Shown here in pieces: positions 1 through 64,000 of a stretch of DNA of 64,000 nt. The DNA is from Arthrobacter sp. B6 (GTDB taxonomy: Bacteria > Actinomycetota > Actinomycetes > Actinomycetales > Micrococcaceae). A program made the translations under genes and the position numbers. The notes below the pieces were generated by a model, which saw nothing but the letters and a program-made list of their open reading frames with translations, searched no databases and was not told the DNA's origin. The stretch lies in contig NZ_KV467168.1 in the NCBI RefSeq assembly GCF_001663775.1, positions 348,420-412,419 of the forward strand, written 5' to 3'. Positions within the stretch are counted from its first letter, which is position 1. Each line of letters begins with the position of its first letter.

Positions 1-1289
1 GCCCAGAAGCTGCTGATGGCATTTGTTGTGAAGCGGGTGTCGTCGAGAGCGCGGATCTTTTCGGTGATGCGGCGCCCCCAAATGGCACCGTTTCCGGAAC
101 CGGATTCGGGAACCTCGTTCGCAATGGAGTACATGATGACGCTTGGGTGGTTGAAGTCCTTCGTCACCATCGCTTCAATGTCCCGTTCCCACCATTCAGG
201 GAAATCAAGAGAGTAGTCAAAAGGCTTCATGCCCTCGAACCACATGTCGAAAGCCTCGTCCAGAACAAGCATTCCCAGACGGTCGCAGGCTTCCAGCATG
301 GCGAGGCTGGCCATGTTGTGGGAGCTGCGGATCGCATTGAAACCTGCAGACTTCAAGATCTCGATTCGTCGCTCCTCTGCCCGACCAATGGCAGCCGCAC
401 CCAGCAGCCCGTTGTCATGGTGAATACAGGCACCCCGGAGCTTTACCGTTTCCCCGTTGATGCGCAGTCCGTGCTGCGGATCGAGCTGAAGTTTGCGGAT
501 GCCGAAAGCGGTAAGAGTTTCCTCTTGCTTCTGGCTGCCGGCGTTCAACGTCAGGCGCGCTTGGTACAGGTGAGGCTGGTCCGTGTTCCACAGCCTTGGC
601 TGAACAACGTAGAGACGCTGCCGAATGGTTGTTGAGCTTTGCGGGGCGATGGTGATGAGGCCCTCGTCGTGAATCACAACCCGGCCCTGCTCGTCGCACA
701 CTTCTGTCCTTAGCGTCAGTTCCCGTGTTTGGCGGTCTTCGCTCCGTATTGAAGTGGAAATTTCGACAACCGCTCCTTCACCGTCGACATCCGGTGTCGT
801 GATGCGTACCCCGTCGACGGGTATGTGTACCAGCGGGCTCACGATCAGCGTGACGTCGCGATGAATTCCGAGCCCGGAGTACCATCGGGAGTCCTGATGG
901 GCTCGGGCTTCCACCCGTACGGTGTTGGGTTCCCCATGGCGCAGATGGCCGTCCAGAGGGAGGCGGAATGGTGCGTACCCGTTGCGGTGTTGCCCGGCGA
1001 AGGAACCGTTGACGAACACCATCGCGTCACGGTAGACGCCTTGGAATTCAATGCTCACGCATTTATCGAGCCACGCTTCGGGGACGTCAAAGGTCTTCGC
1101 GTACTCGACTACACCACCAGGAAAGAAGCCCGTTGACGCTCCTTCGCCATCCGTTGCTGAACGGGGCAGTTCGATCATCGCATCGTGAGGAAGCGTCACC
1201 GATTTCCCGGCGTTTCGACTGCCGACGATATCCGTGAAGCTGCTGACTTTGGGCTTCACCGTCCAACCGGTGTTAAAGGGAAGTCTCAC
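1..1289 (-). CDS. Glycoside hydrolase family 2 enzyme (beta-galactosidase/glucuronidase type), C-terminus cut by the window
   Basis: Reading the minus strand from a GTG at 1289 gives one open frame to the window edge, about 429 residues. The N-terminal part has the GH2 sugar-binding jelly roll (GFFPGGVVEYAKTF, then a D-x-x-V-x-VNG strand), followed by the immunoglobulin-like domain and the start of the TIM barrel with FNAIRSSHN. Near the cut end is NHPSVIMYSIANEVPE, whose NE carries the general acid/base Glu of GH2. The nucleophile Glu lies beyond the window. No signal peptide is visible, so it probably acts in the cytoplasm on imported oligosaccharide. The GTG start overlaps the TGA stop of the upstream oxidoreductase (GTGA), which indicates translational coupling. 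The exact sugar specificity cannot be read. Confidence 0.88.
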   Translation of the reverse strand, partial: MRLPFNTGWTVKPKVSSFTDIVGSRNAGKSVTLPHDAMIELPRSATDGEGASTGFFPGGVVEYAKTFDVPEAWLDKCVSIEFQGVYRDAMVFVNGSFAGQHRNGYAPFRLPLDGHLRHGEPNTVRVEARAHQDSRWYSGLGIHRDVTLIVSPLVHIPVDGVRITTPDVDGEGAVVEISTSIRSEDRQTRELTLRTEVCDEQGRVVIHDEGLITIAPQSSTTIRQRLYVVQPRLWNTDQPHLYQARLTLNAGSQKQEETLTAFGIRKLQLDPQHGLRINGETVKLRGACIHHDNGLLGAAAIGRAEERRIEILKSAGFNAIRSSHNMASLAMLEACDRLGMLVLDEAFDMWFEGMKPFDYSLDFPEWWERDIEAMVTKDFNHPSVIMYSIANEVPESGSGNGAIWGRRITEKIRALDDTRFTTNAISSFW

Positions 1290-2302
1290 TGAACGTCCTT
1301 GTCTATGTGTGGGCTGGCTGTGGCAGGGGTTGTGGTGGTCCGGACCCCGGAGGCTTTGTAGATGGCATCAATCACCGTCATGTTTCGAACCGAATCCGTG
1401 CCTTCCGTCAGCAGCGATTCCCCGCTTTTGATGCATTTGACGATCGCATCCAACTGATGGTCGTAGGTTTCTGTTCCTTGAACGGTCCGTACTCTCGTGA
1501 CTCCCGCAATACTCTCCGCGATGCTGTGCCCGTGGGAGGGGAAGACCAGGCCTTTCACGTAGAGTCTTCCCAAGGATCCGACAACGTCGAATGTCTGCAC
1601 CAGCGGCCCTTCGTCCATGGTGCAGAAAACGGTCGCAGCCGCACCGGAGGGGAACTTCAAGTCTGCTTCTATGCTCATGTCTGCACCCAGGGCATTCAGG
1701 GTTGCCTTGGCGCTCGTCACTTGGGGCTCTTCACGCAGAAACGAGCGCACCCAGTGGACCGGGTAACAGCCGAGATCCATGAGAGACCCGCCACCGACTT
1801 GTGGGTCGTGACGGATCGAACCGGAGTCGTATGGGATGCTGGCCGAAAACTCGGCGCGAATCGAGATGGTTCTCCCTAGCCGCCCAGATGCTTTGATGGC
1901 GTCCAGTTCGAGGCTCAAAGGGTGATAGCGATCATGGAACGCTTCGATCAGTCGCCGGCCAGTCCGGTCTGCGGTGTCGCGCATTTTCTGCGCTTCGACG
2001 GCATTCATCGCGAATGGCTTTTCACAAAGCACGTTCTTGCCACGCTCCATCGCTCGGATCGACCATTTAGCGTGCTGCGAGGGCGGTAACGCGTTGTATA
2101 TGAGGTCAACCTCGGCGTCTCCAAGCAGTTCCTCGTAAGAACCATAAGCACGGGAAATGGAGTGCAGTCTGGCGTACTCCGCCGCGGATCCTCGGCGGCG
2201 GGATGCAACAGCCACAATCTCGACGTCGTCCCGTCTTTGGGCGGGGCGGATGACCGCGGCAGGCGCGATCCCGGATGCTCCCAGAATACCGATCCTCAAC
2301 AT
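1286..2302 (-). CDS. Gfo/Idh/MocA family NAD(P)-dependent oxidoreductase
   Basis: The 338-residue protein starts with a Rossmann fold (LRIGILGASGIAPAA) and has the family signature EKP in NVLCEKPFAM near residue 95. The substrate-binding domain follows, with GGGSLMDLGCYPVHW supplying the usual Asp and His of the active site. Members oxidise or reduce sugar hydroxyls or carbonyls with NAD(P). The gene lies between a DUF5605 enzyme (63-bp gap) and the GH2 gene (4-bp overlap), so it probably modifies the same released sugar. The substrate is not predictable from sequence. Confidence 0.9.
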   Translation of the reverse strand: MLRIGILGASGIAPAAVIRPAQRRDDVEIVAVASRRRGSAAEYARLHSISRAYGSYEELLGDAEVDLIYNALPPSQHAKWSIRAMERGKNVLCEKPFAMNAVEAQKMRDTADRTGRRLIEAFHDRYHPLSLELDAIKASGRLGRTISIRAEFSASIPYDSGSIRHDPQVGGGSLMDLGCYPVHWVRSFLREEPQVTSAKATLNALGADMSIEADLKFPSGAAATVFCTMDEGPLVQTFDVVGSLGRLYVKGLVFPSHGHSIAESIAGVTRVRTVQGTETYDHQLDAIVKCIKSGESLLTEGTDSVRNMTVIDAIYKASGVRTTTTPATASPHIDKDVQ

Positions 2303-2365
2303 GTGTGCCTCCTTGGTGCGCGGATTTCCATGTGAAAAGCCGCCCTTTTCACCCCTGTTCCCTTC

Positions 2366-4108
2366 TCAAGATGCGATTCGTTCAATCCGCAACCGGTACG
2401 CCATGTAAGGCCGGACGGGCAGTTCAATCCGTTGTCCCGCGGTGAACGTGTCCGGTAGCGTCTCTATGGTCATCGCCCAGGTGTCGATCAGGTCGACCTG
2501 GGCCGTATGGCCCTCGGCAATATCAATCGTCTGGAACCGGTGCTGGCTATAGCCCTGGTAGTGGAGTTCGTATTTGCCTTCGACGCCGCCAATCGGTGTT
2601 GGGGACATCCGCAGGATCGGCTCGAGCCGCCCGGTTGGGGATTCTCCGATGAGCCGGTCGAGGAATGCGATTCTTTCGGCGCTTTGTCCTACGAGTTGTC
2701 CGCCCTTGGCCCACCAGAGAACGTCGTTGTCGTCGTAGTACGTTTCGCCGTGGGTGTAGTAGCCGCCTCGGAGGGTTGTCTCCCAGGCCCGGCGGACAAC
2801 TTCAACTGCTGACAGGCTTCCCCACTCATATTCCAGGTCACCTTCGTAGCCAATTTCATCGAGGACAACGGGTTTGCCCCACTGTTCCCGCATGTCGGTG
2901 ACCTGTTCGGCGGTCTTGTAATAGTCGACCTTCTGGATGCTGCAGTGGGTTGCCCACTCTGCAGAGTAGTCGTACATGCGCGTGCCATTGTGGATGGACA
3001 GCAGGTGGTCCGCGTGGTCTTCATCGGTGACGATCTGTGCGAATCGTTCCCAGTCATCGCGCCGTTTGGTGGTCATGAAGTCGTATTCGTTCGCCAGGGA
3101 CCACCATACGTTTGGAAAGGCTGCCAGCCTCCGGACGACGTAGCGGAGGTATCGGTCGTCAGCGGCCCTGCCCAGGTCCTGGAAGCCCCAGCGATCGTAG
3201 GGGTGGAAGAGGATCACATCGGCCTGGATTCCGAGGTCTTCCAAGTCACGGATCCGCTTCTCCAGGTGACGGAAGTATGCCGGGTTGAATCGTGAGCTGT
3301 CCCAGGTGTCGCCGTCACGATTGAAGGGATACAACTCAGGCTCGTTGTCGTTGAAGATGAATGCCTTGGGGAAGACGCACATACGGACCTTGGTGAAGGC
3401 GCTTTTTTCCAGCGTCTCCAGCGTCTGCTCCTGAAGTTCCTGGCTCTGATGCGTCCATGCGTAGAGAGTGGTGCCAACCGGGCGGTAGACCTCGCCATTG
3501 GCGTAGGCGAAGTGAAATGTCTCAGCGACTCGGACCGGTCCGGGTGCTGAGGAGGGCTCGACCGTAATGGTGCCGGCGTGTCCATCCAGCGAACGGGCCG
3601 TTGATAGAGTGCGGAATTCCCACGTTCCGGGTTTCGGCGGAAGGAAACGGATCACGTACCTGCCGTCACCGTCGTAGAAGCCGCCTACGCGTAGTTCGAT
3701 ATCGCCGAGCCTGAAGTTCGCGTGCAATTCGACGTCGGTGAAGGGGTTGTCATGCCTTGGCCCTCCAAGGACGATTTCCAGCGTGGCATTGACTTTCCCG
3801 GCCGCCGGAGCGGAGATGGCGGCCGAAGCGGTGGGCACTTCCGGTCCCTCGTAGTCCTCGTTGGGCTTGACGGGGAGCGGCTCGGTGCGCTCTTTGGCAG
3901 GAATACTCGCCAGCCGTTCCCAGAGCTTTGCTTGGATGCTTTCCTTGACGCGGAAGACTGTGGCCAGGGCGCCGATGGGGAGCTCCAGTGCGCCGCCGAA
4001 CTTCGCGGGTTTGTCGACCACTTCAGGAAGTGCAATCCGGAGGGCGTTCCGGCCCGCTTCGTCCTCGAGAATCTCGCGGGTCTTGGTTTGTTCATCCATG
4101 AAGAGCAT
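2366..4108 (-). CDS. DUF5060/DUF5605 putative glycoside hydrolase, copy 1
   Basis: The 580-residue protein has a helical N-terminus, a DUF5060-like beta-sandwich (about 110-185, NPFTDVELHANF and GGFYDGDGRYVIRF), a DUF4038-like TIM barrel (about 200-440) and a C-terminal beta domain of DUF5605 type. WWSLANEYDF offers Glu341 as acid/base, and PVVLDEIGYEG offers Glu418 as nucleophile, the spacing expected of clan GH-A. No signal peptide is present. I chose the ATG at 4108, preceded by AAAGGA, over an upstream in-frame ATG at 4183 that would overlap the MFS gene. It is paralogous to the gene at 5655-7403. Apiosidase-like (GH140) chemistry is one possibility, but specificity is unknown. Confidence 0.82.
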   Translation of the reverse strand: MLFMDEQTKTREILEDEAGRNALRIALPEVVDKPAKFGGALELPIGALATVFRVKESIQAKLWERLASIPAKERTEPLPVKPNEDYEGPEVPTASAAISAPAAGKVNATLEIVLGGPRHDNPFTDVELHANFRLGDIELRVGGFYDGDGRYVIRFLPPKPGTWEFRTLSTARSLDGHAGTITVEPSSAPGPVRVAETFHFAYANGEVYRPVGTTLYAWTHQSQELQEQTLETLEKSAFTKVRMCVFPKAFIFNDNEPELYPFNRDGDTWDSSRFNPAYFRHLEKRIRDLEDLGIQADVILFHPYDRWGFQDLGRAADDRYLRYVVRRLAAFPNVWWSLANEYDFMTTKRRDDWERFAQIVTDEDHADHLLSIHNGTRMYDYSAEWATHCSIQKVDYYKTAEQVTDMREQWGKPVVLDEIGYEGDLEYEWGSLSAVEVVRRAWETTLRGGYYTHGETYYDDNDVLWWAKGGQLVGQSAERIAFLDRLIGESPTGRLEPILRMSPTPIGGVEGKYELHYQGYSQHRFQTIDIAEGHTAQVDLIDTWAMTIETLPDTFTAGQRIELPVRPYMAYRLRIERIAS

Positions 4109-4175
4109 GGAGAGTGGTCCTTTCTGGTGTTCGGGTTGGCGAAAATTCGTACCGTGATTTCGGAGGCGGCCCGTA

Positions 4176-5477
4176 CTACTCATCGGCCGTCTGGTGCGTC
4201 CAGTTCTCTGGCTGTTCCGTTGAGGGTTGCGGGCGAATTTTCCTGCGGCCAGGGCCGCTGTAGATTTCCCAGATGCCGGCTGTGAGCAAGGCTAGGAACA
4301 TGCCGCCGGCAGCCCAGTAGGGCAAAACGGCCATGGATGTTTCCTCCACGGCGAGCCCGCCGAAGAACGCCCCTCCCCCAATACCGACGTTGAACGCGGT
4401 GGTTTGAAGGGCCGCCGCCAGATTACGGCTGCCTGGGGAAGCCGACCACATCATCCGTGTCTGAAGCATGACTGGTATGCCGCCGAAAACGGCCCCCATG
4501 AGGATGACGAGAACCCAAACAATGGTCGTTGAGCCGCTGGCTGCGGCCAGGGGAACAGCGCACAGTATGACAACCATGACTGTCAGCGCACCGAGGAACA
4601 ACCTCCGCGGGAACCGGCCGTAAATGCCACCCACCAAGGCGACTCCGACCGCGCTTGCGATTCCCCCGGCCAGGAGAACAATGGGGATGGCGCCTGGGGC
4701 GAAATGGGCGACATCCAGCAGCCACACCACTTGAAATGTTCCGAAGCCGTTTTGCGCCGCCACGACAAGCAGGATGAGAAGACAAACCATCAGGATGGCG
4801 GGCAAGCTCTTGTCCTGCCCGTAACGGACCTTCGCTTTGCTTGTCCGGGCGGGCAATTGCCTGGGTATGGCTGGAAGGAGGCGGATCATCAACACAAAAA
4901 CGATCAACACGAGCACAGCGAGTACGGCGAATGACACCCGCCAGCCAAAGGCCTGCCCCAGGGCATTACCGAGAGGGATGCCGACGACCCCGGACACAGA
5001 ACCTCCGGCCGCTGTGATCGCCGTGGCCTTGCCCAACTGTGAGGGACGGACGAGGTGCGCCGGGTAGGCCGCCACAACGGACCAGAAGGCACCGTGCGCT
5101 ACGGCACCAAGCACACGGGCCACAAGCAGTACCTCAAACGTCGGCGCAACTACTGTCATCAGATTGGCCGCACCGATGACGGCAAACGAGCCAAGGACCA
5201 TTCCCTTGCGCGGAATCCGGCGGGTGAGAACGGCCAGAGGTGCGGCCGTGACAATCACCGTCAACGCGAAGACCGTGATGAGGTTTCCGACTTCGGACAC
5301 CGAGCGGTCAAAATCCCCGGATAGCTGGGGGATAAGTCCGGCCGGCAGGAACTCGGTAGCCATCGAAACAAAAATGGCAGCAGAGAGGACCACAAGCCCG
5401 ACGAAAGGGAACTTCTCATTGCTTTGCTGGACCTGGACCTGTTCTTCGTCCTGGCCGTGTTTCAGATTTGGCGCCAT
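4176..5477 (-). CDS. MFS transporter, DHA1/AraJ-like sugar efflux type
   Basis: The 433-residue protein has about twelve hydrophobic segments and an MFS loop-2/3 signature (LTRRIPRKGMV). Its N-terminal half resembles AraJ/YdhP-type permeases (FVSMATEFLPAGLIPQLSGDF, then GRV-like motif ARVLGAVAHGAFWSVVAAYPA). These export sugars, sugar analogues or drugs. Unlike its neighbours it has its own promoter and operator region (5478-5660) inside the operon, so it may be tuned separately, for example to relieve sugar overload. The substrate is unknown. Confidence 0.85.
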   Translation of the reverse strand: MAPNLKHGQDEEQVQVQQSNEKFPFVGLVVLSAAIFVSMATEFLPAGLIPQLSGDFDRSVSEVGNLITVFALTVIVTAAPLAVLTRRIPRKGMVLGSFAVIGAANLMTVVAPTFEVLLVARVLGAVAHGAFWSVVAAYPAHLVRPSQLGKATAITAAGGSVSGVVGIPLGNALGQAFGWRVSFAVLAVLVLIVFVLMIRLLPAIPRQLPARTSKAKVRYGQDKSLPAILMVCLLILLVVAAQNGFGTFQVVWLLDVAHFAPGAIPIVLLAGGIASAVGVALVGGIYGRFPRRLFLGALTVMVVILCAVPLAAASGSTTIVWVLVILMGAVFGGIPVMLQTRMMWSASPGSRNLAAALQTTAFNVGIGGGAFFGGLAVEETSMAVLPYWAAGGMFLALLTAGIWEIYSGPGRRKIRPQPSTEQPENWTHQTADE

Positions 5478-5566
5478 GCTGGTTCCTCACAACAGATTAA
5501 TATTTCTGCCGCGAAGTGGTGCGGATCAGAAGCCCTAACGAGGGCTAGTGGAACGCCGTCGCATCG

Positions 5567-5660
5567 GTGTGCAACGTTGTCCGTTATAGACTAATCGAGC
5601 CTGCATTGAGGCGTCAAGGCAGCTCAACATGTTCAAATGAATCTGTGCAACGTTTTATGC
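5567..5660. promoter_or_regulatory. Promoter with two LacI-type operators upstream of the MFS gene
   Basis: On the minus strand TTGACG (5612-5617) is followed after 18 bp by TAGTCT (5588-5593). Directly downstream is GTGTGCAACGTTGTCCG (5567-5583, minus-strand reading GGACAACGTTGCACAC). A second copy of the core, TGTGCAACGTTTTATGC, lies upstream at 5644-5660 and overlaps the end of the preceding gene. The central AACGTT with a CG dyad is typical of LacI-family operators. Two sites about 75 bp apart could loop. Confidence 0.65.
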
Positions 5661-7403
5661 ACGACGGATTCGGATGACCATGTACTCCCGTCCTGGCAGG
5701 TCGATTACCACCCGCCCCTGCACGGGATCCGGCAACGTATCGACCGTCATGTTCCAAGTGTCGATGATGTCCACGTGCCAGGCAGCTCCTGCCGGCACGA
5801 GGACCGACCGGAATCGGGGGCGGCCCAGACCGAGGTAGATTATCCGGTGGTCGTCGTCGCCTCCTGTCCGGGAGTCCCAATCCCCCGGCAGCGGGTCCCA
5901 CCGCCCGCTGGGTGATTCGGCCACCAGACCGCTGAGAAAGCCGATGCGCTCCGGCGACTGGCCTTTGAGGGTGCCTCCCTTGGCCCACCAGATCACGTCG
6001 TCCTTATCGAGGTACGTCTCGCCGTGGTTGACGTAGCCGCCGCGGACTGCGCCCTCCCAGCAGCGGCGGACCAGCTCCTGTGGACTGAGGTTGCCCCAGC
6101 CCTCCGCCACGTCGCCTTCATAACCGACCTCGTCGATGACAACAGGCTTACCCCACTGCTTCCGCCATGAATCCGTGTTTTCCGCAGAGACGTAGTTGTC
6201 CGTCCGCTGGATGCTGCAATGCGTGACCCACGGCCGGGAGTAGTCGTAGAACTTGGCCCCGTTGTGGATGGAGATCAGGTGCTCCGCATGGTCTTCCCGG
6301 CCGACCACGGCAGCGAACCGTTCCCAGTCGGCCTCATTTTTGGTTTGCATAAAGTCGTATTCGTTGGCCAGGGACCACCAGATGTTGCGGAAGGCGCCGA
6401 GCCTGCGCACGATGTAGCTGAGGTACAGGTCATCGGCCCACGCCGGCATATCCGAGAAGCCCCAACGATCGTAAGGGTGGAAGAGGATCAGGTCCGCTTC
6501 GATACCTAGTTGCTGCAAGCCTAAAATTCTCTGCTCCAAGTTGCGGAAGAAGGCTACGTCAAAGCGGGTGAAGTCCCAGCTGCCGTCGGCGTTCCGGGCG
6601 TAGGCGTAGTTGTCGGGTTCGTTGGCGTTGTAGGAATAGGATTTCGGGAAAACGCACATGCGGATCTTCGTGAACGGAGAATCTGCCAGTGTTCGAAGCG
6701 TCTGGTCCTGCAGTTCCTGAGTTTGGTTAGTCCAGGCATAGGCGGTAGTCCCGAACGGGAAGTAGGCAGTGCCGTCCTCATAGGCGAAATGGAACATGTC
6801 CCGGACCACCACCCGGCCATGGTTGCCTTCATCCCGCCCGGTTACGTCAACTGTTCCGGTGAGCCCATCAAGCGAGGAAGCGTTGGACCCGCTCTCAAAC
6901 GCCCACTGGCCGCGACGCGGCGGCATGAACCGGATGCGGTAGACGCCGTCCCCGTCATAGAATCCGCCGACCTGTACCGAATCTCCGTCGCATCGGAACG
7001 TCGCGTGGATCTCCACGTCCGTGAATGGATTGCCGTGTGACGGACCCTCCAGGACCACTTCTGCAACACCCCACTGCTGAGCGGACCTGACGGAATCGAT
7101 GACGGCTCGGGCACGTACACGGCCGGATGCTTCATAATCCGCTAGGGGCCCCGGCGGCGCCGCAGGAATCTCCTTGACCACGGGCGAGGATTCCAGAGTT
7201 CCCAATTCCTCCCACAGTGCTGTCAGGTCAGGATCCATCGCTCCGACTCCCCTCGCCCAATGGGCAATCTCCGCCAGCTTCGCCAGCGGTGAGAGCGTCC
7301 AATCGTTCCAGGTCCGGAAACCCGGAAGGTGGCGGTCCAGCACGGACGAAGCCTTGGGGTCGGCGAGAATGTCCGCCACGGTCGCGTTCTGTGTAAATGG
7401 CAT
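5655..7403 (-). CDS. DUF5060/DUF5605 putative glycoside hydrolase, copy 2
   Basis: The 582-residue protein is collinear with the 2366-4108 product. A helical motif at 8-30 (DILADPKASSVLDRHLPGF) resembles a short segment found in several actinobacterial glycosidases. A DUF5060-like sandwich (about 115-190) and a barrel follow, with Glu348 (WWSLANEYDF) and Glu425 (VVIDEVGYEG) as probable catalytic acids. It lies 12 bp after the GH43 gene, so it is in the same transcript. Two divergent copies in one operon suggest different linkages of one glycan or a family of glycosides. Cytoplasmic location is inferred from the lack of a signal peptide. Confidence 0.82.
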   Translation of the reverse strand: MPFTQNATVADILADPKASSVLDRHLPGFRTWNDWTLSPLAKLAEIAHWARGVGAMDPDLTALWEELGTLESSPVVKEIPAAPPGPLADYEASGRVRARAVIDSVRSAQQWGVAEVVLEGPSHGNPFTDVEIHATFRCDGDSVQVGGFYDGDGVYRIRFMPPRRGQWAFESGSNASSLDGLTGTVDVTGRDEGNHGRVVVRDMFHFAYEDGTAYFPFGTTAYAWTNQTQELQDQTLRTLADSPFTKIRMCVFPKSYSYNANEPDNYAYARNADGSWDFTRFDVAFFRNLEQRILGLQQLGIEADLILFHPYDRWGFSDMPAWADDLYLSYIVRRLGAFRNIWWSLANEYDFMQTKNEADWERFAAVVGREDHAEHLISIHNGAKFYDYSRPWVTHCSIQRTDNYVSAENTDSWRKQWGKPVVIDEVGYEGDVAEGWGNLSPQELVRRCWEGAVRGGYVNHGETYLDKDDVIWWAKGGTLKGQSPERIGFLSGLVAESPSGRWDPLPGDWDSRTGGDDDHRIIYLGLGRPRFRSVLVPAGAAWHVDIIDTWNMTVDTLPDPVQGRVVIDLPGREYMVIRIRRA

Positions 7404-7415
7404 GGGGATGAGTTC

Positions 7416-8912
7416 CTACTGCAGGGGCTGGGGTGTGTAGCTAACGGACAGGAATTTGCCTTCGGGGCCCGCCGACTGAAGTGCCAACATCCGGCCCGTA
7501 AAGCCGGAGGCCACTTCGGTGGAAAGGTGGCGGCCGTCCAGCCTTCCGAGTTCACGGGGCTGTGAAGGCCCGACGACGGACAGCACGATCTCGTCAGGCC
7601 CGCCATGGCCAAGAGGGACAGTGGGGGACGACGCCGGCACGCTTTCGATGCGAAGGGTGACCGTGGGCGTCGTTGCGTCGGCTGTTCCCAGGTCGTGACG
7701 GATATCGCCCACACTGGCCGACGCCCGGACTTGTCCGTCCTGAACCGTCAGTCCGTACCAGTACCGGTCGTCGAGGCGGAGCTGGAAACTGCCTGCTCCG
7801 GAGAGGGTCGCTTCCGCAGCCCAACCGAGGTCACGAACACGTGCGCAGAGCAGCCCCGGGGTTCCATCAGCCAAACTGGAAAGGCTGATGCCGCCGTCGT
7901 CGTTCCTGATGGTCACGTTGCCAGGTTCGCCGCCGGGGACTACCCATCGGGCGTCCAGCTCCCCTGTGGAAAAGTTCTCCGTAAATGCAGTCTCCGTTGC
8001 CGGGACGTCGAAGCGGTCCTCGTCGAAGCACGGCCATCCGTCTACCCAGTCAATACCCGCGATGAATGTCTCTCGTCCGAGGACGTGGAAGCCCGGTGTA
8101 GGGCCCTTGGGGCGGACGCCGAGATAGACGGCGGCCCATTCCCCTTCCGGTGTTTGCACAAGATCGGCGTGCCCTACGTTTTGAACCGGGTGGATCGAAC
8201 TGCGGTGCGTAAAGACGGGGTTTGTGGGGCAGGGATCGAACGGCCCGGATGGCCGCATGCTGCGGGCGACCGTGACGCAGTGCCCGCGCTCGGTTCCGCC
8301 CTCGGCAAGCAGCAGGTACCAGTAGTCGTCAACGCGGTAAAGGTGGGGTGCCTCCACGGCACCCATGCCGCTTCCCTGCCAGATCGGATACGGGTCGCCC
8401 AGGAGTCGGCCGTTGGCGGTATCCAGGCGGGCCTGAAGGATGCCGATCTCACCTTCGGTAAAGCTCATGGCCTTCCAGCTCAGATAGCAGGCGCCGTCGT
8501 CGTCCCAGCACAGATCGGGGTCGATGCCGATTGCGCCCGCGATGAAGACGGGGTCGCTCCATGGTCCGGCCGGGTCCTCTGCGTGCACCAGGACCTGGCC
8601 GGATTCGTAGTCGCTGACATTGGTGGTGATGAACCAGAACATGCCGTTGTGGTGGCGCAGCGTGGATCCGTAGATGCCCGTTGACGGGCGGGGGTCCCCC
8701 AGCTTGAATTGGCTCCTGCGGTCGAGGACATGGCCGATCTGCGACCAGTTCACCAAGTCCCGGCTGTGGAAGACGGGTGCGCCGGGGAAGTATTCGAAGC
8801 TCGACGTCGACAGGTAGTAGTCTTCGCCCACCCGGCAGATCGTGGGGTCCGGGTAGAAGCCAGGCAAAATAGGCTTCAGCCCGGAGTTCCCGGTCCTGTC
8901 CCGAGCCGTCAT
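7416..8912 (-). CDS. Glycoside hydrolase family 43 (beta-xylosidase/alpha-arabinofuranosidase type)
   Basis: The 498-residue protein has a five-bladed propeller with the three GH43 acids in order: Asp22 in GFYPDPTICR (base), Asp131 in GIDPDLCWDDDG (pKa modulator) and Glu187 in GAVEAPHLY (acid). A C-terminal beta-sandwich (about 310-498, FTENFSTGELDARW onward) is typical of XynB-like members and completes the active site in them. It has no signal peptide. The ATG overlaps the stop of the rhamnosidase gene (ATGA), so the two are coupled. It probably removes xylose or arabinose from imported oligosaccharides. The exact pentose is not determinable. Confidence 0.92.
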   Translation of the reverse strand: MTARDRTGNSGLKPILPGFYPDPTICRVGEDYYLSTSSFEYFPGAPVFHSRDLVNWSQIGHVLDRRSQFKLGDPRPSTGIYGSTLRHHNGMFWFITTNVSDYESGQVLVHAEDPAGPWSDPVFIAGAIGIDPDLCWDDDGACYLSWKAMSFTEGEIGILQARLDTANGRLLGDPYPIWQGSGMGAVEAPHLYRVDDYWYLLLAEGGTERGHCVTVARSMRPSGPFDPCPTNPVFTHRSSIHPVQNVGHADLVQTPEGEWAAVYLGVRPKGPTPGFHVLGRETFIAGIDWVDGWPCFDEDRFDVPATETAFTENFSTGELDARWVVPGGEPGNVTIRNDDGGISLSSLADGTPGLLCARVRDLGWAAEATLSGAGSFQLRLDDRYWYGLTVQDGQVRASASVGDIRHDLGTADATTPTVTLRIESVPASSPTVPLGHGGPDEIVLSVVGPSQPRELGRLDGRHLSTEVASGFTGRMLALQSAGPEGKFLSVSYTPQPLQ

Positions 8913-11728
8913 GAACGCGGCTCAGCAAGGATTTCGGCCACGCGCTTTCGCAGCGGAGCCCGTCCATTGACCCACGGTTCGGGGACCAGCACGGTCCCCA
9001 ATGTGTTGGCGGGTTCGTTGAGGTACCGGCTGATTTTGTCTGCCGCCTGGGCTTCGCCCTCGGGGGTGACGCCGGTTTCGACGGCGGCAGCCACCACAGC
9101 CGACCACGCGGCAGGCATATGGTCAAGCACGTCGCGGATGGTTTCGGCTGCCTGGCTCTCCGAGGCTGTCGTGGGATCGGAAACGTCCCAGGTGTGCTCG
9201 CCATGCGCAACCGTTTCGGGCTCCGGGGCACCGGGAACATGAACTTGGGCTGTAGCGCCCACTGGCACTTTTACGTCCAGTTTCAGCCGTCCGCCGGTAC
9301 GCTCCCACTGAACAGCCGCCTCGCCGTAGGGAGTCAGGTGACTGGCGGATGCCGACGTGAGTGCCGCCGTCGGATACGGCCGCACTTCAAGCGCGCGGTA
9401 GCCAGGAGCCGCAGGCGCCAGGCCCGCGAGGCTGCGGTGCATCCAGTCAGCGACGGCACCCAACGCGTAGTGGTTGAACGATGTCATGCCGCCAGGGTTG
9501 ACGCTGCCATCCGGCCGCATGCTGTCCCACCGTTCCCAGATCGTGGTCGCGCCCATGGTGACGGGGTAGAGCCATGACGGGCAGCCCGTCTGCAGCAGAA
9601 GGCGGTAGGCCGTGTCCACGTGCCCACAGGAGGTAAGGGCGTCACAAACCAGCGGGGTGCCAACAAATCCGGTGCTGATCCGGAATCCGCTGACACGCAC
9701 CAGATCGGCCAGGCGGCGGCCGGCTTCCGCCCGCTGTTCTTCAGCGGGAAGCAACGCCCATTCCAGGGCCATGGCATAAGCCGTCTGGCTGTCCGAGAGG
9801 ATCCTGCCGGAAGGGGTGACAAACGACCGGGCAAAGGCGGCACGGACCTCTTCGGCCAGCGTGGCATACCGAGCAGCGTCATTGTCACGCCCAAGCACTG
9901 CAGCCGCCTTGCCGAGGACCTCTGCCGAGCGGGCGAAATGAGCCGATGCAACAACGTCGGGGTCTGTTTGGGCTCGCGCGGCATCCTCCGGCGGCGCACT
10001 GGGGTCCAGCCAGTCACCATACTGGTATCCACCCGTCCACAATCGGTCAGGGCCTGCCAGCGCGGCAACCTTGTCTACCCACGCACACATGCTCTGGAAC
10101 TGCTGTTCCAGGACCTGGACGTCCCCGGTCCGCTGGTAAAGCGTCCATGGGACCAGCACTGCTGCGTCACCCCACGCCGCCGTGGGGGCGTTCGTGAAAT
10201 CTGAATGCACGACGTCGGGAATAACGTGGGGTACCGAACCGTCCGGCAGTTGCTCGGCGGCAAGGTCCGCCAGCCAGGACCTCAGGAAGCCTGCACTATC
10301 GAAAAGGAACGAGGCTGTGGGCGCGAAGACCTGGATATCCCCCGTCCAGCCCAGCCGTTCGTCGCGCTGCGGGCAGTCAGTGGGAACATCCACGAAGTTG
10401 CCCCGTACGCTCCACACAACGTTTTCGTGGAACCTGTTGAGCAGTTCGTTGGACGAGGAGAACCATCCGGTCCGTCGGAGGTCCGATCCGACAACAACGG
10501 CCTCGATGTCTTCTGCCCTGAGCCCCCGCACACCTGCCACTTCGGCGTAGCGGAAGCCGTGCAGGGTGAGCTCTGGTTCCAGCGTTTCCTCGGCCGCGCC
10601 TGCAACGAGGTAGGAGTCCGTTGCCTTGGCCGTGCGCAGCGGTTCGGTACAGAGTTCACTGTTCTCGAGGACCTCCGCGTGGCGGATGACAACCTCACTG
10701 CCGGCGGGCAGGTTGTGGGCCCGGAGCCGGACCCAGCCGACCAGGTTCTGGCCGAAGTCCACCAGCGTCTGCCCGGAAGGCGACGTGAAAACGGACTGCG
10801 CCTGGATAACCTCCGTTGGCCGGATCGCCGGGCCTTCGGGGGCGACAAGGCGGGAGAGATCGGCAGTGATGGCTTCCACCGTGCCCGTTGCCGGGGCGCC
10901 GACGGCATTCCTGACGCGCAGGTCGGTCCGCTGCCCGTCGTACAGGTCGTCTGACAGAATGTTGCTTTCCCGGGCCGTCCAGGAGCCGTCCGACAGCAGG
11001 ACGTAAGTGCCGCCGTCGACCGTTGTGACCTCAAGCTGGGCGAGCACTGCCAGTCTGTCCCCATACAGTGCACGCTTGTTTTCGAAACCGAGACGGCCGC
11101 GGTACCAGCCGTTGCCCAAGAGCATGTCCAGGGTGTTGGCACCTTGGCGCACGAGCGCCGTGACGTCGTAGGTATGGTACCGGAGTCGGTTTTCATACGA
11201 TGTCCAGCCAGGGGCCAGGACACTGTCATCGATCCGCTGCCCGTTCAGCGTGGCAACATAAATTCCGTGGGCGGTGGCGTAGAGGCGTGCTTTGGCTACT
11301 TCAACCGGCACGTCAATGGTCCCGGCCAGAATGGGCGCAGGCATGTCCTGTCCGCCGACACCGACGGGGCTGATGAAGTCGGCCTGCCAGTCGTCGGTGT
11401 TGAGGAGGCCGGCTTCGACGAGTGATTTCTCGCTCCAACCGCTCCAGTCCGAATTGTGGGCAACGCGTAGCCTTACCTCTGCCTGTTCCCGAGAGGAGAG
11501 GGCGGGAGCGGGCCATGGGACCAGCACCTGCTCGGGGCTCTCCACCCTGTAAACCTCCGCCTGGCCCGTTCGGGTCACTTCAACCTCATAGGCCGTCTGC
11601 GAATAAGCGGCGTCGGCAGTCGGAACCGACCAGGACAGCCGGGGCGTTCCCGTTCCCAGCCCGAGGACGGGGCCGGAGTCGGTGCGGTGTTCAAAACGGG
11701 GGGCATTGGGAGCGGCAGCGAGTGCCAT
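8909..11728 (-). CDS. Alpha-L-rhamnosidase, GH78
   Basis: The protein of about 939 residues has the bacterial GH78 layout: N-terminal fibronectin-like domain (PRLSWSVP), alpha-L-rhamnosidase N domain with WYRGRLGFENKRALYGDR, then the (alpha/alpha)6 barrel with DCPQRDERLGWTGDIQVFAPTA carrying the catalytic acids. The C-terminal domain includes SFNHYALGAVADWMHRSLAGL. I prefer the ATG at 11728, which has GGAG six bases upstream, over the ATG at 11740, which has none. No signal peptide is present. It would remove terminal alpha-L-rhamnose from imported glycosides and gives the best hint that the operon handles rhamnosides. Confidence 0.95.
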   Translation of the reverse strand: MALAAAPNAPRFEHRTDSGPVLGLGTGTPRLSWSVPTADAAYSQTAYEVEVTRTGQAEVYRVESPEQVLVPWPAPALSSREQAEVRLRVAHNSDWSGWSEKSLVEAGLLNTDDWQADFISPVGVGGQDMPAPILAGTIDVPVEVAKARLYATAHGIYVATLNGQRIDDSVLAPGWTSYENRLRYHTYDVTALVRQGANTLDMLLGNGWYRGRLGFENKRALYGDRLAVLAQLEVTTVDGGTYVLLSDGSWTARESNILSDDLYDGQRTDLRVRNAVGAPATGTVEAITADLSRLVAPEGPAIRPTEVIQAQSVFTSPSGQTLVDFGQNLVGWVRLRAHNLPAGSEVVIRHAEVLENSELCTEPLRTAKATDSYLVAGAAEETLEPELTLHGFRYAEVAGVRGLRAEDIEAVVVGSDLRRTGWFSSSNELLNRFHENVVWSVRGNFVDVPTDCPQRDERLGWTGDIQVFAPTASFLFDSAGFLRSWLADLAAEQLPDGSVPHVIPDVVHSDFTNAPTAAWGDAAVLVPWTLYQRTGDVQVLEQQFQSMCAWVDKVAALAGPDRLWTGGYQYGDWLDPSAPPEDAARAQTDPDVVASAHFARSAEVLGKAAAVLGRDNDAARYATLAEEVRAAFARSFVTPSGRILSDSQTAYAMALEWALLPAEEQRAEAGRRLADLVRVSGFRISTGFVGTPLVCDALTSCGHVDTAYRLLLQTGCPSWLYPVTMGATTIWERWDSMRPDGSVNPGGMTSFNHYALGAVADWMHRSLAGLAPAAPGYRALEVRPYPTAALTSASASHLTPYGEAAVQWERTGGRLKLDVKVPVGATAQVHVPGAPEPETVAHGEHTWDVSDPTTASESQAAETIRDVLDHMPAAWSAVVAAAVETGVTPEGEAQAADKISRYLNEPANTLGTVLVPEPWVNGRAPLRKRVAEILAEPRS

Positions 11729-11817
11729 AGGGGTCTCCATACAGGGTTGATTCGGGTGCGGACCGCTGGCGTGCCAGGTCCGCGGTGGTAGCCGGGGTCG
11801 AGGGGCTGCACCGGAAT

Positions 11818-12651
11818 TCAGAGGCGGCCCGCGCCAACCTTTTCATCGGCCAGGAGCTTCAACCGGGCCGCCCGGCGTTCGCGTTGCTTCTTGGGGTCGG
11901 CCACAGGCGCTGCCATCTGGAGGCGCTTGGTGTACTCGTGCTGGGGCTTGGTGGCCACATGTTCTCCCAGTTCCACGATCGAACCCTGGTACAGGACTCC
12001 GATCCGATCGCTGATCAGGTTCACAACGCCGAGGTCGTGGCTGATGAAAAGGTAAGCCACGCCCGTCTGTTGCTGGAGGTCCTTCAGGAGCGCCAGGACG
12101 CGTGCCTGGGTCGTCACATCCAATGCGCTCGTTGGCTCATCGCAGATGATGACGGCCGGATCCAGGGCCAACGCGCGTGCAATGGCGATGCGTTGCCGCT
12201 GTCCGCCCGAGAACTCCTTCGGGTAGCGGCTCCCAGAGTCGCTCGGCAGGCCGACGGAGTCCAACAGCTCTCGAACACGGTCCCGTCCGCCTGAAGCCCC
12301 TGCCGCCTGCATGGGCTCAACGAGGATGTCTTCCACCGTCATGGATGGGTTCAGCGAGGAATAGGGATCCTGGAACACTACCTGGATGCCTCGCGCGATC
12401 CTGCGTCGCTCCGATCGGGAAATGTTGCTGATGGTTTCACCGCAGAAGGTGATTGATCCTGATGTCACCGGTGCGAGGCCGAGGATCGCCCGTCCGATGG
12501 TGGTCTTGCCCGAGCCGGACTCGCCCACCAGGCTGACCGTTTCGCCGGGATGCAGGTCGAAGGAAACGTCGTTGATGACCTTCTTCGAAAGGCCATGACG
12601 TCCTGTATAGGTGACATCGAGGTTCTTGACTTCAAGAATGGGACTAGGCAT
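11818..12651 (-). CDS. Oligopeptide/oligosaccharide ABC transporter ATP-binding protein (DppF type)
   Basis: The 277-residue ATPase has Walker A GESGSGKTT (about 39-47), Q-loop VFQDPYSSLNPSMTVEDI, signature FSGGQRQRIAIARAL, Walker B AVIICDEPTSALD and the switch His in LFISHDLGV. Its C-terminus carries the oligopeptide-type extension. It completes the importer with the DppB, DppC-DppD and SBP genes upstream; the gap to the fused gene is 5 bp. Family members import peptides, nickel or oligosaccharides. The neighbours argue for an oligosaccharide or plant glycoside here. Confidence 0.93.
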   Translation of the reverse strand: MPSPILEVKNLDVTYTGRHGLSKKVINDVSFDLHPGETVSLVGESGSGKTTIGRAILGLAPVTSGSITFCGETISNISRSERRRIARGIQVVFQDPYSSLNPSMTVEDILVEPMQAAGASGGRDRVRELLDSVGLPSDSGSRYPKEFSGGQRQRIAIARALALDPAVIICDEPTSALDVTTQARVLALLKDLQQQTGVAYLFISHDLGVVNLISDRIGVLYQGSIVELGEHVATKPQHEYTKRLQMAAPVADPKKQRERRAARLKLLADEKVGAGRL

Positions 12652-12656
12652 CTCGC

Positions 12657-14423
12657 TCAGACCTCCAGCAGTTCAACGCGACGTGTGGATTCCAGCAATT
12701 CTTTGGTGTAGTCCTGCTGGGGGTCTTCGAACAAGGACTCAACATCGTTGTGTTCGACGATCCGGCCGGACTTCATGACGCTGACTGTGTCACAGAGATC
12801 GGCCACGACGCCGAGATTGTGCGTCACCAGAATCATGGCCAGCCCGCGTTCCTTGCTCAACTGCCTGAGAAGTTCCAGGACCTCCGCCTGCACCGTGACG
12901 TCGAGCGCGGTGGTGGGCTCATCTGCAACGATCAGGTCCGGGTCCGCAGCAACGGCTCCGCAGATCAGCACGCGCTGGGCCATTCCGCCGGAAATCTCGT
13001 GCGGGTAGAGGCGCATAATACCCTCCGGATCGCGGATGCCAACCTTGGCCAGCAGCGTTGTGAGTTGTTTTTTTGCTTCTTTGGCGCTGATCGTCTTGAC
13101 GGCCCGGAGCCCGTAAACCAGCTGGGCGCCGATGGTGAATGACGGGTCGAGGTTGGACATCGGTTCCTGCGGGATGTAGCCGATCCGGTGACCCCGGGCC
13201 TTCTTCATGGACTTGTCGTCCGCGAGGATGTCTTCGCCGCCCTGGTAGATGCTTCCGCCGAGGATGACGGCTTCCTTGGGCAGGATGCCGAGCGTGGAGA
13301 AGGCCATCTGGGACTTTCCGGAGCCTGATTCGCCGACGAGGCCGTGGATTTCGCCACGCCTGACGTCGAGGTCAACGCCATGAACGACTTCCCGTACGCT
13401 GTCCGGGCCATCGGGGTACCCAACCCTCAGCCCCCGGATGGACAGGACGACGTCCTGAGCTGGCAAGTCTGAAGTGGCGGCTGTCCGCTCCTGCTGGGCC
13501 TTGCGGGCCAGCTCGCGGCGCCGGTCCTTACGCAGTGTCTTGTTGCGTGCCGAGGACTGAAGAACGTCGCGGAGCACGTTTCCGAGCAAAACCAGGGCGA
13601 GAATCGTAAGTGTGACCAGGAGCGCCGGCCAAAGGACACCGAACCGGTTGTTGTAGATGTTGTTGTTGGCGTTCTGGAGCGTGCCACCCCAGGAGGCCTG
13701 CTTCGGGTCGCCCAGGCCAAGGAATTCGACGCCGGCCTGGATGCCGATTCCGGCCGCGAGGATAAATGAACTTTGGATGACCACGGGTGCACGTACGGCC
13801 CACAACACGTGCCGGCCAATGATCCGCTGGTCTGAGAGCCCCACGACTTTTGCGGCGTCGACGTACAGTTCGGTCCTGACCCCGACTACCACGGCACGGA
13901 CCAGGCGGTAGTAGGTCGGCGCGACGAGCAAACCGAACACGGCCATGGCGACCATGACGTTGGGGCCAGTCAGGGCATAAAGGGCGATGAGCAGGACGAT
14001 GCTGGGCAGGGACATAATGACGTCGTTGACCCAGTCAGCGGCAGTCTCAAACTTGCCGCGATAGAAGCCGGCCAAGAGGCCTCCGGTGACGCCGGCGGCA
14101 ACCGAGATAGTCAGAACAAGCACCGATCCCAGGAGGGTCTGGCTGGTTCCCCACATCAGCTGGGAGAGAATGTCGCGGCCTGCGCTGTCAGCCCCGAGGA
14201 GGTGTCCGGGCTCGAAGGGACCCGCGTTGACAGCATTGAGGTCTGCCTGGTTCGGCTGGAAGGGAGCCAGGAAGGGGCTTGAAAGCCCCAGGAAAATAAC
14301 GAAGAGCAGATAGGCGAGGCAAATGGCACCCATGGGATTGGTGACCAGTCGCTTCATGACGGAGCGGCCTGCAACCGGGACGGGAGCCTCTGTAGCAGCC
14401 GGATTTGGCGTTTCGGCGCTCAT
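12657..14423 (-). CDS. Fused ABC permease and ATP-binding protein (DppC-DppD fusion)
   Basis: The 588-residue chain has a DppC-like permease (about 20-300) with six membrane segments and the EAA loop (YVDAAKVVGLSDQRIIGRHVL). A charged linker (KTLRKDRRRELARKAQQER) follows, then a DppD-like ATPase (about 325-588) with Walker A GESGSGKS, signature ISGGMAQRV, Walker B LIVADEPTTALD and H-loop VTHNLGV. Such fusions are known in actinobacteria. The start ATG overlaps the stop of the DppB gene (ATGA). Fusion fixes the permease and ATPase in 1:1 ratio in the membrane complex. Confidence 0.92.
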   Translation of the reverse strand: MSAETPNPAATEAPVPVAGRSVMKRLVTNPMGAICLAYLLFVIFLGLSSPFLAPFQPNQADLNAVNAGPFEPGHLLGADSAGRDILSQLMWGTSQTLLGSVLVLTISVAAGVTGGLLAGFYRGKFETAADWVNDVIMSLPSIVLLIALYALTGPNVMVAMAVFGLLVAPTYYRLVRAVVVGVRTELYVDAAKVVGLSDQRIIGRHVLWAVRAPVVIQSSFILAAGIGIQAGVEFLGLGDPKQASWGGTLQNANNNIYNNRFGVLWPALLVTLTILALVLLGNVLRDVLQSSARNKTLRKDRRRELARKAQQERTAATSDLPAQDVVLSIRGLRVGYPDGPDSVREVVHGVDLDVRRGEIHGLVGESGSGKSQMAFSTLGILPKEAVILGGSIYQGGEDILADDKSMKKARGHRIGYIPQEPMSNLDPSFTIGAQLVYGLRAVKTISAKEAKKQLTTLLAKVGIRDPEGIMRLYPHEISGGMAQRVLICGAVAADPDLIVADEPTTALDVTVQAEVLELLRQLSKERGLAMILVTHNLGVVADLCDTVSVMKSGRIVEHNDVESLFEDPQQDYTKELLESTRRVELLEV

Positions 14424-15361
14424 CGCGTCCTCGCTTTCGGGTTCAGCATCGTGTTGGCGAAATCGCCGATGAAATTGACGACCAGGACAATAATGATGGT
14501 CACTACCACTGGCCCCATGGCCATCGGCACGTCGCCGTTCTGGGTCGAAAGGTTCGCCAGCTGCCCAATACCTGGCAGGGCAAAGACCAGTTCGACGAAA
14601 ATCGCACCGCCCACGAGCCCAAGCGTTTGGAGGCTGAGGACTGTCAGGCCCGGTCCCCCGGCGTTGCGCAGGACGTGGCGGAAGATGATGTGTGATCCGG
14701 GGATGCCGCGGGCGCGGAGCGTCCGGACGAAGTCCCGTGACAAGACGTCAAGCACCGCGCCGCGGAACTGGCTGGCTGCATTGGCGACCGAACCGACCAG
14801 TAGTGAGATCACCGGAAGTGTCACGGAGAGCAGCCAGCCGCCGAGGCTGATATCCGGTGAAACGTACCCGGTCGCGGGAAAGATCCGGACTGCAATCGCG
14901 AAGGCAAACACGAGGCCGATAGCGATGATGAATGAGGGGGCTGCAGCGCCGAGAACCGCCACGAACTGGAGCGCCCTGTCCAGCCACCCGCCATATACTG
15001 CAGCCGCGACACCCAGCAGCACACTGATGATAATGGTGAGGATCATGGTCAGGACGACCAGGGTGAGAGTCACCGGCACCCTCGTTGCGAGAGCAGACGT
15101 CACGGTTTGACCCGTGAAGAACGACTCTCCGAGGTTGCCGGTGACGGCGTTACCCAACCAATCCCCGTATTGCACCAACAACGGGCGGTCGAGACCCAGC
15201 TGGACCACTTTGCGCTGAACGTCACCTTCGGTGGCCTGGTATCCGAGAATCGCCCGTGCGATTCCGGGCCCATTGCCAAACATGAGGCTAAAGGTTGCGA
15301 AGGTGACTATCAGCACTATCACTGCCGAACGGAGGAGTCTTTTCAGGACAGATAACATCAT
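14420..15361 (-). CDS. ABC transporter permease (DppB type)
   Basis: The 313-residue protein starts with a membrane helix (VIVLIVTFATFSLMF), the usual DppB periplasmic-side segment (LGLDRPLLVQYGDWLGNAVTGNLGESF) and five more hydrophobic segments. The EAA-like loop DFVRTLRARGIPGSHIIFRHVLRNA contacts the ATPases, and VELVFALPGIGQL is characteristic of the family. It is followed by the DppC-DppD fusion with 4-bp overlap and preceded by the lipoprotein SBP 27 bp upstream. Confidence 0.93.
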   Translation of the reverse strand: MMLSVLKRLLRSAVIVLIVTFATFSLMFGNGPGIARAILGYQATEGDVQRKVVQLGLDRPLLVQYGDWLGNAVTGNLGESFFTGQTVTSALATRVPVTLTLVVLTMILTIIISVLLGVAAAVYGGWLDRALQFVAVLGAAAPSFIIAIGLVFAFAIAVRIFPATGYVSPDISLGGWLLSVTLPVISLLVGSVANAASQFRGAVLDVLSRDFVRTLRARGIPGSHIIFRHVLRNAGGPGLTVLSLQTLGLVGGAIFVELVFALPGIGQLANLSTQNGDVPMAMGPVVVTIIIVLVVNFIGDFANTMLNPKARTR

Positions 15362-15388
15362 TGTGGGTTGCCGGGTTTCTCGAATTGG

Positions 15389-16918
15389 TTATTTGAAGTC
15401 GCGGAGCAGCGGGTGCAGCCCTGAAAAATCACTGACCTGGGAAACTTCCACGCCGGCGGTGGTCGCGTAGAAGTGCTCCGGGTATGCCATGGGTACAAAC
15501 CATGCCTGGTCGGTGATGTAGCGGTTGACGTCCTGCTGGGCCTGCTTGCGCTCAGCTTCGGTTCCGGTCAGGATCGTGTTCCACAGCTCGTCGATCTTCG
15601 CGTCCGCCTGATGGGAAACGTTCCAGATGCCGTCTTTGAGCGTGTAGTCGCTGATGTCCTGGAGCGACTCGCCATAGTTGCCGAGTTGCCACAACGGAAC
15701 CGGGAACTTACCGCTGAGCAGCTCGCTGATGGCGTTCGGGCCGGACAACGGCACCTCTTCCACCTTGATGTTGATCAGTGCCAGCTGCTGGCTGATATAG
15801 GGCATCAGCTTTTCGTGGCCCTGCCCCTGCATGGTGGGAATCTGGAGCGTGAATCCATCGCTGAAGCCGGCCTTCGCCATCAAGGACTTGGCCTCGTCGA
15901 CATTGAAGGGGTAAGGGTCCTTCATGTCCGCGATGTATGCGTTGCTTCCCTCACGGAAGATCTGGTAGGCGGGGGTGGCACGGCCAAGGTACAGCTTCTC
16001 CGCGATGGCATCCTTGTCGAAGACCATGTTCATGGCCCGGCGAACGTCAACACTTCCCAGCGCGGGGATCTTCTCGCCGAGGTGATCTGTGATGAGCAAC
16101 CGGGTGGTGTTGGCCTTCAGAGTCTCCAAAGCCAATCCCGACGCTTTGGCTTCCTCGTAGGTTGCAGTCGTGATCAGGGAACCGTTGATCTGCTGCGTCT
16201 TGAGCGCGTTGATCGAGGCCGTCTCGCTCTCGAGGACCTTCAGCACAACTTTCTTGTAAGGGAAACTTGCGCTGTCCCAGAAGGAGTCGTTCTTGACGAA
16301 GGTGTAGACGGAGCCGCCAGTGGTCGCTGATGTGTCCAGGGTGTAGGGGCCGGAACCAATGGGGGCTTCGAACTTGCCCTCCGCGATCGAGGCGGGAGTC
16401 GCGATCTTCGACTCACACATCCGCAGGGCGAGCAGCGGGTTGGCCGCGGGCCAGGAGATTTTGACCGTCTGCGCGTCGGGCGTTTCGACCGTGATGCCGG
16501 CCCAGCGGCTGGATGCTCCGCCGGCCGTCGCGTAGTATTCAGCGTTTGCCTTGACAGCTGCCGAGTCCACAGGTGTTCCATCAGAGAACTTGACGCCTTC
16601 GCGGATGTGCAGCGTGGCCGTCCTCTGGTCCTGACTGAACTCCCATTTGTCTGCCAGTGATGCAGACGGCTCGCCCGTTGGACCACAGCGAAGCAGGGAA
16701 TCCCAAACAGCGTCGGCGCCCCAGCCCTGGTAGGTGGGCTGGACGCCGGGATCCCACCCCTGAATGTCGGCTGTGAGGCCCAGGGTAAGTGTGTCCTTGG
16801 CATTGCCGCCCGTATTTCCACCCGCTTGGCCGCCACTGGTGCAACCAGTGAGTGCCGCGAGGCTAAGTGCCAGTGGGGCTGCCAGGGCGACAAGTGCACG
16901 TCGTCGTGTGCGCCGCAT
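15389..16918 (-). CDS. Extracellular solute-binding lipoprotein, SBP_bac_5 family
   Basis: The 509-residue lipoprotein has an arginine-rich start, a hydrophobic stretch and lipobox LTGC, with Cys26 as the lipidated residue. The body has the family-5 pattern (LADKWEFSQDQRTATLHIREGVKFSDGTPV, then IGSGPYTL). I chose the ATG at 16918, which has GAAGGAG upstream; an open frame continues to 16975 without such a site. It captures the substrate outside the cell for the DppBCDF-type importer. Family-5 proteins bind peptides, but also oligosaccharides and plant glycosides, which suits the downstream glycosidases. Confidence 0.93.
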   Translation of the reverse strand: MRRTRRRALVALAAPLALSLAALTGCTSGGQAGGNTGGNAKDTLTLGLTADIQGWDPGVQPTYQGWGADAVWDSLLRCGPTGEPSASLADKWEFSQDQRTATLHIREGVKFSDGTPVDSAAVKANAEYYATAGGASSRWAGITVETPDAQTVKISWPAANPLLALRMCESKIATPASIAEGKFEAPIGSGPYTLDTSATTGGSVYTFVKNDSFWDSASFPYKKVVLKVLESETASINALKTQQINGSLITTATYEEAKASGLALETLKANTTRLLITDHLGEKIPALGSVDVRRAMNMVFDKDAIAEKLYLGRATPAYQIFREGSNAYIADMKDPYPFNVDEAKSLMAKAGFSDGFTLQIPTMQGQGHEKLMPYISQQLALINIKVEEVPLSGPNAISELLSGKFPVPLWQLGNYGESLQDISDYTLKDGIWNVSHQADAKIDELWNTILTGTEAERKQAQQDVNRYITDQAWFVPMAYPEHFYATTAGVEVSQVSDFSGLHPLLRDFK

Positions 16919-17012
16919 GTTAACTCCTTCGTTAGTTTGAATCGCAGGAACGCCTGCCGACTGCTGCCGCCACACCTATTCGCGGCTTCGCGAAGTCTGG
17001 AGACTGAATCGG

Positions 17013-17063
17013 CGTGCAACGTTGTCCATGAAAAGCGTAGGGCACCGATCGAGTTGACGTCAA
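17013..17063 (-). promoter_or_regulatory. Promoter and LacI-type operator of the importer/glycosidase operon
   Basis: On the minus strand TTGACG (17058-17063), an 18-bp spacer and TACGCT (17034-17039) are followed by the operator at 17013-17030, read on the plus strand as CGTGCAACGTTGTCCATG. The operator covers the expected transcription start, so bound repressor would block initiation. The layout matches those at 5.6 and 21.1 kb. Confidence 0.65.
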
Positions 17064-17180
17064 GGACATATTGTCGCGACGGTCACACCATCCGCCCCTC
17101 CCCCCCGCGATTACAAGGAATTTCCTGCCTTCCGCCTTCTTAAAGACGCATTTCAAAATGTGCTTCTTCCAAGCGGATCG

Positions 17181-17194
17181 TAAAACGTTGTCCG
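17181..17194. promoter_or_regulatory. Possible auto-regulatory LacI operator half-site
   Basis: TAAAACGTTGTCCG lies 22 bp before the LacI start and shares ACGTTGTCC with the operators at 5.6 and 17.0 kb. The left half is degraded (AAAACG instead of GCAACG). It could allow weak autoregulation of the lacI-like gene. Confidence 0.4.
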
Positions 17195-17215
17195 GCGGGT
17201 TACACTTGGAATGCC

Positions 17216-18322
17216 ATGAAGGACAAAGGAAATGCGCCGCAGGAGACGTCCCACGACGGCGCAATCAGTAGCAAATCACGCCGTACCACGCTCCAGGACG
17301 TCGCGAGCGAGGCCGGGGTCTCATTCTCCGCAGTGTCCAAAGTCATCCGAGGTGCCAGCGGCGTCAGCCCGGAAATGCGCAGCAAAGTGACAGCGGCGAT
17401 TGAGAAGCTCGGTTACCGGCCGCATGCAGGGGCGCGGGCAATGCGCGGCAAGTCCTTCACCATTGGCGTAGTCCTGGTTGAGCTGACCTCCCCTTTCCAA
17501 CCCGAAGTTGTGCAGGGAATCAGCGACGAACTGGAAACCAGCCCTTACCAGGAAATCATCGTGGCCGCAGGAATAGCGCCTGAACGCCAGCAACGCGCCG
17601 TCGAGGCCCTTATTGATCGACAGGTGGATGGCCTCATCCTCATCGCCCCGTGGACAACCGCGGAATGGCTCGAAGACATCGCGGCGAAGATCCCGACTGT
17701 CGTCGTCGCCCGGCACGGTGGCGCCCGAAACTTCGACACCGTAGTTGACGACGACTACGAGGGCGCACGTCTCATGGTCGATCACCTGGTCGGGCTAGGT
17801 CACCGACGCATCGTTCACACCAGCATGCCGTCCGGCGGACTAACGAGGCCCTTCGTGCTCTCCCACACGGCCAGGCTTGACGGATATGAGCAGGCAATGA
17901 AGCGGCATGGCCTTGAACCTGAGGTTATCGTTACCTCCTACTCCGAGAAGGGCGGCTACCAAGCTGCCCTCCAAGCGCTGGCCGGGACACCACGCCCCAC
18001 GGCCATCTTCGCCGGCGCAGACGTTGCTGCCCTCGGCGTCCTCCGGGCAGCCGAAGAACAAGGACTGATGGTGCCCGAAGACCTCACCGTGACCGGCTAC
18101 GACAACATCTACGTGTCCACCATCGGGCGAATCTCACTGACAACCGTCGACCAGTCCGGACAGCTCACCGGCGCCAACAGCGCCAAGCTGCTGCTGGAAC
18201 GCATCAACGGCCGGGAGACGCCCAAAAACTATGTCGTCGCGCCCCGGCTCATCCCCCGGGCCACGAGCGGTCCGCCGGCTACCGCAACGCTGCAGTCGCA
18301 GGCTGAGCTGTCCTCCACCTAG
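17216..18322 (+). CDS. LacI-family transcriptional regulator (first of three)
   Basis: The 368-residue protein has an N-terminal helix-turn-helix at about 24-48 (TLQDVASEAGVSFSAVSKVIRG), a hinge (GARAMRGKSFTIGVV) and a periplasmic-binding-protein-like effector domain ending with TTVDQSG and a dimerisation segment. It is divergent from the rhamnosidase operon, and the intergenic region holds two copies of the AACGTT site. It is the natural candidate to repress that operon and the GH3 gene when no substrate is present. The first 20 residues precede the family's usual start, so the true start may be a little downstream. Confidence 0.92.
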   Translation: MKDKGNAPQETSHDGAISSKSRRTTLQDVASEAGVSFSAVSKVIRGASGVSPEMRSKVTAAIEKLGYRPHAGARAMRGKSFTIGVVLVELTSPFQPEVVQGISDELETSPYQEIIVAAGIAPERQQRAVEALIDRQVDGLILIAPWTTAEWLEDIAAKIPTVVVARHGGARNFDTVVDDDYEGARLMVDHLVGLGHRRIVHTSMPSGGLTRPFVLSHTARLDGYEQAMKRHGLEPEVIVTSYSEKGGYQAALQALAGTPRPTAIFAGADVAALGVLRAAEEQGLMVPEDLTVTGYDNIYVSTIGRISLTTVDQSGQLTGANSAKLLLERINGRETPKNYVVAPRLIPRATSGPPATATLQSQAELSST

Positions 18323-18498
18323 GCGCTGCTGATTCGGCCGACATCCTCCCGCGAGTTGCAGCTTATTGAGCTTTGGTAGCGTGCTCTCGTGACGCTCCGC
18401 CCCGGACGAATCGCGCAGGAACCGTCGCCTGCCATCTGAGCGACTGCCGAACCCAGTCCCCTTGCCAAAGAGCCCTAGGACCTGTTGGGGCCTTGACT

Positions 18499-18545
18499 GG
18501 CATCACAGCCAGGCCCGGGGCTTACCCGGGCCTGGCTGTGATGCC
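18499..18545. terminator. Very stable inverted repeat, probable bidirectional terminator
   Basis: A perfect 21-bp stem begins GGCATCACAGCC and closes on a 5-base loop (GCTTA). It lies between the convergent lacI-like gene and the GH3 gene. It lacks a clear T tract on either side, so it may act by a different mechanism or protect 3' ends. The 18323-18498 part of the gap shows no gene. Confidence 0.6.
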
Positions 18546-18575
18546 CTCGTTCGCGGGAACCGCATGCACCGGTGG

Positions 18576-20987
18576 TTACCCGGCGTAGAACCCCCGCGTC
18601 CTGCCATCGACCAGAGCGTCCGACCCGATGACCACCGTGTCTTTCAGCCGCAGGTCCTCTGATGAAGCCCCCACGATCACGTCGATCTCGCCTGCTTCGA
18701 CTCGCCACCGCATATCAGTGTCGAGGAACGCCAGCTGGCTGACGTCGAGCTGGAAGACGACCCGGGCCTGCTGCCGGGGCTCAAGGGTGACCCGACGGAA
18801 CCCGGCGAGTTCCAGAACCGGCCTGGAGACCGAGGCGAACGTGTCGCTCACGTACAACTGGACGACGTCCGTGCCGGGACTCACGCCGTCGTTTGTGACA
18901 GTGACGGTGATGTCGATCGTGTCGCCAGCCTCGACGCGGTGCCTGGAGAGTGTCAGGTCCGTGTACGCGAACCTGGTGTATGACAGGCCGTGACCGAACG
19001 GGTATCGCGGCGTGTGTGGTGCATCGACGTAGTCAGGGAATCCGATGCTCTCGCCTTGGTGCCATGCCGATCCGTGCGGGTGGTTGTAGTAGACCGGAAC
19101 CTGGCCGGCGTTTCGGGCGATGCTGACCGGCAACCTGCCACTGGGTCCGTGCGTGCCTGTAAGCACGTCCACAATGGCCTCGGCGCCGGCCTCTGCCGGG
19201 CTCCACGCCTCAAGGAGAGCCGACAGGTGGGTGTCTGCGGCGTCGCTGGACACTGGCCGCCCATCCAAGTGCACGCCAATCACCGGCTTGCCCAGCCGAG
19301 CGAGTTTGGCGATCAGGTCCTCCTGGCAGGGCGGCAGGTTGATGTTCGTCGCGTCGATCCCCTCGCCCATCGAGGCGATGGATGCGGTGCCATGCTTACC
19401 GCCGAGAGTCAGGAGCACGACGTCAGCGCGCTCGGCGGCCGCGATGGCCTCGTCGTGTCCGGAATCGTCGTCACCGGCGAACGGGTAGCCGTACGCCCAG
19501 TTGACCTCGGTGTCAGGCATTCTAACGCGAAGTTCGTCCAGTAAGCTGCGGATGCCTGGCTGCTGTTGTTCGAGCAGGGCTTCGAAGGCCTTATCGTCGG
19601 ATGCCTCGATGGTGGTGCCTGGGACGGTGTTGGTGATTGTTTCAAGATCGTCGCTGGGGGTCGCAAGGCCGGCCATCGAGGAGTTGACCGCGAGCTTGCC
19701 CTCGGCCATGGAGTAGTGCGTATACCCGCCAAAGAAGAACCGTGCACTCGCCGCGTGGCAGCCGATCACCGCTAGTTTTCGAATACCCGGCTGCAGCGGC
19801 AACGCACCGTCATTGTGCAGCAGGACGATCGACTCCCGCGCCGACTGCAGGGCTACTGTCGAGTCGGCCGCTGACCTGAAAGTGTTGTCGCGCTCGTTTG
19901 GATCGGGTGCGAAAGGATGCTCGAACAGGCCCATCCGGAATTTGGCTGCCAGCACCTGGTGGACAGCCCGGTCGAGCAGTGCCACGTCAGCGCGTCCTGC
20001 GGCGAACCACTCCCGGAGCTCGCTGCCGAAACCTTGTGGCACGTGGAGTTCGACATCCATGCCTGCGCGCAGGGCGGCGAGCCCTGCGTGTGCCGGGGAC
20101 TGCGCGACGCGCTGGACGGTGTGGAGGTTTCCTACCGCTCCGTAGTCCGAGACGACCATTCCATCGAAACCCATCTGCTCTCGCAGCAGAGTCGCCAGCA
20201 GTCGTTTCGATGCCGATACGGGCTCGCCGGCCACCGAGTTATAGGACGGCATCACGCCACGTAGCCCGGCCAAGGTGATTGCGGCCTGGAAAGGCTTGCC
20301 GTAAACCTCCATCAGGGTGCGGTCCGGGACGTTGCAGTGAGCGCCGTGGATTCCGCCTTCAGTATGGTGGGAGCCGACGAAGTGCTTTGCCACGGCTTCG
20401 GTGCGCCGGCCGGCCGCGTCCTCGCCCTGGAGGCCACGGGTGTATTCGACGCCAAGCGCAGCCGCGAGGCTGGGGTCCTCCCCGTAGGTCTCCCCCTGCC
20501 GTCCCATACGGGGATCGCGGGATACATCCAGGACGGGAGCCAGCGTGTGCGTCATACCCAGAGCACGTTCCTGCCTGCCCACAATCTCGCCGATTCTGTG
20601 CTCCAGGTCAATGTCCCAGCTGGCAGCTCGGCCCAGCCCCGAGGGAAAGCTCGTCGCACCCGGAAGATACGCGCCGCACAGTCCCTCCATGTGGAAAATC
20701 GCCGGGATTGCGTGCCCGGACCCCTCCATGGCCGCGGCCTGAACGCGGTGTTGGAAGGCGGTTACTTCGTCCAGGGTGAGCGCGGAGCGCACTTCCAGGC
20801 ACGACACCTCACCGATTCCGCGCGGGAAGCGTTGGAGAAAGTCGTCGGTCTGAGTGATGTCCGTCGGGAAGTAGCAGGAGACCTGGGCCATCTTCTCGTC
20901 CAGGCTCAACTCGGCCAGGAGCAGGTGGGCTCTTTCGCCAGCCGTCAGCTGCTCGTCCATCCACGGATCCGTTTCGTTCGCACTCAT
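18576..20987 (-). CDS. Glycoside hydrolase family 3 (beta-glucosidase/beta-xylosidase type)
   Basis: The 803-residue enzyme has a GH3 N-terminal barrel with KHFVGSHHTEGG and the nucleophile Asp281 in MVVSDYGAVGNLHT, a GH3 C-terminal domain (ESIVLLHNDGALPLQPG) and a fibronectin-III-like tail (DVVQLYVSDTFASVSRPVLELAGF). I chose the ATG at 20987 with GGAGGA upstream; the frame stays open to 21101. No signal peptide is seen, so it likely acts on imported oligosaccharides. Its promoter carries the same operator as the rhamnosidase operon, so it probably belongs to that regulon. Confidence 0.93.
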   Translation of the reverse strand: MSANETDPWMDEQLTAGERAHLLLAELSLDEKMAQVSCYFPTDITQTDDFLQRFPRGIGEVSCLEVRSALTLDEVTAFQHRVQAAAMEGSGHAIPAIFHMEGLCGAYLPGATSFPSGLGRAASWDIDLEHRIGEIVGRQERALGMTHTLAPVLDVSRDPRMGRQGETYGEDPSLAAALGVEYTRGLQGEDAAGRRTEAVAKHFVGSHHTEGGIHGAHCNVPDRTLMEVYGKPFQAAITLAGLRGVMPSYNSVAGEPVSASKRLLATLLREQMGFDGMVVSDYGAVGNLHTVQRVAQSPAHAGLAALRAGMDVELHVPQGFGSELREWFAAGRADVALLDRAVHQVLAAKFRMGLFEHPFAPDPNERDNTFRSAADSTVALQSARESIVLLHNDGALPLQPGIRKLAVIGCHAASARFFFGGYTHYSMAEGKLAVNSSMAGLATPSDDLETITNTVPGTTIEASDDKAFEALLEQQQPGIRSLLDELRVRMPDTEVNWAYGYPFAGDDDSGHDEAIAAAERADVVLLTLGGKHGTASIASMGEGIDATNINLPPCQEDLIAKLARLGKPVIGVHLDGRPVSSDAADTHLSALLEAWSPAEAGAEAIVDVLTGTHGPSGRLPVSIARNAGQVPVYYNHPHGSAWHQGESIGFPDYVDAPHTPRYPFGHGLSYTRFAYTDLTLSRHRVEAGDTIDITVTVTNDGVSPGTDVVQLYVSDTFASVSRPVLELAGFRRVTLEPRQQARVVFQLDVSQLAFLDTDMRWRVEAGEIDVIVGASSEDLRLKDTVVIGSDALVDGRTRGFYAG

Positions 20988-21113
20988 GTGCAGTCCTCCT
21001 TCACTGGTCCTTCCGGTGGAGGAGGCTTCGCTCTTTCCGAACCGGCTGACGGCGGATCTGGCCGCCGTGCCGGACGACTGGGCGCCGGACTTCGAGATCA
21101 ACGAGGCACTACT

Positions 21114-21162
21114 GCGTGCAACGTTGTACGCTACACTAGCCGCCGAAGCCGGAAACCCGCAA
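21114..21162 (-). promoter_or_regulatory. GH3 promoter with near-perfect LacI operator
   Basis: Minus-strand TTGCGG (21157-21162), an 18-bp spacer and TAGTGT (21133-21138) precede the site GCGTGCAACGTTGTACGC (21114-21131), an 18-bp palindrome with one mismatched pair. It is the most symmetrical copy of the operator in the window. It also lies upstream of the truncated GH43 reading frame on the plus strand. Confidence 0.65.
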
Positions 21163-21226
21163 GCAGATGGTCACGACGAGGTGACGCCCTGACGCCGGCG
21201 GCTCCAGATATTGTTCGAAGGTAGAG

Positions 21227-21511
21227 ATGCCAGGACAAACCCACAAACCAGCCGACGCAGCGCGAACGCCCGGCACGCCCGGCATAGGTCCGGACAGTGT
21301 TCAGATCCGTGAACCATTCGTCCTTAGCGACGCCGCCGGCCCGACGTACTGGCTGTACGGCAGAACGGACAACAACATCTGGTCTGGGCCCGGAACCGGC
21401 TTCGATGCTTACCGGACCGCCAACCTATTGGCGGGCTGTTGGCAACCCGATCCACCTTTCACCGCCTCCGATCCGCAGTGCTCCAAGCCGATGCGGACGA
21501 GCGTGCCGTGA
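21227..21511 (+). pseudogene. 5' remnant of a GH43 gene
   Basis: An ATG at 21227, preceded by GAAGG, opens a 94-codon frame. Residues 24-68 (VQIREPFVLSDAAG, YWLYGRTDNNIWSGPGTGFDAYRT) match the first propeller blade of GH43 beta-xylosidases. Homology then stops, and the remaining blades and two catalytic acids are missing. A second frame (about 21475-21660; LLHEGETTLTLQARAHR, FGTERNPELPALMIGSVEGTW) is protein-like, but I do not recognise it; it may come from another deleted gene. The gene was probably under the operator at 21.11 kb before it decayed. Confidence 0.6.
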
Positions 21512-21665
21512 TCAAACTCCTGCATGAGGGAGAGACGACGCTCACGCTGCAGGCACGGGCTCATCGTCCAGCCGTCCCTGAGCACTTCTGTTTCGGGACG
21601 GAAAGAAATCCAGAGTTGCCCGCCCTGATGATCGGATCGGTTGAGGGCACTTGGCTCCCTGATAA

Positions 21666-22697
21666 TCAGGCCGGACGAGTAGTCGTCCCGCGTACCACCA
21701 GCCGCGGTTCGAACACTTCATGGCGGGCCTCGGACCTACCTTCGATGCGCTCGATCAGCAGGTGGCCGACCCGCTTGCCCATCTCCACACCGGATTGGTC
21801 AACTGTCGTGAGCCAGATCGGCCCGAGAGACGACGTGCTCGAATTGTCGTAGCCCACCAGGGAGTAGGCCTCGGGCACTGATTTGCCGCCAGCCCACAAC
21901 TCATTCATCATTCCCAACGCGACGATGTCCGCGCCGGCGTGCACCGCTGTCGGAGGCGTGTCCAGTGCATCGATTTGCCGGGCAGCGTCTCCTCCGCCGT
22001 CGAGGCTCCAACGCGAGTCGACGACAATTGCGTCGCTGGCGAGGCCATGCTGGCTCATAGCGCGTTCGAAGCCGTGCAGGCGGTGGGACTCCGGCCTGGC
22101 TTCGTCGCCTCGACCATCCGCGTGCATGACGAACGCGATGCGCCGGTGGCCCAACCCTACGAGGTGGTCGACGACGAGCTGCGCGCCCCGCTCGTCGTCG
22201 GCCGCAACCGTGTCGAAAGCCGGGCTCTGGCTGTGATGGCCTACGACCACGAGCGGGATGCTCATGGCAATCTGTTCGAGTTCGGCGATGGACATCGGCG
22301 GGGCCACCAGCACGAGCCCGTCCATGTGATGGTCGATCATCGCCTCGACAACCGACTTTTGCGGGGGCACCTCAAAACCGCCAGGCGAGACGAACAGCTC
22401 ATACGACTTGGGGCGGATTAGGCTGGACAACCCGTCGGTGATGAGGCTGAAAAACGGGTTCTCAAGGTCCGAGACGACTACGCCGATCGTGAATGTGCGC
22501 CCCCGCATACCGCGCGCGGGGCCGTGGGGGCGGTAGTCGAGCTCCTCCATGGAGGCCTGAACGCGGGCCCGCATCGACTCGCTGGCGCCGTAGGCGTTAC
22601 GGAGGACTCTGGAGGCGGCCGCTGTAGACACTCCCGCGTGCTTTGCCACGTCCACAATCGTGACTCGGCGCCGACGCTGGTCGTTGGCCTCGCTCAT
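21666..22697 (-). CDS. LacI-family transcriptional regulator (second of three)
   Basis: The 343-residue protein has the LacI helix-turn-helix at about 13-35 (TIVDVAKHAGVSTAAASRVLRN), hinge ARGMRGRTFTIGVVVSDLENPFF and a sugar-sensing domain ending in WLTTVDQSG and LVVRGTT. It lies downstream of the secreted hydrolase gene, same strand, separated by a terminator. The operator pair upstream of that hydrolase (GAGAACGTTCTC) is a plausible target, which is an inference from proximity. Confidence 0.92.
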   Translation of the reverse strand: MSEANDQRRRRVTIVDVAKHAGVSTAAASRVLRNAYGASESMRARVQASMEELDYRPHGPARGMRGRTFTIGVVVSDLENPFFSLITDGLSSLIRPKSYELFVSPGGFEVPPQKSVVEAMIDHHMDGLVLVAPPMSIAELEQIAMSIPLVVVGHHSQSPAFDTVAADDERGAQLVVDHLVGLGHRRIAFVMHADGRGDEARPESHRLHGFERAMSQHGLASDAIVVDSRWSLDGGGDAARQIDALDTPPTAVHAGADIVALGMMNELWAGGKSVPEAYSLVGYDNSSTSSLGPIWLTTVDQSGVEMGKRVGHLLIERIEGRSEARHEVFEPRLVVRGTTTRPA

Positions 22698-22766
22698 CGA
22701 CTTCCCCTAACTTCGATTCCAAGGTTACTTGGTGACGAAGCGGTATCCGACAAGGCCTGACAACGA

Positions 22767-22792
22767 GAGCCCCCGCACTGATGCGGGGGCTC
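22767..22792. terminator. Terminator hairpin after the secreted hydrolase gene
   Basis: An 11-bp perfect stem (GAGCCCCCGCA) closes on a 4-base loop. In the minus direction it is followed by a moderately T-rich stretch (TCGTTGTC). It separates the secreted hydrolase gene from the downstream lacI-like gene. Confidence 0.7.
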
Positions 22793-22822
22793 CCCTGTTC
22801 TACTGGTCCAGATGCCTGGACG

Positions 22823-24676
22823 TCAGTCGGCGGCCGTGACGACGACCTGAACTCTGTCGAGGTTTTGGGCCAGAGCGAACCGGGCCGTCGGGTCGCCGTC
22901 GCGCTCGGAAGACACGCGTACCGCGACCAGGTATGTGCCGGGCTGGTCGAAGGTGGCGGTGGCCTGGAACGTGATCGCGTTGCCGATCCGGCTGAGCGGG
23001 GCTTCCGTGTAGACGCCGTCGCCGTCGAGGTCCCACTCCGTCTTCACGATCTTTCCGGCACCGGTGGGCACCTGCGCCTTGGCCTCTAGCGTGACCTGCT
23101 TGCCAGCGTGTACCGTGGCGGTCTCCTTGCCGTGGGTTGTTAGGTCGACGGTGGGCTGGATCCCCCGTCGGGCGGCGGCATTGCCCGGCACGACGATCTG
23201 AGCATCTTGGACGTTGTAGTTGGTGGACGCGGGCGGCTTCACGCCTTCTTCGGCCCAAGCGGCAACGTCCCGGAGCGCCTGCTCAGCCATGCCGTACCAG
23301 TTGACGAGGTGTTTGGCCCGCTCCCCCGAGACGGGCGCGTCCTGATGGTCCGCGTGGTCGTTGAAGTAGACCCGGTAGGTGTCGGCCGCGGCGTCACCCA
23401 GGCTCGCTTCGACACGCTGGCGGTACCAGTCAGTGTGCCACGGCAGGGCATCGGCGTCGTAAAGGTTTGACACCGCGATGACCTTCCCGTTCACGGAGCC
23501 GTCGAAGGCGGCGTTGCCGGAGACGGCGCCAGAGAAGCCGGGTGCAGTCACGGGCCGCTGCGGATAGAGCGGTGTGCCGTCAGGATTGCGGAACTGATCG
23601 AGCCCGATCCAGCCCTCGCTGGCGGCAGGGATCTGGTAGCGATAATAAAAGCGGTTGGCGATATTCCAGCGGTTGGCGACGGTATCGCCGGCCTTGGTTA
23701 GTTCTGCGCGGACACGTTCGCCCAGCGGCGAGGTCTCCGTGCCAAGGTAACCTTCCGCGTTCCAGAAGTCGTCGACATAGGTCGGGTCATACCAAAGCGG
23801 ATCGCTGGAGTCGAGGCCGTTCGGATACTGCTCAGAGCGGCCAAGCAGGTAGTCAGGGAACTCCCAGCCCTTCCATGGGATGCCTAGAGCGTGGACCTCC
23901 TTCAGCATGGCCTGCTCGGCCTCGTCGAGGGTTGCATACGGGTCTCCGCTGCCGCCCGGCAGGAGGGCAGACCGGATCTGCGCGGCCTTGCCGCCAAGGA
24001 TGAGCTCGGCGGCGGACCGGCCGAGGAAGTTGTAGCTCGTCGGCTGAGGCACTGCCTGAACCATCGGCACGAACCCGTTCCACACGCCGGAGGTGTTCTC
24101 TGCGGCGCCAACCGTCTGAAACGAGCCGCCGCTTGGTCCATAAAGGTAACCGGCAATCGGCCGGTCACTGCCGTAATACTTCGCGGCGACCGTCTCCGCA
24201 AATTTCGCTGCCGCGGCCGCGTGCCGGTAACCCAGGGACAGGGACTTGTTTCCGGCCTGCACGGCGTACCCGCCGCTGGAAAGCGCGAACCCGATGGCGC
24301 GGTCATCCGCCTGTGAGGTGTCCTGCCCGGCGGTGAACACGACGGGGTAGGTGTACTGGAAGAACCGCCCCTCCCAACGGGCTTTGTCCTCCTGGGCGTG
24401 CAGATAGATGGTGAATTGGATGTTTGTGCCCTCGAAATGACCCCGAATGCGGTGGTGTGGCGTGGGCGCGGACTCGTCGGTCTCGCTGTCTATGACGGGC
24501 GTGGCGTACGTCTGGTCGAGGCAGTCGGCGGTGACCTGCATGGCGCCACCGATGGTAGTGCATTCGGCTGGCGCGGCAAGTGCCGGTCCGGCCGTGACGA
24601 GCCCGGACCCCAGCAGTAGCGTTGCTGCGAGGGCACCGACTCCTCCGCGGCGAGCGAGTGTGGAATGGATGGTCAT
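22823..24676 (-). CDS. Secreted tannase-like alpha/beta hydrolase with C-terminal PKD-like domain
   Basis: The 617-residue protein has a Sec signal peptide (hydrophobic core ALAATLLLGSGLVTAGPALA, cleavage near residue 35). The hydrolase domain has nucleophile Ser182 in LYGPSGGSFQT and a late Asp/His region (YRVYFNDHADHQDAP) that may complete the triad. Residues about 520-615 (PTVDLTTHGKETATVHAG, WDLDGDGVYTE, FDQPGTYLVAVRV) look like a PKD/Ig domain. Tannase- and feruloyl-esterase-like enzymes release phenolic or acyl groups outside the cell. The actual ester is unknown. Confidence 0.82.
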   Translation of the reverse strand: MTIHSTLARRGGVGALAATLLLGSGLVTAGPALAAPAECTTIGGAMQVTADCLDQTYATPVIDSETDESAPTPHHRIRGHFEGTNIQFTIYLHAQEDKARWEGRFFQYTYPVVFTAGQDTSQADDRAIGFALSSGGYAVQAGNKSLSLGYRHAAAAAKFAETVAAKYYGSDRPIAGYLYGPSGGSFQTVGAAENTSGVWNGFVPMVQAVPQPTSYNFLGRSAAELILGGKAAQIRSALLPGGSGDPYATLDEAEQAMLKEVHALGIPWKGWEFPDYLLGRSEQYPNGLDSSDPLWYDPTYVDDFWNAEGYLGTETSPLGERVRAELTKAGDTVANRWNIANRFYYRYQIPAASEGWIGLDQFRNPDGTPLYPQRPVTAPGFSGAVSGNAAFDGSVNGKVIAVSNLYDADALPWHTDWYRQRVEASLGDAAADTYRVYFNDHADHQDAPVSGERAKHLVNWYGMAEQALRDVAAWAEEGVKPPASTNYNVQDAQIVVPGNAAARRGIQPTVDLTTHGKETATVHAGKQVTLEAKAQVPTGAGKIVKTEWDLDGDGVYTEAPLSRIGNAITFQATATFDQPGTYLVAVRVSSERDGDPTARFALAQNLDRVQVVVTAAD

Positions 24677-24741
24677 GGTCCTCCTTCATTGGGGATCTCC
24701 AGCGCGACTTACAGGACTTGGGCTGTCAACCGTCTGCTTTG

Positions 24742-24799
24742 GAGAACGTTCTCAATGGAACGTTTCAAGGAGATTACAGGGACGCACTCACCCGGTCAA
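24742..24799 (-). promoter_or_regulatory. Hydrolase promoter with two LacI-type operators
   Basis: On the minus strand TTGACC (24794-24799), a 17-bp spacer and TAATCT (24771-24776) are followed by two dyads: TGGAACGTTTCA (24756-24767, 10 of 12 symmetric) and GAGAACGTTCTC (24742-24753, perfect). Their centres are 14 bp apart. The AACGTT core is shared with the 17-kb operators but the flanks differ, which suggests a different LacI protein. Confidence 0.6.
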
Positions 24800-24924
24800 C
24801 CCCTAAAACCGCCTGCAGCATTCCAGGTATGCGAATGTAAAGGCGCTGGCCGGAGACTTGTTAGCTCTGGGCATCTTTGCCCTTTTGACCTAACATCTAG
24901 GCGCACGTTTCCGGCAGGAATGTG

Positions 24925-25420
24925 CTCTGTCCCGGCGCCCGTCATCGGACCCGTGTTGATGTTGCAGGCACTGCCACCGTTCTGAATCCAGCGTTGCCCA
25001 TGGACGACTCGGGCGTATTCTGGGAGCGCGCCGCATTCCGGAGCGGTTGCAGTAGGAGTCATGACACAGATAGCTCCCCCCGCGGAGCACGTGCAAAACC
25101 CTTGACTCCGGACCGGTCGGGTTCTCCTTCTGCGCATCCCGGTAGTAGGTCGGAGATCGAACCAGTCCGAACACCATTCCCACACGTTGCCGACGGCCTG
25201 CCAGAATCCGTATCCACGTAACCGATCGGATCGATCTCCGGCCTGAGGTAGCTTCCGAAAACCCTGAGTGTGTTGATGAACAGGCGCTTGTCCGGGGCGG
25301 CGTTGTAGGTGTGGGCACGTTCCAGCAACGCGGAAACGAGCCGTTTCCGGGCACTGTGGAACGGATAGCCATACTGGGGCGCGGAGACCAAACCCTTTGC
25401 CCATGAGAGGCGACAACCGC
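24925..25420 (-). pseudogene. Broken formylglycine-generating (sulfatase-modifying) enzyme gene
   Basis: Conserved FGE segments occur in order but in different frames of the minus strand: ERAHTYNAAPDKRLFINTL (about 25.3 kb), GNVWEWCSDWF (25.19 kb) and VLRGGSYLCHDSYCNR (25.08 kb). The last keeps the two active-site cysteines spaced C-x4-C. At least two frameshifts separate them and the N-terminal half is missing, so no functional product is expected. FGE converts a sulfatase Cys to formylglycine; no sulfatase gene is in the window. Confidence 0.7.
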
Positions 25421-25570
25421 CATTTGTGGGTCGATTTCCCGCAGATAGAGTCTTAACGGCGTCTACGCCGACTGCGCCGTGGCCTTCGAGTTGCTAATCC
25501 TCAACGAATGCAGGCCGCGTATTCCGCAGGCCTTGGAAACCCCGCCGATCCGGGTGCATGCATTGAACTG

Positions 25571-26060
25571 CTAGGCCTTTCCTCGCTTTCTGGCCTGTTC
25601 CACCAAGTCTGCCGCCCGGGGCCGCGTTGCGTGGTGGAACACCATGCCGTCGGGCAGCCCTTCTACGTTCGCAGAGGAACCGGAGATATGGATGCTGATC
25701 GGCTGTTTGCTATGGGGGCGTTGGTGATGTGCAGTTCCCCGAAGGATTCCGGAAGCACCAGATCCATCCATAGGCCGCCGCGCGCAACATCCGGACAATA
25801 TCCCATTAAACTCGTCACCAGCTGGATGGGGGTGGTGGCTGCCCAAGCCTGCGGAGAGCACGCAGTGGGATAGGGCACGGGTTCGTCGTAGTGCTCGCGG
25901 CTGAAGCCGCAGAACAATTGGGGGGCCGGCCGTCCGAATATTCGGCCGCCTCAAACAGGGCTGTGGCGATCCGCTGCGCCTGTCCTACGAGGCCGTAGCG
26001 CAGGAGTCCGGTTGCGATGATTGCATTGTCGTGCGGCCACACTGTACTGGATCCGGACCG
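25571..26060 (-). pseudogene. 3' fragment of an amylo-alpha-1,6-glucosidase-like gene
   Basis: Three frames of the minus strand line up with the C-terminus of the intact gene at 59056-61212: VWPHDNAIIATGLLRYG, then YPTACSPQAWAATTPIQLV and GGLWMDLVLPESFGELHI, then SIHISGSSANVEGLPDG. A frame change lies in a C run near 25.92 kb and another near 25.70 kb. The upstream four fifths of the gene is absent. Bases 26061-26574 show protein-like pieces but nothing I recognise. Confidence 0.75.
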
Positions 26061-26574
26061 CGGCTCTCGCGACAAGAACGGCTGAGACACGCAAAGGCCC
26101 TTGGGATCGCTCTCCCCCGCCATCGCTGTCCGAAACAACAACACGCGATCCCTCCCCCACTCAAGCTCACCCAGCAGGCTCGCCAAGTATAGTTAGCCTC
26201 CGCGACGATCTCCGGGAAAGAACGCAGGGCCATCCCGGCCCGGTATGGCAGTTCGTCTCGTGGGCCGACGACGACTAGATGTGGACTGCCCAGCCGAAGC
26301 CGTCGAGCCGGTCTCCTTGCTTCCCCTGTCAACGGGCAAATCTCCAGGGTCGACCGCGAACTCACCATGTCAGTTCTGGCGGGGGCGTGCCAGGCTAAAA
26401 TACACCTCAAACTGACGGCCAGAGCACTTGCAGCCGCTTCAAAGAAAACCATTTTGTAGTACGAGGGGTAGAGGCATTGGCCGCTTCAGCCGAGACGGAG
26501 GGGCATTGCGGAAAATGCATGTCCGGCTAGAAACGCGTCCCAGGAACACCCCTCGTAGGCCGATTTCCCCGGTG

Positions 26575-27426
26575 CTACTGAAATGTTTCCAGGATGATGT
26601 CCGCGACCTTTTCAACGATTCCGCGCGTCACGGGCTGGCGAACCAGCCACGTCTCAAGCGCAATGGCGGGGTCCACGAGCTGCTTCCAGTGCCAATCGGG
26701 TAGGAGCCTGTGGGCGCTTGCTTCGGTCAGCATCACCGCGACCGACGACGTGGAGTCCGCGCAGGCGCGGGCGTGTTCGTTGAAGGTCGCAATCCGCCAG
26801 GCTGGAGCCACACCCAGCTCATGGGAGGTTGCCAACAGCCGGTCATGCCCGAGGGGGAACTGCTCCCTGGAATGAATCAGCACCCGTTGATCATGAACAT
26901 CGGCCAGCCGGCAGTCCGCCTCGGCGCCGATCGCCGGCAGTCCGGGTCGGCAGGCAAGCCCGAAGAACTCCTTCCTTACGCGCCCGCCGACCAAGTCCTG
27001 TGAAGGCTCCTGATGCACCAGGCCAATATCCAGACGACCTTCCCGGACCATTCTCAGCTGGCTGGTGGTGTCGCCGTCTGTCAACTCCAGCTCAGCCAGG
27101 GGTGCTTGTGCAGCTACTGCCACGAGAAGCCGGTCCACCCACTCGAAAGGCAGACCCGGGGCCAACCCAAGAGCGACAGGCTGCCGTGCCGGCCCGGCTT
27201 GACGCGCTACGTCCCGAGCGGACCCGGCCATGGCCAGCATGGTCAGGGCGTGCTTATGGAGGGCGACGCCGGCCGGAGTTGGGAAGGTGCCCTTGGGCAG
27301 ACGCTCAAACAGGGGTGTACCGCACTCGTGCTCCAAAAGGCGGATCTGACGCGTCAAGGCAGGCTGGGAGATGAGCAGCTGTTCAGCCGCCCTCGAAGTG
27401 ACTGAACGGGTAACAACGATACGCAC
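26575..27426 (-). CDS. LysR-family transcriptional regulator, N-terminus unusual
   Basis: The winged-helix motif SRAAEQLLISQPALTRQIRLLEHECGTPLFERL and a co-inducer-binding domain (LALGLAPGLP to VADIILETF) are clear. LysR proteins normally have about 18 residues before the S/TxAA motif. Here the only nearby in-frame start (GTG at 27426) gives about 10, and the frame upstream shows no homology. The gene overlaps the divergent MFS gene head to head, which leaves no separate promoter. It may be N-terminally truncated by a deletion, or use an atypical start. Confidence 0.65.
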   Translation of the reverse strand: MRIVVTRSVTSRAAEQLLISQPALTRQIRLLEHECGTPLFERLPKGTFPTPAGVALHKHALTMLAMAGSARDVARQAGPARQPVALGLAPGLPFEWVDRLLVAVAAQAPLAELELTDGDTTSQLRMVREGRLDIGLVHQEPSQDLVGGRVRKEFFGLACRPGLPAIGAEADCRLADVHDQRVLIHSREQFPLGHDRLLATSHELGVAPAWRIATFNEHARACADSTSSVAVMLTEASAHRLLPDWHWKQLVDPAIALETWLVRQPVTRGIVEKVADIILETFQ

Positions 27427-28591
27427 GGCACAGGCTGGCGCGGCTTTCCTCGGCATCCTGCTCATCGCCCTGAACCTGCGCGTAGCCTTCGTCATCGTGG
27501 GTCCGGTGCTCTCAGACATCAGCGCCGAATTTAGTTGGTCCGGTAGCACTGCGGGCCTGCTGACCGGGCTGCCGTTGATTTCTTTCGCCGTCTTCTCCCC
27601 CGTCGCCCCGGGTCTGGCGCGCCGGCTGGGCTTAGAGAGGGCACTGTGGGTATCGCTGTTGCTGCTCGCGACAGGAATCCTCGGCCGCTCTATTCCGGTG
27701 GAAGCCGCTGTCTGGACCGGTACCGTGCTCATCGGAAGCGGCATCGCCTTCCTGAACGTCCTGCTGCCATCGCTGGTCAAGAGAGACCTGCCTACGCGAG
27801 TCAGTCAGGTGACCGGAATTTACACTGCCGTTCAAGGTGCCGTTGCCGCGGCCGGTGCCGCCGTCGTCGTTCCTATTGCAAACGCCAGCACATACGGCTG
27901 GCGGCTGGCGCTTGGCGTCTGGGCGGGATTGGCGCTGATCGCGCTGGCCATCCTGCTCCCAAAGCTGCGGTCCCGGAATCCCATCGCGGCCAAGGTCGAA
28001 GGCCATGCCCAAGGCCATCTGCGTTCCCCGTGGAAGTCAGCGCTGGGCTGGCAGGTCACGCTCTTCATGGGGCTCCAGTCGCTGGCGTTCTTCGTCATGG
28101 TCGCCTGGCTACCCGGAATTGAACATGAACAAGGGATTCCTGCGGCCACCTCCGGCCTGCACACCTCGGTGTTCCTGTTGGTTGGCGTGCTGGCAAGCCT
28201 AGCCGCCGGAGCCGTGTTGCACCACACATCTGACCAGCGGCCGATCGCCCTTGGCAGCAGCATCCTCGCGTTCTGCGCGTATGCGGGCCTCGCCCTTGCG
28301 CCGCAACTCACCCTGCTGTGGGTGGTGGTCGGAGCCTTGGGGTGCGGGAGCCTCATCGTGATCGCGTTGTCACTGTTCAGCCTCCGCGCCGTGAACCACG
28401 AGCAGGCCGCCTCGCTTTCGGGAATGGCACAGTCGGTGGGTTACGCGATCGCCGCCGCCGGGCCCGTGGCATTCGGCGCCCTCCACGATCTCAGCGGCAG
28501 CTGGACTCTCCCGCTGACCGCCACCGCCATGCTGATGCTCGTTCTATGCGTCATGGCCGTACTGTCCGGGAGGAACCGTGTCATCAGTTGA
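27371..28591 (+). CDS. MFS transporter, CynX/NimT (cyanate/nitroimidazole) subfamily
   Basis: The protein of about 400 residues has twelve hydrophobic segments. CynX-like features include ILLIALNLRVAFVIVGPVLSDISAEF in the first helix and SLSGMAQSVGYAIAAAGPVAFGALHDLSGSW near the end. ATG 27371 and GTG 27398 are both possible starts; neither has a strong ribosome site. It is divergent from, and overlaps, the LysR gene that would be expected to control it. The substrate is unknown. Confidence 0.8.
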   Translation: MSSCSAALEVTERVTTIRTAQAGAAFLGILLIALNLRVAFVIVGPVLSDISAEFSWSGSTAGLLTGLPLISFAVFSPVAPGLARRLGLERALWVSLLLLATGILGRSIPVEAAVWTGTVLIGSGIAFLNVLLPSLVKRDLPTRVSQVTGIYTAVQGAVAAAGAAVVVPIANASTYGWRLALGVWAGLALIALAILLPKLRSRNPIAAKVEGHAQGHLRSPWKSALGWQVTLFMGLQSLAFFVMVAWLPGIEHEQGIPAATSGLHTSVFLLVGVLASLAAGAVLHHTSDQRPIALGSSILAFCAYAGLALAPQLTLLWVVVGALGCGSLIVIALSLFSLRAVNHEQAASLSGMAQSVGYAIAAAGPVAFGALHDLSGSWTLPLTATAMLMLVLCVMAVLSGRNRVIS

Positions 28592-29170
28592 GTTTGTGCA
28601 CTCAGTCGCCGTATGTTCCGTGAGCATCCGATCTGCGACTCCCTAGCCTGCAGGCTCCATCAGGGCCGCGTCTGCTGAACAAAATAAGAGATTCCGGCCA
28701 AAAACCCAAAGGTGCATCTGGCGGAGGTGTAGACGAAGCCCGGCCCTCTCGGTCTTCCGTCCTTGCTCTTGCTGATCGTCGCCGGTAGAAATCGGGCAGG
28801 GGCATGACCGAGCCGGAACTTACAGGAGACCAAAGCTCGGAAACTGGCGGCACATGCCGCAGGTACCCGCGACCAGCCGACACTAAGAAGATCAGACAGG
28901 TGCGGTCACCGTCATAATTCGAAAGCCGCACTCATGAGCGTTTAAGCGATCCCCGTCGCCGGTGCCTTGCAGAAGTCCAGCCGCTTTATTGCTTGGCGTC
29001 TATGGACAGACAAAAGTGCCACGGCTGCTCGTCATTCTGATATGCCCCCATGATCGCTGGGCGAATCCTCCGTGCAACCAAGGCGCTACCGCGCCGACCC
29101 CGGGAACGAAAACTTCCCGGAGTGAGGTGGATGGCTCGGAGACGAAGCTTTCGCCCCGGGGCCGGTCCCC
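28592..29170. other. Intergenic, no gene seen
   Basis: Between the CynX-type gene and the saccharopine-dehydrogenase-like gene, all frames lack recognisable protein motifs. A weak inverted repeat (CCGGGAA ... TTCCCGG, about 29.10 kb) could end the leftward gene's transcript. Nothing else stands out. Confidence 0.5.
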
Positions 29171-30421
29171 CTAGGTGGAGTAAGGCACGCTCCCCTGTTT
29201 GGTTACTTGGTAGGTGTGGCCGGCCGTGCGGAGTCGCTGTATGAGCACGTTGCCGAGTGCGGTGGCCGGTGTCAGCGACCCTTTAACGGTCGGCAGCCGG
29301 TCACCGTCGAGGGCTAAAGCGAGTGCAGTCTCGCCTGCCATCACGGCGGTGGCGGCATAGCCGGGATCACCGGGGCCGGCAGCTATCGCCTGGTATCGGT
29401 GCCCGTGCTCGGTGCGGGCGGTTACCTGGGAGTGGAACCAGCCCGCGCGCTGCGTGCTGGTGCTCGGACCAGTACCTGGTGCCGGAAGGCAGCGGTCGAG
29501 CATCCGCCGGGTGGGCGGGAATGCCATCGCGCCCGTGAATGCTCGGATCCCAAGGGCGATTGCCCTGGCGATGACCGCTCCTGCCGGTCCGGGGGCCACC
29601 CCCATCACCTCGCCGTACTGAAGGGAGCGGCCATAGGCCCAGCCCTGCAATGCGTTGCTGCGGCGCACTATCCGAGTGTTGACCGGGGCCATGATGAAAG
29701 GCGCGGTCCAGGTGCCGTCATCGGTACGGCGCACAGGACCGGTGTCAGGAGGCTGTTGAGTCGTCGGCTCCCTAGTCCGGTCGGGGCTCAGAGCGTAGGG
29801 GTCCGCGGCTAATGACCTCAGGGCGGTGCTCGATCGCATCGCGTCGAGCTGCCCGCGCATCGATTCGAGCGTGCCTCCGCTGATGCCGCCCTTGGCCGTA
29901 GCAACGAGTTGGACCTCGCCCAGACCGCCAGCGTCATCGGCTTCTGCTGCCTGATGAAGCAGCAGTACGGCGAGGTCGGACGGCACGGAGTCGTAGCCGC
30001 AGGAGTGCACGATCCTGGCCCCGCTCGTCTTGGCCAGAGCGTCGTAGCGATCGATCGCCTCCCGGATGAAGGCCACCTCACCAGCGAGGTCCGCGTAGTG
30101 GGTACCAGCCCGTGCGCACGCGTCGACGACAGGTAGTCCGTGTTTCGCGTATGGACCGACGGTTGTGAAGAGCACGCGTGTTCCCGCGGCCAGGGCGGCG
30201 ACCGAGTCCGCGTCCTCCGAGTCGGCTTCGATGAGGGCCCATCCGTGCGCCGCGACCGGCAACTGCGACCTAACCGCCTCGAGTCTGGACCTCGACCGGC
30301 CCGCGAGTCCGACTCGCATACCGGCCGGTGCATGCTCCGCGACGTAGACGGCGATCAGTCGGCCGACGAAACCCGTCGCTCCGTAGAGAACGAGGTCATG
30401 TTCCCGAGATGAGGTGTCCAT
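29171..30421 (-). CDS. Saccharopine dehydrogenase-like NADP-binding protein (trans-acting enoyl reductase type)
   Basis: The 416-residue protein begins with a Rossmann motif (LVLYGATGFVGRLIAVYVAEHAP). It continues with the conserved TTVGPYAKHGLPVVDACARAGTHYADLAGE and SCGYDSVPSDLAVLLL of the saccharopine dehydrogenase/enoyl reductase group. Actinobacterial relatives are often annotated as saccharopine dehydrogenase, but some act as enoyl reductases in lipid synthesis. It stands alone, so context gives no further hint. Confidence 0.85.
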   Translation of the reverse strand: MDTSSREHDLVLYGATGFVGRLIAVYVAEHAPAGMRVGLAGRSRSRLEAVRSQLPVAAHGWALIEADSEDADSVAALAAGTRVLFTTVGPYAKHGLPVVDACARAGTHYADLAGEVAFIREAIDRYDALAKTSGARIVHSCGYDSVPSDLAVLLLHQAAEADDAGGLGEVQLVATAKGGISGGTLESMRGQLDAMRSSTALRSLAADPYALSPDRTREPTTQQPPDTGPVRRTDDGTWTAPFIMAPVNTRIVRRSNALQGWAYGRSLQYGEVMGVAPGPAGAVIARAIALGIRAFTGAMAFPPTRRMLDRCLPAPGTGPSTSTQRAGWFHSQVTARTEHGHRYQAIAAGPGDPGYAATAVMAGETALALALDGDRLPTVKGSLTPATALGNVLIQRLRTAGHTYQVTKQGSVPYST

Positions 30422-30990
30422 AACTGCAGCCTTTCACAGCGGCAACTCCAAGCTGACACACGGCTCCTTGCCGTGGTCCGCGGAACAACCGGAACTGATC
30501 TACTTTCAACGAGAAGTCGGGTCCGCCCGCCCACAGCCGGGGACAATTCTCGTGGGTTATCCACCGCTACTGCTGCCAGGGAGCACACCGACGGCTCCTA
30601 CTTTCCGGCAGTGGATAACCGGAATTGACTCCAGCCATGACGGATCAAAGTCGCCACCAGAACCGGTCGCGTGGTCAGTGAGCACGCGTTTGCCCCGCCG
30701 AGGCAGACTGACGAAAGGTCCAATATTGACCTTTGAGTGGGACGAGTAGAGGTGGATGGGATGACTCGTCCCAGTCCGTCGCCTGGCATCTTCCTGTGCT
30801 AGGCAGATCGCAGATTGCCCGCAGCCCGCGCCCACCATGGCGCGACTCGCCCTTTTGGCGGCTACCAAGGCAAATCTTCCATAGATGAACGAATCAAGAA
30901 GCTGATACAGAGCCCTATCGCGGCAGAGCACAAACGAAATATTCGATGACCGTCCAGAAATCCGGACCCCAAAGATCCGAACAAAAAGAA
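30422..30990. other. Intergenic, no gene seen
   Basis: No frame here has recognisable motifs. The region ends at the promoter of the ABC sugar operon. It separates the divergently transcribed saccharopine-dehydrogenase-like gene and the ABC importer. Confidence 0.5.
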
Positions 30991-30993
30991 TCC

Positions 30994-31079
30994 TTGACAG
31001 AGCCTTCCTGTAGCCCTATGTTTATTGCAACCGATCTCAGCAACCGATCTCACTGTTCCAGCGAATGCAACCGATCTCA
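30994..31079 (+). promoter_or_regulatory. ABC sugar operon promoter with three LacI-type sites
   Basis: TTGACA (30994-30999), a 17-bp spacer and TATGTT (31017-31022) form a strong sigma70-type promoter. TGCAACCGATCTCA starts four bases later (31026-31039), is repeated 13 bp on (31039-31052, first base A), and recurs at 31066-31079 next to the ribosome site AAAGGAG. Each unit is a degenerate dyad TGNNANCG/CGNTNNCA. Bound repressor would cover the start of transcription. Confidence 0.7.
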
Positions 31080-31092
31080 AAGGAGAGACTCG

Positions 31093-31203
31093 ATGATCAA
31101 CTGGCTCATCCCCGGACCTTCGGTGGCCCCACAGTTAGCAGGCGTCGTTTTGAGTACGGCATGCTCCCGCATCAGCAACCCAGTCCACAGGAGAAACTCA
31201 TGA
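31093..31203 (+). CDS. Possible leader peptide upstream of the SBP gene
   Basis: A 36-codon frame starts ATG after AAAGGAGAG (MINWLIPGPSVAP...) and its TGA overlaps the SBP ATG (ATGA at 31200-31203). The 5' end resembles the leader at 37009-37056 (MISWFLPCP). It may serve only to couple translation to the SBP gene. Whether it is made is unknown. Confidence 0.35.
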   Translation: MINWLIPGPSVAPQLAGVVLSTACSRISNPVHRRNS

Positions 31204-32456
31204 TCAAAAAGCGATGGGGCCTGGCACTCGTCACAGCCGTCTCAGTCAGCCTTGCCCTTAGCGGCTGCTCCCCCTCAACTTCGGAACCCGGGGGGCCGGT
31301 GACGCTCAGCTATTGGGACTTCCTCGATCCCAGCCAAGACAATCCGCGATCGAAGGCACTGAAGGAAAACGTCGCCAATTTCGAGGCGGCAAATCCCGAC
31401 ATCAAGATCAATCTCTCGGTGGTTTCGCTGGGCGATATGTTGAACAGGCTGCCGCAGTCAGCAGCGGCTGGGCAGGCGCCGGACGTGTTTAAGATGTTCA
31501 CCCCTCTCGTCCCCCAGATGGCCTCTGCCGGCGTTTACTCGCCGCTGCCTGATGCTGCGTCGGAGGTCACCGACTGGCTCCGTCCTACCGACACTTTTGC
31601 GGGTCCTGACGGCAAGCAGGTCGCGGTGCCCTATGAGTACCGCACCTGCGCCCTGTACTACAACGAAAAAATCCTGTCTCAGATCGGTGCGACCGTTCCA
31701 ACCACTTACGAGGAAGTCGTTGACGTTGCACAGAAAGCTGCAGCAGCTGGATTCACCGGGTTTGGAACCGGGTTCTCGGACACCGACAACTCAGCCATCA
31801 TCAGCACTTTCTTCAACTGCTTCATGACGCAAGTTGATCAGGACATATGGACTGAAGACGGACAAGCGGATTTCGCCACCCAGAAGGCCGAGGAGTTTGG
31901 CAACTTCCTAGCCAAGCTCCGGGACGCAAAGGCGCTGGGTAGCAACGTTGTTTCCGACACGTACGGCACCGTAGCGGACGGCATGGCCAGCGGCACTGTC
32001 GCAATGTCAGTCATGGGCACCGAACGAATCGTTTCGTTCGCTTCCCAAAACCCGGATATCAAGTGGACCGCTCTGCCAAAGGCATCTACCGGAGACACCA
32101 CCGGCACCACCATTGGGTGGACTCTGGGAATAGGCTCTGGGAGCAAGAATACAGAGGCGGCCTGGAAGTTTATCGAGTACATGACCGGCCCTGAAGCCGG
32201 TGCGAAGATGGCCACCGGCGGTGAGGTCCCCACGCGTGCGGCCACTTATGAGCAGCCGTTCTTCTCCACACCCGAAGCGAAAACGGTGAACGACATCGCC
32301 GCCTACGTCAAGAGCAACAGCGAACCCCGCACATACTCCAATAACTGGACCTCGCTGGCCACCGGACTCTCCCAGGCCGGGCAAAGACTAACCCTCAACA
32401 ATCTATCGGGGAGCGAGTTTATCCGTTCCGCCCAAGATGCGGCCAACAAGAAATAG
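31200..32456 (+). CDS. Sugar ABC transporter solute-binding lipoprotein (family 1)
   Basis: The 418-residue lipoprotein has lipobox ALSGC with Cys23. The mature part has the extracellular-solute-binding pattern of CUT1 importers (VTLSYWDFLDPSQDN, then VPTTYEEVVDVAQKAAAAGFTGFGTGF and AAWKFIEYMTGPEAG). I chose ATG 31200, which has AGGAGA upstream, over longer in-frame starts. It feeds the two permeases downstream; no ATPase gene is in the operon, so a shared MsiK-type ATPase is likely. The ligand is unknown. Confidence 0.92.
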   Translation: MIKKRWGLALVTAVSVSLALSGCSPSTSEPGGPVTLSYWDFLDPSQDNPRSKALKENVANFEAANPDIKINLSVVSLGDMLNRLPQSAAAGQAPDVFKMFTPLVPQMASAGVYSPLPDAASEVTDWLRPTDTFAGPDGKQVAVPYEYRTCALYYNEKILSQIGATVPTTYEEVVDVAQKAAAAGFTGFGTGFSDTDNSAIISTFFNCFMTQVDQDIWTEDGQADFATQKAEEFGNFLAKLRDAKALGSNVVSDTYGTVADGMASGTVAMSVMGTERIVSFASQNPDIKWTALPKASTGDTTGTTIGWTLGIGSGSKNTEAAWKFIEYMTGPEAGAKMATGGEVPTRAATYEQPFFSTPEAKTVNDIAAYVKSNSEPRTYSNNWTSLATGLSQAGQRLTLNNLSGSEFIRSAQDAANKK

Positions 32457-32465
32457 TGCCCAACG

Positions 32466-32500
32466 TCCGGGGAGAGCCTGAAAATCAGGCTCTCCCCGGA
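32466..32500 (+). other. Intercistronic mRNA hairpin between SBP and permease genes
   Basis: A perfect 16-bp stem (TCCGGGGAGAGCCTGA) closes on a 3-base loop (AAA). There is no T tract, and the permease ribosome site AGGGAGAG follows at once. Such elements commonly stabilise the upstream SBP message, giving more SBP than permease. It could also partly terminate transcription. Confidence 0.65.
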
Positions 32501-32511
32501 AGGGAGAGATA

Positions 32512-33444
32512 ATGTCAACAAACAACCCGACCCGCACTTCATATGAGACGGCCACTCCATCCACAGGAATCCAGGCTTTCCGCCGGGCTCGTAAAGACCG
32601 CATGGTCTGGGTGTACGTCGTCCCCGTCACTGCCGTGTTTCTCTTTGTCTTTGTTGGACCGCTTATCTACACGGCATGGACAGCGCTTCACGAGACTTCG
32701 TACTACCAGATTGGCAAATTCTCGGGTCTGAACTCTTTTGCCGAGCTGTTTTCGGACTCCGAGCTTCCCGCCCGCATCTGGACAACGCTTGTATTTTCGC
32801 TCGGGGCACTGGTCATCGCGTTGCCTGCTGGACTCTTGTCTGCGATTGTGCTGAACAACCTGCATCGGTTCAAGCGTTCCGTCCGCAGTCTTTTCCTGTT
32901 GCCGTGGCTTTTTTCCCAGGCCACAGCAGGAACAATCTGGCTTTGGTTTCTTAACCCCAATTACGGGCCGGCCTCAGCTATCACCCAAGCCCTTGGGTTC
33001 GGTCCTACTGATGTTTTCTCGTCCCCAAACAGCGCGCTCGTTGCCGTGACTCTGATGACGGCGTGGTGGTCCTACCCGCAGGCCATGCTTCTCTTTCTCG
33101 GTGCCCTTCAGACCGTTCCAGTGGAATTGTACGAAAGCCTCAAAGTGGACGGCGGGGGCATTCGGCACGCATTTCTCAACGTCACGTTGCCTCACCTGCG
33201 CAACACGATCGTCTCCGTGGTGATCGTTCTACTCATGCTCTATGTACAGATGGTCACCATCATCCTGGTGACGACACGAGGCGGTCCTATCGGATCGACC
33301 GAGACGCTGTCAATGCGGGTATACAACCAGATGTTCGACAGGTTCGATCTTTCCGGGGCATCAGCAACGGCCATCCTCCTTTTTGCCGTAAATATCGTCC
33401 TCACCCTTGTCGCGATTCGCTTCCGACGGAAGGAAAGCCTGTGA
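32512..33444 (+). CDS. Sugar ABC transporter permease, MalF type
   Basis: The 310-residue protein has six hydrophobic segments, starting VWVYVVPVTAVFLFVFVGPLIYTAWTAL, and the EAA loop ELYESLKVDGGGIRHAFLNVTLPHL that contacts the ATPase. It pairs with the next gene, whose GTG overlaps its TGA. It forms half of the membrane channel of a CUT1 sugar importer. Confidence 0.93.
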   Translation: MSTNNPTRTSYETATPSTGIQAFRRARKDRMVWVYVVPVTAVFLFVFVGPLIYTAWTALHETSYYQIGKFSGLNSFAELFSDSELPARIWTTLVFSLGALVIALPAGLLSAIVLNNLHRFKRSVRSLFLLPWLFSQATAGTIWLWFLNPNYGPASAITQALGFGPTDVFSSPNSALVAVTLMTAWWSYPQAMLLFLGALQTVPVELYESLKVDGGGIRHAFLNVTLPHLRNTIVSVVIVLLMLYVQMVTIILVTTRGGPIGSTETLSMRVYNQMFDRFDLSGASATAILLFAVNIVLTLVAIRFRRKESL

Positions 33445-34301
33445 GCACCACAACCTCGCGTCGCCAAGGCCGGCCCGGCGCGGTCCTTCGGGCGGTTCCG
33501 GCCTGGGCATACGTCATCCTTTCAGCCGCAGTCGTTCTGCCGCCTGTCGCATGGATCGTCTCCACCTCGCTGAAAACCGCCTCGGATACCATCGAGTTCC
33601 CGCCACGGTGGATCCCGGACCCGCTCTCATTCGAGGGCTATGTTGGCCTGCTGACCTCAACGAACAGCCGGTTCTTTATTAACTCCCTCATCTACGCTGT
33701 GGGCTCTATCATTCTCGCGTTGGCGATTTCCATTCCTGCGGCATACGTTGCCACCAGGTACCGAAGCCGGCGCATGGAAACTCTGATGACCGGCATACTG
33801 GTGCTTTCGATGGTTCCCGCGATCGTGGTCTTCATCGCCCTGTACTCCATGTTCGTCAGAACCGCCTTGATCAACACCTACCCGCTGCTGATCGTTGTCT
33901 ACACGGCCATTATCTGTGGACAGACCATATTGTTCCTGCGCAACTTTATTGAGAATATCCCCGTTGAGATTGAGGAAGCGGCCGCGATCGATGGCTGCTC
34001 CCGGATACAGATATTGTGGCGAATCATCCTCCCGCTCATCCGTCCCGGTATCGCTGCCGTAGCCATCTTCATCTTCGTATTCGTGTGGAACGACTTCCTT
34101 GTGGGCACCGTCCTCGCCACGACAGAAGACATGAAGACCGTACAGAACGGCATAGTGCGATACATAACCACCGGCTTCGGTAGCTTCTGGGGACTCTTCG
34201 CCGCATTCATCGTCGTTGCTTTCATCCCCGTCCTCTCAATCTTCCTGGCGTTCCAGCGCTGGTTTGTTGCCGGCATGACGTCCGGTGGTGTTAAGGGATA
34301 A
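33441..34301 (+). CDS. Sugar ABC transporter permease, MalG type
   Basis: The 286-residue protein has MalG-type helices and the EAA loop EIEEAAAIDGCSRIQILWRIILPLIRPG, and ends in the common GGVKG tail. I chose the GTG at 33441, which overlaps the previous stop (GTGA) and has AAGGAAAG upstream; an open frame runs back to 33063 inside the previous gene but is only a shadow. It completes the importer channel. Confidence 0.93.
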   Translation: MSTTTSRRQGRPGAVLRAVPAWAYVILSAAVVLPPVAWIVSTSLKTASDTIEFPPRWIPDPLSFEGYVGLLTSTNSRFFINSLIYAVGSIILALAISIPAAYVATRYRSRRMETLMTGILVLSMVPAIVVFIALYSMFVRTALINTYPLLIVVYTAIICGQTILFLRNFIENIPVEIEEAAAIDGCSRIQILWRIILPLIRPGIAAVAIFIFVFVWNDFLVGTVLATTEDMKTVQNGIVRYITTGFGSFWGLFAAFIVVAFIPVLSIFLAFQRWFVAGMTSGGVKG

Positions 34302-34345
34302 CTGAAGCAAGAGTTCTCCCGCCGGGCCCAACCCAGAAAGCACGC

Positions 34346-34373
34346 CACATGACCGCTTCCGAGCGGTCATGTG
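34346..34373. terminator. Terminator hairpin after the ABC operon
   Basis: A 12-bp perfect stem (CACATGACCGCT) with a 4-base loop lies between the convergent MalG-type and VOC genes. It lacks a T tract, but its position fits an end point for both transcripts. Confidence 0.6.
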
Positions 34374-34471
34374 CGTGCCTGTGTAGAGCAGCTCACCGGA
34401 TCTGCAATCTTCTAGACCCTGGCAGGCCCCTCAGCCCGCGTCACAAGTCAATTTCTCCGGATGCGGATAGC

Positions 34472-34936
34472 TCAAGAGTTGTCGTTTGGCCGCCAGTCGG
34501 GCGGCTGAATCAGCTCCACGCGATTTCCGTCCGGATCGAGCAGGTAGATCAGCAGGCCTCCTGAAACCGGCCCCGACGTGGGGGCAACCGGTTCGGACAA
34601 AGCCCTGTACCCGAGCGCTGTCATTCTGGCGTAAACCTGGCGCAGGTCAATATCGGTAAAGGCAAGATGGGCAGTCCCCGGCTGCGCCTCTGATGGATTT
34701 ACAGCGGGTGGCGGATCCTCAACCTGGACCAGCTCCAAGTTGAAGGTCCCGTCACCCGTTGAGAGCATTAGGGCTTTGACCTTGACGTCGGGACGGCCGT
34801 AAAGTTCGCCGACGTATGGACCCGACGTCCACGCTTTCACGCGGGTAAGGCCAAGCCCTTCCACGTAGAACCGTGCGCTGCGCTCCATGTCCGTAACGTG
34901 CAGGGCAGTGTGATGATGTCGAATTGCAGTTTTCAT
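34472..34936 (-). CDS. VOC (glyoxalase/dioxygenase) family protein
   Basis: The 154-residue protein has paired beta-alpha-beta-beta-beta modules with probable metal ligands: His in HHTALHVTDM, Glu in FNLELVQV, His in GTAHLAFTDI and Glu in NRVELIQP. VOC proteins include lyases, epimerases and dioxygenases. Its place in a sugar cluster argues for an epimerase- or isomerase-like role, but none can be assigned. The ATG overlaps the stop of a short upstream frame. Confidence 0.88.
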   Translation of the reverse strand: MKTAIRHHHTALHVTDMERSARFYVEGLGLTRVKAWTSGPYVGELYGRPDVKVKALMLSTGDGTFNLELVQVEDPPPAVNPSEAQPGTAHLAFTDIDLRQVYARMTALGYRALSEPVAPTSGPVSGGLLIYLLDPDGNRVELIQPPDWRPNDNS

Positions 34937-34989
34937 TTCTCCCGCCTAAACATTCCCAGGGGCTTGAACTGGACCAAAAGAACAGACAT
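34933..34989 (-). CDS. Possible leader peptide upstream of the VOC gene
   Basis: An 18-codon frame (MSVLLVQFKPLGMFRREK) follows GGAG by eight bases, and its TGA overlaps the VOC ATG (ATGA). It is the third such arrangement in this cluster. Coding potential is uncertain. Confidence 0.3.
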   Translation of the reverse strand: MSVLLVQFKPLGMFRREK

Positions 34990-35151
34990 CAGGTCTTCTC
35001 CTCGTCGTTGCGGACCTAAACTTGGTCGGGGTTGGTCAGACACAGCCTTGAGGGGCCGTGCTGGTTTGCCTGGCATATGGGCATGCGTGGTGCCGCACTG
35101 CAAATAGGTGTGGCACGGGCCTCTACGATCGCGGGGCACGGTACAGGGGGT

Positions 35152-35901
35152 TCAGGTTCCTATTCCCAGGTGTGCCCCGCCGGCGACATCCAGAGACACT
35201 CCGGTGATGTAGCGGTTGTCGGGATCGGTCAGGAAAAGGATGGCGCGGGCGACTTCGTCGGGTTCGGCAAACCGGCGCATCGGCAGTTGCGCTGCCCTCT
35301 TCGCGCGGCTGGCTGCCGCGTCCGGGCTCGAATCGTTGTCAAACTGTGCCCGCATGGGTGTGTTCACTGGACCTGGGACGATGGCGTTGACGGAAATGCC
35401 TTGAGGTCCCAGCAGTTCTGCGAATGACCACATGATGTGCAGGACTGCGAGTTTGCTCGCATTGTAGGGCAGGTAGTTGAGGCGTGCTTCCTTGGCCGCC
35501 ACTGAGGATAAGACCACGATTGAGCCGGCCGTGCCGGACCCGAGCATTGATTTTGCTGTCTCTCGTACCATCGAGAACGTTGCAGAGGCATTGATCCTCA
35601 GAATGGAATCGAATTCTTCGGTGGTTGTCTCCATGATGTCGGGGGTTGTACCAAGCACTCCAGCTGCATGGACGAGGACATCGATGCGGCCATACCGCGC
35701 CGCGATGTCCTGCACAGTCGTTGCGCACTGTTGTTCCGAGGTGATGTCGAGGGGGTAGAAGGCGTCCAGGGTTTGGTCGTCTTTAGCGGAACGATCAGCA
35801 CCGATGACGGTGGCGCCGGCAGCTGTGAATGCACTGACGGCGGCATCGCCTATTCCTCCGCTTGATCCGGTTACGAGAACCACCTGGTCTTTGAGGCTCA
35901 T
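35152..35901 (-). CDS. Short-chain dehydrogenase/reductase
   Basis: The 249-residue SDR has the cofactor motif TGSSGGIG (11-18), NAG-type HAAG, catalytic Ser in VVLSSVA and YNASK with Tyr and Lys. The C-terminal IVPGPVNTPM and ITGVSLDVAGG are standard for classical SDRs. An acidic D near residue 37 (IGADRS) suggests NAD preference. It would oxidise or reduce a sugar or polyol in the cluster's pathway. Confidence 0.92.
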   Translation of the reverse strand: MSLKDQVVLVTGSSGGIGDAAVSAFTAAGATVIGADRSAKDDQTLDAFYPLDITSEQQCATTVQDIAARYGRIDVLVHAAGVLGTTPDIMETTTEEFDSILRINASATFSMVRETAKSMLGSGTAGSIVVLSSVAAKEARLNYLPYNASKLAVLHIMWSFAELLGPQGISVNAIVPGPVNTPMRAQFDNDSSPDAAASRAKRAAQLPMRRFAEPDEVARAILFLTDPDNRYITGVSLDVAGGAHLGIGT

Positions 35902-36028
35902 CGGTTCTCTCCGCTCTGGACTCCGCGCGGATCTCCTGCGGTCGGAACGCGGGCTGCTGGTTTCATGTCTAGTTCCTTACTTAAGGTTGTGCAATGGACG
36001 GTGGGCAGTGTTCAGGTTTTTGGTGACC

Positions 36029-37012
36029 CTACGGGGCGATCGTGGTGTCAGCGCCGGATGCTGCCAGGACCGCATCGGCGATTTGCGTGGCGCGGAGTGC
36101 CTGGGCGAACGTGACCGGAGGGGTTCCACCGGCGCAGAACTTCAGCGCCGTCTCTGCCTGGCGCAGGAAGAGGTCGGAGGGCTCGAAGGTCTTTTCGTAG
36201 TGGTCGCCCTCACGCTCCCACACCTGAAGGGAGTCGTTGGTCCAGAGCATCCGGCCTTCACTGGCCAGGACATCGATGGTGAGGCTCCAGTCGCCCTGAT
36301 TGAGACCTTGAGGTTCCTGCCAGGGAGACCAGTAGCTCTGCATGGTGAATACGACGCCCTCAGGAAACTCGAGGGTGGACACGACGTGCTCCGGTACCGG
36401 CGACCCATATAGGCTGCTGCTGGCGCTGGTGGCAAGTACTTTCGGGTCGCCGTCAAACCATGATGAGACTAATTCGATGGCGTGAATGCCGTTCACGACA
36501 GCGACGCCGCCCTCCTTCGGGTCAGCGCGCCATGAATTGACGTTCTGTTTGTGGGCGACCGAACGGACGGAAACGGCGATCACGTTCTTGTCCCTGATCC
36601 ATTGAGTGATCTGTGCGGCGGCGGGATGCTGGTGGAGCGTATACCCGACCATGAGCCTCTCGTTCACCCCGGAAGCGGCAGCCAGGACGGCAGCACCTTC
36701 CGTATCTGCGGCCACCGGCTTTTCAGTCAGCACCCGGAATCCCCGGTTCAGCAGATCTGCACATAGGACCGGTTGCACCGTGGTGGGTAAGGCTACGACC
36801 ACCAGGTCCAAATGTTCGGGGTGGAGTTCTGCGGTAGTGGGCATCAACTGTGCGCCGAGCTCCTGCGCGAGGGCGACGCCGCGCTCGTCCCTCTCCACAA
36901 GGACGGTGACCTTAGCACCTGCCGCGGTAAATGCCCGCGCGTGCCGTGATCCGGCCCAGCCGGCCGCGCCTACGACAGCGACGCGAGGAGCATTTCCCGC
37001 CCCGGTCATCAT
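36029..37012 (-). CDS. Gfo/Idh/MocA family oxidoreductase
   Basis: The 327-residue protein starts with VAVVGAAGWAGSRHARAF and carries TEKP (RVLTEKPVAADTEG) in place of the common CEKP, followed by VNGIHAIELVSSWF in the substrate domain. The start at 37012 overlaps the stop of a 15-codon leader. It has its own promoter and operators (37.07-37.12 kb) inside the long leftward cluster. It is one of three Gfo/Idh proteins in this cluster. Confidence 0.9.
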   Translation of the reverse strand: MMTGAGNAPRVAVVGAAGWAGSRHARAFTAAGAKVTVLVERDERGVALAQELGAQLMPTTAELHPEHLDLVVVALPTTVQPVLCADLLNRGFRVLTEKPVAADTEGAAVLAAASGVNERLMVGYTLHQHPAAAQITQWIRDKNVIAVSVRSVAHKQNVNSWRADPKEGGVAVVNGIHAIELVSSWFDGDPKVLATSASSSLYGSPVPEHVVSTLEFPEGVVFTMQSYWSPWQEPQGLNQGDWSLTIDVLASEGRMLWTNDSLQVWEREGDHYEKTFEPSDLFLRQAETALKFCAGGTPPVTFAQALRATQIADAVLAASGADTTIAP

Positions 37013-37056
37013 GTAATACCGCCAAAGGTCGGGCACGGGAGGAACCAGCTGATCAT
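37009..37056 (-). CDS. Possible leader peptide upstream of the Gfo/Idh gene
   Basis: A 15-codon frame (MISWFLPCPTFGGIT) follows GAAGGAGAG, and its TGA overlaps the oxidoreductase ATG. It resembles the start of the leader at 31093 both in peptide (MI-W--P-P) and in flanking DNA. Function is unknown. Confidence 0.35.
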   Translation of the reverse strand: MISWFLPCPTFGGIT

Positions 37057-37069
37057 CACATCTCTCCTT

Positions 37070-37115
37070 CGAGGTCGGTTGCAAATAAAGGTCGGTTGCA
37101 GGAAGGGTCTGTCAG
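37070..37115 (-). promoter_or_regulatory. Operator pair and weak promoter before the Gfo/Idh gene
   Basis: On the minus strand CTGACA (37110-37115) precedes two operator copies, TGCAACCGACCTTT (37087-37100) and TGCAACCGACCTCG (37070-37083), 17 bp apart. The -10 box is unclear. Twenty bases from the -35 box match those of the 31-kb promoter at 16 positions, so the two regulatory regions appear related by duplication. Confidence 0.55.
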
Positions 37116-37119
37116 GGGT

Positions 37120-38487
37120 CTATTCGGTTCGAATTTTCTTGCCCGGCGTTCTCCGCTTTCGGCGAGGAATATTTCGGCTTGTTGATCTGCTGCAGTCCGG
37201 CTCTGCAGTGGTTTCTTTAGTGCCTGGCTGTGCCAGTTGGAAGGCATCCTCGAGAAAGCGTGGCTTGTTGACCATCACGGCTCCTGCCGAAAGCACCAGG
37301 AGCCAGGCTCCGAGCATGACGAACGAGGGCTGCCAGCCGTCTCCTGGATGATGCAGCAGACCAAAAAGGAACGGGCCAACGCTTGCCAGGGCGTAACCGA
37401 CTCCTTGAGCAAACCCGGAGAGGATCCCTGAACCGGATTGCGTTCGTGTTCGCTTATTGATCATCGTGAACGCGTAGGAGTACACGCCTTGGCCAAGTCC
37501 GGCAATAACCACCCAGACCACTGCAGAGGCTGGTGGAGCAAAGATTATGCCCCCGTAGCCGATGGCGAATGCTACGACAAACAGGATTGCGACGGGTAGC
37601 GGACGAGGCATTCTCACTACTACCAGAGGCACAACCAAGGCGACAGGCAGGGCGAGGATCGAATAGAGCGCCAGCATGGATCCAGCGGTTCCCTGACTCA
37701 TTCCTCTGTCAATAAGAACAGCCGGAAGCCACGTGAGCGCCGCAAAAGTATTGCTTGAACACCCTGCGAAGACTAGTGCTACACCCCAGCCAATCGATGA
37801 TCTCCAGGGTTTGATCGCGTTCGTTGGCCGAGACCGCCCATCGTTGGCTGGTGATGTCGTGGAGCGGGCCACAGTCCGCTTGCCTGCGAGAACAATCAAC
37901 CAAGGCACCGCGGCGACCGCGCTGAAGGCCGCCCAAATGCCGACGGAGAACCGCCAGCCATAAAGATCTGCCAAGGGTATGGCAGATTGGGCGGCCACAG
38001 CGGTGCTGACGCCCAGGAGAGTTACGTGGAGCGCTGCGAGGATCCCGATTTTGTCGGGAAAGTACTTCACCAGCAAAGGCGGAACCACGACATTGACCAG
38101 CCCGATCCCGAGCATGGCGACCCAGGTGAACACCAAAAATGTCGGGGTATTCCACCCCAGTGCGCGGCCGACCTGACCAAGTGTCGTCAGCAGGATCGAA
38201 ACCAGTAGCAGGTGTTCCAGTTGGATTCGCCGGAGGAGCGGCATAGCCAGGAAGCCCATCGCTGCGAAACCCGCGGTCGGAAGCATCCCAAGGATCCCTG
38301 TCGTCACCGCATCGAGGGGAAGATCCCCGCTGATCGGATCAAGGAGGGGGGACACCGCCGAAACCGCTTCTCTGGCGCTGAACGCGACCAGCACGATACC
38401 GGCAAGCGCGGCGAGCCGGCCGCGTAGCGGTTGTCCCCCCGCTTCCCCGGCTTGTGGTCTGCCCTGACGGAGGCGAAGTAGAGCTAT
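37120..38487 (-). CDS. MFS transporter, CynX/NimT subfamily, unusual start
   Basis: The first GTG in frame is at 38394 and would give a 424-residue protein beginning inside the first membrane helix. The frame continues upstream as a helix lead-in (RGRLAALAGIVLVAF) with no ATG, GTG or TTG. At 38487 an ATA codon sits seven bases after GGAGG, exactly where a start would be expected. The rest is typical of the subfamily (SREAV-like ARE at the helix end, GILSGFAQGVGYALASVGPFLFGLLHH). Either ATA is used, or an ATG has mutated and only a shortened product is made. Confidence 0.7.
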   Translation of the reverse strand: MALLRLRQGRPQAGEAGGQPLRGRLAALAGIVLVAFSAREAVSAVSPLLDPISGDLPLDAVTTGILGMLPTAGFAAMGFLAMPLLRRIQLEHLLLVSILLTTLGQVGRALGWNTPTFLVFTWVAMLGIGLVNVVVPPLLVKYFPDKIGILAALHVTLLGVSTAVAAQSAIPLADLYGWRFSVGIWAAFSAVAAVPWLIVLAGKRTVARSTTSPANDGRSRPTNAIKPWRSSIGWGVALVFAGCSSNTFAALTWLPAVLIDRGMSQGTAGSMLALYSILALPVALVVPLVVVRMPRPLPVAILFVVAFAIGYGGIIFAPPASAVVWVVIAGLGQGVYSYAFTMINKRTRTQSGSGILSGFAQGVGYALASVGPFLFGLLHHPGDGWQPSFVMLGAWLLVLSAGAVMVNKPRFLEDAFQLAQPGTKETTAEPDCSRSTSRNIPRRKRRTPGKKIRTE

Positions 38488-38585
38488 GTCTGCACCTCCA
38501 ATTTTTCAGCAGGTTTGTTCAAGCCACAGTTCCGCAGTGCTCAAGGGTTGCGAGTGTTGTGCAGAAGGGCGACCTCGGTTGGTTG

Positions 38586-39578
38586 TTAGCTTCCGTTTAC
38601 TGCGTGGCTGGCCCATTCCCGGCCGGCTTGCTCTTCTGTGGGCAAACCGGAGGCAGCGAGAATCCGGTCGAGCAAGCGCTGGGTGTGGACAGCTTCCCGG
38701 CCTGAAGTAAGTGGCTGCGCCCTGTCAGCAACCCGGTCCAGGAAATGATGAACGGCGGCCGAAAATCCCAGAGTGTCTGTCGCCGTAGCCCAGCCATAGG
38801 CCTCGGCGCTGAGTTCCCGTGATGTGGTAACGCCCTTGACGGTGGTCGAAACCGTCTCCGGTGCCCTGACTTCGACGGTCTTCCCGTCGCCGTAGGCGTC
38901 CAGTTTTTCGTTCCATGCTCCTGCCGTGCGGGCTGCCATCAGCACTCCGGTGTTCCCGGTGCTGAAGCGGATGGTTGCTGCAACACCGTCTTCTTCCCAC
39001 GGGTCGTCACCGGCGGCATGGGCGGCCACATCCAGGGGCTCGCCGCCGCAGTACCAGCGGAGGAGATCGACCATGTGGATAGCGTTCTCGAATGTTGCAC
39101 GGTATTCCGATCCCGGGCGGTTTTTTTGGGCGACGCAGAAGGTGGCGCCTTTATCGCCGAAGACTTCCCGCCCGGCAGTGTAGACGGGCGCGTAGCGTCG
39201 GTTGAAGTCAACCATCAGGATCCGGCCCCGCTCGTCGGCGAGATCTGCCAGACGTTCTGCTTCATCGGTTTCCGGGGCTAATGGCTTTTCGCAGAACACA
39301 TCGACGTCACGGTTCAGGCACAGTTGGACGCCGTGGGCGTGCTCTGAGCGGGGCGTCAGCACGAAGACTGCATCCAGTTCCTGTGAATCCAGCATGTCCT
39401 CCACCGTTTTGTAGGCGGTGTTGAACCCCCAGCGCCGGACCAGGCTGCTTGGATCCTCACGCCGGGACACCAAGGCGGCCAGCTCAACGTCATCGCGTTG
39501 GACGAGGGTGGGTAATTGGGCGATGGTAGCGATGTTGCCTGCGCCGACAACTCCGACTCGGAGACGGGTGGTGTTCAT
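38586..39578 (-). CDS. Gfo/Idh/MocA family oxidoreductase
   Basis: The 330-residue protein has VGVVGAGNIATIAQLP and the signature FCEKPLAPETDEAERL near residue 95. FENAIHMVDLLRW provides the His/Asp of the substrate site. Its start overlaps the stop of the TIM-barrel isomerase gene by one base, so the two are coupled. Gfo/Idh plus AP-endonuclease-2-type isomerase is a recurring pair in pathways that oxidise a sugar hydroxyl to a keto group before further cleavage or isomerisation. Confidence 0.91.
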   Translation of the reverse strand: MNTTRLRVGVVGAGNIATIAQLPTLVQRDDVELAALVSRREDPSSLVRRWGFNTAYKTVEDMLDSQELDAVFVLTPRSEHAHGVQLCLNRDVDVFCEKPLAPETDEAERLADLADERGRILMVDFNRRYAPVYTAGREVFGDKGATFCVAQKNRPGSEYRATFENAIHMVDLLRWYCGGEPLDVAAHAAGDDPWEEDGVAATIRFSTGNTGVLMAARTAGAWNEKLDAYGDGKTVEVRAPETVSTTVKGVTTSRELSAEAYGWATATDTLGFSAAVHHFLDRVADRAQPLTSGREAVHTQRLLDRILAASGLPTEEQAGREWASHAVNGS

Positions 39579-40477
39579 CAGGCGTTCCTCACTTCAGCCA
39601 AATTAGAGAGCATTGAGCGCAGGACGGCGGCAGATTCCCGGAATCCGTCCTCGGGCGCAGGGAGGTCTTGCGGGTGCCAACGGTACTCGAGCTCGATGCT
39701 CAGCACGTCGTCGTAGCCATGCTTCAGCAACCCGGCGAGGATTTGAGGCCACGGAACGACGCCGTTTCCGACGACGCGGGACCGGACAGCGCGCTCAGAA
39801 GCGTTGACCCGGGCCGTTTCCGTGGCGCGGAAGGCCGCGTCGGGATCCGTGAAGACAAGGTCCTTCACGTGGACGTGACCGATCAGGTCACCTTGAACAG
39901 CGAGGGCTTGTTCATACTTTTCGTCGTGCGTGAATGTCAGGTTCGCCTGGTCGTACAGAACGCGGACGGCAGGGTGGTCTATTTCCCGGACCAGGCCAGC
40001 GGTATCCGCCGCGGTCTGGGTCATGGTACCGAAGTGGTTTTCCACGCAAAGGCGAACCCCGGCCTGGTCTGCAACGGGCGCGAGAGTTTCCAGTGCCTCG
40101 CGCAGTTTTGCCCAATGCGCTGCGTGGTCGTTGTCCCCGTGATGCCAGGATCCGGCGTAGACGCGGACCCGGTCAGCGCCGAGCAGGTGTGCGGTCTCTA
40201 TGGCGCCACGGAATTCATCGACTGCTGTGCGCCATTCGACATTATCCAGTGAGTTGATGGCGGTGGTGTAAGGCGTCAGACCCACGATGGGTACGCCTGC
40301 GCTTTCGGCTGCTCTCAATGCCTCCATCGCGGCGCGACGGTCACCTAACGGCAATCCTGATTTGTAGTCATTCTGGTAGATGACCTCGGCGGCGTCGAGC
40401 CCAGCGGCTTGGAAGAGATCAAGTGCTTGGGGAACCGTGTGGTCCGGTGTGCCTAGGGTGTGGCCGGCTAGCCGCAT
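39578..40477 (-). CDS. Sugar phosphate isomerase/epimerase-like TIM barrel (AP endonuclease 2 family)
   Basis: The 299-residue protein has the four-metal-ligand pattern of the family: Glu in LCVENHFG, Asp in VLYDQANL, His in GHVHVKDL and Glu in LSIELEYRW. Relatives include xylose-isomerase-like epimerases, IolE/IolI and 3-keto-glycoside cleaving proteins. The gene sits 3 bp from the VOC gene upstream. The reaction is not known. Confidence 0.9.
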   Translation of the reverse strand: MRLAGHTLGTPDHTVPQALDLFQAAGLDAAEVIYQNDYKSGLPLGDRRAAMEALRAAESAGVPIVGLTPYTTAINSLDNVEWRTAVDEFRGAIETAHLLGADRVRVYAGSWHHGDNDHAAHWAKLREALETLAPVADQAGVRLCVENHFGTMTQTAADTAGLVREIDHPAVRVLYDQANLTFTHDEKYEQALAVQGDLIGHVHVKDLVFTDPDAAFRATETARVNASERAVRSRVVGNGVVPWPQILAGLLKHGYDDVLSIELEYRWHPQDLPAPEDGFRESAAVLRSMLSNLAEVRNA

Positions 40478-40480
40478 TGG

Positions 40481-41059
40481 TTATGTCCTTTCTGAGATGT
40501 TTGGAGCTGCTGTCCAGTCCGCAGGACCGACCAGCCGGGGCGGTGCTGCGACGCGGGACCGGTCCACGATTTCCATCAGCAATCCCCACGGGGCGACGAA
40601 GTAGGTCCAGCGGTTGCCGGCTACGCGGGGGCTGTCGCCAGCGACTTCCTTGCGTTCACCAAGCACGCGTACCCCAGGTGTTTCCTGCAGCACTGCGATC
40701 GCTGCATCCACGTCGTCCACGACGAAGCACAGGTGGTGCCCGCCGGCGTCGCAGTGCCGCGGCGGCGTCTCGCGCCGCTCAGCGCTGCTCCACTCGAAAA
40801 GCTCGATGTTCAGGTTCGGTGGCAGGCGCAGCATCGCCAGTGTGAGCTTGGCATCGGCCGGGACTTCAAAGTTTGTGGGCATGAAGTCTTCGTCGGGTCC
40901 TCGTTCGGAGCGGTACAGCTCTTCAGCCCCCAGGACTTCAACGAAGAACCGGATCCCGTCCTCAAGATTGGGCACCGTTAGGCCGACGTGGTCTGTGTGC
41001 TGGAGTCCCGGTAGCCGCCGCAGTGTTCCTGCCGGGGCGCCGTTAGTCTGCGCGGTCAT
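40481..41059 (-). CDS. VOC (glyoxalase/dioxygenase) family protein
   Basis: The 192-residue protein shows the VOC fold with probable ligands His in HTDHVGLTV, Glu in NIELFEW, His in GGHHLCFVV and Glu in LLMEIVDR. The start overlaps the stop of the lacI-like gene by 4 bp. It resembles plant-type glyoxalase/bleomycin-resistance proteins in sugar clusters. Function is unassigned. Confidence 0.88.
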   Translation of the reverse strand: MTAQTNGAPAGTLRRLPGLQHTDHVGLTVPNLEDGIRFFVEVLGAEELYRSERGPDEDFMPTNFEVPADAKLTLAMLRLPPNLNIELFEWSSAERRETPPRHCDAGGHHLCFVVDDVDAAIAVLQETPGVRVLGERKEVAGDSPRVAGNRWTYFVAPWGLLMEIVDRSRVAAPPRLVGPADWTAAPNISERT

Positions 41060-42051
41060 TTGCGCGGTCCCGAGGTGGAGCCGCGGACCAGGAGTTCAGG
41101 TTCGAGGACGATATGGTCCACGGAGCCGTCCGCGTTCTGCTTCTCAGCCAGTTCAATGGCGATATGTCCCATGTCGGCGATGGGCTGCCGAACCGTGGTC
41201 AGAGGAGGGTTGAACCGGGCGCCGAGAGCGAGACCGTCGAACCCGATGACCGATACGTCCTCTGGTACCCGCACCCCGCGTTGGCCGAGCGCCGACATGA
41301 CTGCAAAGGCCACCATGTCATTTGCCGCGATGATGGCGGTCGGCGGATTGTCCATTTCGAGGAAATGTTCGGCGCCGCGCGTGCCCGCATCCAGATCCGA
41401 CCCGCTGTCGAGCACAACAGGCGTGCTGCCGCTCTCGGCGGACAGCTCCAGGTACGCGTCCATCCTGTCCTGGGCGGTGTGCGTTCCGGCGATGCCGGAA
41501 ACATAGCCGATCGAAGTGTGCCCGAGGCCATGCAGGTGCTCCAGTGCGAGCATGATGCCCCGCCGGCTGTCGACGGTGACGGTTGGGACCGCATCGTCCC
41601 CTTCCACCCGGTCGATCACCACCACCTTGTGGCCGAAGTCGAAGCGTTTCAGGGCCTCGGTATCGACCTTTGTGGAGGGCGCGACGATACCGAAGGGGGC
41701 ATACATGGCCTGCATGGCGGTGAAATATCCGTCGGTCTTGGCAGGGTCGCCATTGGTCACGCAGAGCAGCAGCTGGTAGCCGCGCTCGTCTGCCGCCTGC
41801 GTCATCGTCTTGGCAAGTTCTGCAAAGAACGGGTTGGTGATGTCCGGGACGATCAGCGGGATGAACGTGCTGGTCTTGGTCCGAAGCGCCTGGGCGAGCG
41901 GACTCATCGTGTAGCCGAGTCCCTCGGCGACCCGGAGGATGTGCTCGCGGGTTTCACTCTTCACAGCCTCAGGGCGTGAGAACGCCCGGGAAACCGTAGA
42001 GCGGTGGACACCGGCAGCTTTTGCAACGACGTCGATACTCAAGTCAGGCAT
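41056..42051 (-). CDS. LacI-family transcriptional regulator (third of three)
   Basis: The 331-residue protein has the helix-turn-helix IDVVAKAAGVHRSTVSRAFSRPEAV, a hinge (LAQALRTKTSTFIPLIV) and a sugar-binding domain ending TTVRQPIADMG and LLVRGST. I chose ATG 42051, with GGAGG nine bases upstream; it overlaps the end of the previous gene by 8 bp. Being inside the cluster makes it the likely repressor for the TGCAACCGATCTCA operators. Confidence 0.92.
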   Translation of the reverse strand: MPDLSIDVVAKAAGVHRSTVSRAFSRPEAVKSETREHILRVAEGLGYTMSPLAQALRTKTSTFIPLIVPDITNPFFAELAKTMTQAADERGYQLLLCVTNGDPAKTDGYFTAMQAMYAPFGIVAPSTKVDTEALKRFDFGHKVVVIDRVEGDDAVPTVTVDSRRGIMLALEHLHGLGHTSIGYVSGIAGTHTAQDRMDAYLELSAESGSTPVVLDSGSDLDAGTRGAEHFLEMDNPPTAIIAANDMVAFAVMSALGQRGVRVPEDVSVIGFDGLALGARFNPPLTTVRQPIADMGHIAIELAEKQNADGSVDHIVLEPELLVRGSTSGPRK

Positions 42052-43030
42052 GTTCTTTTCCTCCGTGCTGGTCGTCATAGGCCTGCCAGATGGGGCGCAT
42101 GACATTTTCGAGCTGGGCCAGCGTAGTCAGGCCCCGGAATCCATCTTCCAGCGTCCGGGCAACGCTCCGCACAAACGGATCGTAGAGAGGGTCGCTGTCC
42201 ACATTGATCTTGTCGACCTCCGTGGTGCCGTCCAGTGCCGTGAAAGTAGCTGTGCCGTCCGAATCAACGGAGGCGAATCCTGCCTCACCGACCGATGTAA
42301 AGCTGCAGTAGCGCTTAAGCGGAGAGCCAGGGAATGCGTAGCCGACCTCCACAATGGCTTCACGTCCTTGCGGTGTCGTGATGATGAGGCTTGCATGATC
42401 CTCAACGGCTTGGTGGTGAAGAACAGATGAGAGCCGGGAGTCCACATGTGCTGCCGACTCATCGCAGCCCCGGAGGAACAGATCAACAAAATGCGGTGCA
42501 AGGTTGGCCAGGCAACCCCCGCCCGCCCTCACGGGGTCGAGCATCCAGGGATTGCCATTTTCAAGATACCGGGATGGTGGACCAGCGATAAATGAGGTCC
42601 GCTGGTAAGTAGGCGGGCCTGCCTTGGCAAGCCATTTTTCGGTGGGTCCGCCGCGCTGGACCAGGGGGACAGTTACAGGCACTCCAGCTGCCTCGGCGGC
42701 CTGGCGCACGGCAGAAAGCTCGTTGAGGGAAGTGCCCAATGGCTTTTCGACGACGAACGGGATACCGCGCTCGATCAGGGCCATACACTTTTCGGCCATA
42801 CCGTCATGGGGACCAAAGACATAGGCCAGCCCGACGTCCGGGAGATCAACCAGCTTCTGCCAGTCGGCTTCAAGCGGTGCGCCCCAAACTTTGGCCAGCT
42901 CCTGCACCTGCACCAGGGAAACATCATCGTCACCGACCCCGATAACTTCGTGCTCTTCGGCAATCGCCTGCGCGCAGAGCGGAACATGCCAGTGCGAAGC
43001 ACCCAGAATGATTGTGCGTACGTGAGTCAA
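42044..43030 (-). CDS. Gfo/Idh/MocA family oxidoreductase, TTG start
   Basis: The 328-residue protein begins TTG (MTHVRTIILGASHWHVPLCAQAI), with GGGGG about ten bases upstream. It carries PFVVEKPLGTSLNEL and a substrate domain with LAPHFVDLFLRG. The N-terminal GASHWH lacks the usual GxGxxG glycine pattern, so cofactor binding may differ. It is first in the leftward cluster and directly follows the regulated promoter at 43.05-43.11 kb. Confidence 0.87.
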   Translation of the reverse strand: MTHVRTIILGASHWHVPLCAQAIAEEHEVIGVGDDDVSLVQVQELAKVWGAPLEADWQKLVDLPDVGLAYVFGPHDGMAEKCMALIERGIPFVVEKPLGTSLNELSAVRQAAEAAGVPVTVPLVQRGGPTEKWLAKAGPPTYQRTSFIAGPPSRYLENGNPWMLDPVRAGGGCLANLAPHFVDLFLRGCDESAAHVDSRLSSVLHHQAVEDHASLIITTPQGREAIVEVGYAFPGSPLKRYCSFTSVGEAGFASVDSDGTATFTALDGTTEVDKINVDSDPLYDPFVRSVARTLEDGFRGLTTLAQLENVMRPIWQAYDDQHGGKEHA

Positions 43031-43048
43031 CCGCGATACCCCCTTGTA

Positions 43049-43107
43049 TGAGATCGGTTGCTGAGATCGGTTGCAATAACACTATGGATGGTGGGAGAGT
43101 TTGTCAA
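43049..43107 (-). promoter_or_regulatory. Promoter with tandem LacI-type operators, leftward cluster
   Basis: On the minus strand TTGACA (43102-43107), a 17-bp spacer and TAGTGT (43079-43084) are followed by TGCAACCGATCTCA (43062-43075) and a second copy 13 bp further (43049-43062). The geometry equals that at 31.0 and 44.5 kb. The divergent KDPG-aldolase gene starts 70 bp away and may share the control. Confidence 0.7.
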
Positions 43108-43176
43108 TGGAACCAACACCCATAGGGGCCGGGACGCTGAAGAAGTTAGGGCATACCCGGCCAGAGAGAGGCCAGC

Positions 43177-43824
43177 ATGTATAAGAAACTTCGCACCCTG
43201 CAAACCATCGACGAGTCCGGGGCCGTCCTCATTGTGCGACTGGAGAGCGCCGGGGTTGCCGAGCGCGTTGCGGAAGCTGCCATCGCAGGAGGTTTCCGTG
43301 CCCTCGAAATCACCCTTTCAATTCCCGGCGCCGTAGACGTGATCCGTCGGCTCGCCGCCAAGCATGGACCCAGCGGCGTGGCCATCGGTGCCGGGACAGT
43401 ACTCGACGAGCACGCAGCGTACGAGTGCATCCGGGCCGGCGCCCAGTTCCTGGTCAGCCCTCAGCTGAACCCCGCGATGATCCGGACAGCGAACCGGTAC
43501 CAGGTACCAACCGTCAGCGGGGCCTACACGCCAACCGAGCTCATTAACTCCGCCGAAGCCGGCGCTGACATCCTCAAGCTCTTCCCCACCGAAGCCGGTG
43601 GCATCCCGTATGCGAAGTCCGTGCTGGCACCGCTGGCACACCTGCCGATCATGCCGGCAGGCGGCGTCACCCTTGAAAATGTCGGCGACTGGTTCGCGGC
43701 GGGCGTGGCCGGAGTCGGCGTGGGCAGCTACGTGACAAAAGCATGGCAACGCGACGGCGACTTCGCCCGTGTCACGGAGGCGGCCCGGGCGTTCCTCACA
43801 GCAGTAGCAGAGGCACGCAAATAA
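43177..43824 (+). CDS. KDPG/KHG-type aldolase
   Basis: The 215-residue protein has the class I aldolase features of Eda: Glu44 in ALEITLS, GAGTVLD, and Schiff-base Lys134 in DILKLFP, with Arg21 in IVRLES. These cleave 2-keto-3-deoxy-6-phosphogluconate or related acids to pyruvate and an aldehyde. The stop overlaps the ATG of the kinase gene. The exact substrate (gluconate or galactonate derivative, or 4-hydroxy-2-oxoglutarate) is open. Confidence 0.92.
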   Translation: MYKKLRTLQTIDESGAVLIVRLESAGVAERVAEAAIAGGFRALEITLSIPGAVDVIRRLAAKHGPSGVAIGAGTVLDEHAAYECIRAGAQFLVSPQLNPAMIRTANRYQVPTVSGAYTPTELINSAEAGADILKLFPTEAGGIPYAKSVLAPLAHLPIMPAGGVTLENVGDWFAAGVAGVGVGSYVTKAWQRDGDFARVTEAARAFLTAVAEARK

Positions 43825-44366
43825 TGTCCCCCCGCGTCTTTATTGTTATCGGTCCTGCCGGATCGGGAAAGACGACCATTGCCCAGCAGACAGCTCAACA
43901 GCATGAGGCTGCCTACCTGGACAAGGACCGGGTCAGTGGCCGCTTCGTCGAGTTCGCGCTAACCGCCACCGGGCATGATCCCAGCGACCGCGAGTCCAAC
44001 GACTACTATCGCGATCATTTGCTGCCCCTCGAGTATGAAACTCTCATGGATGTCGCGGGGATAAACCTGCGCCTCGGCCGATCCGTTGTCCTCGATGCTC
44101 CCTTCGGAGCCTATTTCCGACAACCAGACTATTTGACGCGTGTAGCAGAAGACTTCCAATGGCCGTCCCCCGTGATCACCGTGATACGCGTCCGGGTACC
44201 TCAAGACGTCCTGCGTACCCGGCTCACCCGGCGCGGACTGGAGCGGGACCAGTGGAAACTTGCCCACTGGGATGACTACTGGTCTGTATACGGCAGCCTG
44301 GAGTGCGCTTGGTCCGGAGTGGATTTCCAAGACTTCAACAATGAGGCACCCCTTCGAGTCGATTGA
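43824..44366 (+). CDS. P-loop kinase-like protein
   Basis: The 180-residue protein has Walker A GPAGSGKTT (10-18) and a DKDRVSG segment typical of AAA_33/shikimate-gluconokinase-like small-molecule kinases, followed by VVLDAPFGAYF. I chose ATG 43824, fused to the previous stop as TAATG. It may phosphorylate a sugar acid or deoxy-keto acid for the aldolase, which is an inference from coupling. No specific kinase family could be named. Confidence 0.8.
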   Translation: MSPRVFIVIGPAGSGKTTIAQQTAQQHEAAYLDKDRVSGRFVEFALTATGHDPSDRESNDYYRDHLLPLEYETLMDVAGINLRLGRSVVLDAPFGAYFRQPDYLTRVAEDFQWPSPVITVIRVRVPQDVLRTRLTRRGLERDQWKLAHWDDYWSVYGSLECAWSGVDFQDFNNEAPLRVD

Positions 44367-44505
44367 AGTGAACTCGCGCCGCGCATTCGGGGCACCGGCT
44401 CGCGCACGATGATCAACGGGGCACGGAGAAGTCACAGCCTTGACCCTGTCTTTGCTCCGAAGTAAAGACCTTTCATCCAAATTCGCGCTAGAACCCCACA
44501 AGACA

Positions 44506-44566
44506 TTGACAAGGATCACATGGGGTCCGTATCGTTGCTTGCAACCGATCTCAGCAACCGATCTCA
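44506..44566 (+). promoter_or_regulatory. Promoter with tandem LacI-type operators, MHS transporter
   Basis: TTGACA (44506-44511), an 18-bp spacer and TATCGT (44530-44535) are followed by TGCAACCGATCTCA (44540-44553) and a second copy at 44553-44566. The spacing between promoter and operators matches the 31.0-kb site. A leader of about 200 bp with no recognised gene follows before the transporter. Confidence 0.68.
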
Positions 44567-44766
44567 CTGACTAAGTGGAGGGGCTGGATTGCTTTCCTTC
44601 CCACGTGAAGGCAGGCAGCGCGTAGGCGCTGCGGCTCGGCTTTTGGCTTTAGCCGGCGGTTGTCCGGTTGAACCGGGTTGCAGCCGGGAGAGAGCCGCGT
44701 ACCGTTTCAGGTGGCCGGGAATATTCCAACACCCCTCCTAGTACACGGAAAAATATGGAGAGTTCA

Positions 44767-46176
44767 ATGAAGACCTCACAAGACGTCCCCGGCAGCCCGG
44801 GCCCTACCGATCTCAAGGCCCCCGGTCGTGGCTACCGCAACGTCGTGGCGGGCACGATCGGCCATTTTGTGGAGTGGTATGACTGGTACATCTACGGGCT
44901 CCTGGCAGCGGTGTTCTCATCACAGATATTCCCAAGCGATGACCCGTTCGCCTCCCTGGTCGCAGCACTGCTCACTTACGCGGTCGGGTTTGTTGTCCGC
45001 CCGCTCAGCGGCATCATCATCTCCCCACTGGCCGACCGCTTCGGCCGGCGGCTCATCCTGACGCTGTCCGTCTCCGGGATGGCGCTCGGCTCGCTCATCA
45101 TCGGCCTCACGCCTTCATTTGCGACCATCGGCTATGCAGCGCCGGTTCTCTTCCTGGTTGCACGCATCATCCAGGGCATCTCCGCCGGCAGTGAGGGTCA
45201 GAGTGCCATCGCGTTCATGGTCGAACACGCCCCCGCGAACCGGAGGGGCCTGTTCGGTTCGTTCACCAACATGGCGAGCGGTCTGGCGACGCTCGCGGCG
45301 ACCGGGGCCGCGGCAATGGTGACAGCATCCTTTGCCCCAGCGGACCTTGCCGCCTTTGGTTGGCGCATCCCGTTCGTCATTGGAGGCATCCTCGGTATAG
45401 TCGGCCTCATCTTGAGGGCCCGCGCACAGGAAACGCCTGAGTTTGAGGCAGAGTCCTTGGTTGATCAAAAGTCCGCTGCGGCCCGCCTGGTGGACCTGGT
45501 CCGCGAACACCCCAAGGCGCTGCTGCAGGCAGCTGCGCTGTCCGCCCCGGCGGTGGCGTACTACACCTGGGCCACCTTCCTTCCTACCTACGCAAAGCTC
45601 ACCACCGGCAGGGACCTGTCCTCCACCCTGGCCGGGAGCGTGATCGGGCTGGTCTTGCTCGTGATCATCGTTCCGGCCTGCGGATACCTTTCCGACCGCC
45701 TCGGCCGACGCAAAATCTTCCCCATCGTCGGCGCCATCGGCATGATCGTTCTCTTCTACCCCATGCTCCTGCTGCTGAACCAGCCCGGCTTCGGCGTGTA
45801 CGTTCTGGTCTCGGCATCCGGATGGGTGGTTCTCGGCATATGGCAGTCGGTCTACCCCACCATCCAGGCCGAACTGTTCCCAGCTTCAGTACGTGTATCG
45901 GGCATCGGCCTCGCACACCAAATCGTGATCGCCGTCTTCGGTGGCACCGCCCCGCTGATCGCCGCAGCGTTCGTCGGCGCCGGACAGCCCATGCTCGTCG
46001 CGGTCTACATGATCGCCATTGTCGCCCTCAGCCTCATCGTCTACTTCACCCTCCCGGAGACGGGCAACCGCGGCGACCGTGCCACCGTGGCGCTTGCTGA
46101 CCCTGAAGTACTCGAAGGCGAACACCTGCTCGCGAGCACCTCGCAGGCCACCGGCGCGGTGAAGCGTTCCCACTAG
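44767..46176 (+). CDS. MFS transporter, MHS (metabolite:H+ symporter) family
   Basis: The 469-residue protein has the MHS hallmarks GTIGHFVEWYDWYIYG at the first helix, RPLSGIIISPLADRFGRR in loop 2/3 and FMVEHAPANRRGLFGSF. Members import carboxylates such as shikimate, ketoglutarate, proline or sugar acids with protons. I chose ATG 44767 (GGAG six bases upstream) rather than ATG 44755 or 44668. With the KDPG-type aldolase nearby, a sugar acid is a reasonable guess. Confidence 0.9.
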   Translation: MKTSQDVPGSPGPTDLKAPGRGYRNVVAGTIGHFVEWYDWYIYGLLAAVFSSQIFPSDDPFASLVAALLTYAVGFVVRPLSGIIISPLADRFGRRLILTLSVSGMALGSLIIGLTPSFATIGYAAPVLFLVARIIQGISAGSEGQSAIAFMVEHAPANRRGLFGSFTNMASGLATLAATGAAAMVTASFAPADLAAFGWRIPFVIGGILGIVGLILRARAQETPEFEAESLVDQKSAAARLVDLVREHPKALLQAAALSAPAVAYYTWATFLPTYAKLTTGRDLSSTLAGSVIGLVLLVIIVPACGYLSDRLGRRKIFPIVGAIGMIVLFYPMLLLLNQPGFGVYVLVSASGWVVLGIWQSVYPTIQAELFPASVRVSGIGLAHQIVIAVFGGTAPLIAAAFVGAGQPMLVAVYMIAIVALSLIVYFTLPETGNRGDRATVALADPEVLEGEHLLASTSQATGAVKRSH

Positions 46177-46201
46177 GCACGCTGCCGCCCTGGGAAGCCG
46201 C

Positions 46202-46254
46202 GGCGGCTCGACCGGGCACAGGGGCGTGACGGCCCCGGGCCTCGTCGAGCCGCC
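46202..46254. terminator. Possible terminator after the MHS transporter
   Basis: Arms GGCGGCTCGAC (46202-46212) and GTCGAGCCGCC (46244-46254) are perfectly complementary, with an inner GC-rich segment that may fold too. There is no T tract. Confidence 0.45.
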
Positions 46255-46355
46255 CGACTCGTGAAGGGTGCGATCCCTTAAGCACGATCGAAATAGACAT
46301 TGCCGTATGAACGAAACAATTTTTCCATAGGCGCAGAACTAAAGGGGGTTTCCAC

Positions 46356-47177
46356 ATGAACCAAATGATTATTAACACGTTTTCCTACCTATGGTCATCT
46401 TCGGCAATTGATGCAATCACCGAATTAGTCGACAACGGGTATAAAACTTTCGAAGTTCCGGTTAGCTCCCCACATTGCTGGCCGGATGAAATATCCGCCC
46501 TCGAACGTGCGGCAATCCGTGAAAGACTTAATGAATATGGCGCCAAAATCAGGTCACTGAACGCCGGCGGATACGACATCAACCTGGCCAGCCCTGGCGC
46601 CAGCATGCGCCGCAAAAGTATCGAGCACATCACGTCGGTGATCGACTTGGCTGCAGCGTGGGATGTCCCCGAGGTTGTGATCTCCCCCGGCACAAGGCGC
46701 CCGATGATCTCACCGTCACTCGAGAAGACCTACGGGTGGATGTACGAGAGCCTGGAGAACCTGATTCCGCTTGCCAAACAGGCCGGCACACGGCTGCTTT
46801 TCGAAAACACCCCCTATTGCTTCACCCCCACCATCCAGGACCTGGCAGGGGTCGTAAGCACGATCAACGACGACTCAGTCAAGGTCGTGTACGACGTCGC
46901 CAACGCTGCGTACATCGGAGAGGATCCCGTAGAAAGCCTGCTCTCCCATCACGAATCGATTGGCCTGGTACACATTTCTGATACGGGCACGGACACTTGG
47001 GGCCACGATCCGATCGGCACCGGAGTAATCGACTGGAGCGGCCTGGGCAAGGCCGTCAGAGAAACGTGCGGAGTCAACAACGTTGTTCTTGAGATCATTC
47101 GCGAAGAGAACCCCGTCCAAGAATTTCAGAAGGCAATGCAGGACCTCAAAGATCAGGGCTGGGAACTGGCAAACTAG
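46356..47177 (+). CDS. Sugar phosphate isomerase/epimerase-like TIM barrel (AP endonuclease 2 family)
   Basis: The 273-residue protein has ligands Glu in LLFENTPYC, Asp in VVYDVANA, His in GLVHISD and Glu in NVVLEIIRE. The start has AAAGGGGG upstream. Its first 200 bases are poorer in GC than the neighbours, which may reflect acquisition from elsewhere. With the SDR downstream it forms a small unit likely acting on a sugar or keto-sugar. Confidence 0.9.
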   Translation: MNQMIINTFSYLWSSSAIDAITELVDNGYKTFEVPVSSPHCWPDEISALERAAIRERLNEYGAKIRSLNAGGYDINLASPGASMRRKSIEHITSVIDLAAAWDVPEVVISPGTRRPMISPSLEKTYGWMYESLENLIPLAKQAGTRLLFENTPYCFTPTIQDLAGVVSTINDDSVKVVYDVANAAYIGEDPVESLLSHHESIGLVHISDTGTDTWGHDPIGTGVIDWSGLGKAVRETCGVNNVVLEIIREENPVQEFQKAMQDLKDQGWELAN

Positions 47178-47345
47178 CCCGATGTCCGGTGACGCGGCGC
47201 GGTAGCGGAGGATCCGCAGGAAAGTGTGTAAATAGTTCACATTGCGAATCGATCATCAACGCCAGGAATGTGGCAGGTCATGATTTGCATGAGATTTGCA
47301 GCAGCAATTTTTGGCATGTGAACCGCTGATAAAGGAGTATGAGCG

Positions 47346-48137
47346 ATGAGAGCTTTGGTTAGTGGCGGAAGCAGCGGTATAGGAGCAGCAACCTGCCTCA
47401 GAATCGCAGAGGCGGCTCTGGCTCGTGGCGTGCACCCGATGATCGCCGTGGCAGGACACGATTCGAACGGCAACCAGGAACAAGTCGTTCGTTCAATCCA
47501 GTCAATGGGGGGTACCGCTATCGCGTTGGCAGGCAACCTTGGCGACCCAGAGGTGCCAGGTAAATTGGTAGAAGCCGCGGTAACCGAATTTGGCGGGTTG
47601 GACGCACTCGTAGCAAACGCGGGAATCGCAAACCCCGGCGCCATCTGCGACGTGTCCCTTGAAGACTGGGACGAAATGTTCGCCGTCAACCTTCGCGGCC
47701 CGTGGCTTCTCGCGAAAGCAAGCCACCCACATTTGAGGCAGAGCCGCGGATCCGCCTGCTTCACCTCTTCCATGTCTGGTCAGGTACCGCATGCTGGATC
47801 AGGCGCCTACAGCCCCAGCAAAGCCGCGCTGACGATGCTGGCCCAAACACTTGCGCTGGAATGGGCACCCGAAGGAATTCGCGTCAACGTCGTCTCACCA
47901 GGCATGACCCACACGCGGTTGACCGAAAAAATGTATGCCGATCCCCAAATCAAAAAGGCAAGGGAAAACATCATCCCGTTGGCAAGAGTTGGAGAACCCG
48001 TGGACATTGCGAACGTGATCGAGTTCCTTGTAAGCCCGCTTTCGGGGTACGTCACGGGGCAAGACATCTGCGTCGATGGCGGCTTTACCAAGTCCATTCT
48101 TAGCCATATCCCTGGTCGACCCAGCTCTAAATCCTGA
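47346..48137 (+). CDS. Short-chain dehydrogenase/reductase
   Basis: The 263-residue SDR has SGGSSGIG (6-13), NAG in LVANAGIAN, Ser in TSSMSG and YSPSK, with NVVSPGMTHTRL and VTGQDICVDGG. It is classical, most likely NAD(P)-linked sugar or polyol dehydrogenase. The start follows AAAGGAG by nine bases. Confidence 0.91.
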   Translation: MRALVSGGSSGIGAATCLRIAEAALARGVHPMIAVAGHDSNGNQEQVVRSIQSMGGTAIALAGNLGDPEVPGKLVEAAVTEFGGLDALVANAGIANPGAICDVSLEDWDEMFAVNLRGPWLLAKASHPHLRQSRGSACFTSSMSGQVPHAGSGAYSPSKAALTMLAQTLALEWAPEGIRVNVVSPGMTHTRLTEKMYADPQIKKARENIIPLARVGEPVDIANVIEFLVSPLSGYVTGQDICVDGGFTKSILSHIPGRPSSKS

Positions 48138-48570
48138 CACCCGGTCTGTACCAGCACCCCGAAAAGTGGCGTCTCCGTCGCCCTTCACACTAGCGGCCAC
48201 GCTACCGGCGAGCTGCTCCAGGCATTTGCCCTGACTAACTATGGCGGGTCAGTGCACCCTTGCGCTTAGGGTCGGTTGCGCTAGGCCGTCCCGCCGTCGC
48301 GCTCGGCCCGACGCTGCCGCAGTGTCGCCCGAAGCTGCCGCGCACTCTCGCAAACGCCGTGGGGGGCGGTCGCCCCGCGCGCCTCTGAGCTGCGGGGTCC
48401 CCGCGTTAGAAGACCAGACGCGTAAGTGGCAGCGATGCCCGTCAAATTCGCGTACACCCCAACCTGACACAGCGGAGCCTTAGGCCGCAGTTTCTTTTGA
48501 AGGTGCCAGACTCGTCGGCTGGACGCCGAACCAACGAGCGCGTGCGATCTTCGGCGGGGCGCTGCTCCTT
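48138..48570. other. Intergenic, no gene seen
   Basis: The very GC-rich stretch between the convergent SDR and dehydratase genes has no recognisable frame. No clear terminator or operator was found. Confidence 0.5.
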
Positions 48571-49707
48571 TTAGCAATAAGCCATGGATCCATCTGGCCG
48601 TATTGGAAGCTGACGTTCCCAGTGGACGTAGTCATCTGTGCTCAGCGCGGCTTCGTCGATGTCGATTCCCCAGCCGGGGCGGTCGGGGCGGAGTTCTAGG
48701 TGGCCGTCGGTCGGGAGGTAGGGGTCTGGGCACCAGGTGGTTTCTTCGAGTTTGTATTCGAGGATGGAGAAGTTGCTGCAGGCTGCGGCAAAGTGCAGGT
48801 TGTGGGCGACTGCGAGTGGGCCCATGGGGTTGTGGGGTGCCACTGTGGTGAAGTGTGCTTCGGCGATGGTAGCGATTCTCCGCATTTGGGATATTCCTCC
48901 GACGACGCAGATGTCCGGCTGGATGATGTCTGCTCCAGCGCCTGAGAGGAGGCTCAGGAACTCGTTTGCCGAGTAGAGGCTCTCGCCGGTCGCCAGGGGG
49001 ACATGGAGTTCTGCGCGGAGCCTGTGCCATGCCGGGAAGTATTCGGGCCGGATGGGTTCTTCGAAGAAGAGCGGCTGGTATGGCGCCAGGGCGTTGCCGA
49101 GTTGGATCGCTTGGTATGGCTCGAAAATCTTGGCATGGGCATCAAAAGCGAAGTCCCAGGCGTCGGAACATGCTTCCCGTACGGCGGCGAAGTAGTCAGC
49201 CGTTTCCTTGACCACGAGCCCCCAGCGGCGATCGTGCAGCTCTCCGCGGAACGGGCTTAGCTTGAAAGCGGTGAATCCGTATTCTTCGTTGAGTTCCTGG
49301 GTGATTTCCCGGCATTCGATCGGGTCCGGGGCTGAGTAAACGCCCGCGTATACGGAGACGCGGTCTCGCACTGATCCCCCGAGGAGGCTGTAGACAGGAA
49401 CGTCGAGTGCTTTGGCCGCGATGTCCCACAGTGCATGGTCTACTGCCGAGATTGCTGCCAGGCCGATGGCTCCTTGCGGGAACCGGGCTTTGCGAATGAG
49501 TTTTTGGGTCACGTACTCCACGCGCCTGGGATCATCCCCCTTGACCTGTTCAAACAGGTAGTCCAGGACCGGAACAAGGGCCCAGTCCGGGCCATGGTTA
49601 TAGGCCTCACCCCAGCCGGATATTCCTTCATCGGTGTCAATCCGAAGGAGCAGCCGCGGCCGGGTGCCGACTCGTTGCATGAAGGTCTTGAAGCCCGTGA
49701 TTTTCAT
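48571..49707 (-). CDS. Galactonate dehydratase-like enolase superfamily enzyme
   Basis: The 378-residue protein has the mandelate racemase/enolase layout. Probable metal ligands are Asp189 (FDAHAKI), Glu216 (LFFEEP) and Glu242 (ATGES). His191 and His292 (APHNPMGPLA) match the acid/base pair of D-galactonate dehydratase. It would dehydrate an aldonate or aldarate to a 2-keto-3-deoxy acid. The start overlaps the stop of the DapA-family gene. Substrate stereochemistry cannot be read. Confidence 0.88.
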   Translation of the reverse strand: MKITGFKTFMQRVGTRPRLLLRIDTDEGISGWGEAYNHGPDWALVPVLDYLFEQVKGDDPRRVEYVTQKLIRKARFPQGAIGLAAISAVDHALWDIAAKALDVPVYSLLGGSVRDRVSVYAGVYSAPDPIECREITQELNEEYGFTAFKLSPFRGELHDRRWGLVVKETADYFAAVREACSDAWDFAFDAHAKIFEPYQAIQLGNALAPYQPLFFEEPIRPEYFPAWHRLRAELHVPLATGESLYSANEFLSLLSGAGADIIQPDICVVGGISQMRRIATIAEAHFTTVAPHNPMGPLAVAHNLHFAAACSNFSILEYKLEETTWCPDPYLPTDGHLELRPDRPGWGIDIDEAALSTDDYVHWERQLPIRPDGSMAYC

Positions 49708-50654
49708 GCGACCACTGTCTTTTCCGAGGGCCGGGGAGTGGCGAGAAGGTTGTGGCTGGTTGCCCAGTCTGCAAGGATCTCCGCGATTTCGGTCCTGTCC
49801 GAATCATCAACTTCGCGGCTGGGCGGTCTGATGGATCTGTCACAAAGGTCCAGCTGCGCGAGGGCTTCCTTGACCACGCTGACGTTGTTGGCCGACCGGT
49901 GTTCGGCGCGCATTTCCTCAAACCTGGATATCCGAGCCAGCAGCGACCCGGCCAATGAATAGCTTCCATTGCGTAGGGCGTCACGGAGGGCAAGCGAAAG
50001 TTCCGGGTTGACGTTGACGAGTCCCGAAGTGAATCCCGTGGCCCCGTGGGCAGCGTAGGAAAGGGCGTATGGTTCGGCCAGGCCGGCAATCCAGACGAAG
50101 CGGTCGGCGCCGGCCAGGTCCCGGATCCGTGCGAACTGAGTTGGATCGGGCACTGCGTATTTGATTCCGATGATGTTCGGGCACCGATCGGACAATTCCA
50201 CCAGCATGGGCGCGGTCACCCATTCATTGCGGATGTACAGGACGAAGGCCGTTTCCGGGACAGCGGAGGCGATCTCGGCGTGGTACTCCACCCAGCCGGC
50301 GGCTGAAATATGTGGATGGGTGGGCTGGTGGATCATGGCCATTGGAATGCCTGCATCCCTGCCAAGGCGCACGTCCGTGATGGCCGTCTGGATGTCATGA
50401 CCCACGCCAAGGAGAAGCGTCGCCTCATCCCCGGCCGCCTCGGCAGATGCCTCGATCAGCAATTTGCGTTCAGCTGCTGTCAGCGCATAGAACTCGCTGG
50501 TATTCCCGTTCGGCGTGATGGTGGTGACACCGTTGTCGATCAGCCGGCGCAAAAGGATCTTGAATGTCGAAAGGTCCACAGCGCCGTTCTTGTACGGCGT
50601 CACTGGAATTGCCACGACGTCCGCTAAAGCTGACCTCAGGTCGGAGAAGGTCAT
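49704..50654 (-). CDS. DapA-family (N-acetylneuraminate lyase superfamily) lyase/dehydratase
   Basis: The 316-residue protein has a class I TIM barrel with the catalytic Tyr140 (FVLYIRN) and Schiff-base Lys165 (IGIKYAV). Relatives include 2-keto-3-deoxy acid dehydratases (KdgD/AraD-like) and KDG aldolases. Because an aldehyde dehydrogenase of the semialdehyde type lies in the same module, a dehydratase yielding an oxoglutarate semialdehyde is favoured. It overlaps the GntR stop by 4 bp. Confidence 0.87.
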   Translation of the reverse strand: MTFSDLRSALADVVAIPVTPYKNGAVDLSTFKILLRRLIDNGVTTITPNGNTSEFYALTAAERKLLIEASAEAAGDEATLLLGVGHDIQTAITDVRLGRDAGIPMAMIHQPTHPHISAAGWVEYHAEIASAVPETAFVLYIRNEWVTAPMLVELSDRCPNIIGIKYAVPDPTQFARIRDLAGADRFVWIAGLAEPYALSYAAHGATGFTSGLVNVNPELSLALRDALRNGSYSLAGSLLARISRFEEMRAEHRSANNVSVVKEALAQLDLCDRSIRPPSREVDDSDRTEIAEILADWATSHNLLATPRPSEKTVVA

Positions 50655-51316
50655 GATTGCCCCTTAGCGATCTGTCCGACCGCGCGGGCGGCGAAACTGC
50701 GAATGTGATGGAGTACCAGTTCCGCCGTTTTGCCTGCATCACCGCTTCGTGCCGCGGCAAGGATTTCAGCGTGCTCGGCCGCTTCTTCCTCCCAGGAGTG
50801 CTGCTTAATCCAGGCGTTCGCCGAAATGAGGGCCGTTTGCTCCCGCAGCCCGTCAAGCATCTGCGTAAGAACTGTGTTGCCGCTGTTTGAGTACAGCAAC
50901 TGGTGGAAATCACGGTTTGCCAGGCTACGTTCCGCTTCGTCCCTGGCTTCCGCTGCCCGGTCAAGGGCCTCCTGCGCCCGCACCACGTTGAAGCCACGTT
51001 CGACGGTTCGCGCAACCGCAACGGGCTCCAGCAAGGAGCGGACATCGAAGATGCTGGTCGCCATTTCCTCATCAACAACGCGCACCGTGGCGCCCTTGTA
51101 TTCGCTCATCGTTACCAGGCCTGCCCCAGCCAGAGTCTTAAGCGCTTCCCTGACCGGAGTTTTGGAAATGCCAAAATGACGAGCCAGTTCGGTCTCCACC
51201 AAAGCCTGCCCGGCGGCTAGCTCACCAGTCAGAATCGAGCGCCGGAGGGCCTCAACAACGAGGTTGGTCCTGGACGCCGTCGGCAGCAACGCCCCGCCCA
51301 TGAATTGCGTACTCAT
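50651..51316 (-). CDS. GntR-family regulator, FadR/FCD subgroup
   Basis: The 221-residue protein has a winged helix (LRRSILTGELAAGQALVETELARHFGISKTPVREALKTLAGAGLV) and an FCD ligand domain with Asp/His residues that usually bind metal (DFHQLLY, EHAEILAA). Such proteins sense sugar acids or organic acids. It is divergent from the SBP operon with an AT-rich palindrome between them, so it probably controls both directions. Confidence 0.91.
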   Translation of the reverse strand: MSTQFMGGALLPTASRTNLVVEALRRSILTGELAAGQALVETELARHFGISKTPVREALKTLAGAGLVTMSEYKGATVRVVDEEMATSIFDVRSLLEPVAVARTVERGFNVVRAQEALDRAAEARDEAERSLANRDFHQLLYSNSGNTVLTQMLDGLREQTALISANAWIKQHSWEEEAAEHAEILAAARSGDAGKTAELVLHHIRSFAARAVGQIAKGQS

Positions 51317-51337
51317 AATAATTTCCTTTCGACCAAA

Positions 51338-51374
51338 ACATCATATCATGCACATCGTATGTAGTATATGATGT
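51338..51374. promoter_or_regulatory. AT-rich inverted repeat between GntR and SBP operons
   Basis: ACATCATAT (51338-51346) and its complement ATATGATGT (51366-51374) are separated by 19 bases, and another TCATATCATG and CATCGTATG are nested nearby. The location between divergent genes suits a GntR binding region overlapping both promoters. Confidence 0.5.
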
Positions 51375-51444
51375 ACGAGAAGGGCCGGACGGGGATCATT
51401 TCCCGCTAATCCATTGACCCGCTTCATCCATTGAGAGGAACGCA

Positions 51445-52791
51445 ATGATGCGTAAGAACAAGGGACCGTCGCTCAAAAGGAACCGCCGTGGCGGGACCCT
51501 GGTCGGGGTCGCTGCCATAATCACGGCGGCACTGGGGTTGGGTGCCTGCGGGACGGGCACTGACAGCTCCGGCGCGGAAGGGGGCGATGTTGTCCTTGAA
51601 CTTTGGGACACGGACACCCGCCCCGAGCGCACGGAAAACCTGAAGAAATTGATCAGTATGTTCGAGGAGAAGAATCCGTCCATCAAGGTCAATTACCTTG
51701 GCCTGCCGACGGACTCTTACATGCAGAAGATCAGCACGGCGATTGCGACGAAGGCGACACCGGACATCATTACACCCAAGGCATCGGACATTTCCGCGCT
51801 TGTTGCTCAGAAGGCGCTGGCGCCTCTGGATGAGAAGTTTGAAGGCGGCGGCTGGGACGCGAAGGTTTCACCGGCCATGACCAAGTCCTCCAAGGCTGCA
51901 TCTCCTGACGGGAAGCTGTACCTGACACCAGCCACGAGTTTGGCGGACGTCATCTATTACCGGTCAGACTTCTTCAAGAACGCCGGATTGTCAGCTCCTA
52001 CTTCCTGGGATGACTTCTACGCGGTGGCGGACAAGCTCACAGACAAGTCAACGGGGAAGTTCGGCTACACCCTGCGCGGTGGGAACGGCTTCTTCTCGCA
52101 ATTTGTCCAGATGGTCTACCCGCAGGCCGGCGTCGATACATTCTTCCGGGAAGACGGCACCTCAACCCTGAACGATCCTGCAGTCGTAGCCGCGGCCGAG
52201 GACTATGTCGATCTCTACGGCAAGGACACCGCCGAGAGTGACCTGACTGCTGACTTCAAAACGATGGTGGCCCAGTTCGGCTCCGGTGGCGCCGCCATGC
52301 TCAGCCACAGCATCGGTTCGTACCCCACCCACGTCGCCGCCCTCGGAGCCGACAAAGTCGCAGCGGTGGCACCATTTCCCTCAAAGTCGGGCAAGTCAGT
52401 GCTCTCTGGCCGTATGACTACCGGTTTTGCCATGTTCGAGACCAGCAAACACAAGGAAGCCGCCTGGAAGTTTCTTGAGTACACGATGAGCGTTGAGGGC
52501 AACAGCTTCTGGGCGCAGAAATCCGGTTACCTCCCGGGCAACCTCGAAGTCGCCAAGGAATCCTGGGTCACCGAGAACCCCGCCATGCAGACGTCCATCA
52601 AGGCACTCGAAAACAAAGACGCCGTTGTCCTTGAACAGCCGTTCTACCTGCCGGAGTTCAACTCCATCACCACCACGGAGATGCTTCCTGAATGGCAGCG
52701 GGTGCTTCAGAAACAGCTTTCAGTCAAGGACTTCCTGACCCAATCGGCCGAGAAGCTCACGAAGGCCCAACAAAAATACATGAAGAAGTGA
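51445..52791 (+). CDS. Sugar ABC transporter solute-binding lipoprotein (family 1)
   Basis: The 448-residue lipoprotein has lipobox LGAC with Cys35 and CUT1-type features (VVLELWDTDTRPERTENLKKLISMFEEKNPSIKV, AAWKFLEYTMSVEG). The start follows AGAGGAA. It supplies the two permeases downstream (4-bp gap). In this context it probably binds a sugar acid or the saccharide that yields it. Confidence 0.92.
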   Translation: MMRKNKGPSLKRNRRGGTLVGVAAIITAALGLGACGTGTDSSGAEGGDVVLELWDTDTRPERTENLKKLISMFEEKNPSIKVNYLGLPTDSYMQKISTAIATKATPDIITPKASDISALVAQKALAPLDEKFEGGGWDAKVSPAMTKSSKAASPDGKLYLTPATSLADVIYYRSDFFKNAGLSAPTSWDDFYAVADKLTDKSTGKFGYTLRGGNGFFSQFVQMVYPQAGVDTFFREDGTSTLNDPAVVAAAEDYVDLYGKDTAESDLTADFKTMVAQFGSGGAAMLSHSIGSYPTHVAALGADKVAAVAPFPSKSGKSVLSGRMTTGFAMFETSKHKEAAWKFLEYTMSVEGNSFWAQKSGYLPGNLEVAKESWVTENPAMQTSIKALENKDAVVLEQPFYLPEFNSITTTEMLPEWQRVLQKQLSVKDFLTQSAEKLTKAQQKYMKK

Positions 52792-52795
52792 CGCC

Positions 52796-53725
52796 ATGTC
52801 TGTCATAACCCCCGAACGTCCGGCGCAATCAAAACAACGAAAGCCCAAAGCCAAGCTCCGCCGTTTCTACCCCTACTTCCTGATCGGCCCGGCAGCGGTG
52901 CTGACGCTGGTGTTCCTGGTCTACCCGGTCGGCAGCGTCTTCTACTACAGCCTTCAGCACTCCAACGTCACCCAGCCGTGGAACGACGGGTTCGCCGGCC
53001 TGGACAACTTCATCGCCATGGGCTCTGACCCCCTCTTCTGGCGCAGCCTCACCTTCACCCTCCAATGGGTGGCCGTGGAGGTTGGACTGCAGTTCATCTT
53101 TGGGTTGGCACTGGCACTGCTGATCAACAAAACATTCATCGGCCGGGCCGTCGCCCGCTCGCTCGTCTTCTCTCCCTGGGCAGTTTCCGGCATCCTCACC
53201 ACCACCATCTGGATCCTGATCTACAACCCATCAACCGGAATCGGCCGCTACCTCGCAGATATCGGAATCGGAGAATATGGGTTCTCGCTCCTTTCCGGCA
53301 GCGGAACAACATTCTGGGCCGTGGTCCTAGCCGAAATGTGGAAAGGCATACCCTTCTTCGCGATCCTTATCCTGGCCGACCTCCAATCGGTGTCCCTCGA
53401 ACTCTACGAATCCGCAGATGTCGATGGAGCCAGCACGTTGCGGAAATTCCTGTCCATCACATGGCCTCACATACGGCAGGCCGTCATCATCGCCACCCTG
53501 CTTCGGGCCGTCTGGGAATTCAACAACGTCGACCTCCTCTACACCCTGACCGGCGGCGGACCTGCCGGCGCCACCACAACGCTGCCCCTCTACGTGGCAC
53601 AAACAGCCATCCATGACCGAGACTTCGGCTACGGCTCCGCACTAACAGTGGTGGCCTTCATGATCCTGACCTTCTTCTCGCTGGTCTATCTGCGCATCAC
53701 CAAGTCCAAAGAGGATGACAAATGA
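52796..53725 (+). CDS. Sugar ABC transporter permease, MalF type
   Basis: The 309-residue protein has YFLIGPAAVLTLVFLVYPVGSVFYYSL at the first helix and the EAA loop ELYESADVDGASTLRKFLSITWPHI. It overlaps the next permease gene by 4 bp. No ATPase gene accompanies it, as in the 31-kb operon. Confidence 0.93.
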   Translation: MSVITPERPAQSKQRKPKAKLRRFYPYFLIGPAAVLTLVFLVYPVGSVFYYSLQHSNVTQPWNDGFAGLDNFIAMGSDPLFWRSLTFTLQWVAVEVGLQFIFGLALALLINKTFIGRAVARSLVFSPWAVSGILTTTIWILIYNPSTGIGRYLADIGIGEYGFSLLSGSGTTFWAVVLAEMWKGIPFFAILILADLQSVSLELYESADVDGASTLRKFLSITWPHIRQAVIIATLLRAVWEFNNVDLLYTLTGGGPAGATTTLPLYVAQTAIHDRDFGYGSALTVVAFMILTFFSLVYLRITKSKEDDK

Positions 53726-54627
53726 CCTCCTTGCTTCCCCAAACAAGGCCAACCCGCCCTCAGACAGGGGACAACGGCGAATACACAAACCGGCCCCTCA
53801 GCCCTCTGAAAAAGCGCGCGCGCCGCATAGACCGGATCCTGACTTACGTGCCGCTGGCACTGTTCCTCATCTTCACGCTCGTACCTTTTTATTGGATGCT
53901 GCTGTTCGCATTCCGCCCCTCAGGATCAACGTCGCTGGTCCCGTGGCCGATTACGTTCGAGCATTTCGAGACCGTATGGAACGGGTCCGGATTCGGTATC
54001 TACTTCAAAAACAGCCTCTTTGTCGCCGTCATGAGCCTGCTGACCTCCACCGTGATCGCCCTGCTGGGCGGTTACGCGCTTGCCCGATTCAAGTTCCGCG
54101 GGAAAACACTCTTCCTGGTAGCCATGCTCTGCACCCAGTTCGTGCCAGGGGCCATGATGCTCATCCCACTCTTCGAGATCTTCAACGCAGTCGGCCTTAC
54201 CGACAGCCTCTGGAGCCTCATCATCTCGGACACCGTGTTTCATCTACCGTTGTCCCTGGTCCTGATGTCAGGCTTCATCAGGAACGTCCCCGTGGAACTG
54301 GAAGAAGCTGCTTGGGTTGACGGCTGCACCCGCATCCAAGGATTCCGGCTAGTGGTACTGCCCCTCCTAAAGCCTGGCATCGTGGCCGTTGGTTCGTTCG
54401 CCTTCATCAGCGCCTGGAACAACTTCCTCTTCGCCATCATGTTCATCAGCAGCCAGGACCAATTCACCGTCCCCGTCGGTCTCAGCTACCTGCTGGGCGA
54501 ATTCGGCGCCGATTTCGGAGCCCTCGCCGCAGGCGGCGTCATCGCCATCATTCCCGTGGTGCTGCTCTTCGCCTACGTCCAGAAATTCCTGGTTCAGGGA
54601 CTGAGCGCCGGAGCAGTCAAGGGATAA
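53722..54627 (+). CDS. Sugar ABC transporter permease, MalG type
   Basis: The 301-residue protein has the EAA loop ELEEAAWVDGCTRIQGFRLVVLPLLKPG and ends GAVKG, as MalG-type permeases do. Its ATG overlaps the MalF-type stop (ATGA). It pairs with the preceding protein in the importer. Confidence 0.93.
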   Translation: MTSLLPQTRPTRPQTGDNGEYTNRPLSPLKKRARRIDRILTYVPLALFLIFTLVPFYWMLLFAFRPSGSTSLVPWPITFEHFETVWNGSGFGIYFKNSLFVAVMSLLTSTVIALLGGYALARFKFRGKTLFLVAMLCTQFVPGAMMLIPLFEIFNAVGLTDSLWSLIISDTVFHLPLSLVLMSGFIRNVPVELEEAAWVDGCTRIQGFRLVVLPLLKPGIVAVGSFAFISAWNNFLFAIMFISSQDQFTVPVGLSYLLGEFGADFGALAAGGVIAIIPVVLLFAYVQKFLVQGLSAGAVKG

Positions 54628-54696
54628 CCAACACCCGCAACCGCCGCTGCTGGTTATCCTTCCCCCACTAGCCACTAATTTCCCCGAGGAATCACT

Positions 54697-56298
54697 ATGA
54701 CCCTTACAGGACACTCACTGATCGCCGGGCAGCCCCTCGTCGGCGACGGCAAGACCACTTTTGCCTTCAACCCCGCCACGAATGAACAGCTCCACCCCGC
54801 CTACTCGTTGATCACCGAAGAGCAGTTGACGACGGCGACCTCCGCCGCCGCTGCTGCCTACCCCTCGTTCAGCACCTTGGATCCGGAAACCCATGCCGCG
54901 TTCCTGGACGCGATCGCGGACAATATCGAGGCCATCGGCGAGGAACTGATCATCCGCGCGGGCCAGGAAACCGGGCTGCCCGCGGCCCGGCTGCAGGGCG
55001 AACGGGCCCGCACCACCGGCCAGTTGCGGCTCTTCGCGAACGTTGTCCGGCAGGGCGACTTCCGCGGCGTCCGGATCGACCCGGCCCTCCCGGACCGTGC
55101 CCCGCTGCCGCGTGCCGATATCCGCCAGCGGCAGATCCCGCTCGGCCCGGTGGCCGTGTTCGGTGCCAGCAACTTCCCGCTGGCGTTCTCGACGGCGGGC
55201 GGAGACACCGCCTCGGCCCTGGCCGCGGGCTGCCCGGTGGTGTTCAAGGCCCACAACGCCCACCCCGGCACCGGCGAACTCGTGGGCCGGGCAGTGGTCA
55301 AGGCCGTCAAGGACTTCCGCCTACACCCGGGCGTGTTCTCCCTGGTCTACGGCCCCGGCGCCAGCATCGGCCAGGCCCTCGTAGCCGACCCCAACATCAA
55401 GGCCGTCGGCTTCACCGGCTCCCAGGCCGCCGGCATTGCCCTGATGCGCACCGCGGCCTCCCGGCCCGAACCCATCCCGGTCTACGCCGAAATGTCCTCG
55501 CTCAATCCTGTGTTCGTCTTTGAAGGTGCGCTCAACGGCTCCGCCGAAGACATTGACGCCCTCGCCACCCAGTACGTCACCGCGGTCACCGGAAGCTCAG
55601 GGCAGCTCTGCACCTCCCCGGGCCTGCTGTTCGCCCCCGCAGGCGAGGCAGGTGACAGACTCGCTGCCGCCGTCGGCCGCGCCGTGTCCGCCTGCGCGGG
55701 ACAGACCATGCTGACCGAAGGCATCGCCGGATCCTGGAACGCCGGCGCCGCAGCCCTCGGTTCCGCAGACGGCGTCACCGTCGTCGGAAAGGGCACCACC
55801 GGCCCCACCGAAAACGCACCGGCACCCACCATCTTCGGCACCCCGGTCCGGGACTTCGTCAGCAACCACGTCCTGCACCAGGAAATCTTCGGCGCAGCAT
55901 CCCTGGTCATCCGCTACTCCTCCACAGCGGACCTCATCGAGGCTGTCAACCGGCTCGAAGGCCAGCTCACCGCCACCCTGCAGCTCACCGAAGCGGACTA
56001 CCCGACGGCGGCGCCGCTCATCCCGGCCCTCGAACAGAAAGTGGGACGGATCATCGTCAACGGCTGGCCCACCGGCGTCGAGGGAGGCCACGCCATGGTC
56101 CACGGCGGACCCTTCCCCGCCACGTCCGATTCACGCACCACCTCCGTCGGAACCCTCGCCATCAGCCGCTTCCTGCGGCCGGTGGCGTACCAAAACCTTC
56201 CGCCAGAACTCCTCCCGGCCCCGCTGCAGGACGACAACCCCTGGCACCTCAACCGCCGCATCAACGGCGAACAGCAGTTGGCGACAACCTACGTGTGA
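54697..56298 (+). CDS. NADP-type aldehyde dehydrogenase, ketoglutarate-semialdehyde type
   Basis: The 533-residue protein has GASNFPLAFS (Asn159), Lys184 (VVFKAHNAHPGTGE), Glu265 (AEMSSLNPVF) and nucleophile Cys305 (GQLCTSPG). The HPGT and SSGQLCTSPG pattern is that of the 2-oxoglutarate (2,5-dioxopentanoate) semialdehyde dehydrogenase group. It would oxidise the semialdehyde to 2-oxoglutarate for the citric acid cycle. It follows the permeases by 69 bp, probably in the same transcript. Confidence 0.9.
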   Translation: MTLTGHSLIAGQPLVGDGKTTFAFNPATNEQLHPAYSLITEEQLTTATSAAAAAYPSFSTLDPETHAAFLDAIADNIEAIGEELIIRAGQETGLPAARLQGERARTTGQLRLFANVVRQGDFRGVRIDPALPDRAPLPRADIRQRQIPLGPVAVFGASNFPLAFSTAGGDTASALAAGCPVVFKAHNAHPGTGELVGRAVVKAVKDFRLHPGVFSLVYGPGASIGQALVADPNIKAVGFTGSQAAGIALMRTAASRPEPIPVYAEMSSLNPVFVFEGALNGSAEDIDALATQYVTAVTGSSGQLCTSPGLLFAPAGEAGDRLAAAVGRAVSACAGQTMLTEGIAGSWNAGAAALGSADGVTVVGKGTTGPTENAPAPTIFGTPVRDFVSNHVLHQEIFGAASLVIRYSSTADLIEAVNRLEGQLTATLQLTEADYPTAAPLIPALEQKVGRIIVNGWPTGVEGGHAMVHGGPFPATSDSRTTSVGTLAISRFLRPVAYQNLPPELLPAPLQDDNPWHLNRRINGEQQLATTYV

Positions 56299-57350
56299 AC
56301 GGCAGTTGCGGCGTCCCTATGTGATTCACCTGCGGGACCCCAACCCCGCAAAAACGCGGGAGGCGGCAGATTCACGAAGACTCCGACTCTCCCAGCGGCC
56401 CTTTTCACCCACGTGAATGCACCATGGTCGTTCTGGGCGTTAGGTACCCCAATGCCATCCCGCACCCCAACAGTGCCACGCCAAGGGATATGTTCAGACC
56501 AGGAATGTTCCTCGGCAGGCAGAGCACAAATGTCATCTTTTACGACCCCATCCGGCCTAAAGGAATAGGTCCGATTAATAACGGCATCTTCGAGCTTTTC
56601 AGCGGCTTCCCTGCCGGCCGAGCCTCCACAGACGTACCTGGGCCGGAAGCAACCAAGTCGCAGAGAGGCCATCGAAACTGTCACCGGCGACCTAGCAGTA
56701 CTTGCATCGTGAAAGCCTACGTAAGCACCTGCCTCCGCTCACAGGGTTATCAGGTTGAGAGCTCGAAAACCCCTTGTCGAGTCAGGCGGAGGTATAGCCG
56801 GGCCAGACTCGGAAAATCTGGAGATTTGACGTCGTGGCAAGGATGCTTGGCGAATTAGGGCACACCCAAAGCTGACGTCAGGGCGGAAACCATGCGTGGT
56901 CAGAATGAGGTTCGATTCTTCTCTTTTGACATTGGCTTGGGAAGGCCCGTATATCCAGACCTGATACTTGCGACAGAGCCCACGACAGCGCAACATCGAC
57001 GTCCGTCGGGCACGGTCCCTCGTCGGACCATGTCAGCTCGTCAAGTATTCGAGGGGACCGATCGGCGAAACTGCTGGGTGGAGTTTGTGAGCTTACCGTG
57101 GCGGGAGCAGCGCCAGTGTTTGCCGTCTGTCCAACATTTCAGGGTGTCAGGGGTCGGGTCCACTCCTGTTAGTCATGGTGCCCCGCTCCCCCACAATTTA
57201 TGAACGACCAAGCCAAGCCATCTTCGCTGTTTGTCACCCTGAACTTCATGGTCGCCGACCCGTCCCCCTGCGCCATCAGGGCGCTAGTGCCCGCCCGTAC
57301 GCTAGTTCGCTTCGGCGCTCTTCCCTAGCCACCGGCAGACCCATAAAAGC
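56299..57350. other. Intergenic, no gene seen
   Basis: Frames here lack recognisable motifs. Small open frames of 80-140 codons look like chance frames. With the element scar region that follows, this makes 1.7 kb with no convincing gene. Confidence 0.5.
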
Positions 57351-57358
57351 AGACGTAA

Positions 57359-57377
57359 GTGTGGACAGTGTCCACAC
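57359..57377. repeat. Palindrome copy 1
   Basis: A perfect dyad with 9-base arms (GTGTGGACA) around one base (G), preceded by AA. It matches the palindrome at 57842-57864 except for the centre base and outer arms. Confidence 0.7.
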
Positions 57378-57704
57378 ACACTTTGGCAGGACAAACCGAG
57401 CACAAACCGCTCGCTCACGTGTACGAGGAGCCCTTCAAAAGAATTTTCGTACCAAAGTCGCCGACGTCATGTTGTGCCCGCAATCCCGAACCATGAATAG
57501 GTGTTGGCCACCCCCGACCAACCTGCCAGAACCGAAACGAGGAACCACATAATCCCAGCCCACAGCAGGCGGAGGGCCCATCAGCCAGGACCCTGAACCC
57601 GCCACTCACACACCTGAATAGGCCACCGCGGCGGCCAGGCCACAGCCCGCGCACCAGCGTCAGAGGGACGACACCACAAGCTTTGTACACACGTTAAAAG
57701 CAAC

Positions 57705-57724
57705 ATCCCCTCTGACGAGGGGAT
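57705..57724 (-). terminator. Hairpin after the tRNA remnant
   Basis: An 8-bp stem (ATCCCCTC) with a 4-base loop is followed in the minus direction by GTTGCTTTT, as for an intrinsic terminator. It directly follows the tRNA 3' remnant, as in intact tRNA genes. Confidence 0.6.
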
Positions 57725-57727
57725 CCA

Positions 57728-57753
57728 CTGTGCCCGAGGTGGGACTCGAACCG
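57728..57753 (-). other. tRNA 3'-end remnant (probably tRNA-Leu), possible attachment site
   Basis: On the minus strand GCGGTTCGAGTCCCACC followed by TCGGGCACA reads as a T-loop (TTCGAGT), T-stem half and 3' acceptor strand. The acceptor CTCGGGC would pair with GCCCGAG, the usual 5' end of actinobacterial tRNA-Leu. No such 5' half or anticodon arm lies upstream. Integrases often leave such a copied tRNA end when an element inserts. Confidence 0.55.
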
Positions 57754-57841
57754 CATTCCAGCTCTTGCAAACACTGGGAACTCCAGAAAACATAGCCAAT
57801 CCGGCCCAATCCGACCGATGTACGACCCAGTCCGAAGCCAA

Positions 57842-57864
57842 AAGTGTGGACAATGTCCACACTT
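57842..57864. repeat. Palindrome copy 2
   Basis: A perfect dyad with 11-base arms (AAGTGTGGACA) around one base (A). Copies 1 and 2 are 485 bp apart, centre to centre, and enclose the tRNA remnant. They may be binding sites of a lost regulator or recombinase. Confidence 0.7.
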
Positions 57865-58018
57865 GATTTTTGCCACATTCCTATTCCAAAAAGGGCAGCA
57901 GGAGGACTTCACCGTTGTGACGAAAGGCAAGTTTTCGGCGATTATCTGAGCGTGCTCGGGCAGTTAGCGCAACGCGGCCGTGTCAGCTCGTTAGCGGGGT
58001 ACACAAGGTTGTATTGCA

Positions 58019-58693
58019 CTAGAGGTTGGTTGCGTTCTTGCCGGTCGGGTCCTCTGCTGCTGGATCAGCCAAGGCAAGCCCACCCACGGGGCTGCGGTCC
58101 CAATGGATGAGCTTCCAGCCGCCGTCAGGATCCCCTTCAAGGGCCACGATGCCTGTATTGTCCAGTTCGTGCTCCGCAGCAAATTCGTGGTCTATGTCCT
58201 CTGCCCGGCGACCGACCCAGGTGCGGATAGCGGCACCGTGGCTTACGACTGCGGCCGTTCCGTGTTGTCCAGCCGCGCGTTCCGCGACATGGGCAATGGC
58301 AGCGTCGAAACGGCCGAAGAAGGCGTGACCGTCCGGTCCGGCTGGCATACGTGGATCCAGTTGGCCGGCCGCCCAAGAGAAAATCGTCCCCAAGTAGCGT
58401 TTGAGGGATTCACGGTCAGCCAGTTTTTCAAGGGAACCCGCTTCAATTTCATGAAGGCCGTCGAGGACCTCCACATCCAGGCTGTGCATAATGCCCAACG
58501 GTGCAGCGGTGACCTGCGTTCGGGTCAGCGTGGATGCGTAAAGCGCCCCGATTGTCTCGTTCGCGAGCGAGCGGGCCATAGCTTGTGCCTGCTGTTCACC
58601 CAATTCTGTAAGGCCGGGGCCGGGGTGGTCTGTGTCCAACCGGCCGAGTACGTTTTCGGGGGTCTGTCCGTGGCGGATAAGGAGCAGCTTCAT
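58019..58693 (-). CDS. Histidine phosphatase family protein (phosphoglycerate mutase-like)
   Basis: The 224-residue protein begins MKLLLIRHGQT, with the RHG motif at 7-9 (catalytic His8), and has a second active-site His in VVSHGAAIRTWV and Glu in GLHEIEAG. Family members dephosphorylate sugars, nucleotides or cofactors. The substrate cannot be read. The start follows GAGG. Confidence 0.9.
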   Translation of the reverse strand: MKLLLIRHGQTPENVLGRLDTDHPGPGLTELGEQQAQAMARSLANETIGALYASTLTRTQVTAAPLGIMHSLDVEVLDGLHEIEAGSLEKLADRESLKRYLGTIFSWAAGQLDPRMPAGPDGHAFFGRFDAAIAHVAERAAGQHGTAAVVSHGAAIRTWVGRRAEDIDHEFAAEHELDNTGIVALEGDPDGGWKLIHWDRSPVGGLALADPAAEDPTGKNATNL

Positions 58694-59055
58694 GCCTCAA
58701 GTGTCGCATCATAAGCACCCGAAATGTCAATGGACGTACCATTTAGTCTCCTCGGCTTTAGTTGATGCGGAGCCTTCAGCCCACGTGTGGTAAACGCCCT
58801 TTCCAAAGCTGAGACCGAATAGCCAGAGCTGCGAGCATGAGAATGGCTTTGCAGTTTGACCGAAGACCGCCCTGCCTAGCCGATATTACGACGGGATGGT
58901 GTGCTCACGCCCAAATGCCGACTATTTGCTCGTCGACGAGTGGGGGCTGGGGGCGTTTAGGGCTGGAATTGGTTTGTCGGCAGGGGTAGCGTCGAATGGA
59001 CCAAGGGTGACGCTACTGGTGGTCCTTTGGAAAGTGCGTCTGTTGAAGGAGCGGC
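58694..59055. other. Intergenic, no gene seen
   Basis: The region between the divergent phosphatase and debranching-type genes must hold both promoters. I could not identify clear boxes or operators. Confidence 0.5.
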
Positions 59056-61212
59056 ATGGCTGGATGGAACGCTGACACCTCCGCCGGGCCACTCGGTCCT
59101 GGAACGGTCACCTTGGTGGAAGGCTCGTCGTTCTGCATATCCGCTGGGAACGGGGACATCTATCCTGGTCGTTCACAGGGGGTTTTCGTGGATGACACCC
59201 GTATCCTATCGAGCTGGAATCTCGCTGTTAATGGAGAACCGCTGGAGCCTTTGGCCGCGCGGATGGTGACGCCCTACCGAGCCATTTTTACGGCGCGCAC
59301 AGCCAGTGAGGGCGGCTATGCCGACAGCCCGTTGATTATGGAGCGCATCCGGGAGATTGGTTCAGGAATTGTGGAGCAGCTTCACCTTCATAACTACTCA
59401 GCCGCACCACTGGACTGTTTGATTTCCATCAATGTTGAGGCGGACTTCGCCGATCTTTTCGAGGTGAAGGAAGCGCGTACGCGTAGACACTGGGACGAGA
59501 CGCGGGAAGTGGAAGGTGACTCCCTGATCATCAGGGCTGTGTGGCAGGACCTTCGGAAGGGCGTGGTCGTGTCGGCCGGCCACGGTGCAGCGATCTCAGA
59601 GTCGCTGACATATCGCACAATTGTCCCTGCGCACGGACAATGGCACACCACCGTGAGCGCGACTCCAACGAAGGAAGGCTACCGACCGGCTGGGCCAATC
59701 GCGCATCCGTCCGAAGGCGAAATGTCTCCAAGAGACCTGCGAAGGCAGGAATGGGTCTCCAAAATTCCTGTCGTCCATGTAACCAACCGTTCAATCGAGC
59801 GAACCCTTAGGCGCAGTTACGACGACCTGGGAGCCCTTCGTATCGAAGATCCTGCCCATCCGGACAGAGTTGTTGTTGCGGCGGGCGTGCCCTGGTTCAT
59901 GGCATTGTTCGGCAGGGACTCGTTGTGGGCTTCTTTTATGGCCATGGCTGTCGACCCCTCCCTTGCCCTCGGCACTGTGCAAACCCTGGCCGATCGTCAG
60001 GGCAGGGTTGTGGACACAATGAGCGAGGAAGAGCCTGGCAAGATTCTGCATGAAGTCAGACTTGGTGTTTCCAGCGAGTTGGCGCTGGGCGGAAAGTCTG
60101 CGTATTACGGCAGTGTCGACGCCACGCCACTGTTCGTGGCTGTCATAGGGGAAATCAGCCGCTGGGGTTTCGCTCCGGAAACCATCGCCGCGTTGATTCC
60201 TCACGTGGACCGGGCGCTGGGCTGGATTCAAAACTATGGTGATCGTGACGGCGACGGATTCGTGGAATACGCACGACTCAACCCCGACGGTCTCATTAAC
60301 CAAGGGTGGAAAGATTCCTGGGACGCCATCTGTTTTGCGGACGGCCGTTTAGCCGAGCCCCCAATCGCGTTGTGTGAGGTGCAGGCATACGTGTACGGCG
60401 CATATCTCGCTCGTTCCTGGCTAGCCTTCGACGCCGGTGATGTTCCCTTGGCGACGGAATACGAGGACCGCGCAGCGAGGCTGAAGCGAGACTTTAATGA
60501 GCGCTTTTGGTTGCCGGAGCGAGGCTACTACGCCATGGCACTGGACGGTGACAAAAAGCCAGTTGACGCTTGTGCTTCCAATATGGGCCACTGCTTGTTG
60601 TTCGGCATTGTCGACGAGGACAAGGCCGAGTTGGTAGCAAAAAAACTCATGTCCCCTGAAATGTTCAGCGGGTGGGGCGTGCGCACGTTGGCCTCCGACA
60701 TGGAGGCTTATAACCCCGTGAGCTATCACAACGGCTCCGTCTGGCCGCACGACAATGCCATCATCGCGGCCGGACTTCTGCGCTACGGTTTCGTGGATGA
60801 GGCACAGCGTATAGCCACAGCACTGCTTGAGGCAGCAGAATATTCAGAGGGTCGTTTACCCGAGCTGTTCTGCGGGTTCACCCGGGACCAAACCGGTGAA
60901 CCAATTCCATACCCAACCGCCTGTTCGCCGCAGGCATGGGCCGCTACCACTCCGATCATGCTGATAAAAAGTTTGATGGGGTATTACCCTGACGTTGCCC
61001 TTGGCGGCTTGTGGATGGAGCCGGTGCTTCCGGAATCCTATGGCGAGCTACACATCAGCAACGCCCCCATGGCAGGCAGCCGGATCAGCATTGATGTTTC
61101 AGGTTCCAATGCGACTATTCAAGGGCTCCCCGTAGAGCTCGTATTCCATCGAGGAATGCGCCCCTGGTCTGCCGATCTCGTAAGAATGGGTCGGCTGCGC
61201 AAGAAAAACTAG
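59056..61212 (+). CDS. Amylo-alpha-1,6-glucosidase-like (glycogen debranching) enzyme
   Basis: The 718-residue protein has a glycogen-debranching N-terminal domain (about 1-210, GVFVDDTRILSSW, LHNYSAAPLDC) and a six-hairpin barrel with PWFMALFGRDSLWASFMAM, YGDRDGDGFVEYAR, LINQGWKDSWDA and SVWPHDNAIIAAGL. The acids in these motifs are candidates for catalysis. Start ATG 59056 follows GAAGGAG. No secretion signal. The family includes enzymes on trehalose- or glucose-containing saccharides, so the substrate is uncertain. A fragment of a paralogue lies at 25.6-26.1 kb. Confidence 0.87.
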   Translation: MAGWNADTSAGPLGPGTVTLVEGSSFCISAGNGDIYPGRSQGVFVDDTRILSSWNLAVNGEPLEPLAARMVTPYRAIFTARTASEGGYADSPLIMERIREIGSGIVEQLHLHNYSAAPLDCLISINVEADFADLFEVKEARTRRHWDETREVEGDSLIIRAVWQDLRKGVVVSAGHGAAISESLTYRTIVPAHGQWHTTVSATPTKEGYRPAGPIAHPSEGEMSPRDLRRQEWVSKIPVVHVTNRSIERTLRRSYDDLGALRIEDPAHPDRVVVAAGVPWFMALFGRDSLWASFMAMAVDPSLALGTVQTLADRQGRVVDTMSEEEPGKILHEVRLGVSSELALGGKSAYYGSVDATPLFVAVIGEISRWGFAPETIAALIPHVDRALGWIQNYGDRDGDGFVEYARLNPDGLINQGWKDSWDAICFADGRLAEPPIALCEVQAYVYGAYLARSWLAFDAGDVPLATEYEDRAARLKRDFNERFWLPERGYYAMALDGDKKPVDACASNMGHCLLFGIVDEDKAELVAKKLMSPEMFSGWGVRTLASDMEAYNPVSYHNGSVWPHDNAIIAAGLLRYGFVDEAQRIATALLEAAEYSEGRLPELFCGFTRDQTGEPIPYPTACSPQAWAATTPIMLIKSLMGYYPDVALGGLWMEPVLPESYGELHISNAPMAGSRISIDVSGSNATIQGLPVELVFHRGMRPWSADLVRMGRLRKKN

Positions 61213-61382
61213 CGGCAGCGGCCGCTGCCCAAGGAACCACTTGGCTTCAGTGCGTACTGCCAGACGCTAGTGACACGCTTAGGGTCGATGACACTCCATA
61301 TTCTCCATCGGTCTCAGTTCTGCCGTTGACAGGAAGGGAACCCACAGGGCGGCCTCCTGCCATTGGCGAGGATCGCCGCGGA

Positions 61383-61592
61383 TCAGGAATGAAGCTCCCG
61401 TGTCAACCCGTAAGGAACCTGATCCGATAATCTGGCCGTGTACCTACCGGCTTCTTGACGGGTTATCAGGATTCCGTGTGCCCTCGTGCGCCTGGCAGCT
61501 TCCTGAAGGGCAGCTTCAGCGGCCTCCAGTCGTTGCTCAAGGTCGTGCCTGCTGGTGACTTCGATATTGATGGCTTCAATGATGTTAGACAT
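61383..61592 (-). CDS. Small hypothetical protein
   Basis: A 69-residue protein starting MSNIIEAINIEV, with a helical, coiled-coil-like centre (DLEQRLEAAEAALQEAARRTRAHG) and a short beta-rich tail (ILITRQEAGRYTARL). I chose ATG 61592; the frame stays open to 61625. No family recognised. Confidence 0.6.
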   Translation of the reverse strand: MSNIIEAINIEVTSRHDLEQRLEAAEAALQEAARRTRAHGILITRQEAGRYTARLSDQVPYGLTRELHS

Positions 61593-61810
61593 GCTGTTTC
61601 CCGTTGTTCGTCTGTTGGTGTCCACTGATCATCTGTGCGCCTAAGAAGAACGCCAGTTCGGCGGTCGAAATTGAGCTAGCCTGCGTCAGTGGCTGCTCGG
61701 CGGCTGCCACTTTCTGGCCGGATAAGGCGAATCTGTCTGACGCACGGAGTGGTGGCCGGCTCGTGCGAGGACCTTATTCAAAGGCTATTTGAGCCTTCAT
61801 CGGGACCAGG

Positions 61811-62011
61811 TCAAGGGGTCGCGGCCGTCATACGGTAGGGCATCGTTGAGTGCAACTTTTGAGGTTCCACCCAAACTTCGTAGCCTTCAGCGGCTTCTAT
61901 CATTATCCTGCGGTCCAGCCCGGACGCTGCCAGCCAAAGAGCTGAGGAATCCGGCATTGCCTCTTCGACGGTCCCTGTGCGGAAACCTTGGTGGTGCTTT
62001 CTGACTTCCAA
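61811..62011 (-). CDS. Small hypothetical protein, start uncertain
   Basis: A frame of about 66 codons contains AMPDSSALWLAASGLDRRIMIEAAEGYEVWVEPQ, which has protein-like composition. ATG 61957 has GAGG upstream; a TTG at 62011 and further open frame upstream are alternatives. No family recognised. It may also be a remnant. Confidence 0.4.
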   Translation of the reverse strand: MEVRKHHQGFRTGTVEEAMPDSSALWLAASGLDRRIMIEAAEGYEVWVEPQKLHSTMPYRMTAATP

Positions 62012-62155
62012 CTTCCACCCGGACTCCGACGAGTTGACTCCAATCCTCAGGGCGGTGTGCGGCCATCCAGATCTCCCTCCAGTTTCTTGTCGTGGTTGCG
62101 GGTGGAGCGTCGTGTCCGCATTTCAGGCACCGGCTCCGTTGGGGCGCGTCAGGAA

Positions 62156-63346
62156 TCAGCTGATGCCGGGCCAGCCGGTGTACGCCTCCGCGAGGTACGC
62201 CAATCCGTGCCGTGAGGAGACAACCGAGTTCAGTTCGCCCAACTGCCGTGCCCTTGAGAAGTCATTGGCGCCTTCGGGCGTGTGCAGCATGGTGGTCATC
62301 CAGTAGGAGAACTGTTGGGCTTTCCAGACGCGGTCCAGAGCACGGGCACTGTAGGCCCCCAAGAGGTCGGAGGAGCCCGAACGGTAGTAGCTTTCAAGTC
62401 CTTCGAAGAGCATCCTCACGTCGTGGATGGCCAAGTTCAGGCCTTTTGCGCCGGTGGGCGGCACGGTGTGCGCGGCATCCCCCACCAGGAACAGGTTTCC
62501 GTACCGCATGGGAGTGTGGACGAAGCTGCGGAAGGGCAAAACCATTTTCTCGATGACGGGGCCTTCGTTGAGTTCGAAGCCGTTGCCGTTGACCCGGCGG
62601 CGGAACTCGGCCCAGATCCGGTCGTCATCCCACTCCGCCACGTTTTCCTTCGGATCACACTGGAAGTACATCCGCTGCACGGTCTCGGTGCGCTGGCTGA
62701 TGAGTGCGAAACCCTTGTCGGAGTTGGCGTAAATGAGCTCCTCGGCGCTGCGGGCGGCCTGCGCGAGAATGCCGAACCAGGCGAACGGGTATTCATGGAA
62801 GTGCCACTTCCGGTCGGCCTCAGGGATTTCGAAGCGGCAGTGGCTTCGGGAACCGTCCGCACCCACTAAATACTCGGCCTGGATCTCGTACTCGACACCG
62901 TCGGCATCCGTAAACCAGACCTTGGGTTTGCCTTCCAAATCATGGATGGTGGTGTTGGTAACGCTGTAGCGGACATCGCCGCCGTCGGCGCTCCTACGGG
63001 CGGCAAGGTCGAGGAAAACATCTGTCTGCGGGTAGAGCCAGACGGACTCCCCCACCAGCTCCTTGAAGTCCACGCGATGGCTTTCCCCATTGAACCGGAG
63101 CTCGATGCCGTCGTGCCGGTCCCCGTCGCGGAGCACCCGGTCCGAGACTCCGCTGTCCACGAGCAGGTTGACGGTGCCGTGCTCCAGGATTCCGGCGCGG
63201 ACTGTCTCGGCGATGTCCTTGTGGCTGCGGATCTCGATCACTGTGGAGTCGATGCCGGCCTGGGCCAGCAGGTGGGAAAGCATCAGCCCGGCGGGACCGG
63301 CGCCCATGATAGCCACCTGGGTGGTGATGATGTGACGGTTAGACAA
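62156..63346 (-). CDS. pobA: 4-hydroxybenzoate 3-monooxygenase
   Basis: The 396-residue flavoprotein has the FAD motif VAIMGAGPAGLMLSHLL, the second motif GADGSRSHCR and the ribityl-binding LFLVGDAAHTVPPTGAKGLNLAIHDV, as PobA does. It hydroxylates 4-hydroxybenzoate to protocatechuate with NAD(P)H and oxygen. I chose TTG 63346, which follows AGGAGG by five bases and overlaps the end of the adk-like gene by 8 bp; this gives the length usual for PobA (about 394). No further protocatechuate genes are in the window. Confidence 0.94.
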   Translation of the reverse strand: MSNRHIITTQVAIMGAGPAGLMLSHLLAQAGIDSTVIEIRSHKDIAETVRAGILEHGTVNLLVDSGVSDRVLRDGDRHDGIELRFNGESHRVDFKELVGESVWLYPQTDVFLDLAARRSADGGDVRYSVTNTTIHDLEGKPKVWFTDADGVEYEIQAEYLVGADGSRSHCRFEIPEADRKWHFHEYPFAWFGILAQAARSAEELIYANSDKGFALISQRTETVQRMYFQCDPKENVAEWDDDRIWAEFRRRVNGNGFELNEGPVIEKMVLPFRSFVHTPMRYGNLFLVGDAAHTVPPTGAKGLNLAIHDVRMLFEGLESYYRSGSSDLLGAYSARALDRVWKAQQFSYWMTTMLHTPEGANDFSRARQLGELNSVVSSRHGLAYLAEAYTGWPGIS

Positions 63347-63971
63347 GTGTTCCTCCTGCAAGTCTTTGGGCGACGCTGGCTCTGGCCTCGAGGTTTTCCG
63401 GGGTAACCGTGCCGAGAGCGAGCAGCATTCGTTCCGTGACTTCGCCCACGGCACCCATGCCGTTTACTCGGGCAAGGATCCCACGGTCAGCGTAGATGGC
63501 TACCATGGCTTCGGTTTGCTCGTGGTAGAGATCAAGTCGGTGGCGGATGACTACTTCGGTGTCATCGCTGCGGCCTGCTTCTTGCGCTCGTATTAGCAAC
63601 CGCCGGACAAGTTCCTCGTCCACCGCAGTGACTTGCAGGACGGCGTCGATTCGCTGGCCACTATCGGCGAGAATCTGGTCGAGATAATCCACCTGAGCTC
63701 GGGTGCGGGGGTAGCCATCCAAAAGAAAGCCATTGCTGACGTCTGCCTCGTTGAGGCGGGTCCGTACCATCCTGTTGGTCACACCGTGCGGGACGAAGTC
63801 TCCTGCCTCCATGTAGATTTTTGCTTCCATGCCAAGGGGCGATTCGCTCTTTACGTGGGCGCGGAAGATATCACCGGTGGAAACCGGCACGATGCCGAGG
63901 TGGTCGGCAATGCGCCCCGCCTGGGTGCCCTTGCCCGAGCCCGGAGGCCCGATTATCAAAACATTACTCAT
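63339..63971 (-). CDS. adk: Adenylate kinase
   Basis: The 210-residue protein has Walker A GPPGSGKGTQ (8-17), the NMP-binding STGDIFRAHV, GFLLDGYPRTRAQ, and the short-lid pattern GRSDDTEVVIRHRLDLY common in actinobacteria. It catalyses ATP + AMP to 2 ADP. The housekeeping adk usually follows secY in the ribosomal protein operon; here it is coupled to pobA, so this may be a second copy. GAAGGG precedes the ATG. Confidence 0.92.
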   Translation of the reverse strand: MSNVLIIGPPGSGKGTQAGRIADHLGIVPVSTGDIFRAHVKSESPLGMEAKIYMEAGDFVPHGVTNRMVRTRLNEADVSNGFLLDGYPRTRAQVDYLDQILADSGQRIDAVLQVTAVDEELVRRLLIRAQEAGRSDDTEVVIRHRLDLYHEQTEAMVAIYADRGILARVNGMGAVGEVTERMLLALGTVTPENLEARASVAQRLAGGTLV

Positions 63972-64000
63972 GGCCGGAGCCCTTCATTAAGTGTTGGGTT

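Follow-up and report, generated by a model that had tools for sequence, protein, structure and literature searches.

The analysed window, a stretch of 64,000 nt from Arthrobacter sp. B6 (assembly GCF_001663775.1, contig NZ_KV467168.1, positions 348,420-412,419, forward strand), contains a conserved gene set at 31025-48137 (genome position about C1:379.4-396.6 kb). This set is given a little less than an even chance of encoding a catabolic route like the semi-phosphorylative Entner-Doudoroff pathway, with steps by Gfo/Idh/MocA enzymes, an AP_endonuc_2 barrel (TIM1) and a VOC protein (VOC2) followed by a kinase and a KDPG-type aldolase. Oxidation by a Gfo enzyme, elimination by TIM1 and isomerisation by VOC2 likely stand in for the usual sugar-acid dehydratase, and the route likely matches none of the known pathways tested here. 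We infer both the substrate, probably a small and acidic sugar or cyclitol, and the order of the steps.

Domains were assigned by a Pfam scan of 20 proteins between 31065 and 51316, and equivalogs were tested with NCBIfam cut-offs. The three GFO_IDH_MocA proteins, two AP_endonuc_2 TIM barrels, two glyoxalase/VOC proteins, two short-chain dehydrogenases (SDRs), KDPG/KHG aldolase and AAA_33 P-loop protein named in the first-pass annotation were all confirmed by Pfam, and a LacI regulator, two MFS proteins and a CUT1-type ABC importer were also identified. As the annotation had stated, no canonical glycosidase was found: 0/20 scanned proteins between 31065 and 51316 matched a glycoside hydrolase family. 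The ABC importer had correctly been joined to the cluster, but its genes (31200-34301, +) had been left just outside the interval assigned to it (34472-48137). They encode the solute-binding protein SBP1 (31200..32456, +; SBP_bac_1 1.6e-38 for the longer ORF, which is listed from 31065; ATG at 31200, downstream of an operator) and the BPD_transp_1 permeases PermA (32512..33444, +) and PermB (33453..34301, +; putative start, ORF listed from 33063), each present in 21/58 related loci. The adjoining block at 48571-54627 is outside the unit, because its MR_MLE, DapA-like and GntR genes were found in 0/58 loci.

Gfo3, VOC2, TIM1, Gfo2, the aldolase and the kinase were all present in 50/58 related loci, and this six-gene core was also found on two plasmids (two examined). 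Gfo3 (42044..43030, -; GFO_IDH_MocA_C3 2.6e-10; 53/58 loci) is the first gene of the core operon. On the same strand lie the LacI-family regulator (41056..42051, -, with its ATG at 42051; LacI 7.9e-10 and Peripla_BP_3 5.8e-34 for the longer ORF; 51/58 loci), VOC2 (40481..41059, -; Glyoxalase_4 2.2e-13), TIM1 (39578..40477, -; AP_endonuc_2 3.7e-43) and the dehydrogenase Gfo2 (38586..39578, -; Pfam 2.8e-24; 57/58 loci). The aldolase (43177..43824, +) is encoded divergently from Gfo3, together with the P-loop protein Kin (43824..44366, +; AAA_33 2.8e-15 for the longer ORF; 53/58 loci), a predicted sugar-acid kinase. The core was found in Arthrobacter, Streptomyces, Microbacteriaceae, Nonomuraea, Amycolatopsis, Actinomyces and others. 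Since it recurs in so many loci and an exact 28-base element is present three times, the clustering is far above chance.

The oxidoreductase Gfo1 (36029..37012, -; GFO_IDH_MocA 2.8e-15 for the longer ORF), VOC1 (34472..34936, -; Glyoxalase 1e-17; 16/58 loci, all Arthrobacter group) and the major-facilitator protein MFS1 (37120..38394, -; MFS_1 2e-20; 16/58 loci, seen only in the Arthrobacter group) are accessory genes. Among the 58 loci, Gfo1 and SBP1 occurred together in 19, each without the other in 2, and neither in 35. SDR1 (35152..35901, -; adh_short_C2 2e-53) is exchanged for an AroE-like dehydrogenase at other loci; one or the other was present in 52/58 (SDR1 only in 41, the AroE-like enzyme only in 8, both in 3) and neither in 6. 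A further swap was seen at two distant loci, where TIM1 instead has a PfkB kinase and a protein of the DapA family nearby. TIM2 (46356..47177, +; AP_endonuc_2 2.2e-37; 35/58 loci) and SDR2 (47346..48137, +; Pfam 3.4e-57) were found together in 33/58 loci, with TIM2 alone in 2 and SDR2 alone in 0. On a Herbiconiux plasmid, SDR2 was present without a TIM2 match. The second MFS protein, MFS2 (44767..46176, +; ORF listed from 44668; 44/58 loci), is an importer of the metabolite:H+ symporter type, which scored 333.5 bits against TIGR00883, below the cut-off of 443.45. Across loci, MHS-type MFS, CUT1 ABC and TRAP-type importers replace one another, which points to a small, probably acidic substrate.

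Exact copies of the 28-base element are located before the ABC importer (31025..31052, +; 31067-31079 is a further, third half-site), in the divergent region that separates Gfo3 from the aldolase gene (43049..43076, -) and before MFS2 (44539..44566, +), and 0 matches were obtained in 100 shuffles. Degenerate copies precede Gfo1 (37070..37101, -), one half-site having 2 mismatches and the second being read in the sequence. All 7 exact genome copies of the 13-base half-site are inside this cluster. Over the 58 loci, 274 sites with at most one substitution were counted versus 14 for the reversed pattern, and 223 of the 274 fall between -300 and +20 relative to the start of one of the cluster genes. 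The element was found before Gfo3 in 45/53 and before the aldolase in 49/54 cases (the divergent region is common to both), before MFS2 in 32/44, before SBP1 in 9/17 and before Gfo1 in 10/21. No site was found between -300 and +20 of the internal genes TIM1 (0/58), Kin (0/53) and TIM2 (0/35). Element and TIM1 co-occurred in the same 8/59 genomes, and all 25 element matches listed stand within 10 kb of TIM1. The repeated element is probably the control switch of the gene block. The LacI-family regulator is predicted to bind this operator and would be released by a pathway metabolite, and the element lends itself to a reporter assay for the inducer.

TIM1 carries the AP_endonuc_2 eliminase/dehydratase signature, made up of four metal-binding residues plus, two positions beyond the strand-5 ligand, a histidine. 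This histidine is H148; E146, H148, D176, H201 and E262 were invariant in 58 sequences, and the structure model had a pLDDT of 94.5. The same extra histidine was observed in AsbF and IolE when aligned with TIM1, and profile matches were obtained to AsbF (3.8e-22), IolE (2.7e-18) and YcjR (6wn6; 3.4e-12). TIM1 and IolE also have an H-x-G-T-x-x-Q-T stretch in common. In the glycoside eliminase AtOGE, His132/His134 are the strand-5 ligand and the histidine two residues on, according to the available portion of PMC10628242. The eliminase histidine is missing from TIM2 (E150-N-T152 at strand 5) and from a psicose-epimerase-like barrel, and Art22 carries a Tyr at this position. From these residues, TIM1 is predicted to have an eliminase/dehydratase type of active site, acting as a keto-sugar beta-eliminase/dehydratase, and TIM2 is predicted to be an epimerase. 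Because TIM2-SDR2 occur together in only 33/58 loci and TIM2 is without the eliminase histidine, the two barrels do not stand on an equal footing. For VOC2, a predicted metal-dependent isomerase/epimerase compared with VOC enzymes such as glyoxalase I and methylmalonyl-CoA epimerase, the candidate VOC metal-ligand positions H24, E86, H109 and E163 were invariant in 40 sequences. The first-pass annotation had proposed an uncharacterised pathway that oxidises and then cleaves or isomerises a sugar, and this is supported by the TIM1 site, by synteny and operators that mark one conserved set, and by the scores of the Gfo, TIM and VOC proteins, all of which stay below the NCBIfam equivalog cut-offs. 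The annotation is supported in part only, since the two barrels are unequal and Gfo1, VOC1 and MFS1 are accessory.

The most telling point, missed in that annotation, is that the genome has no other aldolase of this kind and no Edd above cut-off. It scored 157.3 bits against TIGR01182, a narrow pass of the 156.05 cut-off, and was the single KDPG/KHG aldolase match in the genome. Its K134 (ILKLFP), which we take to be the Schiff-base lysine, aligns with KDPG-aldolase-derived chains and was invariant in 54 sequences. The classical Entner-Doudoroff pathway failed its test, as the sole genome match to Edd (TIGR01196) scored 250.6 bits versus a cut-off of 708.25. With one such aldolase and no Edd above cut-off, the cluster itself is the probable source of the aldolase's 2-keto-3-deoxy acid. 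K16 of Kin was invariant in 54 sequences, and a GntK-type gluconokinase was not indicated (TIGR01313, 23.4 bits versus 113.75).

The proposed route would begin with oxidation of a ring hydroxyl by a Gfo/Idh enzyme that uses NAD. Gfo2, the start of which overlaps the TIM1 stop (TGATG), may make the ketone for TIM1, which would eliminate the beta substituent, and VOC2 would isomerise the product. SDR1, or elsewhere the AroE-like enzyme, and Gfo3 could do the later redox steps, and the predicted kinase and KDPG-type aldolase would convert a 2-keto-3-deoxy acid into pyruvate and triose phosphate. TIM2-SDR2 and Gfo1-ABC may be optional feeder modules. The semi-phosphorylative Entner-Doudoroff/unsaturated-uronate branch comprises an SDR, a KDG kinase and a KDPG aldolase. 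The exit through SDR, kinase and KDPG-type aldolase is alike here, but the kinase is of the P-loop instead of the PfkB type and the conserved genes lack a sugar-acid dehydratase from any known family. A wider reading, about which we are rather doubtful, is that the cluster represents an Entner-Doudoroff variant not described before, with redox chemistry replacing the dehydratase: a Gfo enzyme would form a ring ketone, and metal-dependent beta-elimination by the TIM barrel, VOC isomerisation and re-reduction would supply the 2-keto-3-deoxy acid to a P-loop kinase of a new family and the KDPG aldolase. Many actinobacteria would carry this cassette, on a plasmid or in the chromosome, to use an acidic sugar or cyclitol that is abundant but unrecognised. 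The spread of the core, its own importers and its control element suggest a nutrient from soil or plants with a breakdown route missing from the metabolic map. A single substrate screen could give functions to several enzyme families, since the set contains VOC and P-loop proteins that have no assigned role in sugar metabolism.

It is considered unlikely that the cluster serves deglycosylation of the levoglucosan (LgdA-B1-B2-C) or 3-keto-glycoside type, in which a Gfo would form a 3-keto sugar, TIM1 and TIM2 would eliminate and hydrate, another Gfo would reduce to glucose, and kinase and aldolase would be a side branch. TIM1 does carry the eliminase histidine, and the families Gfo, TIM, TIM and Gfo are as in the four-enzyme levoglucosan route described in the available parts of PMC7676230 and PMC10066097. 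However, the levoglucosan model failed its test: all three Gfo proteins stayed below the cut-off of 650 for LevoglcsnDh (LgdA; NF052479), with 41.5 (Gfo2), 24.4 (Gfo3) and 20.1 bits (Gfo1); genes outside the cluster scored higher, at 370.2 and 336.2 bits, but were also below it. TIM2 was not seen in 23/58 loci, so that the hydratase would often be missing, and with no Edd above cut-off the classical route would not bring glucose to the KDPG aldolase. The Lgd systems (LgdA-LgdB1-LgdB2-LgdC) of Bacillus smithii and Paenarthrobacter resemble the cluster in their Gfo/Idh enzyme, AP_endonuc_2 barrels, ABC importer and predicted oxidation followed by beta-elimination, but the present cluster goes beyond them with its VOC pair and operator system and with the P-loop kinase and KDPG aldolase. 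The 3-keto-glycoside eliminases (AtOGE and DgpBC/CarBC, with Gfo or FAD dehydrogenases) share the TIM barrel with the strand-5 ligand and the histidine two on, but where AtOGE has its first His (His132) TIM1 has a Glu, and the route here ends in an aldolase. In C-glycoside deglycosylation (Dgp/Car), a small DgpB/CarC-type partner subunit stands beside the barrel. No such domain was found among the 20 Pfam-scanned proteins, and the C-glycoside analogy drawn earlier was not strengthened. The E. coli ycj cluster, with the dehydrogenase YcjS, the 3-keto-glucoside 4-epimerase YcjR and the LacI protein YcjW, is similar in its Gfo, AP_endonuc_2 barrel, LacI and CUT1 importer genes, but is not known to include a VOC protein, kinase or KDPG aldolase.

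A low probability is also assigned to a cyclitol route, in which a Gfo would produce a keto-cyclitol, TIM1 would dehydrate it like IolE, VOC2 would epimerise, the AroE-like enzyme or SDR would reduce, and ring opening outside the listed set would precede the aldolase. The AsbF and IolE profile matches of TIM1, the AroE-like swap for SDR1 and one Chloroflexi locus that adds IolM-like and IolO-like proteins (below cut-off) are consistent with it. Myo-inositol catabolism (IolG, IolE, IolD, IolB, IolC, IolJ) likewise has a Gfo dehydrogenase and an IolE-like barrel followed by kinase and aldolase, but the aldolase here is KDPG-type instead of IolJ. Its equivalog cut-offs were not reached: for IolG (TIGR04380, cut-off 355) Gfo2 scored 95.4 and Gfo1 36.0 bits, with Gfo3 not listed, and for IolE (TIGR04379, cut-off 290) TIM1 scored 51.3 and TIM2 22.8 bits. 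No IolD-type protein was found among the cluster proteins scanned, and the above-cut-off iolD (C1:245499-247439 and about C1:1524097-1525854) and iolB (C1:1517062-1517823) sit elsewhere in the genome. Very improbable is the explanation that unrelated sugar genes merely have a neighbourhood and regulator in common, while the aldolase works for general metabolism or for the sugar-acid block next door. Gfo1, VOC1, MFS1, TIM2 and SDR2 do come and go between loci, and a galactonate-dehydratase-like gene lies nearby in that block (48571-49707). For the core, however, this explanation is already contradicted by its recurrence in loci and on plasmids, by the element marking first genes and by the absence of the next-door block from all 58 loci.

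The window lies at G000:C1:348420-412419 (contig C1) of a 4.66-Mb genome of 8 contigs, and every member of the protein list of the first-pass annotation was recovered by Pfam. Gene starts were re-set by reading the sequence and lie at 31200 for SBP1 of the ABC importer, 37012 for the Gfo/Idh protein Gfo1, 42051 for LacI, 43824 for the P-loop kinase and 44767 for the transporter MFS2. The genes of the AP_endonuc_2 barrel TIM1 and of Gfo2 overlap at TGATG, LacI overlaps both Gfo3 and VOC2, and the aldolase stop is overlapped by the kinase start. In the SBP1-PermA gap (32466-32500), a repeat search also detected an inverted repeat whose 16-nt arms match perfectly around a 3-nt loop, perhaps an mRNA hairpin that keeps the SBP level over the permease level.

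A genome-collection scan with TIM1 identified 92 stretches encoding a relative, of which the best 80 gave 78 loci, the nearest in Arthrobacter and Pseudarthrobacter. The 58 loci with a TIM1 identity of ~51% or higher were compared; TIM1 is present in 58/58 by construction, and at least two strains contribute two loci apiece. Presences, which are lower bounds owing to contig ends, were 57 for Gfo2, 55 for VOC2, 54 for the aldolase, 53 each for Gfo3 and the kinase, 51 for LacI, 44 each for SDR1 and MFS2, 35 for TIM2, 33 for SDR2, 21 each for the ABC importer and Gfo1, and 16 each for MFS1 and VOC1. The complete core of Gfo3, VOC2, TIM1, Gfo2, aldolase and kinase was found in 50 of the 58 loci. 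Core and importer also occur on plasmids of Herbiconiux (L133, from a Salvia flower) and Rhodococcus (L141), so the cluster may move as a cassette. Some genomes seem to hold two copies, as is apparent from shared strain names (L004/L026 and L012/L032) and from two TIM1 matches in G025.

The repeat search further showed a 28-base element, TTGCAACCGATCTCAGCAACCGATCTCA, upstream of the ABC importer, in the Gfo3-aldolase gap and upstream of MFS2, with a degenerate pair upstream of Gfo1. It consists of GCAACCGATCTCA twice, at a spacing of 13 bases. Some relatives (L053) carry GCAACCGATTGCA, a near-palindrome centred on CG, as is typical of sites of the LacI family (PMC4052901). The genome has 7 exact occurrences of the 13-mer, each of them inside the cluster; with one mismatch, 3 copies lie outside it, against 6 genome-wide matches of the reversed control. 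The 58 loci contain 274 operator-like sites versus 14 with the reversed pattern, 223 of the 274 being near the starts of Gfo3, aldolase, MFS2, SBP1 and Gfo1, while internal genes are almost never preceded by one. Element and TIM1 co-occurred in the identical 8 of 59 genomes taken as relatives. The LacI protein probably binds the element, which would control four transcription units: the importer, Gfo3-LacI-VOC2-TIM1-Gfo2(-MFS1), MFS2-TIM2-SDR2 and Gfo1-SDR1-VOC1. Strand and gene order point to cotranscription of TIM2, SDR2, MFS1, SDR1 and VOC1 in these units.

A comparison of TIM1 (39578-40477) with DgpC/IolE relatives was proposed in the first-pass annotation; H-x-G-T-x-x-Q-T is common to TIM1 and IolE. 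The predicted structure is confident (pLDDT 94.5), and E146, D176, H201 and E262 are invariant in a 35-sequence alignment including distant relatives, in which H148, invariant in the 58 close sequences, is kept at ≥90%. The O-glycoside eliminase AtOGE binds metal through His132, Asp163, His189 and, weakly, Glu233, with His134 as catalytic residue (PMC10628242); TIM1 has equal spacing, but Glu in place of this first His, as has AsbF (E-T-H). The E-x-H position of TIM1 is E-N-Y in Art22, its best profile match, E-N-T in TIM2 and E-T-L in a psicose-epimerase-like barrel. Based on this one residue pattern, shared with AtOGE, AsbF and IolE and from which TIM2 deviates, TIM1 is predicted to be an eliminase or dehydratase, contrary to a fold ranking in which epimerases and isomerases come out ahead, and TIM2 an epimerase. 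Four possible metal ligands, assigned by analogy with glyoxalase I, are kept in VOC2, which may work in enolisation. The E-K pair of the Gfo proteins and the Y-x-x-x-K motif of the SDRs are kept as well.

The reading of 34472-48137 as an uncharacterised sugar pathway held against myo-inositol catabolism, the defining features of which fail; those of the levoglucosan pathway and of the classical Entner-Doudoroff pathway fail too. Exclusion of C-glycoside deglycosylation is less certain; a small DgpB/CarC-type partner subunit did not show up in the Pfam scan of 20 proteins. By analogy, and with a presumed order of steps, the cluster would work like an oxidise-eliminate route with a semi-phosphorylative exit, a joining for which no precedent was found in the open-licence literature searched. 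The aldolase narrowly passed the KDPG/KHG model (157.3 against a cut-off of 156.05) as its sole match in the genome, where no Edd exceeded the cut-off (250.6 versus 708.25); therefore, its 2-keto-3-deoxy acid would have to come from the cluster or from the adjoining sugar-acid genes. Conservation of the latter with the aldolase is absent. The P-loop kinase had no close model among those searched. L055 and L057 (Chloroflexi, Nitriliruptor) are without P-loop kinase and KDPG aldolase and encode a PfkB kinase, a DapA-family protein and a second TIM barrel close to the TIM1 relative, again a kinase and possibly a 2-keto acid aldolase.

Among the 58 loci, 41 have only SDR1, 8 only an AroE-like dehydrogenase, 3 both and 6 neither, one of the last (L019) being interrupted by a contig end. 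The AroE-like protein, present in 11 loci (e.g., L040:14688-15509), has 4k28 of the shikimate-dehydrogenase family as closest structure (1.3e-49) and also resembles 5-ketofructose reductase (8.3e-25). This exchange and these matches suggest a single redox step that both families could perform, its target being a hydroxyl of a ring or of a keto-sugar. Gfo1 and the ABC importer occur together in 19 loci and TIM2 and SDR2 in 33; the Herbiconiux plasmid is an exception, with a match to SDR2 but none to TIM2. Only MFS2 was found in 30 loci, only the ABC importer in 7, both in 14 and neither in 7, and Pfam identified a TRAP importer in one Chloroflexi locus. That the importers vary in this way hints at a substrate that is small and acidic.

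A separate sugar-acid block at 48571-54627 encodes an MR_MLE protein that resembles galactonate dehydratase (263.1 bits, below its cut-off of 311), a KdgD/DapA-like protein and a GntR regulator (both profile matches), and a second ABC importer; its MR_MLE, DapA-like and GntR proteins were found in 0 of the 58 related loci. Further Gfo/Idh and AP_endonuc_2 groups are located at G000:C1:2182921-2186665 and C1:1757906-1761618, and contain the top levoglucosan-dehydrogenase scores of the genome; at 370.2 and 336.2 bits, these still fall short of the cut-off (650).
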